Source: Candidatus Zhuqueibacterota bacterium (GTDB lineage Bacteria > Zhuqueibacterota > Zhuqueibacteria > Residuimicrobiales > Residuimicrobiaceae). From it: a DNA stretch of 43,779 bases. The translations under genes and the position numbers were made by a program. Location: contig CAUJEL010000210.1 of assembly GCA_963169875.1 (NCBI GenBank), positions 1 to 43,779 of the forward strand, read 5' to 3'. The notes under the pieces were generated by a model, which saw nothing but the letters and a program-made list of their open reading frames with translations, did not search any database and was not told the DNA's origin. Below, in pieces: positions 1 to 43,779 of the stretch (within the stretch, counting starts at the first letter, position 1; each line of letters begins with the position of its first letter).

Positions 1-1847
1 TCCCAGGGATCCATATAGGTGTAGGCGCCCTGCAGCGTCAGGCCGCGCACGCCCGGCTGCACGAACAGCCGCGCTTCGGCGCCGCCGATGCGCGCCCGCG
101 TCACATTGACGAACTGGATGTTCTGGTCAGCGTCCGGAACCGGCTCGATGAGATCCCAGTAATCGCTCAAAAATCCGCTCACATCCACGCCCATGAACGG
201 CAGCGCAGCCAGCGAAAAACCGAGTTCGTGGGACCAGGCGGTTTCCGATTTCAGATTCGGATTAGGCTGCAGTTGCAGTCCCGAGTACTGCGAGTCGGAA
301 AAGCGCTCCGACATGGAGGCGGCGCGGAAACCGCTGCCGGAGGAGCCGCGCAGGATGAACCACGGCTTTACCTGCCACACCAGTCCCAACTTGGGACTCC
401 AGTTTTCATCCTCATAGCCGGTGTCGACGCGTTGAAAGTCGTAGCGCATGCCCAGCGTCAGGGATAGATTGCTGAGCAGCTTGCGTTCGTTCTGCGCATA
501 AAAGGAGACGACATACTGATCGTGGTCGCCCACCAGACCCGATTCGACAATATCCCAGGACTCTTCAGTGCCGAAGGTCAGGGCATTCAAATTGGAGAAT
601 TGATAATCACCCTGGATTTCCATTCCGATGCGGTTCGCCTGCGACGCATTGAGGTTGTCATGAAAATAGTTTTTCCAGAAATTTCGGAAATAGGAGACGC
701 GGGTGTTGAGCGCAAAGCGCTCGCTGGCCGCCCAGCGGTGGAAGAGATTGAGGCCGAATTTGTCCGATTTGACCTTGTCGCCCAGGGACTCTTTGGGGAC
801 TTCGAGGGCATAGCGCTGGCTGCGCCACATCAGGCCGGTGCCGTTTTCGCTGTCTTCATAAAAACTGGACAGGGTCATATTGGCTTTGCTGGTCAATCTG
901 CGCTGCCATTTCAGGCTGCCGTTATAGCGCTTGTAAAAACCGTTTTGCGTATAGCCGGTGGACTGATGCGTGCCAAAGGACAGCATGATGTCGGATTTGC
1001 CGATGCGGCGGGTGTGATCGATGTCGAAATCGTCAAAATGGAGCGTGCGCTCAGTCCAGCGCCACTCCGTGTGAAGGGGCTTGTCGTAGGCGCCCGCTGA
1101 AATACGCAGGTTGGTCTGGGGTTGCGAAGAAGCGCTTTTGGTGATGAGGTTGACCACGCCGCCCAGCGCGCTGGATCCGTACAAGGCGGAGCCCGCGCCC
1201 TTGACGATCTCGACGTGATCGATCTGCGTCGCCGGGATCATGCTCCATTTGATGTCGCCGCTGTCGCCGGGCATGACCGGCACGCCATCGATGAGCAGCA
1301 GCACGCGGCTGCCCGCGCCATAATTGTAACCGGATGAACCGCGGATGTTGATCTGCGAGCCAATGAAATTGACGCCCGAGGCACTTTCCAAAACCTTGTC
1401 GAGATAGATTTCATCTTTCTGCGCCAGCTCGCGGCTGTTCATGATGCCGACGCTGGTGGGAGAATCCTCAATGCTCTGGCGCCGTTTGCTGGCGGTGATC
1501 ACCACTTCGCCGCTCTCGATGAGCGTGGGCTGCAATAAGATGTTCAGAGAGACGGTTTCGCCGGACTTTATTTCAACGCCGCTGCGTTCCGTGCGGACAT
1601 AGCCCACGGCGGAGATGCGCACCTGATAAACGCCGGGATGCAGGGCGGGGATGAGAAAACGGCCATCGGGATCGCTGTTGGCGCCGAGGACGGTGCCGGT
1701 GATGAGAATATTGGCGCCCGGGATGGGGTCACCGGTCTGCTTGTCGGTGATCTGCCCCGTCATGCGGCCGTTGCTCTGCGCCCAGGCCCCGGCGAACAGT
1801 GCCATGCACAGCAAACCAATCCAATGCATCTGTTTCAGATTTTGCAT
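1..1847 (-). CDS. TonB-dependent outer-membrane receptor, C-terminus beyond window
   Basis: The frame is open from ATG at 1847 to the window edge, giving 615 codons without a stop, so the C-terminal part of the barrel is missing. A signal peptide ends near A23 (AWA/QS). Residues about 27-108 form a carboxypeptidase-regulatory-like domain (GQITDKQTGDPIPGANI), followed by a plug domain of about 110 residues with the RGSSGYNYGAGSRVLLLIDG segment, then alternating barrel strands. The family imports siderophores, cobalamin or glycans with TonB energy; the plug and medium size resemble BtuB/FepA types more than SusC. It starts 34 bases after a lipoprotein gene on the same strand, so both are probably one transcript. 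The substrate cannot be read from the sequence. Confidence 0.93.
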   Translation of the reverse strand, partial: MQNLKQMHWIGLLCMALFAGAWAQSNGRMTGQITDKQTGDPIPGANILITGTVLGANSDPDGRFLIPALHPGVYQVRISAVGYVRTERSGVEIKSGETVSLNILLQPTLIESGEVVITASKRRQSIEDSPTSVGIMNSRELAQKDEIYLDKVLESASGVNFIGSQINIRGSSGYNYGAGSRVLLLIDGVPVMPGDSGDIKWSMIPATQIDHVEIVKGAGSALYGSSALGGVVNLITKSASSQPQTNLRISAGAYDKPLHTEWRWTERTLHFDDFDIDHTRRIGKSDIMLSFGTHQSTGYTQNGFYKRYNGSLKWQRRLTSKANMTLSSFYEDSENGTGLMWRSQRYALEVPKESLGDKVKSDKFGLNLFHRWAASERFALNTRVSYFRNFWKNYFHDNLNASQANRIGMEIQGDYQFSNLNALTFGTEESWDIVESGLVGDHDQYVVSFYAQNERKLLSNLSLTLGMRYDFQRVDTGYEDENWSPKLGLVWQVKPWFILRGSSGSGFRAASMSERFSDSQYSGLQLQPNPNLKSETAWSHELGFSLAALPFMGVDVSGFLSDYWDLIEPVPDADQNIQFVNVTRARIGGAEARLFVQPGVRGLTLQGAYTYMDPW

Positions 1848-1881
1848 ATCGCTTCCATTTCAATTATTAAATCCATCGTCT

Positions 1882-2712
1882 TCACGGGTTCTGCACAGCG
1901 GCTACATCGTCCGGCTGCATCCGCAAGCCCTCTTCGCCAAAAAAGAGCGTCATGTTGAGGTTTTTGATATGGGTTTCCGGCGTGCGCACCTTAAAGCCGG
2001 AAAAGTTAAAGATGGTGGCGCGGATGCTCTCGGTGCCGATGGATTTGTCTTTTTCGATGAGCAATGCGGCGATGAATTTGTAGGTGCCAGGCTGCACGGA
2101 AATGACATAGTTGACCGAATCAAAGCCGGCTTTGATGGGGAAGGAGAACATCAGATCGAGCAGGCTGGTCGGCAGGGCGGGCGCGGAGGAAGCGACCACC
2201 ACCACGTCGGTCGCGGCGGCGGGCCATGGCCCCTGCACGCGCAATTGCCCTTCCAGTGTGCTGTTCACCTTTCGTTTGGCTTTGCCCAGATCTGCATCGA
2301 CGTCAATGCCGGAGATGATTTCATCCCGTTCCGAAATGGTCACCTGACCGGGGGAGAGGTGATTCTCGGTCGGGAAATAGAGGCCGATGATGTTGGTGGG
2401 ATCCCATGGCTGGTCTTTTTCTTTCCAGACCACGCCCACGGCCTGGATTTGCGTCGGGGGAATATAAAATGTATAGTTCACGGAATCCGCGCCAATGGGG
2501 AGCGGGTCGCTCTGCACGATGTCGGTGATGGCGGACGGCGGGAATTTGAACGCCGCCGCCAGGCGGACTTCATCGGTATCTTCGGGCCAGGCCCCCGTGA
2601 AGCAGATGGTGCCCTGGAATCCGCTGCGCGTCGGCTCCAGGCCGCTGTCTATTTTACAGCCGGCGATGGAGAGCAGGAGCAGCATAGAGAAAGCAAATAG
2701 GGCTTTTTTCAT
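1882..2712 (-). CDS. Outer-membrane-type lipoprotein with internally duplicated domain
   Basis: This 276-residue protein begins with a lipoprotein signal peptide whose lipobox (L-S-I-A-G-C) puts the lipidated cysteine at C19. The mature part is two similar halves: the first has G-T-I-C-F-T-G-A-W-P, D-S-V-N-Y-T-F-Y-I-P-P and V-V-W-K-E-K-D; the second has G-Q-L-R-V-Q-G-P-W-P, D-S-V-N-Y-V-I-S-V-Q-P and A-L-L-I-E-K-D. Each half looks like a beta-sandwich. I recognise no named family. It precedes the TonB receptor by 34 bases, so it may be the surface substrate-binding partner of that receptor, as SusD-like lipoproteins are, although it is not SusD. Function is inferred only from context. Confidence 0.85.
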   Translation of the reverse strand: MKKALFAFSMLLLLSIAGCKIDSGLEPTRSGFQGTICFTGAWPEDTDEVRLAAAFKFPPSAITDIVQSDPLPIGADSVNYTFYIPPTQIQAVGVVWKEKDQPWDPTNIIGLYFPTENHLSPGQVTISERDEIISGIDVDADLGKAKRKVNSTLEGQLRVQGPWPAAATDVVVVASSAPALPTSLLDLMFSFPIKAGFDSVNYVISVQPGTYKFIAALLIEKDKSIGTESIRATIFNFSGFKVRTPETHIKNLNMTLFFGEEGLRMQPDDVAAVQNP

Positions 2713-2843
2713 GTTTAATCAATCCTCAGAGGTCAGAAGACGTTTTGATCAGATATGAACTGAACGGGGCGATTCGATCTCAGAGAGCTCCCTGGAAAGG
2801 TTGGAAACTTACCCAAAGGCAGAACCGTCATTCAGTTCAGGTA

Positions 2844-2872
2844 TAAATACTCATTTTATGTATATAACGCAA
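2844..2872 (-). promoter_or_regulatory. Sigma70-like promoter of lipoprotein/TonB receptor pair
   Basis: On the minus strand TTGCGT (2867-2872) and TATTTA (2844-2849) are separated by exactly 17 bases. The lipoprotein start codon is about 125 bases downstream, leaving a fairly long leader. This is a consensus match only. Confidence 0.45.
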
Positions 2873-2939
2873 CAGATTTCTATACATTCCCTCGAGTCTT
2901 CCATGTTGAAAAGGTTTTTTGGTGTATTTGGATATGGTC

Positions 2940-2972
2940 AAAAAAAAAGGAGATTCTCAGCCGAGAATCTCC
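2940..2972 (-). terminator. Rho-independent terminator of the FadL-type gene
   Basis: A perfect 10-bp stem (GGAGATTCTC / GAGAATCTCC, 2949-2958 with 2963-2972) with a 4-base loop is followed on the minus strand by nine U residues (A run 2940-2948). It lies 22 bases after the stop codon of the minus-strand porin gene. Confidence 0.9.
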
Positions 2973-2994
2973 TCATTAATGATGTTAAAAAGGC

Positions 2995-4443
2995 TTAGAA
3001 AGCCCAGTCCAAACCGATCAGGAAATTGTTTACGTTCATGGTATAATCGCCAGCCATGTTATCCCAGGCGGTTCCCTCAGCATCCAGAGTCCATTCTTCA
3101 ACGGTATAGTCACTCATGAAGATGTGCTCATACATGAAGTAAATCTGAGTGGGGCCAAGCGGAAGCGAAAATCCAGCAGTAACCGTATTACGGCTGTTCA
3201 CATCTGGGATGGTGGGTTGCATGGTTTCATCGATGGCTGCGCGCGGTTCGTTGTAAAAGCCAGCATACAGTTTGGCGAAGCTGAGACTGTATTCAAGGCC
3301 AACGCCCATGCGGATGCCGTCTTCCCAGTTTTCCGTCAGGTAGGCCACCTGATTGCCATCAGCATCATTGACATCGATGACTTCCCAGGAGGACCACTGC
3401 GTCATGGCTACATCGGCGCTGACGAGCAGGTTTTTAATGCCGGTGTAGGCAATACCGAAGCCGACATTCATCGGCAGCGGCAGATCGGCTTTAACCTCGA
3501 TGTTGGAATACTTGGGGACTTTGGCACCGGAATAAAGCCCCATTAATTCTTGATATTTCTCAGCAGAAAGCTTGCCTATTGATTTCAAGTAATCGAGCGT
3601 CGGTTTGACATTGCCCGGATCTTTGGGATAATAGGTGTCGACGCTGAATTTGCCATCGAGCGGGACATCGTTATAATAGCGGAACGAGGCGCCCAGGGTC
3701 AGGGTTTCCAGGGGTTTCCACTGCAAGCCGATGTTGGCGCCAAAACCAAGGCCGTCGCCCTGGAGATTGACTTCGGAGAGCACTTGATCAAAAGGTGATT
3801 TCGCGGCTGCATTGAGGGCAGTTCTTAACTGTACTGTTGCCGAATCAGATCTAAATGCAACAGGATTGAGGCTGAAATTGGGCTTGCGAATCATGATGTC
3901 CGCATAGATGAGTTTTACGCCAACGCCCACGGAGAGGTTGTCACGAAGTTTGTAGGCAAAAGTCGGCTGTACCACCATGATTTTGAGGTCGTCCTCGAAA
4001 TCATATTCCGGATAGTTGCTGTTGTAGGCCGTAGTGTTGAGCAGATCCCATTTTGCGCCGAGGCCGAAGGGAGCCCAGAAACCAATGCCAAACGCCATTT
4101 TCTCGTTGCTGTAATATACGCCCGCGGCGGGCACGAGAAATGTTTTCGGTTCATTTTCGATGTTTTCAGCGGAAGTGGCGCTAAACTGCTGGCCATAGAG
4201 AGGCAGAGGGGTGTAGCCAACGGTTGGCTTGATGAACTCAAGGCTGACGCCGGCTTTTAAGCCTTTGCTGAACACCAGGCCAGCCGGATTCCAGAACATG
4301 CCGCTCCAGTCGTTGGATACCGCACGGTAGTTGCCGCCCATTGAAGTGGCGCGTGCGCCGATACCCGTTAATTCCACACCGGCTGCGAACAGGCTGCCGG
4401 CGATCACCAGGACGGCGATTACTGTAACGAACATTCTTTTCAT
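2995..4443 (-). CDS. fadL: OmpP1/FadL/TodX-family outer-membrane transporter
   Basis: The 482-residue protein has a signal peptide of about 20 residues (ending S-L-F-A-A-G) and the family's N-terminal hatch region, with G-A-R-A-T-S-M-G-G and S-G-M-F-W-N-P-A-G-L near residues 30-57. The rest consists of amphipathic barrel strands and ends in the aromatic W-A-F typical of outer-membrane barrels. FadL proteins let long-chain fatty acids or other hydrophobic molecules cross the outer membrane. The start has a strong AGGAG site. It is divergent from a TetR regulator, its promoter carries that regulator's presumed operators, and electron-transfer flavoprotein genes lie beyond. This context favours fatty acids as substrate; other hydrophobic substrates cannot be excluded. 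Confidence 0.88.
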   Translation of the reverse strand: MKRMFVTVIAVLVIAGSLFAAGVELTGIGARATSMGGNYRAVSNDWSGMFWNPAGLVFSKGLKAGVSLEFIKPTVGYTPLPLYGQQFSATSAENIENEPKTFLVPAAGVYYSNEKMAFGIGFWAPFGLGAKWDLLNTTAYNSNYPEYDFEDDLKIMVVQPTFAYKLRDNLSVGVGVKLIYADIMIRKPNFSLNPVAFRSDSATVQLRTALNAAAKSPFDQVLSEVNLQGDGLGFGANIGLQWKPLETLTLGASFRYYNDVPLDGKFSVDTYYPKDPGNVKPTLDYLKSIGKLSAEKYQELMGLYSGAKVPKYSNIEVKADLPLPMNVGFGIAYTGIKNLLVSADVAMTQWSSWEVIDVNDADGNQVAYLTENWEDGIRMGVGLEYSLSFAKLYAGFYNEPRAAIDETMQPTIPDVNSRNTVTAGFSLPLGPTQIYFMYEHIFMSDYTVEEWTLDAEGTAWDNMAGDYTMNVNNFLIGLDWAF

Positions 4444-4519
4444 TCTTCTCTCCTTAGCAAGTTATCTACTTGGTTTTTTTTCGATGCCAGTATCTTGTAT
4501 TTAATTAGATGCACGAAAA

Positions 4520-4534
4520 ATGAATTTGCTTCAT
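4520..4534. promoter_or_regulatory. Operator site 1 of presumed FadR-like regulator
   Basis: ATGAATTTGCTTCAT has arms ATGAA/TTCAT around a 5-base centre. It sits over the predicted transcription start of the porin gene, just downstream of its -10 box. It shares the pattern TGAAT-N3-MTTCA with two other sites in this region. Confidence 0.55.
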
Positions 4535-4536
4535 AT

Positions 4537-4565
4537 AGTTTACTCAAAAAAAATGCCGTTGTCAA
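4537..4565 (-). promoter_or_regulatory. Strong sigma70-type promoter of the FadL-type gene
   Basis: On the minus strand a perfect -35 box TTGACA (4560-4565) and a -10 box TAAACT (4537-4542) are separated by 17 bases. The predicted start near 4530 lies about 85 bases before the porin start codon. Operator-like palindromes flank both ends of this promoter. Confidence 0.8.
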
Positions 4566-4573
4566 TAAAAAAA

Positions 4574-4588
4574 GTGAATTTCATTCAC
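4574..4588. promoter_or_regulatory. Operator site 2 of presumed FadR-like regulator
   Basis: GTGAATTTCATTCAC is the centre of a perfect 9-3-9 inverted repeat spanning 4571-4591. It lies just upstream of the porin -35 box and also just upstream of a candidate promoter for the divergent TetR gene (TTGTTT 4596-4601, 17 bases, TATTTT 4619-4624), so one bound dimer could affect both genes. Confidence 0.65.
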
Positions 4589-4712
4589 TTTTTGCTTGTT
4601 TTAACCATAAATTGGTGATATTTTAACAGGTCATTCGGTAGTTTATCCGGATTTAGCGCCCAAAATCATGTCAACCAACTGGTTGGGTGGGGAAGAGGTC
4701 CTCTAGAGGTTT

Positions 4713-5297
4713 ATGATGAATCCTGGAAAGCGTGAAAAAATACTCAAGGCGGCCATCAAGGTGTTCGCCCGAGATGGCTTTTATAATGCCAAAATGGAAG
4801 AAGTCGCCCGCCGCGCCGGCGTGGCCGTCGGCACAACCTATCTCTACTTTGAAAACAAGGATGATCTGATGATCTCCATCTTTGAAGAGGAGATGGTGCC
4901 CATCATCAATGCCATGCGCCGCGAAATTGCGGGACAGGCAACCGCAACAGAAAAGCTCACTACCTTTGTTCGCGTCCATCTCTCTTTTGTCGAAAAAGAT
5001 CCGGACATGGCACATCTGCTCGAAGTGGAGATGCGCCAGTGCAGCAAATTTATTCACGGCTACCATGGCGGCCGGTTCAAGGAGTATCTCGATCTCATCG
5101 CCGCCATTCTCGTCGAAGGCCAGATCGCCGGCGAGTTCGAGTCAAGCATCAGCCCAACCATCTTCAAGCAGATCGTCTTTGGCGCCGTCGATCAAATCGC
5201 CACCAATTACACCGTCTCGCGCGCCCGGCGCATTAACCTCAATCAGGCGGCTGATCAGATCGTTCAGGTTTTGCTGCAGGGCATCACCAAAAAATGA
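4713..5297 (+). CDS. TetR-family regulator, probably FadR-like
   Basis: The 194-residue protein has an N-terminal TetR DNA-binding domain (about residues 5-55) with F-A-R-D-G-F-Y-N-A-K-M-E-E-V-A-R-R-A-G-V-A-V-G-T-T-Y-L-Y-F as helix-turn-helix core, followed by an all-helical ligand-binding domain. Family members in this setting bind acyl-CoA and repress fatty-acid degradation genes. ATG at 4713 and the second codon ATG at 4716 are both possible; the site TAGAGG (4704-4709) is better spaced from 4716. An AACCA-AC-TGGTT palindrome (4673-4684) in its leader could be another binding site. Genes on both sides encode a FadL-type porin and Etf, which supports control of fatty-acid oxidation. The ligand is inferred, not seen. 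Confidence 0.88.
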   Translation: MMNPGKREKILKAAIKVFARDGFYNAKMEEVARRAGVAVGTTYLYFENKDDLMISIFEEEMVPIINAMRREIAGQATATEKLTTFVRVHLSFVEKDPDMAHLLEVEMRQCSKFIHGYHGGRFKEYLDLIAAILVEGQIAGEFESSISPTIFKQIVFGAVDQIATNYTVSRARRINLNQAADQIVQVLLQGITKK

Positions 5298-5308
5298 ATC
5301 TGATTCAA
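5294..5308. promoter_or_regulatory. Operator site 3 of presumed FadR-like regulator, before etfBA
   Basis: ATGAATCTGATTCAA contains the perfect palindrome TGAATC-T-GATTCA (5295-5307) and includes the regulator's own stop codon. It lies 7 bases upstream of a candidate -35 box for the Etf genes and matches the two sites at the porin promoter. Confidence 0.6.
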
Positions 5309-5315
5309 AAATAGT

Positions 5316-5343
5316 TTGCTTTTACACTACTTTTTTGTAAATT
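5316..5343 (+). promoter_or_regulatory. Candidate promoter for etfBA
   Basis: TTGCTT (5316-5321) and TAAATT (5338-5343) are separated by 16 bases, directly after operator site 3. The match is moderate. If it is used, the terminator-like hairpin at 5367-5396 would lie inside the etf leader. Confidence 0.4.
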
Positions 5344-5366
5344 ATTTCGCATTGGAAAATCCAACT

Positions 5367-5396
5367 CCGGCTGCAGGATTGAGCCGGTTTTTTTTT
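5367..5396 (+). terminator. Terminator-like hairpin between the TetR gene and etfB
   Basis: A 6-bp GC-rich stem (CCGGCT 5367-5372 with AGCCGG 5382-5387) and a 9-base loop are followed by nine T residues. It either ends the regulator's transcript or acts as an attenuator in the etf leader. Confidence 0.7.
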
Positions 5397-5439
5397 CACT
5401 ACCCCCTGGCTTTATGAACGATATTAAGGAGTAACCATC

Positions 5440-6192
5440 GTGAATATTCTGGTTCTCATCAAACAGGTACCTGATACCGAAGCGACCATCAAACCGGGCG
5501 CTGAGCAAAAATCGATCGCCGAAGCGGGCGTCAAATTTGTCATCAATCCCTACGATGAGTACGCCCTGGAAGAAGCATTGCGCCTAAAGGAAGCGCAGGG
5601 CGGGGGCAAGATCAAGGTCGTGACCGTTGGTCCCGAACGCGCCAAGCAGGCGCTGCGCAGCGCCGCTGAACTTGGCGTGGACGAAGTGCTGCTGCTCAAG
5701 ACCGATACGGCTAGTCTCGACGGTCTCGCGATCGCTCAGGTTCTTTCTGAATCCGTCGCCAAGGAATCTTTCGATCTCATTCTCATGGGCAAGGAGGCGA
5801 TTGATGATGGCAACATGCAGGTGGGGCCCATGCTCGCCGAACTCCTGGATATCCCTTGCCTGAACGTCATCACCAAACTGACCCTGTCGGGCCGCCAGGT
5901 CACGGCGGAACGGGAGGGCGACAGCGGCGTCGAGGTCCTCGAAACTTCACTGCCGGCTGTTGTGACTTGCCAGAAGGGCCTCAACGAGCCCCGCTATCCC
6001 TCCATTCGCGGTAAGATGGCGGCGATGAAAATGGTCATCGCCGAACAGACTGTTACCGTATCAGGTGATCGCGCCGTGGTGACCGGCCTGCAGGTGCCAT
6101 CGGCCCGTTCCGGCGGTAAAATTGTCGGCGAAGGCGCTGCTGCGGTCCCCGAGTTGATCAAGTTACTCCATGATGAAGCCAAAGTGATATAG
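5440..6192 (+). CDS. etfB: Electron transfer flavoprotein beta subunit
   Basis: The 250-residue protein is full length for EtfB. It starts with M-N-I-L-V-L-I-K-Q-V-P-D-T and carries the family signature near residues 110-200: D-D-G-N-M-Q-V-G-P-M-L-A-E-L-L, then A-V-V-T-C-Q-K-G-L-N-E-P-R-Y-P-S-I-R-G-K-M-A-A-M-K. The start codon is GTG with an AAGGAG site 8 bases before it. EtfB binds AMP and forms the Etf heterodimer with EtfA in the cytoplasm, taking electrons from acyl-CoA dehydrogenases. EtfA follows after 12 bases. No acyl-CoA dehydrogenase gene is in the window, so the donor is inferred. Confidence 0.97.
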   Translation: MNILVLIKQVPDTEATIKPGAEQKSIAEAGVKFVINPYDEYALEEALRLKEAQGGGKIKVVTVGPERAKQALRSAAELGVDEVLLLKTDTASLDGLAIAQVLSESVAKESFDLILMGKEAIDDGNMQVGPMLAELLDIPCLNVITKLTLSGRQVTAEREGDSGVEVLETSLPAVVTCQKGLNEPRYPSIRGKMAAMKMVIAEQTVTVSGDRAVVTGLQVPSARSGGKIVGEGAAAVPELIKLLHDEAKVI

Positions 6193-6204
6193 AGGAGAAT
6201 AGAG

Positions 6205-7182
6205 ATGTCCACGATATTGGCTGTTACCGAGATCAAAGATAAAAATATTCGCAAAGCGGGACTGGAAGTGGTCGCGCAAGCGCGTCAGGTGGCGGACGCC
6301 ACCGGCGGACAAGTGTCTGCCCTGGTGATCTCCGGACCGGAAGTCGATGTAAATCCCGCACAGCTCGGCGCCTATGGTGCCGATGAGGTGCTCGTGGCCA
6401 GTGATGCGAAATTGACGGCGTATCACAGTGACTATTATAAACAGGTGGTTCTAGCCGCCCTGCAAAAAACCGCCGCCAGCGTAGTGCTTTTCCCGGCCAC
6501 CTCGCTGGGCAAGGATTTGGCGCCGCGCGTGGCTGCTGCCGCCAAAGCCGTGCTGGTCAGCGATTGTACCGCGCTGTCCTGGAAAGAGGACGGTCTGGCG
6601 GCCGACAAGCCGCTCTATGCCGGCAAGGTGGTGGCGCAATTGAAACTTCAAGGCGATGTTCAGATGGCCTCCCTGCGCCCGGGTGTCTTCAATGCGCAGC
6701 TGCTGCGCGCGGGGCAGAATGCAGCAGTCGCCAACCTCGATCTGCCTGCTTTTAGCTCCAAAGTGACGCTGAAGGAAATTCGCAAAAAAGACAGCTGTAA
6801 AATGGATGTGAGTGACGCGGACATCATCGTCACCGGCGGACGCGGCATGCGCTCCGCAGAAGGGTTTGCCCTGCTGGAGGAGCTGGCCGGTCTGCTCAAC
6901 GGCGCGGTCGGCGCGACGCGCGCGGTGGTGGATGTGGGCTGGCGGCCCCACGATGAACAGGTCGGACAGACGGGCAAAGTGGTTTCGCCCTCCCTATATT
7001 TTATGTGCGGCGCTTCGGGCTCTATCCAGCACTGGGCGGGCATGTCCGGTTCCAAATGCATCGTCGCCATCAATAAAGATGCCAATGCCCCGATCTTGCA
7101 ACGCGCGGATTACAGCATCGTCGGGGATGTGTTTGAAGTGCTGCCTGTGTTGACGGAAGAAGTGCGTAAGCTGAGAGGATAA
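6205..7182 (+). CDS. etfA: Electron transfer flavoprotein alpha subunit
   Basis: The 325-residue protein has the N-terminal alpha/beta domain and the C-terminal FAD-binding domain of EtfA. The FAD region shows V-T-G-G-R-G-M (about 210-216), a V-D-V-G-W-R-P-H-D-E-Q-V-G-Q-T-G-K segment (about 245-261) and G-A-S-G-S-I-Q-H-W-A-G-M (about 270-281), which match the family's isoalloxazine and phosphate contacts. The start ATG has GAGGAG upstream. It is co-transcribed with etfB. No N-terminal ferredoxin domain is present and it does not look like a bifurcating FixB with extra clusters, so simple electron transfer to the following membrane oxidoreductase is the likeliest role. Confidence 0.97.
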   Translation: MSTILAVTEIKDKNIRKAGLEVVAQARQVADATGGQVSALVISGPEVDVNPAQLGAYGADEVLVASDAKLTAYHSDYYKQVVLAALQKTAASVVLFPATSLGKDLAPRVAAAAKAVLVSDCTALSWKEDGLAADKPLYAGKVVAQLKLQGDVQMASLRPGVFNAQLLRAGQNAAVANLDLPAFSSKVTLKEIRKKDSCKMDVSDADIIVTGGRGMRSAEGFALLEELAGLLNGAVGATRAVVDVGWRPHDEQVGQTGKVVSPSLYFMCGASGSIQHWAGMSGSKCIVAINKDANAPILQRADYSIVGDVFEVLPVLTEEVRKLRG

Positions 7183-7199
7183 ATCAGCGCAGGCGTATC

Positions 7200-7310
7200 G
7201 CAGGTCGTCGCACCTCGTCGACCTGCACACTGTCATTACAGGTGAACAAACTTTCCCGGATTTGTTTCTGAAATGACGGTGAGGGGGATCGTCGAACATC
7301 GTCGACCTGC
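7200..7310. repeat. Hairpin and repeated 12-mer between etfA and the Etf oxidoreductase
   Basis: GCAGGTCG (7200-7207) pairs with CGACCTGC (7219-7226) in an 8-bp stem without a U run. The 12-mer TCGTCGACCTGC at 7215-7226 recurs at 7299-7310. The structure may stabilise or process the mRNA; it is not a typical terminator. Confidence 0.45.
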
Positions 7311-7365
7311 GGCTATGGCATTTGCGAGTGCTCCACTTGTTTTATTCAAAACTTCGGAGGATACT

Positions 7366-9354
7366 GTGTTAGGCTGGACCGGTAGAATCGTTTTAGTGCT
7401 GGCGATCCTCATCGCCCTTGGTTATTTCATGCATGAAGTGTGGCTCCGGGTTCGTATCATCCGCCGCGGCAAGCATGACGTCAAACGTTGGGATCGGCCC
7501 GCGGAACGGCTCGGATACATGATCGGCCGCGTCGGTGCGCAGATCTGCGCCATCAAGGATCGGCCCTTCACCGGCGTCATGCATGCCTTTGTCTTCTGGG
7601 GATTCATCTTTTTCACCGTGGCCACCCTCAATCACGTCGGCGGCGCCTTCAAAAGCGGCTTTTCGTTATTTGGCAAAAATACCTTCAATGATCTCTGGTT
7701 TCTCGGTGTGGATGTGGTCGCAGCGTTGACCCTTATCGCTGTGATCGCCCTCGCGGTGCGGAGATATATTTTCAAGCCTGCCGGCATCACCCAGCCGCAG
7801 CCCATTTCGCGATCGCCGCACAGCGCCATTGTGTTGGCGCTCATCTTCGGCCTCATGCTCACCTATCTGCTCAATCAGGGCGCGGAGATGATCCTCAAAG
7901 GCGCATCGTTCGCCGCTTATATGCCCGTCTCCAAAGCCACAGCCGGCCTGGTTGCGGGCATGGCGCCCGCAACGCTGCACGCCTGGAACCTGTTTTTCTG
8001 GTGGAGCCATATCCTCATGGTGCTGGGATTCCTGATGTTCATCCCAGGTTCCAAGCATCTGCATCTGCTCTCCGGACCGGTGAACATCTTTTTCCGCAGT
8101 CGCGAACCCATTGGCACGCTGCAGCCCATTGATTTCGAAAAGACCGAGCAGTTCGGCGTCAGCACGCTGCCCCATTATCAGTGGAAAAACATCAGTGATT
8201 TCTTCGCCTGCATCGACTGCGGACGCTGCCAGGATGTCTGTCCCGCCTATGCCACCGGCAAGCCGCTTTCGCCCAAGGTGGTGATGATGAGTCAACGCAA
8301 GCATGCGCTCCATGAAGCCAGGGCGCTGGTCAGCGGGGGAGAGCCCTCAGAGTCCATCATGAATACCTGGCTGACGCCCGATGAGATCTGGGCGTGTACG
8401 ACCTGCGGCGCCTGCATGGAAGCCTGCCCCGTGATGAACGAGCATATTCCCACCCTCATCGACCTGCGCCGCAACAAGGCCATGATGGAGAGCGATTTTC
8501 CGCAGGAACTCAACGCCGCTTTCCGCGGTCTGGAGACCAATGCCAATCCGTGGAACATGGGACATGACAGCCGCACCGCCTGGACGGACGGCCTCAATGT
8601 GCCCATCATGTCGCAAGCCGGGGAGGTGGAGTATCTCTGGTACGTCGGCTGTGCCGGTTCTTTCGACGATCGCGCCAAGGCGGTTTCGCGGGCTGTGGCG
8701 CAGATCCTCAATCAGGCGGGTGTCAGCTATGCCATCCTCGGATTGGAAGAGAAATGCTGCGGCGATCCGGCGCGGCGGGCCGGCAATGAATATCTTTTTT
8801 CCATGATGGCCATGGAAAATGTGCAAGTCCTGCAGCAGTACAAATTCAGGAAAATTCTCACCACCTGTCCGCACGGCTATCATATGATCAAAAACGAATA
8901 CAAGCAGTTCGGCGGCCAGTTCGAGGTGGTACACCACACCGAACTCATTGCAGAACTCATCAAATCGGGAAAGCTGAAGGTGAACCAAAACGGACTCGAT
9001 GCGGTGACCTTCCACGACTCCTGTTACCTCGGGCGGTACAACGAGATATACCAGGCGCCGCGGGACATCCTCCAGCAGCTCAGCGGCCGTGCGCCCGTGG
9101 AAATGGGCCGCCATCACAACAAGAGTTTCTGCTGCGGTGCCGGCGGCGGCCGCATGTTCATGGAGGAGAGTCTCGGCACGCGCATCAACCACAGCCGCAC
9201 CGAAGAGGCGGCAGCGACCGGCGCCAAAATGGTTGGCACGGCTTGCCCCTTCTGCCTCTCCATGCTCGATGACGGCATCAAGGAAACGGGCATCACAGAG
9301 AAACTGCAAGTGCGCGATATTGCGCAACTGGTCGTCGAGCATCTCCAGTCATAA
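7366..9354 (+). CDS. Membrane Fe-S oxidoreductase, EtfD/DUF224-type Etf:quinone reductase
   Basis: I chose the GTG at 7366 because GGAGG sits 5 bases before it and the protein then opens directly with a membrane helix; a longer in-frame start at 7273 lacks this. The 662-residue product has an N-terminal NarI-like cytochrome-b-type domain with about 5-6 membrane helices (to about residue 230), a ferredoxin-like pair (C-I-D-C-G-R-C-Q-D-V-C-P and C-T-T-C-G-A-C-M-E-A-C-P), and two CCG domains (E-K-C-C-G-D and F-C-C-G-A-G-G-G) like those in HdrB/GlpC. Proteins of this form, encoded next to etfBA, pass Etf electrons to menaquinone (EtfD in mycobacteria, DUF224 proteins in syntrophs). It takes the place of the classical flavin Etf:quinone oxidoreductase here. 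Confidence 0.9.
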   Translation: MLGWTGRIVLVLAILIALGYFMHEVWLRVRIIRRGKHDVKRWDRPAERLGYMIGRVGAQICAIKDRPFTGVMHAFVFWGFIFFTVATLNHVGGAFKSGFSLFGKNTFNDLWFLGVDVVAALTLIAVIALAVRRYIFKPAGITQPQPISRSPHSAIVLALIFGLMLTYLLNQGAEMILKGASFAAYMPVSKATAGLVAGMAPATLHAWNLFFWWSHILMVLGFLMFIPGSKHLHLLSGPVNIFFRSREPIGTLQPIDFEKTEQFGVSTLPHYQWKNISDFFACIDCGRCQDVCPAYATGKPLSPKVVMMSQRKHALHEARALVSGGEPSESIMNTWLTPDEIWACTTCGACMEACPVMNEHIPTLIDLRRNKAMMESDFPQELNAAFRGLETNANPWNMGHDSRTAWTDGLNVPIMSQAGEVEYLWYVGCAGSFDDRAKAVSRAVAQILNQAGVSYAILGLEEKCCGDPARRAGNEYLFSMMAMENVQVLQQYKFRKILTTCPHGYHMIKNEYKQFGGQFEVVHHTELIAELIKSGKLKVNQNGLDAVTFHDSCYLGRYNEIYQAPRDILQQLSGRAPVEMGRHHNKSFCCGAGGGRMFMEESLGTRINHSRTEEAAATGAKMVGTACPFCLSMLDDGIKETGITEKLQVRDIAQLVVEHLQS

Positions 9355-9372
9355 CATTCGCACAAAGAGCAT

Positions 9373-9407
9373 AAAAAAAGGGCTGTCCACAGGGCAGCCC
9401 TTTTTTT
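9373..9407. terminator. Bidirectional terminator
   Basis: A perfect 13-bp stem (9373-9385 with 9395-9407) has seven A residues on one side and seven T on the other. It lies between the plus-strand oxidoreductase and the minus-strand S74 protein and can end both transcripts. Confidence 0.93.
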
Positions 9408-9423
9408 GAGGCAATTATTAAAT

Positions 9424-10575
9424 TTATTTGATGCCCGCTTTTTCCAGCCGTTGTTTCAATTCCTGATTTTCGCGTCGCAGTTCCTTGATTGCTTCCACGA
9501 ACAGGGCGCTGAACCGGTCATATGCCACCGCTTTGTAGCCTTCCTTGTCGGTGCGCACCAGTTCAGGAAACGTCTGCTCCACGTTTTGCGCAACCAGGCC
9601 AATCTGTTGACCGGCATCAAAGCCGCGATTGGCGAATTCATCGGTACGCCACTTGTAGGATACGCCCTGCAGCTGGTCAATCCGATCCAGGACTTTGTTC
9701 AACGGTTTGATCTCCGTTTTGAATCGCGCATCGGAAGACCCCCACGTGCCCGTCGCAAAGGCATTGCCCTGAACGTAGAGCCTGTAACCATTGGTATTGG
9801 TGTTGCCAATGCCCACCTGGCCGGAAAAATAATTACGGCTTGCCTGGGAGAAGAGACCATAGTCGAGTTGTTCGTCGCTATTCAGGTTTAGCGCCAACAC
9901 GGCTGCACGTACGGAATTAAGCGCATGTTGACTATAGGGGCCTGCATCGAGGTTATCGATCTGACCGAACAGGCCCATGATGCGCGGGAGTACCGGGGCA
10001 TCGGCGTAGCGATAGGTCCCTGAAAAACCCCTGGCAAGCTGCGGCGCCGTGTTGGGGTCACCGGAATTGAGCGGGTAATCGATGAGAACACCGCTGCTGC
10101 CGGAGCGAAAAACCGTTTCACCCGCGGATGCCGGCAAATGACTTGAACCGCGGATGCTGTGGTGCCGGGTATTGGCGGGTAGCGGATCCGCTTGTGGCAG
10201 GTTGGAAATAATCCCCTGATACATGACCGGATCGCTGCTGCCTTTCTCATAGCCAATGACGATTAATTTGGCAGCGCCTGGAATTTCGCCGGCCTGATTG
10301 CCAATACACACCGTGCCTTCGACGATCATCCCATCCGGGTATAACGAGTTGCTGGGAGCAAAACTGCTGCCAATCGCCATCGAACCGGCGACCGCCAGTT
10401 TGGCGTTCGGTGCGCTCACGCCAATGCCGACATTTCCCGCGTTGGTCACGCGCATCAATTCATTATTAAGATTATTTTGCACCATCATTTGTGCCTGCAC
10501 CGTATTGGTATTGAATACTACAAAACCTGATATAAACAAACTTGCGCAAACCAGCAAACCAAGAATATTTTTCAT
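9424..10575 (-). CDS. Exported protein with C-terminal peptidase S74 chaperone domain
   Basis: ATG at 10575 is preferred because AAAGGAGG precedes it by 4 bases and a signal peptide follows (M-K-N-I-L-G-L-L-V-C, cleaved near V-Q-A-Q); an upstream in-frame extension has neither. The 383-residue protein has a short tail-fibre-like head (N-V-G-I-G-V-S-A-P-N-A-K-L-A-V), a middle region without recognised domains, and from about residue 275 the S74 intramolecular chaperone domain (S-S-D-A-R-F-K-T-E-I, then G-Q-Q-I-G-L-V-A-Q-N-V-E), ending in a charged coiled coil. S74 domains drive trimer folding of phage tail spikes and then cut themselves off. Here the signal peptide and lack of phage genes suggest a cell-surface trimeric fibre; its ligand is unknown. 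Confidence 0.87.
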   Translation of the reverse strand: MKNILGLLVCASLFISGFVVFNTNTVQAQMMVQNNLNNELMRVTNAGNVGIGVSAPNAKLAVAGSMAIGSSFAPSNSLYPDGMIVEGTVCIGNQAGEIPGAAKLIVIGYEKGSSDPVMYQGIISNLPQADPLPANTRHHSIRGSSHLPASAGETVFRSGSSGVLIDYPLNSGDPNTAPQLARGFSGTYRYADAPVLPRIMGLFGQIDNLDAGPYSQHALNSVRAAVLALNLNSDEQLDYGLFSQASRNYFSGQVGIGNTNTNGYRLYVQGNAFATGTWGSSDARFKTEIKPLNKVLDRIDQLQGVSYKWRTDEFANRGFDAGQQIGLVAQNVEQTFPELVRTDKEGYKAVAYDRFSALFVEAIKELRRENQELKQRLEKAGIK

Positions 10576-11217
10576 AGCACCTCCTTTGTTTATGAATCGT
10601 TGTCTTAATGGGCTGCCGTAAGCGAATATCCTACGGAATCCTCCTGCATCGATCAATGGTTGTTTCCTGTTAATGGTATCCGACTAAAGTAAGCACATTT
10701 TTATATGCAAATCATATGCCATTTCTGTTTAAGAAGAAGAACACACGACGCTGGTTGTATATTTCAACGGGTTAACTCCAATTGAGAACGCCATAAATCG
10801 CTGCGTTTCGATCGCACTTTCAAGGTTTGTGTCATAAAATGATTACACGTTATTTTTTTTCAGGCTATTTTATTGATTCACAGACCGATATTGGTTTCGT
10901 TGAATCGCTGGAAGGAGCCCGATATGGTTAATTGCCTGGATTGTGGTCATATCGCGGATTTTTGTTATGGAAACAGGCCATGTACGAACTCGTAGCACTC
11001 GCGGTTTTAAAAATATGCGCTCGTCGTGATAATATGAAATAAAAATGGTTCGCTTCTGTTGTATAAATTGAATGTCTCTTTGACATACGAGTGCGCAAAG
11101 GTCCCCCAGGTTAATCCATTAACAAAAATAATTTAAATTTGACTTTTCATCTCATAATAATTTTTCTGCGAGATCAGCGTTGAGTGTTTAAGGGTTGAAA
11201 AAAACTACGGAGACAAC
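10576..11217. other. AT-rich intergenic region between divergent genes
   Basis: About 640 bases separate the minus-strand S74 gene from the plus-strand cupin gene. I see no conserved gene except a possible 23-codon frame (listed separately). ATATGCAAATCATATGC near 10704 holds overlapping CATATG-like palindromes. A TTTG-N16-TAATTTTT pattern (11138-11165) resembles the Bacteroidetes-type promoter about 55 bases before the cupin start, but the match is weak. Confidence 0.4.
10924..10995 (+). CDS. Possible 23-residue cysteine-rich microprotein
   Basis: A short frame starts at ATG 10924 with a strong site (AAGGAG, 6 bases before). It encodes 23 residues with cysteines at 4, 7, 14 and 20 and a histidine at 9, beginning M-V-N-C-L-D-C-G-H. 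The C-x2-C-G-H start recalls a zinc-ribbon knuckle. Nothing else supports it: there is no recognised family, and chance cannot be excluded at this length. Confidence 0.25.
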   Translation: MVNCLDCGHIADFCYGNRPCTNS

Positions 11218-11580
11218 ATGATACAGGCCAAAATTGCCCATTTCACTTCCATGCCCGCCCAGGTTTTTGGCGCCGAAGCGCCTGGTACCTCCATTCGGGT
11301 ACTGATCAACGACGAACACGACGGCGCACCGGTTTATAATATGCGCATGATCGAGATCGAACCCGGCGGACATTCACCACTTCATCAGCACCCCTATGAA
11401 CATGAGAATTACGTCCTCAATGGGGAGGGGGAAGTATTCATTGATGGAAAAACCTCACCCATCGCACCAGGCACGGTGATCCTGGTGCCGCCCGGCGTGA
11501 TGCATCAATACCGTAATACAGGAACGCGTTTGTTGCGGTTTCTCTGCAGTGTGCCGGTGGCGAAGCTGCGGCAGGGATGA
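11218..11580 (+). CDS. Small single-domain cupin protein
   Basis: The 120-residue protein is one cupin barrel with both metal motifs complete. Motif 1 is G-H-S-P-L-H-Q-H-P-Y-E-H-E-N-Y with metal ligands H56, H58 and E63; motif 2 is P-P-G-V-M-H-Q-Y-R-N with the fourth ligand H96. Such proteins bind Fe, Mn, Ni or Zn and range from sugar isomerases to dioxygenases and binding proteins, so the reaction cannot be named. The start ATG has GGAG 6 bases upstream. It stands alone, with more than 400 bases of intergenic DNA on either side. Confidence 0.9.
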   Translation: MIQAKIAHFTSMPAQVFGAEAPGTSIRVLINDEHDGAPVYNMRMIEIEPGGHSPLHQHPYEHENYVLNGEGEVFIDGKTSPIAPGTVILVPPGVMHQYRNTGTRLLRFLCSVPVAKLRQG

Positions 11581-12031
11581 GTGGAAATGAAGCGAATAGG
11601 GGTATAGGTATGTAGGGGAGTAAGGGGGGGCTAACCCAGCAAACCAAAATAAACCCTGATTGTCTCATGGTTCAAACAAGTTACGCATCTTCCCAGGCTT
11701 CGAGCCCTGCGTGGTTTTTCGTAGGATTCTACACCGGGAAATCAACACCGGTGCGATCGAATAGCTTATCTGCGCTGGAGCCATCGATGGCGCTAACTCC
11801 GATTGGCATTTACTAAAAGAATCCTTCTGAATGACACTGCAGGGAGTTTTGTGTCGCTCTCCGGAGCGCGATGTCGGACTCAGGAGAGGCAACTGCAATG
11901 GCCATGCTAAATGTGGGGCGACGAAATTCGTCGCCCCACCTGTGTGTATAGCGTTTGAAACAATCGGCATTCTGCCGCGTATTTAAAGAAGAGACCACCC
12001 ATAACATCCAAATTGAGATGGTTACGAAAAT
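11581..12031. other. Intergenic region without convincing gene
   Basis: About 450 bases lie between the cupin and response-regulator genes. Open frames on the minus strand here have no start site and no recognisable motif. The only clear structure is a 27-base palindrome at 11913-11939. No promoter for the response regulator stands out. Confidence 0.5.
11913..11939. repeat. Perfect 13-1-13 GC-rich palindrome, REP-like
   Basis: GTGGGGCGACGAA and its exact reverse complement flank one central A. It has no U run, so it is not a simple terminator. The composition and form recall REP-type dispersed palindromes spread by RAYT transposases in many genomes; only one copy is in this window. Confidence 0.7.
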
Positions 12032-12673
12032 ATGATCAATGTCATCGTCGTTGAAGATAACGACATCATCCGCAACGGATTGGCCGCGCTCATAGAGGGC
12101 ACCGACGGCTTTAAGTGCACCGGCGCGTTTGTCGATTGTGAATCCATGCTGTCCAAATTGGAGGAACTATTGCCGGACGTCGTGCTCATGGATATCGGCT
12201 TGCCCGGCGTCTCCGGCATCGTGGGCGCGCGCCGCATCAAGCAGATCTGCCCGGATATAGAAATCCTCATGCTGACGGTCTATGAAGACAACGAGCGCGT
12301 GTTCGAAGCCCTGTGCGCGGGTGCGACCGGTTATCTGGTGAAAAAAACGCCCCCAAGCCGGCTGTTGGAAGCCATCCGCGAAGCCTATGAAGGCGGCTCG
12401 CCCATGAGCTCACAGATCGCCCGCAAAGTAGTTTCGCAGCTGCAGCAGAAAACCGCCGCCAGGGCAAAAGATGAAGCGACCACTTCCCTCACCAGCCGCG
12501 AAACGGAAATCCTCGAGGGCCTGGTGAACGGCCAGACCTATCAGGCCATCGCCCTGACGCTGAACATAAGCATCGACACCGTCCGCTTCCACATCCGCAA
12601 TATTTACCGCAAGCTCCATGTTCATTCCGAATCAGAAGCTGTCGCCAAGGCCATGCGTCAGGGTTATATCTGA
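12032..12673 (+). CDS. NarL/LuxR-family response regulator
   Basis: The 213-residue protein has an N-terminal receiver domain (residues 1-120) with acidic pocket E8/D9, phospho-acceptor D54 and conserved K104, a linker, and a C-terminal LuxR-type helix-turn-helix (about 148-213) with L-T-S-R-E-T-E-I-L-E-G-L-V-N-G-Q and S-I-D-T-V-R-F-H-I-R-N-I-Y-R-K-L. It should bind DNA when phosphorylated. No histidine kinase is adjacent, so its partner is unknown; the next genes downstream are an outer-membrane uptake set on the same strand, which it might control. The upstream site is weak (GAGATGG). Confidence 0.95.
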   Translation: MINVIVVEDNDIIRNGLAALIEGTDGFKCTGAFVDCESMLSKLEELLPDVVLMDIGLPGVSGIVGARRIKQICPDIEILMLTVYEDNERVFEALCAGATGYLVKKTPPSRLLEAIREAYEGGSPMSSQIARKVVSQLQQKTAARAKDEATTSLTSRETEILEGLVNGQTYQAIALTLNISIDTVRFHIRNIYRKLHVHSESEAVAKAMRQGYI

Positions 12674-13027
12674 TCCACTCACAAATCTTCGCATACACTG
12701 CATAATCATGCGGGAAAAAGACGCTTTTTGCGTTCTCCAGCCCCCCAAAATCAGCATCTCCATGCGGTAGTAAATCTTCCAGATTATCGTATTTTTACTA
12801 TGGGGATGAACACTTTCTGTTTTGCATTCCGTAAAACCCTGCTGCTGTAAGAGACTCTTCTCCTTATTCTTTTCAGGGCAGGGGTGTTGGCAAAAGTCCC
12901 GTCGATAGCATGCTCCATGAAAGGAGGTGAAATAATCGCGACCAAGACGGGTCCCAGACAACCGGAATCATGAGCAAGAAGGTGTCCTGATCGTCCAAGG
13001 AGGAAAAAGTGAACAGGAGGCTTTACT
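12674..13027. other. Intergenic leader region before the second TonB receptor
   Basis: About 350 bases hold no frame with a credible start and no T-rich hairpin. The last bases contain GGAGG (13014-13018) as ribosome site for the receptor. A GAAAGGAGGTGAAATAA stretch near 12917-12933 looks like a ribosome site but leads into no frame longer than a few codons. I see no recognisable riboswitch. Confidence 0.4.
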
Positions 13028-16000
13028 ATGTGGAGAAAAGCAATAGCGCTCATGATTCTTATCGCCGCGGTTCCCATGTTGGTTTTGGCGGGTACCACGG
13101 GCAAAATTGCCGGTAAGGTCACAGATAAAGAAACCGGTGAGGCGCTCGTTGGCGTTAATGTCATGGTGACCGGTACAGCTCTCGGTGCCATCACGGATAT
13201 CGAAGGACGCTTCTCGATCCTGAACGTTCCGGCAGGCACGGTCTCGGTGAGAGCTTCGATGCTCGGATATCAATCCGTGGTTGAGCAAAGTGTCTACATC
13301 AACGTGGACCTGACCACCGAGGTAAATTTTAAATTATCCTCAGAAACCCTCAGCGGAGAAGAAGTCGTTGTCATAGCCAAACGTCCTCTGATCCGCAAAG
13401 ATGAAACCAATACCAACATCATTCGCACCGTCGATGAGATTAAAAACATGCCGGTGCGCGGCATACAGGATCTGGCTTCGATCACCGCCGGCGTCGTCAA
13501 ACCGGACAACAGCTCTGCCATGAATGTGCGCGGCGGCCGTGCCGGTGAAACCGCTACCTATATCGATGGCGTGCTGGTGACCGATCCCTACAACTCGGCC
13601 ATGCGCCTGTATGTGCCCAATAAGGCCATCGAACAGATCAGTGTGCAGACCGGCGGTTTCAATGCCGAGTACGGCGAAGCCATGTCCGGCATTCTCGCCA
13701 TCTCCACGCGCGCTGGCAAAGACCGCTACAATGTATCCCTGGAAGCCGTGACCGACGAGTTCCTCAGCGCCGACAGCAAAAATCTCGGCACCTATTCCTA
13801 TGGTTTCAACGAGTACATTGGCACGCTGAGCGGCCCCATCATTCCCAAAAAACAGCACACCTTTTTCGTCAGTGTGACGCGCAATTTCCGCGATGACTGG
13901 ACGCCCTCGTGGGGCTGGTCCGAAAATCAATACCGGCTTGCAGATTTCACCTATCAACAACCGATCCAGACCGGCAGGCTGGATGACACTGGCGCCATGC
14001 TCATGGACACCGTGCGTCACGACTATACCTTTAATGCGCGACTGCCCGGCAACCAGAGCTCTGACTGGTCCTATACCGGCAAGGTGAAATTCCAGTTGAA
14101 CAAAAATCTCGAGCTCAAGGGCAGCTATATTCAAACGGATCGGGCTTTCAGCCAGGACTGGTACGGCCTTGCCAATGCCATTCAGCCGGTGCGTTTTTTC
14201 AATGTGGCGCACGCACCCATCACGGAGACTCATTCCAGGTCGTTCAATACCACACTGACGCACATGATCAAACCGACGACTTTTTATGATCTGAAATTGA
14301 ATTATTTCGATACCTTCCGCAAATGCTACGATCCGGCATTTGGCGATGACCTGTACAAGTATGGCGATCCCCAATATAATCCCTGGCCCGATTCCAGTAT
14401 CTATTATGGGGAAGCTTTTACTGGACGCCTCGCGCCGGATTATTTCCAACCGGGCGCGCAGTATGATGCCTATAATAAACAGCGCAGCACGCACCTGGGT
14501 GTCGATTTTGACCTGACCCATGAAATCGGCAAAATACACACCATCAAAGCGGGATTCGAATACAAGTACCATACCGTGCGTATGTATCAGAACTCCGTGC
14601 CATCCCGGCTTGCGGATCCCGATTGGGAGAGTGATATCGAAAAATTCCGCGGCGCGGATGTACGGTTTTACGGCTATGATGTCCATGGCAACGAAGTCGA
14701 TGATGGCGATTACTTGACCGATGTCGAACGCGATGAGAGCGGTAAACCATTGAGCGGCTTTTACAAACAGAAGCCCTATCGTCCCATCACCATGAGCGGC
14801 TATGTCCAGGATAAAATAGAGTTTGAGGATCTGGTGCTGAATCTCGGCCTGCGCTGGGACTATGTCAATCCCAATGCCTGGATGTTCAAGGAAATTGAAG
14901 CCCGCTATGATGAATCGGGTAAATACATCCCCGGTTCTGGCATGTTTGGTGGAGATCAGATTTTCAATAGCGATGACACCAAACCCTCTGAATCCTATTA
15001 CTATTTCAGCCCGCGGTTTGGCATCGGCTACCCGATCACAGATCGAACAGTTTTTCATGCCCAGTTTGGCAAGTTCTATCAGGCGCCACAGTTGATCGAT
15101 TTGTATCTGAGTCCGTTCTACATGGATACGTATGTCACCTCCGGCGGTTATTTCACCTGGTTGAACAATCCCAACATCCGGCCGCCCAAGACCACGTCCT
15201 ATGAAGTTGGTTTCAAGCAGTCCTTCACGGATTTCGCATCCATGCAGGTGACTGCTTTTTACAAGGAGACGGAAGACCTGATCCAACTTTTGCCCATGGT
15301 GACTGATGTCAAGACGATCGCATTCCGCGAGAATGGCGATTTTGGCACGGTTCGCGGTCTGGATTTGATTTTTAATCTGCGCCGCTACAAGAACATCAGC
15401 GCGACGCTGAATTATGAACTGCAGTTCGCGCGCGGCACCGGCTCTGCCTCCAACTCCAATTACGATATTGCCTGGCAGCGTGGCACGCGCGGCGATTATC
15501 CGAAATTCGCCATGCCCCTTGATTTTGAACAGCGCCATACAGGCAGCCTGATTCTCGATTACCGCTTTGCCGAGGAACGCACAATTCCCAAGGCCTTTCA
15601 CAACATGGGCGTGAACATGATCTTTTCGTTCAATTCAGGCAATCCCTACACGCGCATGGCGCTGTCCGGACAATTCCCGTTCAGCGGCCGTTATGACAAT
15701 GATAATTTGTCCCAGATTCCTGCGACAGCCGTCAACAGCGAAATCACACCCTGGAACTATAAAGTGGATATGAAAATCGACAAGATGTTCACACTGGGGG
15801 CTTCGCGTTTGACGGTGTATGCCTGGATCATCAATCTGCTCAATACCGAAAACGTCCAGGATGTCTGGATCACCTCGGGGCTGCCTGACGATACCGGTTA
15901 TCTGCGCACCGCTGCCGGACGCAGTTATTGGAGCACCCTGAATGAAGAAGGGAAAAAGCTCTACAAGATGCGCGAAATCGATTATAACTATTTTGGCGTT

Positions 16001-16039
16001 CCGCGCCAGATTCGCCTGGGCGTGCAGTGGGAGATGTAA
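13028..16039 (+). CDS. TonB-dependent receptor with carboxypeptidase-like N-domain
   Basis: The 1003-residue protein has a signal peptide (about 1-21, ending V-L-A-G), a carboxypeptidase-regulatory-like beta-sandwich (about 24-107; G-K-V-T-D-K-E-T-G-E-A-L-V-G-V-N), a plug domain (about 115-230; M-N-V-R-G-G-R-A-G-E-T-A-T-Y-I-D-G) and a long barrel ending in a predicted strand. It is larger than siderophore receptors and is of the oligomer-transport kind common in Bacteroidota and relatives. It heads a three-gene set with a large secreted protein and a PorV-like protein, with 44- and 92-base gaps, so the three probably act together at the outer membrane. The long minus-strand open frame opposite it is only a codon-bias shadow. 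Confidence 0.95.
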   Translation: MWRKAIALMILIAAVPMLVLAGTTGKIAGKVTDKETGEALVGVNVMVTGTALGAITDIEGRFSILNVPAGTVSVRASMLGYQSVVEQSVYINVDLTTEVNFKLSSETLSGEEVVVIAKRPLIRKDETNTNIIRTVDEIKNMPVRGIQDLASITAGVVKPDNSSAMNVRGGRAGETATYIDGVLVTDPYNSAMRLYVPNKAIEQISVQTGGFNAEYGEAMSGILAISTRAGKDRYNVSLEAVTDEFLSADSKNLGTYSYGFNEYIGTLSGPIIPKKQHTFFVSVTRNFRDDWTPSWGWSENQYRLADFTYQQPIQTGRLDDTGAMLMDTVRHDYTFNARLPGNQSSDWSYTGKVKFQLNKNLELKGSYIQTDRAFSQDWYGLANAIQPVRFFNVAHAPITETHSRSFNTTLTHMIKPTTFYDLKLNYFDTFRKCYDPAFGDDLYKYGDPQYNPWPDSSIYYGEAFTGRLAPDYFQPGAQYDAYNKQRSTHLGVDFDLTHEIGKIHTIKAGFEYKYHTVRMYQNSVPSRLADPDWESDIEKFRGADVRFYGYDVHGNEVDDGDYLTDVERDESGKPLSGFYKQKPYRPITMSGYVQDKIEFEDLVLNLGLRWDYVNPNAWMFKEIEARYDESGKYIPGSGMFGGDQIFNSDDTKPSESYYYFSPRFGIGYPITDRTVFHAQFGKFYQAPQLIDLYLSPFYMDTYVTSGGYFTWLNNPNIRPPKTTSYEVGFKQSFTDFASMQVTAFYKETEDLIQLLPMVTDVKTIAFRENGDFGTVRGLDLIFNLRRYKNISATLNYELQFARGTGSASNSNYDIAWQRGTRGDYPKFAMPLDFEQRHTGSLILDYRFAEERTIPKAFHNMGVNMIFSFNSGNPYTRMALSGQFPFSGRYDNDNLSQIPATAVNSEITPWNYKVDMKIDKMFTLGASRLTVYAWIINLLNTENVQDVWITSGLPDDTGYLRTAAGRSYWSTLNEEGKKLYKMREIDYNYFGVPRQIRLGVQWEM

Positions 16040-16083
16040 TGATCCTCTCAGGCCGGAATCCATGTTCTATTGGAGGAATTTCC

Positions 16084-19000
16084 ATGAAAAAGATTCTCAT
16101 CAGTTTTCTCATACTGTTTGCCCTGGTGACTGTGACGCTGGCGGCCAAAGATGCAACCCAGCCAGCCCGTCTGCAGAAATCCATGGTGAACAATGACATC
16201 TACGTCAATGTCAACCGTCTCAACGGCATCATGCGCAACAACGGCACCTGGTTCTATGACAACATCCTGCACGATTGGGGGTTGGAATGGCCCAAAGGTT
16301 CCGGATTGAGTCCCGTTTTTGCTGCTGGCCAGATGGTTGGCGCCAGAGTCAATGGTGTACCCCGCATCGCGGGCGTGATTCACGATGCAACCGAATTTCA
16401 ACCCGGCAAGATCCTCACCGCGGGCATCGACCCGCCAATAGCAGCCAATCGCCTGGATGAGGCATTCAGGTGGTATGAACTGCGCTCCGATGGCAGCGGC
16501 GATTGGAACAACTGGCCGGTGGACCAGGGCGCGCCCGTGGATCAAGACGGCAAGCCCCTGCTCATTGGTGACCAGACCCTGTACTGCGTGTATAATGATC
16601 TTGCTGAGCACACCCTGTTCAGCACCCCGAAGTTGGGTCTGGAAGTGCGCCAGCTGGTTTGGGCCTTTGACCGGGCTGATGCCATCGGCGACATGGTCTT
16701 CATCAAGTGGACGCTCGTCAACAAGAGCATCAACGATTGGGAAGAGACCTATTTCGTCATCTGGTCCGATCCGGATATGGGCGGCGGCAGAGACGATTTT
16801 GTCGGCTGCGATACCACCCTGGGTCTGGCATTTTGCTACAACGCCACCAATAATGATCAGGATTACGGCGCAGCACCGCCGGCCATGGGCGTCGACTTTT
16901 TTCAGGGTCCCGTCGTCGATTCGCCCGGCGACACCGTGCGCTTGCCCAATGGCACTGTTCTGCCCAACAAACGCATGATCAAGATGACATCGTTCATTTA
17001 CTTTAACAATGATGATTCTCCGCAGGGCAACCCGCAGACCGGTGGCGATATCTGGAATTATATGCGCGGTTACTGGCGCGATGGCACTTCGATCACCTAC
17101 GGTGGAACCGGTACCGATGCGTCAGCGCCGAGGACCTCTTTCATGTTCTCCGGCGACCCGGAGTCCAATACTGGCTGGCTGGATTCGCAAGAATCGGATC
17201 GCCGCTTCATGATGACCACCGGTCCGTATCGCATGGAAAAATGGCAGGACCAGAATGGCAATGGCATGCCCGATTTCGGTGAACCGGGTGTGCAGGAAAT
17301 TGTGGCGGGTGTGCTGGTTGGCCGTGGTTCCAACAATTTGAACAGCGTCAGCTATGTCAAAGCCATCGATGAAATCGCGCAACTGGCCTACGATATCAAT
17401 TTTGCGCTGCCGCGTCCACCCAAAGCGCCGGCGGTTTCGGTGTCCAATCAAGCCAATGAAGTAGTGCTGACCTGGGATGGCCGCTCTGAAGTCAATGAAG
17501 ATGGTGTGACACCCTATTCCGTAACAGACATTGTGGCCAACGGTCTCATCGGCCAGATGATGGTGGTGGACGGCGAGTACGCCCAGGTGACCGATGGTGC
17601 CTATGATTTCACCGGTTATACGATCTATCAGTTCTCCGATGCCGGCGGTGCCGATCCCATCATCTATGAGCGCATGGGTGTGGCGGATATTGCGGAATCA
17701 GCGCCTTATACGGATTCACGCTATATCACGCTTTCGGTGAACAAACATCCGGCTGTGGGCACCGTGGGCGATCCACTCGTGAATGGCAAAGAGTACTTTT
17801 TTGGCGTGCAGGCCAATTCCTACTGCCGTTTTGCAAAACCACAAAATTTTGACAGCTCGCCAACGGTGGTGACCGTGGTTCCGCAGAACAAGCCGGGCGT
17901 CCGTTATGGGGCAGCACCACTGGATACCCTGGTGGTGACCCACTCCGGGAACAGTGATGGCACCGTGGTGCCTCTGGTGGTTGATAAAACCAAACTCACC
18001 GGCAAGTATTACAAAGTCATCTTCAACAGCGATAACAGCTGGAATCTGATCAGCAGTGCCAGTGAATCTTTCACTGCAGCTGACACGCTGCTGAAAAAAC
18101 AGACCAATCAGCGCGGCGATGACGCCTATACCGTTGTGGATGGCTTGCTGGTCAAGGTGGCTGGTCCGCCCAATGAATTTGCAAATTTTGCGGTAGTCGC
18201 CAACGGCGCCGGTGCACTGAATCCGCCGGAAGGCGCAGCCGGAAACTGGACGAGTCCACTCGCCGGATTTCCCTCTGAACGTCCCACGGAAAATCAGCAG
18301 GTCGGCGATGCGGAATGGCTCATCCACACCGGTGAAGTCGGCGCAGCCGACGGTGCCAGTTATGAGTATTTTAAAAATCGTGTCACCCAGGGTGGGGCGC
18401 GCTGGCCGTTGATCATTCCCAACGATTTTGAGATTCGCTTCAGCAACCGTCCCAACAAGGCCTTCATCGCCTATGCCTATTCCACGGGCGCGGATGGCGG
18501 ATTGCTCGTTGATGTCGGATTCGAAATCTGGAATTTGCGCGATCCGCAGAATCCCAATGACGATTACCGGCTCTTCCCGTTTATCCTCGATATCGATGAA
18601 AACGGTGCGTTCAATCTGCTGACCCAGCCGGTATTGGATGCGCTGGGATACGGCGATACCGCCGACCATTCGGTTTCGGGTGGCGCCAATGATCCTTACA
18701 CCGACTGGATATACTGGATCATCCCGGAGGATGATTCGCCGGGTGAAGCGGGCTACAACACCCTGCTGACCAAGATTGCAGCTGATCAGTCCGGATATGT
18801 CTATCTAGATTGCGCCCAGGGCGATGTGCTGCGCCGCATGGTCTTTATCAACTGGAACGGCGGCGATGTGAACACAGGACCCTATAACCAGGAGATGCCT
18901 GAAACCGGGACCGTATTCCGGATCACCACGACAAAACCCAACGGAACCAATGACAGTTTTGTCTTCAGTGCACCGGTCAATACCGTGACGGATGCAGCAA

Positions 19001-19329
19001 AGAAGAGCGACCTGGCGCTCATCAATGTGGTGCCCAACCCCTACTATGGCTATCACAGCGGCGAGATGAATATTTTTGAACGCTGGGTGCAATTCACCTA
19101 TCTGCCGGATCAATGCACGATTCGTATCTTCGATCTGGCGGGAAATCTGATTCGCAAGCTGGATAAAGCAAGTCCGGCGACGACCCTGATGCGGTGGGAC
19201 CTGAAAAATTCCTACGGCCTGCCGGTGGCGAGCGGCATTTACATCTATCATGTCGACGTGCCCGGAATCGGCAACAAGGTCGGTAAACTGGCGGTCTTTA
19301 CCCCCAATGAACGTCTGGACACTTATTAA
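16084..19329 (+). CDS. Large secreted protein with FlgD/type IX-like C-terminal domain
   Basis: ATG at 16084 follows GGAGG by 6 bases and begins a clear signal peptide (M-K-K-I-L-I-S-F-L-I-L-F, ending T-L-A-A-K), so I prefer it to an earlier in-frame start. The 1081-residue product has no recognised catalytic domain. It contains several G-D-x-x-x and D-x-N-G-N-G-M-P-D-F calcium-like loops (about residue 400), fibronectin-like stretches, and a final domain of about 90 residues (N-V-V-P-N-P-Y-Y-G-Y, then T-I-R-I-F-D-L-A-G-N-L-I-R, then P-V-A-S-G-I-Y-I-Y-H-V) of the type used for type IX secretion sorting or FlgD-like folds. It may be a surface-exposed binding protein for the TonB receptor before it. 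Confidence 0.85.
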   Translation: MKKILISFLILFALVTVTLAAKDATQPARLQKSMVNNDIYVNVNRLNGIMRNNGTWFYDNILHDWGLEWPKGSGLSPVFAAGQMVGARVNGVPRIAGVIHDATEFQPGKILTAGIDPPIAANRLDEAFRWYELRSDGSGDWNNWPVDQGAPVDQDGKPLLIGDQTLYCVYNDLAEHTLFSTPKLGLEVRQLVWAFDRADAIGDMVFIKWTLVNKSINDWEETYFVIWSDPDMGGGRDDFVGCDTTLGLAFCYNATNNDQDYGAAPPAMGVDFFQGPVVDSPGDTVRLPNGTVLPNKRMIKMTSFIYFNNDDSPQGNPQTGGDIWNYMRGYWRDGTSITYGGTGTDASAPRTSFMFSGDPESNTGWLDSQESDRRFMMTTGPYRMEKWQDQNGNGMPDFGEPGVQEIVAGVLVGRGSNNLNSVSYVKAIDEIAQLAYDINFALPRPPKAPAVSVSNQANEVVLTWDGRSEVNEDGVTPYSVTDIVANGLIGQMMVVDGEYAQVTDGAYDFTGYTIYQFSDAGGADPIIYERMGVADIAESAPYTDSRYITLSVNKHPAVGTVGDPLVNGKEYFFGVQANSYCRFAKPQNFDSSPTVVTVVPQNKPGVRYGAAPLDTLVVTHSGNSDGTVVPLVVDKTKLTGKYYKVIFNSDNSWNLISSASESFTAADTLLKKQTNQRGDDAYTVVDGLLVKVAGPPNEFANFAVVANGAGALNPPEGAAGNWTSPLAGFPSERPTENQQVGDAEWLIHTGEVGAADGASYEYFKNRVTQGGARWPLIIPNDFEIRFSNRPNKAFIAYAYSTGADGGLLVDVGFEIWNLRDPQNPNDDYRLFPFILDIDENGAFNLLTQPVLDALGYGDTADHSVSGGANDPYTDWIYWIIPEDDSPGEAGYNTLLTKIAADQSGYVYLDCAQGDVLRRMVFINWNGGDVNTGPYNQEMPETGTVFRITTTKPNGTNDSFVFSAPVNTVTDAAKKSDLALINVVPNPYYGYHSGEMNIFERWVQFTYLPDQCTIRIFDLAGNLIRKLDKASPATTLMRWDLKNSYGLPVASGIYIYHVDVPGIGNKVGKLAVFTPNERLDTY

Positions 19330-19334
19330 GGGCG

Positions 19335-19378
19335 CTTCAGGGCGGGAACCTGGCTATGCATCCATGCCTGTCCTGAAG
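19335..19378 (+). repeat. Intergenic hairpin between secreted protein and PorV-like gene
   Basis: CTTCAGG (19335-19341) pairs with CCTGAAG (19372-19378). There is no U run after it, so it is more likely an mRNA-stabilising or partial-termination element that allows different expression of the neighbouring genes. Confidence 0.4.
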
Positions 19379-19421
19379 GATTAATCTGTAGCCAAGTTAT
19401 CCAATTGCGAAGGAGTTACCT

Positions 19422-20459
19422 ATGAAGATAAAATCCATTCTCATCACACTGTTTTTTCTGGTGATGATCTCGTCGGCGCTGTTCGCCAGTGGTCCCAAGT
19501 TGGGTACCAGTGCCGCGCCTGAGCTCATGATCCCCATGGGTGCGCGCAATGTCGCGTTAGGCAGCGCCAATATCGCTGATATCAGCGGAACCGAAGCCAT
19601 TTACTGGAATCCCGCCGGACTCTCCATGATAAAAGGCGGAGAAGCGACTTTTTCATATCTGTCCTATTTTGCGGATATGAATATCTCCTACTTTGCCGCG
19701 GGCACTCGCGTCGGCAAAACGGGGGCCGTCGGCATTTCGCTGCAGATGTTCAGTATTGGTGAAGTCCCGGTGACCACCATCGAGGCGCCGGAGGGCACCG
19801 GCGAAATCCTCAAGCCCAATTTTATGACCTTTGGCGCAAGTTATGCGAAGCAGTTCACCGATCGCATCAATTTTGGTGCCAATCTGAAAGTGATTTCTGA
19901 AAAAATCGGCAACATGAGCGCCAGCGCCGTGGCCTTTGATTTTGGTTTGCAGTATGTCACGCCTTTCAATATATCGTTTGGCCTGGCTATGCGCAATTTT
20001 GGTTCGGATATGTCCTATAATGGAACCGGCATCGAATTCGATACCTCCGTTCCCTGGTCCAATCCCAATGCCACCACGCGTAAAACCAAGCTGGACATGG
20101 GCGCTGCGGAACTGCCGACCAGCCTGAATATGGGCATCACTTATGATTACCGGCTGGACCGTCTGCAAACGCTCAAAGTCTCCGGTGTATACGCCAATAA
20201 CAGCTACGCTATCGATCAAGCCGGCGTCGGACTGGAATATGCCTTTAAAAAGATGGTCTTTTTGCGCGGCGGTTACTCGCTGCCGTTTTATCCGGAAGAC
20301 TATCCCGAAGGGTACAAGGATGATGGTCAATTTGGCGCCACCTTTGGCATGGGACTGGCCGTGCCCATGGGTAATTCGTCGCTGATAATTGACTATGCTT
20401 ACCGGAATATGGATTTGTTCGACGCGAACCAATATTTCAGCATTGGTTTCAGTTTCTGA
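19422..20459 (+). CDS. PorV/PorQ-family outer-membrane protein
   Basis: The 345-residue protein has a signal peptide (ending A-L-F-A-S-G) and the family's N-terminal signature, G-A-R-N-V-A-L-G-S-A-N-I-A-D-I-S-G-T-E-A-I-Y-W-N-P-A-G-L, followed by FadL-like barrel strands and a terminal aromatic residue (F-S-F). PorV in Bacteroidota is a shuttle of the type IX secretion machine, while relatives in other phyla occur beside TonB receptors and secreted proteins with sorting domains, as here. The start has GAAGGAG 7 bases upstream. It probably helps export or anchor the preceding 1081-residue protein. No other type IX component is in the window. Confidence 0.88.
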   Translation: MKIKSILITLFFLVMISSALFASGPKLGTSAAPELMIPMGARNVALGSANIADISGTEAIYWNPAGLSMIKGGEATFSYLSYFADMNISYFAAGTRVGKTGAVGISLQMFSIGEVPVTTIEAPEGTGEILKPNFMTFGASYAKQFTDRINFGANLKVISEKIGNMSASAVAFDFGLQYVTPFNISFGLAMRNFGSDMSYNGTGIEFDTSVPWSNPNATTRKTKLDMGAAELPTSLNMGITYDYRLDRLQTLKVSGVYANNSYAIDQAGVGLEYAFKKMVFLRGGYSLPFYPEDYPEGYKDDGQFGATFGMGLAVPMGNSSLIIDYAYRNMDLFDANQYFSIGFSF

Positions 20460-21074
20460 CGGGACGGAGGTCCGGAACGAATGTGGTGGCCTCCCTGAGT
20501 TTCGGGCCTCCTCCTCCGCACCAGAGTATAAATTGCACCCCGGGGCAAACAGTCGTGCTCTGATCAGACGGGCAGGGCCTTGTGCTGGTTGTCCCGGGGG
20601 CCGTGTCATTACCATCGGGTGTCCGACACCTCTCCTGTCTGAATGACGCTTGACGCGCCAGAACCTGTTACCAATTCAGAAAGGTGTCGATCCCCTTTTT
20701 TATCTGAAAACTGTCCGCTTCCTCCTAAAGTCAGTCAAACACTGGCAGGCCGTGACCGCCTGTCCAGCCGCAACTGATGGATGTTTGTGGACACCGGCGT
20801 GCGGAAGATTTCCCATCCGCACGCTTTTTTACCTGTCCCAAAGCCGCGCTTCGTGTCAGGTCTCTGGTGGATTGGGGATTCGCGGTGAACGGAGCGGCTT
20901 CGGTGCTGGGATCAGCCGCCGTGTTGCTGGTTGTTTTTGCGTGGGGATACGATGCGGGTCTGCTGCTGGCAGCCTCGCTTTATCTGCTGGCTTTTATATT
21001 AATGAGAATGCCATCCCGGCGCTGGTCTTGATGGCTCACAGGATGGCAAATTTTGTTCCAGGGATGGCTTGGCG
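20460..21074. other. Degenerate stretch between PorV-like and HesB-like genes
   Basis: About 600 bases separate the two convergent genes. Several open frames occur but none has a credible start. One segment encodes the C-terminal end of a membrane protein family (listed as a pseudogene). Direct repeats of GGCCTCC are found near 20488 and 20504. There is no T-rich terminator I can point to. Confidence 0.45.
20846..21031 (+). pseudogene. C-terminal remnant of a spermidine-synthase-like/MFS-type membrane protein
   Basis: About 60 codons in one frame encode S-L-V-D-W-G-F-A-V-N-G-A-A-S-V-L-G-S-A-A-V followed by a hydrophobic helix pair and a stop. This matches the conserved end of multi-helix proteins annotated as fused MFS/spermidine synthase, which carry W-A-W-G-x-N-G-A-A-S-V-L-G before their last helices. 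Upstream the frame turns into non-conserved sequence and no other frame holds the rest of the protein, so it appears to be a decayed fragment. The family assignment is from memory of the motif. Confidence 0.5.
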
Positions 21075-21377
21075 TCAGCAGCAGCTGCCGCCGTGCTGAA
21101 ATCCCACAATGAAACGTTCCTCAAACAGGTAATGCGCGAAATCAACGGCCAGTTTGCCGTAGATATTCATGATCTGTTCGATGCGATCGTCCCACTGCAC
21201 TGTGGCGCCGCATTTTTCCATTTTATGGGTTGCGGCTGTTTTTTGCTGACCAACCTCGACCAGGTTGAGTTTGGGACCGCCTCAGCCAAAACCGGCGATG
21301 ATGATTTCATAGATTCGCGGTCTCTCCGCGACCGCTTTGGTCAATGCTTCTTCTGCGCGTTGTGTGAATACTATCAT
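21075..21377 (-). CDS. HesB-like selenoprotein, UGA read as Sec at residue 32
   Basis: ORF finders split this gene. Read through the in-frame TGA at 21282-21284, the minus-strand frame gives a 100-residue protein, with start ATG at 21377 (AAGGA 9 bases before it). It has the HesB/IscA-like fold pattern: I-I-I-A-G-F-G-U-G-G-P-K-L-N-L, a central acidic segment, then Y-G-K-L-A-V-D-F and the C-terminal G-G-S-C-C. The UGA is at the first conserved cysteine of the family, where HesB-like selenoproteins are known to carry Sec, and a SECIS-like hairpin follows. The role is uncertain; relatives bind or carry Fe-S clusters or act in redox. It is 16 bases after the metallo-hydrolase gene, so they form an operon. 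Confidence 0.88.
21250..21268 (-). promoter_or_regulatory. Bacterial SECIS-like hairpin of the HesB-like selenoprotein
   Basis: In the minus-strand RNA, CAACCU pairs with AGGUUG (plus coordinates 21262-21267 and 21251-21256) around the loop GGUCG, with an extra U-G pair below. The loop begins 21 bases after the UGA and starts with two G residues, as bacterial SECIS elements require. Confidence 0.8.
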
Positions 21378-21393
21378 CGGGATCATTCCTTCT

Positions 21394-22122
21394 CTATTGT
21401 AAATCTCTGATGCGAATTTCAATCGTCGTATCTTTTTCCAGTAATTTTTCCAGCTCGCGGACATCGGTTTTGCCATAGTGATAGGGATAGAGAATGACCG
21501 GTCGCAAGGCCCTCGCTGCATCGGCCACCATCTCCGGCGTCATGGTATAGGGGAGGTTCATGGGCAAAAAAGTGATGTCGATGCCTTGCAGCGCCTTCAT
21601 TTCCGGGGTGTTCTCCGTATCGCCCGCGACATAGATGGCTTTGCCGCCATGGCGCAGGATATAGCCATTACCTTCGCCCTTGGGGTGGTAGGGCACGTTC
21701 CCAGGTCGCTTGTGAACGATGTTATAGGCGGGAACGGCTTCTATTTCGATGCCTCTGAGCTGTTTTTTCTGGCCATTCAGCAAAATATCGGCGTTATTCA
21801 AGGCTTGCTGACAGACGGGCGCGGCGATTATCGTGGTATTGGGCGTCACGATATGTTGCAGCGCCGTGGCGTCGAGATGATCTCCATGCGCATGGGTTAT
21901 GAGCACAATGTCCGCTTTGGGCATCTGCGCATAGTCTGCGTAGCCGCTGACCGGATCGATATGGATGAGTGTGGTATCGAACTGCATCATCAGCGTGCCA
22001 TGTCCGATGAAGGTCAGAATGATTGACCCCTGATCGGTTTTCAGAGTGTCGGTGTCGAAATCGGCCGCTGCGACTGCATTTGTCAGCATAAACGGCAACA
22101 AAATAAGGGCAAGCGTTTTCAT
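21394..22122 (-). CDS. Exported metallo-beta-lactamase-fold hydrolase
   Basis: The 242-residue protein has a signal peptide (about 1-19, ending A-V-A-A-A) and a UlaG/UPF0173-like metallo-hydrolase domain. Zinc ligands are seen in T-H-A-H-G-D-H-L-D (H77, H79, D81, H82), a later V-A-G-D-T-E-N-T and Y-P-Y-H-Y-G-K-T-D. The H-G-T-L-M-M-Q-F segment near residue 41 is typical of the YycJ/UlaG-type N-terminus. The substrate cannot be told. The signal peptide places it in the periplasm, in contrast to the cytosolic UPF0173 enzymes. A HesB-like selenoprotein gene follows directly. Confidence 0.9.
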   Translation of the reverse strand: MKTLALILLPFMLTNAVAAADFDTDTLKTDQGSIILTFIGHGTLMMQFDTTLIHIDPVSGYADYAQMPKADIVLITHAHGDHLDATALQHIVTPNTTIIAAPVCQQALNNADILLNGQKKQLRGIEIEAVPAYNIVHKRPGNVPYHPKGEGNGYILRHGGKAIYVAGDTENTPEMKALQGIDITFLPMNLPYTMTPEMVADAARALRPVILYPYHYGKTDVRELEKLLEKDTTIEIRIRDLQ

Positions 22123-22156
22123 AAGGTACTCGATTTTAATAAAAATATTGTATTAT

Positions 22157-22185
22157 ATTTTATAAAAAAAAACGATCATGTGCAA
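22157..22185 (-). promoter_or_regulatory. Candidate promoter of the hydrolase/selenoprotein operon
   Basis: Minus-strand TTGCAC (22180-22185) and TAAAAT (22157-22162) are 17 bases apart, in an A/T-rich stretch that also contains TATAAT further down. The start codon is about 35 bases downstream. Confidence 0.5.
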
Positions 22186-22311
22186 GACATTTGCTGCAAA
22201 AATGGCAATCGCTGTTGTGTTATGAGACGGAGCATTGATGGGGAATGGAGAAGCAAGACATCGATATAAGAAAAATCCAATCATTAATAGTATTGAGTCG
22301 TGAATAACCTG

Positions 22312-22365
22312 GCGGTTGCATGAAAATATGCACCGCGTGTGCGGTTGCGTGAAAAAAATATTGCA
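22312..22365. promoter_or_regulatory. Tandem operator-like repeats upstream of the hydrogenase promoter
   Basis: Two related copies begin 29 bases apart: GCGGTTGCATGAAAATATGCA (first 20 bases 22312-22331) and a longer copy at 22341-22365 that starts GCGGTTGCGTGAAAAAAATA and ends TTGCA. Each ends in an A-rich centre and TGCA. The second lies 17 bases before the -35 box, the position expected for an activator or redox repressor. I cannot name the protein. Confidence 0.5.
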
Positions 22366-22382
22366 ATTTTGTAAAAAAATAC

Positions 22383-22411
22383 TTGCTACTTTTTGCGGTT
22401 TTAACTATACT
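22383..22411 (+). promoter_or_regulatory. Sigma70-type promoter of the hydrogenase operon
   Basis: TTGCTA (22383-22388) and TATACT (22406-22411) are separated by exactly 17 bases. The predicted start near 22418 leaves a leader of about 187 bases before the first gene. Confidence 0.75.
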
Positions 22412-22444
22412 CTAATCAGACAAGTAAGGTTGGAAATGGCGCGC

Positions 22445-22492
22445 CTCTTTTGAAGAGCCTGCAGCAATGATGGCTGTTATCAGGGCTGCAGG
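22445..22492 (+). promoter_or_regulatory. Two adjacent hairpins in the hydrogenase operon leader
   Basis: The first hairpin is CTCTT-TTG-AAGAG (22445-22457). Directly after it, CCTGCAGC (22458-22465) pairs with GCTGCAGG (22485-22492), and inside it TGAT (22468-22471) pairs with ATCA (22479-22482) around a 7-base loop, with a 2x2 internal loop between. A U-rich stretch follows about 20 bases later. This could be a cis-regulatory RNA; I do not recognise a known riboswitch in it. Confidence 0.5.
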
Positions 22493-22604
22493 GTTATCAC
22501 TGGCGTATTGTGTTTTTTTCCGACTTGAAATGTACATTCTCCTCTCTGGATCGATAGCAGTTTGGATTGAACCGGCCTGTGTTTCTTTATAAAGGAGCGC
22601 GTAG

Positions 22605-24608
22605 GTGAAGATTCAAACAACGTGCCCGTTTTGCGGATGCGGTTGCGGGATGCTGCTCGAAGTAGAAGCAAACCAGGTGATCAGCGCCAGCCCACAACGA
22701 TCTCATCCACTCAGCCGCGGTACTTTATGCATCAAAGGGTGGAATGGTCACCAGATCATCCACCATCCACAACGTCTCACACAACCCCTCATTCGTAACC
22801 GGCAAAAATTAGTACCAGCTTCCTGGCGGCAAGCCATCACCCTCGTTCATGATAGACTCGCCAAACTGCGCGATGACCATGGCGCGGACTGCATCGGTGT
22901 GATCGGGTCCGTTAAAACTACGACAGAAGAGGCTTACCTGCTCAACCGTTTGGCCCGTTCCGTGCTGGGAACGCCCCATGTCGATTCACTGGTGCGCTAC
23001 GATCACGCGCCTTCGGTGCGCGTGCTGCAGGCGCAGATGGGATATGCCACCGCGTGCGCCGGGATTCTTGATATCGAGAAAGCCTCGGTAATCCTGATTG
23101 CCGGCGCCAATCCCAAGGCGCAGGCGGCGCGCGTTGGATCATATATTTTCCAGGCCGCCAAACGGGGGATTCCCGTCATCCACATCGATCCCCGGCAGCA
23201 GGAACACACCCCACTCTACACACTTTTTATGCAACCACGCCCCGGGACCGATCTGGCCCTGTTCAATGCCCTGCTTCACGTCATCATCGCCAGAGGCTGG
23301 CAGGATCCCGGTGTTTTGGGAATTTCCCATTTGCGCGATGACGGCTTGCAGCGCTTTACGCCCGAGTATGCCGAACAGGTGTGCGGCGTGCCCGCGCATC
23401 AGATCGTCCAGGCGGCTGAACTCATGGCCAAATCCGGGCCAGGTGTGATTATTTATGGTACCGGCGTCACCCAGCAGGTCAATGGCACGGCCAACGTACA
23501 GGCGTTGTGGAATCTGGCGCTGCTGACCGGGAATATGGGCCGCGAAGGCGCCGGCTTGATCCCCTTGCTATCAGCCAACAACATGCAGGGCGCTATTGAT
23601 GCCGGTTTGATGACGGAGCTGGCGCCGGGACATCGTTTGATCAAGGAAACCCCGACCCGACATGATGTAGCTGAATACTGGGGGAGCCTGCCTGAAAAGA
23701 AGGGACTCACGGTGCAGGAGATGCTGAATCAGGCCGGCAAACGCATTAAGGGTCTGTATGTGGTCGGAGAAAACCTGGCCTGGGCTGCACCGGATACGCA
23801 AGCCTCGACAAAAGCGTTAAAAAATCTCGATTTCCTGGTGGTGCAGGATCTGTTCCTCACCGAGACCGCTGCGCTGGCGGATGTGGTCCTGCCGGCTTGC
23901 AGTTACGCCGAGAAGGAAGGGACCTTCACCAACCTGGAGGGCCGGATACAGCGCGTGCGTCAGGCGATCCGGCCTGTCGGGGCGTGCCTGTCCGATGGCG
24001 AGATTATCGCCAGATTGGCCAAGGCCTTTGGCGCCACGTTTCCGTCCGATCCCAAACAGATATTTCTGGAAATGCAGTCTTGCATACCCTGTTACCAACA
24101 GATCAAATATGCTCAGCTGGATCAGCCGGGCGGAGTCGTCTGGCCTGCCCCGGGTGCCCAAAAAGGAAATGGCCGCTGTCGTGCGCTTTTGGGCGAGCGC
24201 CGCGGCGGCTTCTATCCGGTCACGGCGGGGGCGCCGTTCACGGAACCGCCGGATGACGAATATCCTTTTGCCTTGTTCACGGGACGGCCGGTTTTTCATC
24301 GCCGCACCGGCACCATGGTGAGCCGCTCTTTTACCCTGGACAAGGAGGATCCCATCGTCACCGTGGAAATCAACACGGATGACGCGAAAGCCTTGAAATT
24401 GCGCAGCGGCTGGCCGGTTAAAGTGGTCACGCGGCGGGGTCACCTGCGCTGCACACTGGTGGCTACCCGTGCCATTGCCCCGGGTACCCTGTTCCTTCCC
24501 ATTCATCACAAAGAGGGTCTCTCGCAGTCGTTGATGCTGGCGGCCCTGGAGAGCGAATCCGGGATTCCTGAAATGAAACTCTGTGCCGCAAAATTGGAGA
24601 CGGCGTGA
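22605..24608 (+). CDS. FdhF/NuoG-like molybdopterin-fold subunit lacking formate-dehydrogenase residues
   Basis: The 667-residue protein is of the molybdopterin oxidoreductase family. It has an N-terminal [4Fe-4S] motif (C7, C10, C14, C42), the central cofactor domains and a C-terminal dinucleotide-binding domain (V-S-R-S-F-T-L near the end). Aligned by eye to E. coli FdhF, the catalytic Sec/Cys position (A-R-V-U-H-G-P-S-V) is D133 (V-R-Y-D-H-A-P-S-V), and the catalytic Arg (V-R-G-Q-N-N) is L322 (L-L-S-A-N-N); His134 is kept. It is therefore unlikely to oxidise formate. It may only carry electrons, as in NuoG, or use another substrate. The start is GTG with AAAGGAG 7 bases before. It opens the hydrogenase operon. 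Confidence 0.9.
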   Translation: MKIQTTCPFCGCGCGMLLEVEANQVISASPQRSHPLSRGTLCIKGWNGHQIIHHPQRLTQPLIRNRQKLVPASWRQAITLVHDRLAKLRDDHGADCIGVIGSVKTTTEEAYLLNRLARSVLGTPHVDSLVRYDHAPSVRVLQAQMGYATACAGILDIEKASVILIAGANPKAQAARVGSYIFQAAKRGIPVIHIDPRQQEHTPLYTLFMQPRPGTDLALFNALLHVIIARGWQDPGVLGISHLRDDGLQRFTPEYAEQVCGVPAHQIVQAAELMAKSGPGVIIYGTGVTQQVNGTANVQALWNLALLTGNMGREGAGLIPLLSANNMQGAIDAGLMTELAPGHRLIKETPTRHDVAEYWGSLPEKKGLTVQEMLNQAGKRIKGLYVVGENLAWAAPDTQASTKALKNLDFLVVQDLFLTETAALADVVLPACSYAEKEGTFTNLEGRIQRVRQAIRPVGACLSDGEIIARLAKAFGATFPSDPKQIFLEMQSCIPCYQQIKYAQLDQPGGVVWPAPGAQKGNGRCRALLGERRGGFYPVTAGAPFTEPPDDEYPFALFTGRPVFHRRTGTMVSRSFTLDKEDPIVTVEINTDDAKALKLRSGWPVKVVTRRGHLRCTLVATRAIAPGTLFLPIHHKEGLSQSLMLAALESESGIPEMKLCAAKLETA

Positions 24609-25657
24609 TGCAGGTGAGTGCCAAAGCAATTGTCCCGAAAACTCTGTTTCTCGAAGGTCTGGCGCGGTGCATGAAGAAAACAGAAGTCATTGCGCCGGTA
24701 AAAATGAAGGGCGGTGATATCACCTTCGAGCCCATCAGCAATGTACGCCAAATCACCTTCGACTATGTGAACGATCACGATCCTCTGAAGCGTTTTTTCA
24801 TACCTGCCCGCGAAGAGCTATTCTCTTACCATTTCTCCGGCAACAAGCCGGTCGCGAAATCTCCGCCCCAGCCCAAGCCGCGCGTCCTGTTTGGCATCCG
24901 CTCCTGTGATCTGCAGGGGCTGGCGCATATGGATGGGTTTTTTCAGGGAGCCTTTGAGGATCAACTTTACTGGCAGCGCCGCCAACAGACCCTCACCATC
25001 AGTCTCGCCTGCACCGAGCCCCTGGATACCTGTTTTTGTATCTGCTGCAATGGCGGGCCCTGGCTGGAGCATGGGTTCGATCTGCAGTTGACGGATCTCG
25101 GCGAGACATTTCTCGTCGAGATTGGCAGCGCCGCCGGCCGCAGGTTTCTCGAAGAGTGGCACGTGCCCTGTCAGTCCGCCAAACGCAAAGATCTGCAGCT
25201 GCGTCAGGAATTGATGCAAAAGTGCGATGAGAAAATGATCCCCACTGCCTATCTCGCCAAAGCCTGTATTCAGATCACCAATAATCGCGTGCGGGAAGAA
25301 TTGTGGGATGAGATGGGCGCGGAATGCTTCAGCTGCGGCGGTTGCACGCACGTATGCCCGTGCTGTACCTGTTTCGACGTCTACGACTGCCCTCAGGAAG
25401 ATGGCCAGGGTACGCGGTATCGCTGCTGGGATTCCTGCCAATACGCCGGCTTTACACGCGAGGCTTCCGGGCATAATCCGCGCGCAAAGGCCAAAGAACG
25501 TGTGAAGAGACGGTTTTATCATAAACTCAGCTATGCCTATATTCAACAGGATGGTCATCCGGGTTGTGTGGGTTGTGGCCGCTGCATCACCGTGTGCCAG
25601 GCTTTCAACCAGCTCGATGTGCCAGCCGTCGTGAAACGTTTACGCCGAGATGGATAA
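24608..25657 (+). CDS. HydB/AsrA-like Fe-S electron-transfer subunit
   Basis: The 349-residue protein matches the beta subunit of sulfhydrogenases (HydB) and AsrA. It has an N-terminal domain with G-I-R-S-C-D-L-Q-G-L and C-T-E-P-L-D-T-C-F-C, and two C-terminal ferredoxin motifs: C-F-S-C-G-G-C-T-H-V-C-P and C-V-G-C-G-R-C-I-T-V-C-Q, the second with Gln replacing Pro. The ATG overlaps the preceding stop (TGATG), and GGAG lies 8 bases upstream. HydB passes electrons between a flavin subunit and a catalytic subunit. The next gene encodes that flavin subunit, so together they form an NAD(P)H-reactive module. AsrA of sulfite reductase is excluded because no AsrC is present. Confidence 0.88.
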   Translation: MQVSAKAIVPKTLFLEGLARCMKKTEVIAPVKMKGGDITFEPISNVRQITFDYVNDHDPLKRFFIPAREELFSYHFSGNKPVAKSPPQPKPRVLFGIRSCDLQGLAHMDGFFQGAFEDQLYWQRRQQTLTISLACTEPLDTCFCICCNGGPWLEHGFDLQLTDLGETFLVEIGSAAGRRFLEEWHVPCQSAKRKDLQLRQELMQKCDEKMIPTAYLAKACIQITNNRVREELWDEMGAECFSCGGCTHVCPCCTCFDVYDCPQEDGQGTRYRCWDSCQYAGFTREASGHNPRAKAKERVKRRFYHKLSYAYIQQDGHPGCVGCGRCITVCQAFNQLDVPAVVKRLRRDG

Positions 25658-26489
25658 CCATACCATGGAAAATCTCTATCTTCCTGATTTGGCCTTGATC
25701 GATCGCATCGTTGATGAGACCAGCGATACCAAGACGTTCACCCTGCATTTCGCCAATAAGGCGCTGAATCGGCGTTTCAGTTTCAAATCCGGTCAATTTG
25801 TGGAAGCGACTGTATTTGGTGTCGGGGAAGCGCCTTTCGGGTTTGCCTCCAACCCCCATACGCCGCAGCAGTTTGATATCACGGTCCGCGCTATTGGCGC
25901 TGTCACCCATGCCATGCACGCCCTGAAAGAGGGCGACTATCTGGGCATCCGCGGCCCTTTGGGGAATTCTTTTCCCCTGGAGGAGGTCACAGACCAGGAT
26001 ATTCTCTTCATCGCGGGCGGCATCGGCCTGCCGCCGCTCAAGTCGCTCATCGAACCCATGCTCGACCGTCGCGACGAATTCGGTCAGTTCATCATCCTTT
26101 ATGGCGCCCGTACGCCGGCGGACCGGGTCTATAAACCGCTGCTGGAAACATGGAGCAAACGCACCGATATCCAGTTCCTGCAGACCGTCGATACGCCGGA
26201 CGCAACGTGGCAAGGCCCGGTCGGTGTGGTTACCACCTTGATGGAAAAAATCAAGCTCGATATCAACCGGACCGTGGCTTTCACCTGCGGACCGCCGGTC
26301 ATGATTCGATTCGTCATTCAGGACCTCCTCGGCATGGGCTTTGCTGAAGATCGCATCATTTCGACGCTGGAGCGCTACATGAAGTGCGGTGTGGGCAAAT
26401 GCGGACACTGCGCCATTGGCCATAAATATATTTGTGTGGATGGGCCGGTCTTCTCCTATCGTCAGATAAAAAGGCTGCCGGAACGATGA
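25650..26489 (+). CDS. HydG/AsrB-like FAD/NAD(P)H-binding subunit
   Basis: The 279-residue protein belongs to the ferredoxin-reductase-like family, like the sulfhydrogenase gamma subunit and PyrK. It has an FAD-binding barrel (about 10-100; F-K-S-G-Q-F-V-E, then P-F-G-F-A-S-N-P), an NAD(P)-binding domain (I-A-G-G-I-G-L-P-P-L-K-S-L-I, about residue 127; T-C-G-P-P-V-M) and a C-terminal [2Fe-2S] motif C-G-V-G-K-C-G-H-C-A-I-G-H-K-Y-I-C. It overlaps the preceding gene by 8 bases; a second ATG at 25665 is possible. It should exchange electrons with NADH or NADPH. Which nucleotide it prefers cannot be decided. Confidence 0.9.
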   Translation: MDNHTMENLYLPDLALIDRIVDETSDTKTFTLHFANKALNRRFSFKSGQFVEATVFGVGEAPFGFASNPHTPQQFDITVRAIGAVTHAMHALKEGDYLGIRGPLGNSFPLEEVTDQDILFIAGGIGLPPLKSLIEPMLDRRDEFGQFIILYGARTPADRVYKPLLETWSKRTDIQFLQTVDTPDATWQGPVGVVTTLMEKIKLDINRTVAFTCGPPVMIRFVIQDLLGMGFAEDRIISTLERYMKCGVGKCGHCAIGHKYICVDGPVFSYRQIKRLPER

Positions 26490-26515
26490 GTGTCATCGCG
26501 GCGGGGAGATGAATT

Positions 26516-27019
26516 TTGCCGGAACGTACAGATCCGTTCTTTCATACTCTTACCCATCACCTGCGCCACGGCAGAGTTGTCCTGCTTGGCATCGGCAATC
26601 CTGATCGTGGTGATGATGGATTGGGCCCTGTTCTGGCCCGGCGGCTGCCTGATCACCCGCATCTGCACAGCATCGTCTGCGATGAGATGCCGGAGAATTA
26701 TACCGGTGAAGTCAGAATGCTCAAGCCGACGTTTGTCGTGCTCATCGACGCCGTTGATTTTCACGGCGAACCCGGTGAAGGGATCGCTTTAAGGGCGCAG
26801 GATTTGAGTGATGACCGCTTCTCCAGTCACAAGCCTTCACTGGCATTGTTGATGAACTATTTGCAGCAAGAAACCACAGCCGAGGTGATCCTCTTCGGCA
26901 TTCAGCCGGCGCAGCGGGGATTCCGGGAAGGTCTGAGTCCGGAAGTCGAAGCTGGTGTCTTTCGCATGGTGGCATTATTTGAGCGCATTACGCTTTCCAT
27001 CGAGAAGGAAAAATACTGA
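26516..27019 (+). CDS. hycI: HycI-type [NiFe]-hydrogenase maturation endopeptidase
   Basis: The 167-residue protein has the hydrogenase protease fold: G-I-G-N-P-D-R-G-D-D-G-L-G-P near residues 25-38, the nickel-sensing acids D33/D34 and D75, and H102 (S-S-H-K-P-S-L). The C-terminal I-L-F-G-I-Q-P motif is of the HycI subtype, which serves hydrogenase 3-type enzymes. The enzyme cuts the C-terminal tail of the large subunit after nickel insertion. The start is probably TTG at 26516, with GGGGAG 7 bases before it. The large subunit in this operon keeps a 30-residue tail after D-P-C-F-S-C-T-E-R, the expected substrate. Confidence 0.92.
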   Translation: MPERTDPFFHTLTHHLRHGRVVLLGIGNPDRGDDGLGPVLARRLPDHPHLHSIVCDEMPENYTGEVRMLKPTFVVLIDAVDFHGEPGEGIALRAQDLSDDRFSSHKPSLALLMNYLQQETTAEVILFGIQPAQRGFREGLSPEVEAGVFRMVALFERITLSIEKEKY

Positions 27020-28473
27020 TGCTCAGCGTGATTCTCCTGATCCTGTTTCCGGTTGCCGGCGCGATCCTGTCCATGATAGCGCCGAAAAAACGTCTCACTC
27101 TGGTTGCCTGTGGCAGCGTGACCGGGATGCTGCTCTCCCTGATCTGGCTTTTTATTCAAAAGCCACCGGGGGCTTGGCGTGTTCTGATTTTTTCGTGGCA
27201 ATGGATTCCCGGCACAGCATCCCAGGGCCTCTTCGGTTTCCTCCTGGATCCGCTGAGTACCTTGCTGCTTTTGGTTGTTGTGGTGCTTGGTTTTTTGGTG
27301 ATTCTCTATGGCACGGGCTACATCAGCCGCCACAATCGTGAACATGCCAGCGAAGACGGCCGCGAGCGGCACAACTTCTGGCTGCTCCTGTTCATCGCCG
27401 CCATGATCGGTGTCGCACTTTCACCCAATTTACTGCAGCTGTTCTTCTTCTGGGAAATGACCACGCTTTGTTCATGGGCGCTCATCTCGCACTACCGCAA
27501 TGCCGAATCGTTGCGCGCGGGTTTTAAAGCGCTGCTCATGACCTTTTCTGGCGGATTATTCTTCGCGGCCGGACTGGTGGTGCTTTATGTCCATACCGGC
27601 CGGTTTGATTTTGATGCCCTCTCGGAACTGGCGCCGCGCCTGCGATTCTGGATTTTTCTCTTTTTCCTGATCGCCGCGTGGGCCAAGTCCGCACAATTCC
27701 CTTTTTACACCTGGCTTCCTGATGCCATGGCCGCCCCGACAACCGTGAGCATGTATCTTCACGCAGCCGCCATGGTCAAGGCGGGTGTCTTCCTCATCGC
27801 CCGTCTCACCTTTGCCAATTTCGACATCCCGTGGCTCTCCGGACTGATCGTCGCGATTCTGGCTGTCGTCACCATGTCTCTGGCCCTGTTTCTGTTTTTC
27901 ACACAGTCTGATCTCAAAAAACTTCTCGCCTACTCCACCATCGCGCATCTTGCCTACGTACTCTTTGGCCTCGGTCTGGCGATGATGGGCTGCAAATTGG
28001 GCGCCTATGCGGGTGCAATGCATATCCTGAATCACAGCGTGGCCAAGGGACTCCTGTTCTTGTGCGTGGGCGTTCTCTCGTATTCAGCCGGCACACGGCA
28101 AATCGACGAACTCAGCGGTGTTGGCAAAAAGCTGCCGTTCCTGGCCGTCGCCTTTGTCTGCGGCATGCTGGCGCTCCTGGGCGTGCCGCCGTTTTCAGGA
28201 TTCTGGAGTAAATTCTATTTGCTGGCAGCAACCCTGAAGCTGGGAGGTACGGCCGGCTGGCTGCTTCTGATTCCATTTCTACTGGAAATCATTCTCGGAT
28301 TTGCCTGGTTTCTGCACATCGGTCATAAAGTATTCTTTGGCATACCCTCGGCAAAGGCCGCGGATGCACAACCCGTGCCCTTTAGCATGCAATTTGCCCT
28401 GGGGGTGTTGGTGGTACTGACTCTGGTCGTGCCCTATATTGGTTTGCAATTGATGCACGCCATGGGAATGTGA
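27019..28473 (+). CDS. NuoL/MrpD-like ion-translocating membrane subunit (first)
   Basis: The 484-residue protein has about 14 membrane helices and the antiporter-like core of Complex I and Mrp proteins: F-F-F-W-E-M-T-T-L-C-S (about residue 143, with the conserved Glu), A-A-W-A-K-S-A-Q-F-P-F-Y-T-W-L-P-D-A-M (about 220-238, with the pump Lys) and L-H-A-A-A-M-V-K-A-G. It starts at ATG overlapping the hycI stop (TGATG). It should conduct H+ or Na+ as part of the membrane arm. The adjacent gene encodes a second copy of the same fold, and a third lies after the HyfE-like gene. Confidence 0.92.
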   Translation: MLSVILLILFPVAGAILSMIAPKKRLTLVACGSVTGMLLSLIWLFIQKPPGAWRVLIFSWQWIPGTASQGLFGFLLDPLSTLLLLVVVVLGFLVILYGTGYISRHNREHASEDGRERHNFWLLLFIAAMIGVALSPNLLQLFFFWEMTTLCSWALISHYRNAESLRAGFKALLMTFSGGLFFAAGLVVLYVHTGRFDFDALSELAPRLRFWIFLFFLIAAWAKSAQFPFYTWLPDAMAAPTTVSMYLHAAAMVKAGVFLIARLTFANFDIPWLSGLIVAILAVVTMSLALFLFFTQSDLKKLLAYSTIAHLAYVLFGLGLAMMGCKLGAYAGAMHILNHSVAKGLLFLCVGVLSYSAGTRQIDELSGVGKKLPFLAVAFVCGMLALLGVPPFSGFWSKFYLLAATLKLGGTAGWLLLIPFLLEIILGFAWFLHIGHKVFFGIPSAKAADAQPVPFSMQFALGVLVVLTLVVPYIGLQLMHAMGM

Positions 28474-28514
28474 TAGTTTATTCGTGTGATGGACCCTAAA
28501 CGGGAATCGATTCT

Positions 28515-30575
28515 ATGCCGACATTCTTTGCAGCGGTAGCTATTTATCTGACCGGCGCGTTGATCACGTTGTGGATGGGGGATAGACGCCGCAGCATCGG
28601 CTGGGTCGCCTGGGGCGCGTCTTCTCTTGCCACGGTGCTGATCCTCGCATGCGTCATCCAGGTTTTCACCTCCGGGCCGATAATCATGGAAAAGGCTTTG
28701 TGGCAGGTACCTGGATTGGGCGCCTCATTGCTTTTCCGCATCGATTATCTCAGCGCGCTGTTCCTGGCCATCATCTCCATCATCAGCGTGCTGGTCACCC
28801 TGTACGCGCAGAGTTTCATGCAGATCGCCCACTATCAGCAGCAGAGTCTGCGCTATTTCTACGCCGTCCTGCTACTCTTTTTCGCAGCGGTCATCGCGGT
28901 GGTTGCCATTTCGGACCTGTTCTTCTTTTTTATATTCTGGGAGATGATGACCCTGTGCTCCTATTTGCTGGTCATTTACCGCAGCAATGACGCGACGCGA
29001 CTGCGCGCAGGCTTTAAGTATTTCTTTATGACCCACGTGGCTACGGCCTTTTTATTCATTGGCGGACTTGTACTCTACCTTCACAGCGGATCTTTCTCGT
29101 TCACAGCCCTGAAAAGCGCGATGGTGCAGATGCAGAGCGCATCTCCAGGCCTGCTCCACCTGGTCCTCGGCTTCTTTCTGTTGGGTTTTGCGACCAAGGC
29201 CGGCATTTTGCCGATGGGAGATTGGCTGCCCGATGCGTATCCGGCGGCTCCAGCGCCTGCTTCAGTCAGTTTCGCCGGCAGCATGACCAAACTGGGTATC
29301 TATGGTGTGATCCGCGTTTTCTGCGATTTTCTGCCTGCGGGTTCGCATTCACAGGTATGGGGATTGACCATCGCCTGTCTTGGCGCCATTTCCATCCTTG
29401 TCGGCACCATGACCGCCCTGGTACAGGAGGACGCCAAACGCTTGCTCTCCTTTCACGTCATCGGGCAGATGGGCTACATATTTCTCGCCATCGGCACCGG
29501 CATCTATTTTCTCCCGGTTCAGCCTGTTTTGGCAATAATCGCCCTGGGGGCCGGTATTTTTCATCTCATCAATAATGTCTGCTATAAATCATGCCTGTTT
29601 TTTGTTGCAGGTTCTGTCTTTTATAAAGTGGGGACGCGCGACATCAATAAAATCGGCGGCCTGGCGACGATTCTGCCCTTGACAGCCGGTGTTGCTGTTA
29701 TTGCTTTTCTCTCCATTGCGGGCATTCCGCCCTTTAGCGGTTTTTCAAGCAAGTGGCTGATTTACGAGGCCACCCTGCGCGGCGGTTTCTTGAAACCGGT
29801 TTTTGTGATACTGGGCTTGCTGGCCATCTTCGTTTCCGCAGTGACTTTGGCTTCTTTCATAAAATTTATCGGTTCGGTATTCTATGGCAAATACGCCGAT
29901 AACAAGAGCAAAGCCAAAACGGGTGATGTGCCCTGGTCCATGCAAATACCCCAGTTTGTATTGGCCGGCCTATGCATTCTGTTTGGTTTATTTCCGCGCC
30001 TGCCCGTGCAATGGATCTTTCGCGCGCTGACGCCGCTGTTCCCACCGGGATTTGTGGGTGATGCCTCCAGCGTCTACGGCCACAGCACATTGGCCGGTCT
30101 CGAATTGCATGTGAACGATGCAGCAGCCGGATGGCAGGCGCTGCCCTTGTTCGTGGTTTTTGTTCTCTGTGCTGCCCTCGCCTTCTACCTCTTCAGAAGC
30201 GCAAAAGTAACCCAGCGCGCGGATCAAACCTGGTTCGGCGGTGAGCCGATCAAAAACGAGGATGGGCGTTACCGCGCGCACAGCTATTATCTGCCCTTCA
30301 AACAGATTTTCAGGATACGCATCGGGAAATATGAGCGACCGGGGGTCTATCCGACGATTCGCTATCCTGACATCCATCTTAAAAAGGACGATTTTTGGCA
30401 TCGTCTGATCGATGTGGACCGGTGGTTTTATACTCCACTGGTCAACGCAACGATGCGTTTCTTGCGCTTCTTCAGCAACACCCATAGCGGTCTGCCCCAT
30501 GTCTATTTGTTATGGATGCTGATCGGGGCGCTCCTGACAGTTATTCTGCTTTTTGCATTTTCTGCTGGTAAATAA
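28515..30575 (+). CDS. NuoL/HyfB-like ion-translocating membrane subunit (second, long C-terminus)
   Basis: The 686-residue protein has about 16 helices. The N-terminal antiporter domain shows F-I-F-W-E-M-M-T-L-C-S, G-F-A-T-K-A-G-I-L-P-M-G-D-W-L-P-D-A-Y and I-N-N-V-C-Y-K. After about residue 500 a long extension runs through an amphipathic segment with W-F-G-G-E-P-I-K-N-E-D-G-R-Y-R-A-H-S-Y-Y to a final helix. This layout resembles HyfB/HycC and the Complex I NuoL lateral-helix type. The start at 28515 lacks a strong site. Together with its neighbour it gives the complex more than one ion channel. Confidence 0.9.
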   Translation: MPTFFAAVAIYLTGALITLWMGDRRRSIGWVAWGASSLATVLILACVIQVFTSGPIIMEKALWQVPGLGASLLFRIDYLSALFLAIISIISVLVTLYAQSFMQIAHYQQQSLRYFYAVLLLFFAAVIAVVAISDLFFFFIFWEMMTLCSYLLVIYRSNDATRLRAGFKYFFMTHVATAFLFIGGLVLYLHSGSFSFTALKSAMVQMQSASPGLLHLVLGFFLLGFATKAGILPMGDWLPDAYPAAPAPASVSFAGSMTKLGIYGVIRVFCDFLPAGSHSQVWGLTIACLGAISILVGTMTALVQEDAKRLLSFHVIGQMGYIFLAIGTGIYFLPVQPVLAIIALGAGIFHLINNVCYKSCLFFVAGSVFYKVGTRDINKIGGLATILPLTAGVAVIAFLSIAGIPPFSGFSSKWLIYEATLRGGFLKPVFVILGLLAIFVSAVTLASFIKFIGSVFYGKYADNKSKAKTGDVPWSMQIPQFVLAGLCILFGLFPRLPVQWIFRALTPLFPPGFVGDASSVYGHSTLAGLELHVNDAAAGWQALPLFVVFVLCAALAFYLFRSAKVTQRADQTWFGGEPIKNEDGRYRAHSYYLPFKQIFRIRIGKYERPGVYPTIRYPDIHLKKDDFWHRLIDVDRWFYTPLVNATMRFLRFFSNTHSGLPHVYLLWMLIGALLTVILLFAFSAGK

Positions 30576-30595
30576 CGGACGCGGAGGACTTGCCC

Positions 30596-32281
30596 GTGAT
30601 GACGGCTAAAGAAATAACAGGTTTCCTGAAAAAACGATTTGCGGATAAAATCAAGCGGGTGGAATATCCGGTGCATGACATGGTGCTTCTGCATATCGAG
30701 CGCGAGGATAGCGTCGAGATAAACCGTTTCCTTTTCCATGAACTGGCGGGCCGGTTTGTTGTTGCCATTGGAACGGATCATCGCGAGGAATCCGGCGGTT
30801 ATCTCGTCGACTATGTCTATTCACTGGCTGCCCACCATCTCTTCATCACGGCGCAGTTCAAGGTGCCGGCCCATGATCTGTGGATCGAAGCGATCACCGA
30901 ACAGGCGGACATCCCGGCCGCGAATTGGGCGGAACGGGAAATTCAGGATATGTTGGGTATTCCGCTGCGACACCATCCCGATCCGCGGCGGCTCATGCTG
31001 GCGGATGATTGGCCGGCGGATATGCCGCCTTTGCGCCGTGACATGCCCTTGCAGACCTATCCCGCATCCGTGAATGAGACCCCCATATTTAAAAAGCCAC
31101 CCGAGGGAGCAACGGTCGTCCCGATCGGTCCTTTTTTTCCGGTTCTTGAGGAGCCGGCACAGTTCCGTCTTTTCGTCGAAGGGGAGAAAGTGGTGGGCGG
31201 CGATTATCGCGGTTTTTACAATCACCGCGGCGTCGAAAAAATCGCCGACAGCCAGCTGAACTATAATCAGGTGCCGTTCCTCGCGGAACGCATCTGCGGC
31301 ATATGAGGGTCGGTTCACAGTACGGCGTACTGTCAAGCAGTTGAAAAAGCAGCAGAAATCGAAGTCCCGGCCCGGGGCCGCTTCATTCGCACGATCCTGC
31401 TCGAGTTGGAGCGGGTGCAAAGCCACCTCCTGTGGCTGGGCATCGCTGGCCATATCATCGGTTTTGATACCGTGCTCATGCAGGCATGGCGTATCCGCGA
31501 GCCGGTTATGTGGCTGTGTGAAAAAATAACCGGCAACCGCAAACTGCTGGGCATGAACCTGATCGGCGGCGTGCGTCGCGACATTCCCGCGGAGATTCAC
31601 GATGAATTGTTGCAGGTGCTGGCGCGTGTTGAAAAAGAGACCAAACAGGTCATCAATGCGATTGCCGATGACACAACGCTGCGCGCGCGGTGTGTGGATG
31701 TAGGCGTGCTGACTCCGCAACAGGTCATTGCCTACGCCTTGCTGGGACCAACCGCCCGCGCCTCCGGCGTGGGCATCGACATCCGCGTCGATCATCCCTA
31801 TGCTGCTTACCAGGAATTGGGCTGCGAGGTGATGGTGGAAAATGGTTCCGACATCTGGTCCAGGGTGCTGGTGCGCATGCGCGAAACCCTGGAAGCGATT
31901 CGCATTATCCGCGACGCACTGCGATTCATGCCTTCAAGCCCCATAATCGCTGATATCAGAGAACCGATTCCACCAGGGAAAGTTGGACTGTCTTCCGTGG
32001 AAGCCCCCCGCGGGGAAACGCATCACTTTGTCATAACGGGTGAAGACAGCCGCCCCTATCGCTGGAAGGCGCGCGCGCCGACATTCCAGAACCTGCAGGG
32101 CATACCGGTCATGGTCGCCGGCGAATACATCGCCGATGTGCCTATCGGCCTGGGCAGTATGGACCCCTGTTTTTCGTGCACCGAGCGTCTGGAAACCGTG
32201 GACGTCAGAACCGGACAAGTGCGTGTCTATTCCAAAAAGGAACTTGTAGAGTTGTACCGCCGTCGCTACGAAGGAAAATAA
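30596..32281 (+). CDS. HycE-type [NiFe]-hydrogenase large subunit with UGA-encoded Sec in the N-terminal Ni motif
   Basis: Read through the TGA at 31304-31306, one frame gives 561 residues; ORF finders split it into two parts. Residues about 1-155 form a NuoC/HycE N-domain; the rest is the NuoD/hydrogenase fold. Nickel motif L1 is R-I-C234-G-I-U237-G-S-V-H; motif L2 is D-P-C525-F-S-C528-T-E-R, followed by a 30-residue tail, so this is a hydrogenase, not NuoD. U237 replaces the second L1 cysteine, a bridging ligand in known structures. A perfect stem-loop follows the UGA. GTG 30596 is chosen because GGAGG is 8 bases away; ATG 30599 is possible. Downstream residues are fully conserved, which argues against a pseudogene. 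Confidence 0.93.
31317..31333 (+). promoter_or_regulatory. SECIS-like hairpin in the hydrogenase large-subunit gene
   Basis: ACAGUAC (31317-31323) pairs perfectly with GUACUGU (31327-31333) around the loop GGC. The loop starts 18 bases after the UGA, inside the 16-37 base range used for bacterial SECIS elements, and its first two bases are G. Confidence 0.88.
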
Positions 32282-32328
32282 GCTGGACAGAGGATTATAA
32301 GTCTCCGCCTGGTCATAAAGGAGCATGC

Positions 32329-33231
32329 ATGCGTGGATTTCTATTCGGATTGTGGCAAATCATTTTGGTCTTGATGCTGGCGCCCTTGCTCGATGGCATC
32401 ATGCGCAAATTGGTGGCCCTGGTGCATTCCCGTATCGGACCTCCGGTTCATCAACCCTATCTTGATCTGCTCAAGTTGCTCGGCAAAGAAGAGATGGTCA
32501 GTTCACCCTACACATTTTTCAGGTATAGCGCGGTGCTGGCCCTGGCAGCCATACTCACCTCGGCTGTGCTTGTGCCGTTGGGAGCAGCACCCCCCATGGA
32601 ATCCAGCGGCGACATCATCGTTTTTATCTATCTGGTGACCCTGGCAGCCGTGATGGTGGTCCTGAGCGGTATCACCTCCGACAGTCCGTTTTCTTTTATT
32701 GGCGCTTCGCGCGAAGTGATGTTTCTGCTGACGGTGGAACCGGTCATCGTTGTCGCGCTGGTGATCATGGCCATCAAGGCGCAATCCACGCAGTTCAGTG
32801 ATGTCATCGCGTATCACGCACAGGCGCCTTTTTCTCTGTCAGTGCTCATTGCGGGAGGCGGCCTGTTTCTGGCCATCATCGCCCAGATGGCGCGATTGCC
32901 ATTTGATACCGTCGAAGCGGATCAAGAGATCATGGAAGGTCCGTTCATCGAGCAGAGCGGCCCCAAATTGGCGCTGTTCAAGTGGATGATATATGTCAAG
33001 CAGCTCATTTTTGCGGCGGTATTTATCGCGGTCTTTATTCCCTGGCCGATGTTTGAAAATTACGGATTGAGCCTGGTCACTATATTGGTCAAGATGGCCA
33101 TACTGCTGCTCCTGGTCGCGGTCGTGCATGTTGTCAATCCGCGATTGCGTATCGATCAGGCGGTGCGATTTTTCCTGATTCTGCTCGTCCTGGAAATCGG
33201 TGGCCTCGCATTCGCACTCGTCGGCTCCTGA
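32329..33231 (+). CDS. NuoH/HycD/EchB-like membrane-anchor subunit
   Basis: ATG at 32329 has AAAGGAG 5 bases before it and is preferred over an earlier in-frame start that would overlap the large subunit gene. The 300-residue protein has about 8 helices and the family motifs: R-I-G-P-P-V-H-Q-P-Y-L-D-L-L-K-L-L-G-K-E (about 36-55) and R-L-P-F-D-T-V-E-A-D-Q-E-I-M-E-G-P-F-I-E (about 188-207). The subunit holds the hydrogenase arm on the membrane and passes redox-driven changes to the ion channels. The signature is of the hydrogenase branch rather than of respiratory NuoH. Confidence 0.94.
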   Translation: MRGFLFGLWQIILVLMLAPLLDGIMRKLVALVHSRIGPPVHQPYLDLLKLLGKEEMVSSPYTFFRYSAVLALAAILTSAVLVPLGAAPPMESSGDIIVFIYLVTLAAVMVVLSGITSDSPFSFIGASREVMFLLTVEPVIVVALVIMAIKAQSTQFSDVIAYHAQAPFSLSVLIAGGGLFLAIIAQMARLPFDTVEADQEIMEGPFIEQSGPKLALFKWMIYVKQLIFAAVFIAVFIPWPMFENYGLSLVTILVKMAILLLLVAVVHVVNPRLRIDQAVRFFLILLVLEIGGLAFALVGS

Positions 33232-33239
33232 TGTTCATG

Positions 33240-33385
33240 TAAGGTCGTGGGCTGAGGCATTCTGTGGTCCGTCATTGTCCGTGATCCATTGTCTGTCGTC
33301 CGTCGACTGTGTTAGAGAGTTTATTGTCTGTTTAGCGTGAACCATCGTGTGTTTTTCGTCGTCCGTGATCCGTCGTCTGTCGGCT
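33240..33385 (+). repeat. Degenerate GTCCGT-rich repeat between NuoH- and NuoI-like genes
   Basis: The 178-base gap is full of GTCCGT/GTCTGT/GTCGTC units. The longest related pair is GTCCGTGATCCATTGTCTGT (33277-33296) and GTCCGTGATCCGTCGTCTGT (33361-33380). It is the only long gap within the hydrogenase operon. It looks like a degenerate tandem repeat; no frame runs through it. Confidence 0.6.
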
Positions 33386-33409
33386 TTTGTTTATTTTGCA
33401 AGAGGACTT

Positions 33410-33904
33410 ATGATTGTATCCAAGCTCAAGGAAGCAAAAATCTGTTTCAGTAATTTGCGGGTGACGCTGCCATATCCTTTTGGCCCGGGTGCGGAAGTGG
33501 GGGAGGGGTTCCGGGGCAAGCTCAAGGTGGACGCCGAAAAGTGCGTTGGATGCGGCGGCTGCGCCAATGTCTGTCCGTCCAGGCTCATCCGCTTTTACGA
33601 TGATGGCGAGCAGACGCGCATGGAATTCATTCTGGACCGTTGCACCTATTGCGGCCGTTGCGCCGAGGTGTGCCCTGAAAACGCCATAACCATGACGCAA
33701 ACTTTTGAGACTGCCACCAACGACAAAACCGATCTTTACATAGAGCAGGAATTATACATGCTCACCTGTAAACGCTGTGGCCGCTGCTTTGAAACCAACA
33801 ATGCCATAGACCGAATCCCAACGCAGCGCATGCGCCGAGGCCGCAACTTTGTCGGCGCTTCCATGCCGCACGGCGCGCCAGAGGGAGGGGAGCCCGGGAA
33901 ATGA
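33410..33904 (+). CDS. HycF/NuoI-like 8Fe ferredoxin subunit with extra cysteine motif
   Basis: ATG at 33410 with AGAGGA just before it gives 164 residues. Two [4Fe-4S] motifs are complete: C45, C48, C51, C55 and C78, C81, C84, C88, each ending C-P. A further half-motif C-K-R-C-G-R-C-F lies at C120, C123 and C126, and resembles the C-terminal motif of HycF/HyfH. The subunit carries electrons between the peripheral electron-entry proteins and the small hydrogenase subunit. The stop overlaps the next start (ATGA). It follows a repeat-rich gap inside the operon. Confidence 0.92.
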   Translation: MIVSKLKEAKICFSNLRVTLPYPFGPGAEVGEGFRGKLKVDAEKCVGCGGCANVCPSRLIRFYDDGEQTRMEFILDRCTYCGRCAEVCPENAITMTQTFETATNDKTDLYIEQELYMLTCKRCGRCFETNNAIDRIPTQRMRRGRNFVGASMPHGAPEGGEPGK

Positions 33905-34569
33905 TTACCGAACAGAGCCTCATCACGCTGATGCTTGCGATTATCATCGCCTCTGTGGCTGCTTTGGAGATCCGCAACCTAAAGTACGCCACCTACGCTT
34001 ATCTCATCAGCTCAATTTTTCTTTGCGGTATCATCGTCAGCTATGCTTTCTTGAGCCGCAATGAAAGTCTCTATCTATGGGCGATCACCTGCGTTCTCAT
34101 CAAAGTGATCATTGTTCCGCGGTTGCTGATACGTTATATCAGGATGATCCCGCAAATGGAACACCAGCCCGTCATAGGACTGGTGCTTTCAGTGGCTGTT
34201 CTGGTTCTTATGTTAACAGCTTTTTATCGTGTTTTCCATACTTATATCGCTTTTTTTGCACCCACGGATGCGGCCCTGCGCGCGCCGGTTCGTGATCTGC
34301 TCGCCGGTGCCTGCACGGTTTTTATGCTCGGAATTTGGACCCTGCTGAGCCGACGGGATGTCATCAAGACCGTCATTGGCCTGGTCCTGATGGAGAACGG
34401 TGTTCACCTGATCCTGCTCGCACTCGCGCCGCAATTGAAAGAAACCACCATGATCGGCATTTTAACGAATGTGGTCGCTGTGGTCTTTATTCTCCTTTAT
34501 CTGAGCGCGGACATTTACCGGATATTTGGGACTACCGATTCCGCGCGGCTGTCTGAGCTCAAGAGATGA
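33901..34569 (+). CDS. hyfE: HyfE-like membrane subunit (NuoK-like)
   Basis: The 222-residue protein has about 6-7 helices and overlaps the ferredoxin gene by ATGA. Its C-terminal half resembles NuoK, with I-G-L-V-L-M-E-N-G-V-H-L-I-L-L (about 158-172, including the conserved Glu) followed by a final helix pair. HyfE proteins are the hydrogenase-4 counterpart of NuoK and occur only in hydrogenases with the large membrane arm (Hyf, Mrp-Mbh types), not in the small hydrogenase 3. Its presence implies an ion-pumping complex. Confidence 0.9.
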   Translation: MITEQSLITLMLAIIIASVAALEIRNLKYATYAYLISSIFLCGIIVSYAFLSRNESLYLWAITCVLIKVIIVPRLLIRYIRMIPQMEHQPVIGLVLSVAVLVLMLTAFYRVFHTYIAFFAPTDAALRAPVRDLLAGACTVFMLGIWTLLSRRDVIKTVIGLVLMENGVHLILLALAPQLKETTMIGILTNVVAVVFILLYLSADIYRIFGTTDSARLSELKR

Positions 34570-34579
34570 TGAGGTTGCA

Positions 34580-36091
34580 ATGACGACTGATTATTCCTGG
34601 ATCCCGCTGCTGTTGATCATCTGGCCTGTCCTCGGCGCCATTGTTATTGAAATATGTGCCGCAGTGAAAAAGACCGTATGGATTGAACGTGTGGCCATCG
34701 TTTTTGCGCTCGCACAGTCGGGGCTTTCGTTGTTTCTCGGCCTTGGTGTGTGGGGGCGCGTTCCGGTGCGCGTGGACGATTTCTCGCTTCTCGTCGATGG
34801 GTTGAGCGCTTTGATGGGATTTCTCATCAATGCAATGATTTTATTGATATTGTTGTTTTCTGTGCGTTACATGAAGCACGAGCAGGAGCAGGGCCTGGTC
34901 AGTACCCGGAGGCATCGTCTCTACTATACTCTGATACTCATCTTCGCCGGATCCATGAACTGGACTGTCACGACCAATCATCTCATCCAGTTATATGTGG
35001 CCATGGAGGCTTCCACCCTGGCGACCGCCTTGTTGGTTGCCCTCTATCGCAAAAAGGCCTCCCTCGAGGCTGGATATAAATACATTATCCTTACCGTTGT
35101 GGGCATGACTTTTTCATTATTGGGAATGGTGCTCATATTTGCGGCGGCGTATCCGCACATTGGGGCGGAGGCACTCCTGCTGTCAAAAATCGGCCATGTC
35201 GTCAGGATCATTCCCAGGAATGTCGCCCTGTTGGGCGTCGCCTGCATGACCTGTGGATTCGCCTGCAAAGCGGGTCTGGTTCCTTTCCACGCCTGGCTGC
35301 CGGACGCTCACTCCGAAGCGCCTTCTCCCGTCAGCGCCATGCTCTCCGGATTGATCATCAAAATTGGCGCCTATGCCCTGGCGCGAACCGTTACCATTTT
35401 TGCGCCAGCCAACCATGGCATCGTCCTCTTCATCGCGCTGCTGGCTTGCATAAGCATGCTCATTGGTATCATGATGGCCCTTGTTCAGGATGATCTCAAA
35501 CGAATGCTCGCCTATTCGAGCGTCAGTCAAATCAGCTATATTTTCCTGGGGCTGGGATTGGGATCCTACCTTGGCATTTACGGTGCTTTGTTTCATCTCG
35601 TCAACCATACACTCATCAAGGCTCTGCTCTTCATGAGCGTCGGTGCGATAATGTATGCGACCGGAGGCGTTCGCCGCATCTCGCAACTGGGCGGACTGGC
35701 GAAAAAAATGCCGGTGACTGCTTTTTGTTTCATCGCCGGTGCAGTGGCACTTGGCGGCCTGCCACCCTTCAACGGGTTTGTGAGCAAATTCAGCCTTTTT
35801 CTCGCTGCCGGTGAAAAACATCTTTACTGGGCAGTCGCTGTTTCCATATTCACCGGACTGTTGACGCTGGCATGCCTGGTGCGTGCGGGGTATCTGGTTT
35901 TCTGGGGCAAACCCGCGTTGGCGGAATCGCAGACGAATGCTGATATCCGAGAAGTGCCCAGGTCGATGTATATGGTGTTACTCATTCTTGCAGCTTTGTG
36001 TCTGGTCATCGGACTTTTCCCGAATCTGCTCTATCCCATTCTGGATGGTGCCGCGCGCTCGATTTTGGCGGTATGCTCAGCTGGCAGCTGA
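34580..36091 (+). CDS. HyfF/NuoN-like ion-translocating membrane subunit (third)
   Basis: ATG at 34580 with GAGG 5 bases before it is chosen over an earlier frame that overlaps hyfE. The 503-residue, 14-helix protein carries the antiporter motifs: L-Y-V-A-M-E-A-S-T-L-A-T-A (with the conserved Glu, about residue 138), G-F-A-C-K-A-G-L-V-P-F-H-A-W-L-P-D-A-H-S (about 228-247, with the pump Lys) and H-L-V-N-H-T-L-I-K-A. The H-A-W-L-P-D-A-H-S-E-A-P motif is typical of HyfF. It is the third protein of this fold in the operon, so the membrane arm is as large as those of Hyf or Mbh-type complexes. Confidence 0.93.
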   Translation: MTTDYSWIPLLLIIWPVLGAIVIEICAAVKKTVWIERVAIVFALAQSGLSLFLGLGVWGRVPVRVDDFSLLVDGLSALMGFLINAMILLILLFSVRYMKHEQEQGLVSTRRHRLYYTLILIFAGSMNWTVTTNHLIQLYVAMEASTLATALLVALYRKKASLEAGYKYIILTVVGMTFSLLGMVLIFAAAYPHIGAEALLLSKIGHVVRIIPRNVALLGVACMTCGFACKAGLVPFHAWLPDAHSEAPSPVSAMLSGLIIKIGAYALARTVTIFAPANHGIVLFIALLACISMLIGIMMALVQDDLKRMLAYSSVSQISYIFLGLGLGSYLGIYGALFHLVNHTLIKALLFMSVGAIMYATGGVRRISQLGGLAKKMPVTAFCFIAGAVALGGLPPFNGFVSKFSLFLAAGEKHLYWAVAVSIFTGLLTLACLVRAGYLVFWGKPALAESQTNADIREVPRSMYMVLLILAALCLVIGLFPNLLYPILDGAARSILAVCSAGS

Positions 36092-36148
36092 GAGGTCATG
36101 CAGACATGACCTCGACGAACTGATGCAATTATAATTCAGGCGGTTTTC

Positions 36149-36649
36149 ATGATAAAAAGATGGACGCAAAAAGCATTTCCAAAATCACTGTGGGTCTATC
36201 ACACCAATTGCGCGGCCTGCAACGGGTGTGACATTGAGATCATCAATGTGTTGACACCCTACTATGATGCGGAGCGTTTTGGCATAAAGCTTGTGGGATC
36301 GCCGCGGCATGCGGATGTGCTGCTGGTCACTGGTGGCGTGTCGCGGCAGATTGCGCCGGCTCTGCGGCGCCTTTATGCGGCCACGCCAAATCCCAAATTG
36401 GTATTTGCAATCGGTTCCTGCGCCTGCGGTGGAGACGTATTTTACGATAGTTATGCCATGTACGGCGGCGTCGATAAGGTTATTCCGGTCAATTTTTACG
36501 TCTCAGGTTGCCCACCGCGTCCCGAGGCCATATTGTACGGTGTTGCCGTCGCATTGGGACTGGCGCCCAAAAAAGTGGCCAAAGAGATCATCCGTGATTT
36601 TCCTGAAGCAGCAGATATCGATGTACCCATGCTGGAATTGCATAAATAG
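36149..36649 (+). CDS. HycG/HyfI/NuoB-like small hydrogenase subunit
   Basis: The 166-residue protein has the proximal [4Fe-4S] ligands of group 4 small subunits: C24 and C27 in C-A-A-C-N-G-C-D-I-E, C91 in G-S-C-A-C-G-G, and C121 in S-G-C-P-P-R-P-E-A-I. C21 and C93 are extra cysteines beside them. It contacts the large subunit and delivers electrons to the Ni-Fe site. It ends the operon; a hairpin with GCGC stem and five T residues follows at 36654-36673, a weak terminator. Confidence 0.95.
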   Translation: MIKRWTQKAFPKSLWVYHTNCAACNGCDIEIINVLTPYYDAERFGIKLVGSPRHADVLLVTGGVSRQIAPALRRLYAATPNPKLVFAIGSCACGGDVFYDSYAMYGGVDKVIPVNFYVSGCPPRPEAILYGVAVALGLAPKKVAKEIIRDFPEAADIDVPMLELHK

Positions 36650-36653
36650 GATT

Positions 36654-36673
36654 GCGCCTGACGCGCGTTTTTA
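36654..36673 (+). terminator. Weak terminator candidate after the hydrogenase operon
   Basis: GCGC pairs with GCGC around CTGAC, and a run of five T follows at 36668-36672. The stem is short, so read-through into the sensor kinase gene 105 bases further is likely. Confidence 0.35.
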
Positions 36674-36777
36674 TTATTTTACCCGGGAGAAATCATGGCC
36701 CCTGGTTAGAGCGATGGCAGGGCTTGTGATCTGATCAGTTGGCAGTCCGCATGAACCCAGCAAGAGGATGAGCACCG

Positions 36778-38811
36778 ATGGAACCCATCGTCACCACGAT
36801 TGAACACCGCTGCAAACGGTGCTACCTCTGCGTGCGTCGCTGCCCGGCCAAGGCCATTCGCGTTGAAAACGGGCAGGCCAAGGTCATGGCGGAACGCTGT
36901 GTCGCTTGCGGGTATTGCGTTCGGGTTTGTCCCCAGGGCGCCAAGCAGATACGGGATGGCATCCGGCACAGCAAAACGCTGCTGCGGGGTCAGAGCCGCA
37001 AGGTGGCGATCCTGGCGCCTTCGTTTCCCGCCGCTTTCGGTGCGGTTAAACCCTTGCAGCTGGTGACCGGATTACGGCGTCTCGGCTTCGATGCGGTATA
37101 TGAAGTGGCTCTCGGCGCGGACCTGGTGGGCGCTGAATACGCCCGGCTGTTGCAGAAGAATATCATGCCGATCATCATTACCTCACCATGTCCTGCCATT
37201 GTGAATTACATTGAAAAATATGTACCTGAATTGCTTTTGGTGTTGGCCCCCATTGTTTCACCGATGATCGCGTTGGGCCGTCTTTTGCGGGAACAGTGGG
37301 AGCCGGAGGCGCACATCATTTTCATCGGCCCCTGCATCGCCAAAAAACATGAGGCCGATGACCCCAAAACCGGGGATCTGATTGACGAAGTATTGACTTT
37401 TGAAGAGCTGTCGCGTTACTTTCTGGAGCAGGATATCCAGATTGAAACACTGCCGGAAACACCCTTCGACGGGCCGGAGGCCGGCGTCGGACGCGCTTTT
37501 GCCATATCCGGAGGACTGCTCGATACCGCCAAGATTCCCGGCGGTACACTGCAAAATCATGTCATCGTCACCGAAGGCCGCGACCGCGTTCTGGAGGCAC
37601 TGCAAAAAGCGAGTGAAGGGAAAATCGAAGCGCAGTTTCTCGACCTGCTCTTCTGCGAGGGCTGTATCAACGGTCCGCAAATGGCGCAAGATCTGTCCGT
37701 CTTTGTACGCAAAGATCGCGTCGTCCATTTCCTGCGCCACTCAGAAACAGGCGTTTCTCTCCAAGAACGCAGTGACTGGATGCGAGAGATCAAACCCATC
37801 AATCTGATGCGCGAGTATACGCGTGAAGACCTGTCTCTTCCGATGCCCGATGAGGAGCAGCTCAAAGCGATCCTGGCGATCACCGGCAAAATTTCGCTGG
37901 AGGATGAGTTGAATTGCGGCGCGTGCGGTTATCCCACCTGCCGGGAAAAAGCGGTTGCCGTATTTCAGGGGATTGCCGAAGCGGAGATGTGCCTGCCGTA
38001 TCTGATCGACAGGCTGCAGCTGATTAGACAGGAATTGACCGTCTCCAATGATGAATTGCGGCGTTCTTTGGATACCCTGCAGCGCACGCAGCAGCAGCTT
38101 GTACAATCCGAAAAAATGGCCTCTGTCGGCCAATTGGCAGCGGGTGTGGCGCACGAGTTGAACAATCCCCTCGGCGGGATTCTCATTTATGCCAGTCTGC
38201 TGCTGGAAAAAAGCGAGAAGCAATCCCGGCAGGCTGAAGATCTGTCCCGGATCATGGCCGAAACGGACAGGTGCCGCAAAATCGTGCGCGGCCTCCTCGA
38301 TTTCTCCAGACAGACCCGCATTGAAGCGGCCATTGTCGATCTCAATAAAATTATCGCCAGCACACTGAGTCTGGTGACGCAGCAGGCGCTCTTTCACAAC
38401 ATCAAGGTTGTGCAAAAACTATCACCCGGTCTGCCGCAGGTTTTTGTCGATGTCGGCCAGATTCAACAGGTGCTGCTCAATATCATCCTCAACGCAGTGG
38501 AAGCCATGTCCGGGAAAGGGGACTTGACCATTTCGACGGCCATGGAATCCGATGGTCAATATATCAGCCTCAGCATTGCCGACAACGGCAGCGGCATGCC
38601 GCCTGAGGTGATGGATAAAATATTTGAGCCCTTTTTTACCACCAAGCCGCGCGGCAAGGGCACCGGCCTCGGCCTCGCCATCGCCTATGGCATCATTCAA
38701 AAGCACAAAGGCGAGATTCTGGTCAAGAGCGAGGAGGGAGAGGGCAGTGATTTCATCATCCGGCTGCCAGTTGCACAAAAGATGGAGATTGGTGTAAATC
38801 CCCTGGATTAA
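36778..38811 (+). CDS. [FeFe]-hydrogenase-like sensor histidine kinase
   Basis: The 677-residue protein joins four parts. Two [4Fe-4S] motifs (C12-C22, C41-C51) come first. An H-cluster-like domain (about 75-310) shows T-S-P-C138-P, G-P-C186-I-A-K-K-H-E and L-F-C293-E-G-C296-I-N-G-P. A further Fe-S motif follows (C380, C383, C388, C405). Last is a coiled coil and histidine kinase with H459 in the H-box (V-A-H-E-L-N-N-P) and complete N, G1 and G2 boxes. In catalytic enzymes the first motif is T-S-C-C-P and the last C-x3-C; here the proton-transfer Cys is Pro and the last spacing is C-x2-C. It is likely a sensor of H2 or redox state. ATG 36778 follows AGAGGATGAG. Confidence 0.93.
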
Positions 38812-38897
38812 TAGCGGGAAAAAGTATATATTTTCAATGACGGCGCAATGCTGTTGCCCCGTCAAAGCGTGTATGAATCGATTTAGGAGTGCTTTTC

Positions 38898-39344
38898 ATG
38901 GCCAACAACCCCAAAATACTGCTCATCGATGATGATCCGGATTTTATCATGATCAATCGCACGATCCTGGAGAGCGAGGGCTATCAGGTGGATGCGGCCC
39001 ACGACCCAATATCCGGCTGGGAGAAAATCAAATCCTGGAAGCCGGATCTCATCTGTCTGGACGTGATGATGCCCACCGGAACGGAGGGATTTCATTTCGC
39101 CTATAAAGTGCGCCGCGATCCCGATACCCAGCACATTCCCATAATCATGATAACTGCGATACATGAGTACAGCGATTTCCGCTTCTCGACCGAAGATGGC
39201 GACTTTTTACCCGTCGATGAATTCATCGAGAAACCCATCCGTAAAGATGTGCTTCTGGCCAAAGTTAAATCGCTTCTCGCTGCTGCCACGCCGCAAAAAA
39301 CAAAGCAGCAGCGCGACCAGGGCATTGGCTGGAAGAAAAATTGA
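38898..39344 (+). CDS. Stand-alone receiver-domain protein (first)
   Basis: The 148-residue protein is a single CheY-like receiver with D11-D13 in the acidic pocket, phospho-acceptor D55, and an E-K-P-I lysine motif near residue 113. It has an insertion, E-Y-S-D-F-R-F-S-T-E-D-G-D-F-L-P, before that Lys, which the next receiver also carries in altered form. There is no output domain, so it should relay phosphate or act by protein contact. AGGAG lies 8 bases before ATG 38898. It follows the sensor kinase and is probably its target. Confidence 0.93.
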   Translation: MANNPKILLIDDDPDFIMINRTILESEGYQVDAAHDPISGWEKIKSWKPDLICLDVMMPTGTEGFHFAYKVRRDPDTQHIPIIMITAIHEYSDFRFSTEDGDFLPVDEFIEKPIRKDVLLAKVKSLLAAATPQKTKQQRDQGIGWKKN

Positions 39345-39372
39345 TAACTGGAAGGCCGTTGGATAAAGCAGG

Positions 39373-39786
39373 ATGGCAATAATGGATGAACTTAAGAGAG
39401 TTTTGCTCGTCGATGATGATCCGGATTTTATCGACATCAATCGCATCATACTTGAGGCGGTGAACTATCAGGTCGATGAAGCCCACTCGGTCCCGGAGGC
39501 GCTGCAAAAATTGAATGATTTTCGTTACGATGTTCTGGTGCTGGATTTGATGATGGAGGATCGCGACTCGGGATTCATCCTGGCCTATGCTGTACGCAGC
39601 GACGAACGGTTGCGCCATATTCCCATCCTCATGCTCACTTCCGCCGAAGAAAAGACCGGTTTTTCCTTCCAGTTTTCCCAGGACCAGGAGTGGATGAAGG
39701 TGGATGATTTCGCGGCCAAACCGCTCAAACCTGCTGAACTGGTTGCGCGTATCGAGAAACTATTAGAGAGGAATGCATCCCAATGA
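39373..39786 (+). CDS. Stand-alone receiver-domain protein (second)
   Basis: The 137-residue protein is a receiver with D14-D16 in the acidic pocket, phospho-acceptor D58 (V-L-D-L-M-M) and a conserved lysine in A-A-K-P-L-K-P. It is clearly related to the preceding receiver (shared D-D-D-P-D-F-I-x-I-N-R and a long insertion before the lysine), so the pair arose by duplication. It overlaps the next gene by ATGA. No output domain is present. Confidence 0.93.
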   Translation: MAIMDELKRVLLVDDDPDFIDINRIILEAVNYQVDEAHSVPEALQKLNDFRYDVLVLDLMMEDRDSGFILAYAVRSDERLRHIPILMLTSAEEKTGFSFQFSQDQEWMKVDDFAAKPLKPAELVARIEKLLERNASQ

Positions 39787-41270
39787 CGACTGCGTCACCA
39801 TCTCGCATTTTAATTGTCGATGATGAGGAGATCATTCGCATCGGATGCCAGCGCATTCTCGAAGACAGCAATATGGTGGTGGACCAGGCGGAGAATGGAC
39901 GCGCCGGTTGGGAGATGATTCAAAAGGCGCCCTATGATATGGTGCTGCTTGATCTGATGATGCCGGAGATGGGAGGACTCGAAGTCCTTGATGAGGTGCA
40001 AAAATATGATCATCGAATCATCCCCATCATCATCACCGGCTTTGCCACCATCGAGACCGCCGTCGATGCCATGCGCAAAGGCGCCTATGATTACCTGCCC
40101 AAACCGTTTTCCCCCGACGAGCTGCGCACCAAAGTCAACCGGGGATTGGAAAAACGCTGGCTGATGATGCAGGCGGAACAGCTGCGCGAAGAACGCGACC
40201 GCAACCTGCTTGAATTAACCAATGAAAAATCGCGCACCATGACCCTCATCAACTGCATGCGCGAGGGACTGATTGCCACGAACAGGCCCGGTCATATCGT
40301 GCTCATGAACCCCGCTGCCCAGCACATGCTGCGCCTCAACCGGGAAAAAGCGATCGGCTCCGGGGTCTCCGGCTTGTTTGGAAATGCTGAACTCGAAAAA
40401 CAGATTGCCGCCAGTCTTGAAACCGTCACCCGCACCACCACCGTGACCCACATGGAATTCAAGACCAGCGATGAGCGCGTCCTGCACTCCAGCACCTCGC
40501 CGATTGTCGATGATCAGGGTGACGCTCTGGGAACGGTGACGATCTTGATCGACGTTACCGAGGATAAAAAAGTCGAACAGATGAAGTCCGATTTTGTCTC
40601 TCTGGTTTCGCATGAGCTTAAATCGCCGGTGGCCGCCATCGCCGGTTATCTCAATCTCATCATCGATGGGTTGACCGGCGGAAATCCGGACAAGGAGCGC
40701 GAGATCATTGTCCGGTCGCGCGATAAGGCCGATGGCCTGCTCATGCTCATCAATGATCTGCTGGATATGTCGCGGGCCGAACGCCGCGGCGCCTCAAAGG
40801 TCATGACGCCGCTGGATGTCGTGCCGCTGCTCAAGGAGACGGTGCAGTTTTATCAAAATGAAGCCAAGGCTAAATCGATCACGTTGATGCTGACCGCCGC
40901 GGAGACGCTCGCGGATATCCTTGGCAACAGTGATGATCTCTCCCGGCTTTTTGCCAATCTCATCAGCAACGCGATAAAATATACACTCGAAAATGGCAAA
41001 GTGGAAGTTTCGGCATGCGTGCGCGAGAGTCAGGTGGAAATAAGCGTCAGCGATACGGGCATCGGTATGTCCAGGGAAGACCTGGGCAAGATCTTTGGCG
41101 AGTTCTTTCGCGCTAAAAATGCCCTGGCGCGCAAAATCACCGGCACCGGACTTGGTCTGGCCATCTGCCGCCGCATCGTTGAAGATCATCATGGCCATAT
41201 CACGGTGCAGAGTGAACTGGACAAAGGCTCAACGTTTCACGTCACGTTTCCAGTCCACAAAAATAATTAA
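39783..41270 (+). CDS. REC-PAS-histidine kinase hybrid
   Basis: The 495-residue protein starts with a receiver (about 8-122; phospho-acceptor D57, K107), followed by a coiled coil, a PAS-like domain (about 152-262) and a transmitter with H277 (F-V-S-L-V-S-H-E-L-K-S-P) and an ATPase domain (D-T-G-I-G-M about 423; G-T-G-L-G-L-A about 457). No membrane helix is present, so it is cytoplasmic. An N-terminal receiver lets another kinase control its activity, which suits a chain with the sensor kinase and receivers upstream. Translation is coupled to the second receiver by a 4-base overlap. Confidence 0.94.
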   Translation: MTTASPSRILIVDDEEIIRIGCQRILEDSNMVVDQAENGRAGWEMIQKAPYDMVLLDLMMPEMGGLEVLDEVQKYDHRIIPIIITGFATIETAVDAMRKGAYDYLPKPFSPDELRTKVNRGLEKRWLMMQAEQLREERDRNLLELTNEKSRTMTLINCMREGLIATNRPGHIVLMNPAAQHMLRLNREKAIGSGVSGLFGNAELEKQIAASLETVTRTTTVTHMEFKTSDERVLHSSTSPIVDDQGDALGTVTILIDVTEDKKVEQMKSDFVSLVSHELKSPVAAIAGYLNLIIDGLTGGNPDKEREIIVRSRDKADGLLMLINDLLDMSRAERRGASKVMTPLDVVPLLKETVQFYQNEAKAKSITLMLTAAETLADILGNSDDLSRLFANLISNAIKYTLENGKVEVSACVRESQVEISVSDTGIGMSREDLGKIFGEFFRAKNALARKITGTGLGLAICRRIVEDHHGHITVQSELDKGSTFHVTFPVHKNN

Positions 41271-41303
41271 TGGTCGCAAACGAATCTCAGAAGGAACAGG
41301 GAC

Positions 41304-41645
41304 ATGTTATTGCGAGAAATAGCAGATCAGTTGCAAATGAGCGTGCTCAGCGGTGAAGCGAATCTGCGGACCGATGCTCACTTCGCTTATATGTCCGATA
41401 TATTGAGTGACGTCATGGCCAAAGCCAAAAAAGAGTCACTCTGGATCACCAACATGACGCACATGAATGTGATAGCCATCTGTTTTTTCAAAACCCTGGC
41501 CGCAGTCATTCTGCCGGATGGCCTCAAACCTGAAGAGGACGTGCTGGCCAAGGCGCATGAAAAAAATATCGTGGTGCTTTCAACCCCTTTGACCGCATTT
41601 GATATTGCCGGCAGGTTGTACGAGCTGGGCATTCGCGGCGAATAA
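41304..41645 (+). CDS. DRTGG-domain protein
   Basis: The 113-residue protein matches the small DRTGG domain, named after a motif that many members no longer keep. It shows L-S-G-E-A-N-L near the start and the typical end S-T-P-L-T-A-F-D-I-A-G-R-L-Y-E-L-G-I. Such proteins are often encoded beside sensory [FeFe]-hydrogenase-like proteins and kinases, as here. The function is not known; a nucleotide- or ligand-binding role is guessed. The start ATG at 41304 has GAAGGAAC upstream. Confidence 0.8.
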   Translation: MLLREIADQLQMSVLSGEANLRTDAHFAYMSDILSDVMAKAKKESLWITNMTHMNVIAICFFKTLAAVILPDGLKPEEDVLAKAHEKNIVVLSTPLTAFDIAGRLYELGIRGE

Positions 41646-41676
41646 GCGGATTATACCAGGACCCAGGAGGCATGCA

Positions 41677-42153
41677 ATGGCTAATCTTTTTCTTGCCAGT
41701 GAAATACTGGAAATGAATGTGACGGAAGAACACAACGGCGCCGCTTTTTACCGGGCTTTATCCGAAAATGCCAGGAGCGAATCACTGCGAAAAGCCGCCG
41801 CGGAAATTGCTCAGCAGGAATTAAAACACGAAGCGCATTTTGCCAAACTGCTCGCGTCGTTGCCCGCCCACGAACCCGCGGAAAGCTATCCCGGCGAATA
41901 TGAAGGCTATGTTCAACAGCTGCTGCGCAACAAAATGTTTTCCGATGAAGCGCATGCCATTGCCACCGCGATGGGGTTGAGTGATAAAGCCGCTGTAGAA
42001 TTTGCCATGCAAACTGAACAGGCCACCCTGAATCTGCTGCGCGAGCTGGAACAGCACGTTGAACCGCGGGAATTGCCTCTGGTGCAACAGACCATTGCCG
42101 AAGAAGAGGATCATCTGGCACAGCTGAAAAAAATTTTGACGATGCTGGACTGA
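41677..42153 (+). CDS. Ferritin-like diiron protein (rubrerythrin-type, no rubredoxin domain)
   Basis: ATG at 41677 has AGGAGG 7 bases before it and is preferred over an upstream in-frame start overlapping the DRTGG gene. The 158-residue all-helical protein has four metal-ligand helices: M-N-V-T-E-E-H-N-G, Q-Q-E-L-K-H-E-A-H-F, E-F-A-M-Q-T-E-Q and A-E-E-E-D-H-L-A-Q-L. The C-terminal rubredoxin domain of classical rubrerythrin is missing. It may reduce peroxide or store iron, protecting the oxygen-sensitive Fe-S and Ni enzymes encoded upstream. It belongs to the same strand and probably the same transcript as the DRTGG gene. Confidence 0.85.
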   Translation: MANLFLASEILEMNVTEEHNGAAFYRALSENARSESLRKAAAEIAQQELKHEAHFAKLLASLPAHEPAESYPGEYEGYVQQLLRNKMFSDEAHAIATAMGLSDKAAVEFAMQTEQATLNLLRELEQHVEPRELPLVQQTIAEEEDHLAQLKKILTMLD

Positions 42154-42545
42154 TCGTTTTAAAAGATAATTAGAGCGCGATTGACCGCGAATCCTTACTG
42201 TCCGCGGATTCCCCTTCCTCCAAGTTCAACTTACTTCTATTGTGGAAGCCGCAACCTGCTGAACTGACCGGTTGTGGCATGTCTTGAGACGGCGCGCTCT
42301 TTTCATGCATAGTGGTTCCACAGGCATGCAGCAATCTGTGGGACCGCCGAGATCATCGCCGTGCAAAGCCGGTTTGGACGCAACGGTTGCAGATTCCCGG
42401 GTGATTTGCGGCGCCGGCGGAACCCCTGCGGCTGTCGCGATGCCGCAACCAACCCAATCCTGGACATTTTTTTCTGGCAACCTTCCCTTTTTTTTCCTAT
42501 CTTTGCTACTACAATCTCATGTCAAATCATCCCGGAGTTGGTGAA
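42154..42545. other. Intergenic region before the mannosidase gene
   Basis: About 390 bases have no convincing gene: the open frames here are GC-rich and lack ribosome sites and motifs. A stem of 10 pairs (GGTTCCACAG 42314-42323 with CTGTGGGACC 42336-42345, one G-U) lies in the middle. TTGCTACTACAATCTCATGT near 42505 is part of a T-rich leader. No clear promoter or terminator. Confidence 0.45.
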
Positions 42546-43779
42546 ATGCAAAAAAAGGTTTTCTTGCTTTTGCTCGCTTTGACCCTGCCATTATTCGCCC
42601 AAAATTCAATCGAAACACTCTGTGGCAAACTGGAGAACGAAACACTTTTTCTGCTGCGCGACTGGAAATTTAACGACACGGCCATGCCCAATGGCCAGGC
42701 GGTCGATGTCGCAGATGGTGATTGGAAGACAATCACATTTCAGGAACGTCTGACCGCAGATTCGGCATGGATGCGCACCACTTACACAGTGCCGGCAACG
42801 GTTTACGGCCAGCCGGTTGGCGGACGCATCTCCATCACCCTGAATGTTGATGATGCCGGCGTCTTTTATGTGGACGGGCGTTCTCGGGGACGATTTGACT
42901 GGGACGGCTCATTCACCCTCACCGAATCCGCCCGGCCTGGTCAGGTTTTTCATCTGGCCATCAAGGCCATCAACACCGGCGGTCCCATGCGATTGATCAA
43001 TGCACGCCTGAATTTTGATGCAGTGGCTGTGCACACCCAGGAGATCGAGGATTTCATCCTCAGCCTGCGCGTTGGTGATAAGTTGCTCAGTGACGATACC
43101 TATCTGCAGATCGGCCGCACCCGTCTGGACAAGGGCATCGATCACAGCGCCACACCCGCCAGGAAACGCGCATCCCTGCGCCAACAGCTTGAAAAAGCGG
43201 CCATGTCGGTCGATCATGAAGCGCTGGCAAAAGGCCGGTTCGATGTTTTTGCCCGGTCGCTGGTCAATGCGCGTCAGGCGCTGAAACCTGTGCGTGCATT
43301 TGCCAAAGAATTTACCCTCGTGCTCGATGCCAACGCCCACATCGACTGCGCCTGGTTATGGCGCTATCTGGAGACCATCCAGATCACGCGCAATACCTTC
43401 ACTTCCGTGTTGAATATGATGGATGCACGCCCCGATTTCACCTATACCCAGAGTCAGGCGCACCTTTATTGGTGGATGGAAGACCTCTACCCTGAAGTCT
43501 TTGATCGCATCAAGACGCGCATCGCGGACAAACGCTGGGAAATCACCGGCGGCATGTGGGTGGAACCGGACTGCAACCTCATCTCCGGTGAATCCTGGGC
43601 GCGGCAGCTCCTCTACGGCAAACGCTATTTTCAGGAAAAGTTTGGCGTCGATGTCAAAATCGGCTGGAATCCCGATTCCTTCGGCTACAACTGGAACATG
43701 CCGCAGTTCTACCGCGATGCCGGCATCGACGCATTCATCACGCAAAAGATCGGCTGGAATGACACCAACATGTTCCCCT
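42546..43779 (+). CDS. Exported GH38-type alpha-mannosidase, C-terminus beyond window
   Basis: The frame runs from ATG 42546 (GGAG 8 bases before) through the window end, 411 codons. A signal peptide ends near L-F-A-Q-N. A lectin-like N-terminal beta domain (about 25-220) comes first. The GH38 catalytic domain begins near residue 255, with A-N-A-H-I-D-C-A-W-L-W (zinc-binding H-x-D) and W-N-P-D377-S-F-G-Y, whose Asp is the family nucleophile. The enzyme hydrolyses alpha-mannosides, probably in the periplasm or outside. The rest of the catalytic and C-terminal domains lie outside the window. It stands apart from the regulatory genes before it. Confidence 0.93.
   Translation, partial: MQKKVFLLLLALTLPLFAQNSIETLCGKLENETLFLLRDWKFNDTAMPNGQAVDVADGDWKTITFQERLTADSAWMRTTYTVPATVYGQPVGGRISITLNVDDAGVFYVDGRSRGRFDWDGSFTLTESARPGQVFHLAIKAINTGGPMRLINARLNFDAVAVHTQEIEDFILSLRVGDKLLSDDTYLQIGRTRLDKGIDHSATPARKRASLRQQLEKAAMSVDHEALAKGRFDVFARSLVNARQALKPVRAFAKEFTLVLDANAHIDCAWLWRYLETIQITRNTFTSVLNMMDARPDFTYTQSQAHLYWWMEDLYPEVFDRIKTRIADKRWEITGGMWVEPDCNLISGESWARQLLYGKRYFQEKFGVDVKIGWNPDSFGYNWNMPQFYRDAGIDAFITQKIGWNDTNMFP

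Follow-up and report, generated by a model that had tools for sequence, protein, structure and literature searches.

We have identified, in a stretch of DNA of 43,779 nucleotides (the window), a gene that very probably encodes a functional selenoprotein, i.e., the large subunit of a group 4 [NiFe]-hydrogenase (complex-I-like and membrane-bound) in which selenocysteine (Sec) at position 237 would bridge Ni and Fe, and in whose sister lineages both ligands of the N-terminal (L1) motif would be Sec. At the level of sequence this is supported by a conserved UGA, a SECIS-type hairpin, Sec genes, intact motifs, the operon and the fold, from which we infer Sec incorporation, Se ligation, catalysis and the direction of catalysis.

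An in-frame UGA in a HycE-like large-subunit gene

The gene under study (30596–32281, forward strand) encodes a HycE/HyfG-like [NiFe]-hydrogenase large subunit with fused 30-kDa and 49-kDa domains, as judged from its domains, its alignment to HycE and its predicted fold, and the Pfam domains present in it are complex I 30-kDa, complex I 49-kDa and NiFeSe hydrogenase. Translation would start at GTG 30596 or ATG 30599, and the product including Sec237 would be 561 aa long. The sole internal stop of this frame is the TGA at 31304–31306 (codon 237), located between RICGI and GSVHSTAYCQ, and the frame reads ...AERICGI-U-GSVHSTAYCQ...SMDPCFSCTERLETVDV... on the same strand. Based on the sequence and its homologues, we predict that this codon specifies Sec at the second Cys position of L1 (R-I-C-G-I-U-G-S-V-H). 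The first L1 ligand, Cys234, is encoded by TGC (31295–31297), which the codon alignment pairs with UGA in the double-Sec relatives, and the two C-terminal (L2) ligands, Cys525 and Cys528 (CxxC, 32168–32179), are part of a DPCFSC motif (codons 523–528; Cys codons 32168–32170 and 32177–32179) and are Cys in all homologues whose codons could be read at these positions. Since neighbouring genes end in TGA as an ordinary stop, UGA is not generally reassigned in this genome, which contains no Cys paralogue of the large subunit, the remaining matches being only 28–32% identical.

Our search of 60 related genomes identified 14 close homologues (66–87% identity) in KSB1 and Calditrichota MAGs, and all 14 contain exactly one internal stop, a TGA at codon 237. 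The initial annotation of this DNA had described a UGA in place of the second Cys of the L1 motif, within a frame that is intact through to a C-terminal D-P-C-F-S-C, and had proposed a search for the same UGA in related L1 motifs, with loss of the downstream half in homologues as a point against its reading. Re-reading the sequence bears out the description, there being no other stop in the frame; the UGA is conserved across the related genomes, and the homologues keep the downstream half.

Fold, ligands and operon of a predicted group 4 hydrogenase

The best solved relative of the large subunit is HycE of the E. coli formate hydrogenlyase (7z0s, E = 1e-121), followed by the P. furiosus MBH (6cfw), and in the alignment to these two proteins the UGA pairs with the second Cys of R-x-C-G-x-C. 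An AlphaFold2 model built from a 32-sequence alignment (pLDDT 85.2, pTM 0.87) also found its best match in 7z0s HycE (TM 0.89/0.94). In structures of [NiFe]-hydrogenases, each CxxC pair supplies a terminal Ni ligand with its first Cys and a bridge between Ni and Fe with its second, and position 237 would therefore be a bridge and position 234 a terminal ligand. Residues of HycE that include the terminal Cys531, together with Glu193, Arg478 and Asp529 (PMC9474812), correspond here to Cys525, E186, R472 and D523, all of them invariant in the alignment; His241 is also kept, and the C-terminal extension of the large subunit aligns to that of HycE.

The surrounding operon, all on the forward strand, contains upstream of this gene a molybdopterin oxidoreductase-family subunit (formate-dehydrogenase/NuoG-like, 22605–24608) whose Cys/Sec ligand position is Asp, two genes like sulfhydrogenase HydB (beta) and HydG (gamma, FAD/NAD(P)H) that are likely an electron input/output module (24605–26489), a HycI-type hydrogenase maturation protease (26516–27019; TIGR00072 and PF01750 over cut-off), and HyfD-like (27019–28473; PRK06525 over cut-off) and HyfB-like (28515–30575) membrane antiporter subunits. 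Downstream are a HyfC/NuoH-like membrane anchor subunit (32329–33231, with ATG 32329 the likely start of an ORF that opens at 32176), a HycF/HyfH-like ferredoxin subunit (33347–33904), a HyfE-like (NuoK-like) membrane subunit (33901–34569), a HyfF-like membrane antiporter subunit (34526–36091) and a HyfI/HycG-like small subunit (36149–36649), in which the motifs CAACNGC...GSCACGG...GCPP are present and the adjacent-Cys pair is absent, i.e., its cysteines are of hydrogenase type and not of complex-I type. Relatives keep this order (Mo-family subunit, HydB-like, HydG-like, HycI-type protease, HyfD, HyfB, Sec subunit, HyfC, ferredoxin, HyfE, HyfF, small subunit).

Scores place the Mo-family subunit with formate dehydrogenases, but its ligand position is Asp, and relatives have Tyr, His, Thr or Asp there. 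Since Asp takes the place of the Sec or Cys of formate dehydrogenases, formate is doubtful as a substrate, and the product of 22605–24608 is probably not a formate dehydrogenase; the formate dehydrogenase with a Sec or Cys ligand by which a formate hydrogenlyase is recognized is absent here. The HydB/HydG-like subunits suggest an exchange of electrons with NAD(P)H, and the joining of this pair to complex-I-like group 4 genes suggests that the operon encodes an NAD(P)H-linked, ion-moving hydrogenase. Beyond the small subunit, 36778–38811 encodes an HsfB-like sensor in which an [FeFe]-hydrogenase-like domain is joined to FeS and histidine kinase domains; it lies next to response regulators (38889–39786) and is likely to sense H2 or redox state for the hydrogenase operon.

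By its L1 and L2 motifs, operon, predicted fold, maturation genes and C-terminus, the protein is thus predicted to be a group 4 [NiFe]-hydrogenase of the HycE/HyfG type. Two claims of the initial annotation are supported by this evidence, i.e., that the enzyme would be a group 4 membrane hydrogenase (L1/L2 motifs, complex-I-like operon and HycE-like fold) and that the residue encoded by UGA would be a bridging ligand (the HycE/MBH alignment puts it at the second L1 Cys, which is the Ni-Fe bridge by established chemistry). Its description of the enzyme as H2-evolving goes beyond the evidence, as the input module resembles the NAD(P)H-linked HydB/HydG subunits of sulfhydrogenase and the formate-dehydrogenase-like subunit has no Cys/Sec ligand.

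It could be argued that a Sec protein is made that is no working hydrogenase, i.e., a complex-I-like subunit without a Ni-Fe site, given that the group is homologous to the 49-kDa subunits of complex I and that we found no natural precedent for Sec at a bridging ligand. However, S or Se would occupy all four ligand positions with an unbroken L2, neither the proton-path residues nor the C-terminal extension has been lost, the operon contains a HycI protease gene, and the small-subunit cysteines are those of a hydrogenase, all of which makes this explanation very unlikely.

Distribution of L1 UGAs among homologues

We also analyzed a wider set of 75 loci from many phyla, some of them from the same KSB1-type genomes. 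Homologues from other phyla mostly have TGC or TGT at the position of codon 237, with TGA present at this codon in L111 (an Acidobacteria MAG), at both L1 cysteines in L058, L061, L083 and L087, and at the first L1 cysteine only in L056. Two more loci with U-G-I-U (L180 and L182) came to light in 198 genomes searched around L083 and bring the double UGA (R-I-U-G-I-U-G) to five related loci and one distant Armatimonadetes locus (L087). No UGA was found in L2 at any homologue position with readable codons. The double-UGA L1 and the UGA at the first Cys only are both new in the present analysis.

Our phylogeny of 79 large subunits joins the 14 single-Sec KSB1-type genes in one group (98% SH-aLRT) and L056, L058, L061 and L083 in a second (100%), with L087 and L111 placed elsewhere. 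This tree needs at least four changes between Sec and no Sec, with the long branches L087 and L111 unsurely placed. We consider it likely that [NiFeSe]-hydrogenases with Se at an N-terminal ligand arose naturally more than once, with a single bridging Se in the KSB1-type genes and Se at both L1 ligands (U-G-I-U) in two further lineages.

A candidate SECIS element downstream of the UGA

The UGA is followed by a hairpin of the bacterial SECIS type (31317–31333, forward strand), recognized by its pairing, its conservation and published rules, in which the arms ACAGTAC (31317–31323) and GTACTGT (31327–31333) form a 7-bp stem around the loop GGC (31324–31326). The perfect 7-bp stem and the GGC loop had been seen from the sequence at the outset, with the stem said to start 18 bases after the UGA, but it is the loop that lies there and the stem starts at 11. 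Published rules for bacterial SECIS elements describe a loop of 3–9 nt, a stem of 4–16 bp, a G within the first two loop bases, a spacing of 16–37 nt and an MFE of at most -7.5 kcal/mol (PMC13188914). The SECIS check proposed in the initial annotation comes out in its favour, since the hairpin conforms to every one of these rules, with a 3-nt loop that opens with G, 7 bp, a spacing of 17–18 nt and an MFE of -8.6.

Stems of 6 or more Watson-Crick pairs at a fixed place, i.e., those that close a loop at base 20–22 from the UGA with a G at loop position 1 or 2, occur in 21 of 21 Sec loci versus 0 of 60 Cys loci, where loci within a lineage are not independent and the independent lineages number about four. 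When codons were recoded synonymously, an equally good stem appeared in 0.2% of trials with the window gene, in 0 of 20,000 with L014 and L058, in 1% with L087 and in 8% with L111, whose hairpin alone is not significant. Under lax rules (G-U pairs allowed, anywhere within 16–37 nt), 7-bp stems are frequent (29%) and hairpin strength does not separate Sec from Cys genes, and the hairpin by itself is therefore weak evidence. Synonymous codon conservation in the 15 KSB1-type Sec genes has its gene-wide peak directly after the UGA (0.87 versus a gene mean of 0.46), and the conservation of columns 238–251 was matched in 0 of 100,000 permutations; no such peak is present at the same stretch in 60 Cys homologues (p = 0.06). 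Covariation in the stem is minimal, and with so little variation there its statistics are weak; L087 shows one compensatory change (U-A to C-G) in the stem, and L111 has a hairpin of different sequence at the identical place. The same hairpin occurs in the double-UGA genes at a permitted distance from either UGA, and one hairpin could serve the two. An Rfam scan of the window at gathering thresholds gave no match.

The Ile codon immediately 5′ of the UGA in the window gene (31301–31303, forward strand) is ATA. This codon makes up 6–12% of the Ile codons in these genes and precedes UGA(237) in 20 of 20 Sec237 loci; it also precedes UGA(234) in the four double loci tested, a place at which the single-Sec genes differ. 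The exception is L056, which has ATT. An ATA at this place may tune the decoding of the UGA. Parts of the same hairpin sequence are retained in five Cys (TGC/TGT) homologues (L046, L086, L097, L045 and L105), some of them in genomes without selA, and these are possible Sec-to-Cys reversions with SECIS remnants.

A UGA that terminates translation would give a 236-aa N-terminal protein, and the C-terminal part might be translated from its own start, the subunit then being split or regulated; neighbouring genes do use UGA as an ordinary stop, and the ORF restarts at TTG 31406. Such a break would, however, fall inside the metal-binding motif and remove a metal ligand, and zero homologues are split at codon 237. 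With a SECIS-form hairpin that is specific to the UGA genes, Cys codons at this position in homologues and the Sec machinery present, we give termination only a very slender chance of being correct.

Selenocysteine machinery

The initial annotation had proposed testing the genome for selA, selB, selC and selD, and we found selA, selB (over cut-off) and selD, in addition to hypD. The tRNA-Sec gene (selC) was not found in this assembly (95.6% complete) with two patterns or in a DNA search with the gene of the same-genus genome G001. Rfam candidates for tRNA-Sec in the genome were rejected as ordinary tRNAs. Using ARAGORN, we identified tRNA-Sec in G001 and at ten further loci from genomes with Sec genes; those in the KSB1-type lineage are L175:817–911 (same genus), L152, L163, L149, L146, L162, L164 and L166. 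This shows that selC is present at least in these KSB1-type relatives, unlike in a 2022 survey of KSB1, where selABD was reported and selC was absent (PMC9012183). The selD gene (L115, G000:C41:33180–34103) also contains an in-frame TGA, and SelD is itself a predicted selenoprotein.

All 15 KSB1-type Sec-hydrogenase genomes contain selA, as do 53 of 60 genomes of the class (over cut-off), and because the gene is this widespread in the class, its presence is necessary and not discriminating. Outside this lineage selA discriminates better: full selA is present in the genomes of L056, L061, L083, L087 and L111, with only a weak match in the small assembly of L058; it is absent from the genomes of the TGC loci L046, L064, L086 and L097 and present for the TGT loci L045 and L105.

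Natural read-through of UGA by near-cognate tRNAs exists, and it is conceivable that this codon is read as Trp, Cys or Gly instead of Sec. But Cys occupies the exact position in other homologues, selA is found with the UGA at the five distant loci named above and is absent from the genomes of the four TGC loci, and the hairpin fits recoding by SelB, so that we hold such a reading to be extremely improbable. A sequencing or assembly error or a decaying pseudogene, for which TGC to TGA is a single base change and all sequences compared are from metagenome-assembled genomes, is rejected for the family by the conservation of the UGA, with TGA at this codon in the window gene, in 14 independent related genomes and in the Acidobacteria locus, an otherwise open and conserved frame, and synonymous sites hyper-conserved in the codons after the UGA, which leaves it a probability close to nil.

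Proposed function and significance

We propose that SelB, guided by the hairpin at 31317–31333, would insert Sec at UGA 31304–31306 of the large-subunit mRNA, and that maturation by HypA-F and the HycI-type protease would precede an assembled NiFe(CN)2CO site with Cys234 as a terminal ligand, Sec237 bridging, Cys525 terminal and Cys528 bridging; in the sister lineages, Sec would replace both L1 cysteines. A bridge containing Se would be electron-richer and more polarisable, and may resist irreversible oxidation or speed Ni insertion and reactivation. The enzyme may move ions as it exchanges electrons between H2 and either NAD(P)H or ferredoxin.

Among the 119 families of prokaryotic selenoproteins inventoried in 2026 are FrhA and VhuA/VhuU hydrogenases with U-x-x-C and no group 4 large subunit or L1 Sec, and natural [NiFeSe] enzymes are described there only from sulfate reducers and methanogens (PMC13188914). 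Group 4 hydrogenases are unlisted for Zhuqueibacterota in a phylum-level paper. No natural hydrogenase with Sec in L1 was found in the literature searched, subscription papers and preprints being outside its reach, and as far as this literature goes, the only other known cases of Sec at the bridging position are engineered E. coli enzymes. If our reading is correct, these genes represent a second natural route to a Ni-Fe-Se site, taken by complex-I-like enzymes that convert energy, and in the double form one Ni would carry two selenolates, with a UGA-x-x-UGA pair apparently sharing one hairpin. The advantage of selenium has so far been explained from the L2 terminal Ni ligand, the sole natural Sec position described. 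With a natural bridging Sec and a double-Sec site, the proton-relay role of selenium (L2 terminal) could be told apart from its role in the Ni-Fe bridge, in O2 protection and in metal insertion, and the question of what selenium does would become testable with natural proteins. A selenoprotein family would also be added to an enzyme class with none listed, and its Sec UGA offers a reason for gene callers to truncate these genes.

Comparison with known systems

The classical [NiFeSe]-hydrogenases (HysA of Desulfovibrio and Desulfomicrobium, FruA, VhuU) have Sec at the first L2 position, where it is a terminal Ni ligand, in a U-x-x-C near the C-terminus. The window protein would likewise place Sec at the Ni-Fe site by UGA recoding, but its L2 is C-x-x-C without Sec at the first position, Sec is predicted in L1, at the bridge or, in relatives, at both L1 positions, and it is a membrane group 4 enzyme rather than one of group 1 or 3.

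E. coli HycE (7z0s) is the closest solved relative, with 38% identity, the same fused 30-kDa and 49-kDa domains, the same motifs and the C-terminal extension; HycE has C-G-I-C, whereas the operon here adds HydB/HydG-like genes and a formate-dehydrogenase-like subunit without the Cys/Sec ligand, and is of the Hyf type, i.e., that of HyfG of hydrogenase-4. The P. furiosus MBH (6cfw) is a group 4 large subunit with the same L1 and L2 motifs and 38% identity in the fold alignment, but it has Cys at the corresponding L1 position and a single-domain large subunit. HydB and HydG of sulfhydrogenase resemble the pair at 24605–26489, although there they belong to a soluble group 3b enzyme and here to a membrane group 4 enzyme.

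Engineered enzymes offer the remaining comparison. Each of the four cysteines of E. coli Hyd-1 was reportedly replaced singly by Sec by Evans et al. in 2021. For E. coli Hyd-2, Evans et al. 2024 report an active, processed enzyme with a single Sec at 61, 64, 546 or 549, and a marked change in electrocatalysis only for C546U (L2 terminal) (PMC11212049). By motif position, Hyd-2 position 64 is window residue 237 and position 61 is the first L1 cysteine. These Hyd-1 and Hyd-2 variants are man-made, belong to group 1 and were obtained by UAG recoding, with no double L1 variant in the parts consulted, whereas the UGAs described here are natural and of group 4. Since a single Sec at all four Hyd-2 positions gave an active enzyme, a bridging Sec would be chemically compatible with function, and since the marked change was reported only at 546, the advantage of selenium at the bridge may lie elsewhere, e.g., in repair after oxidation or in metal insertion.
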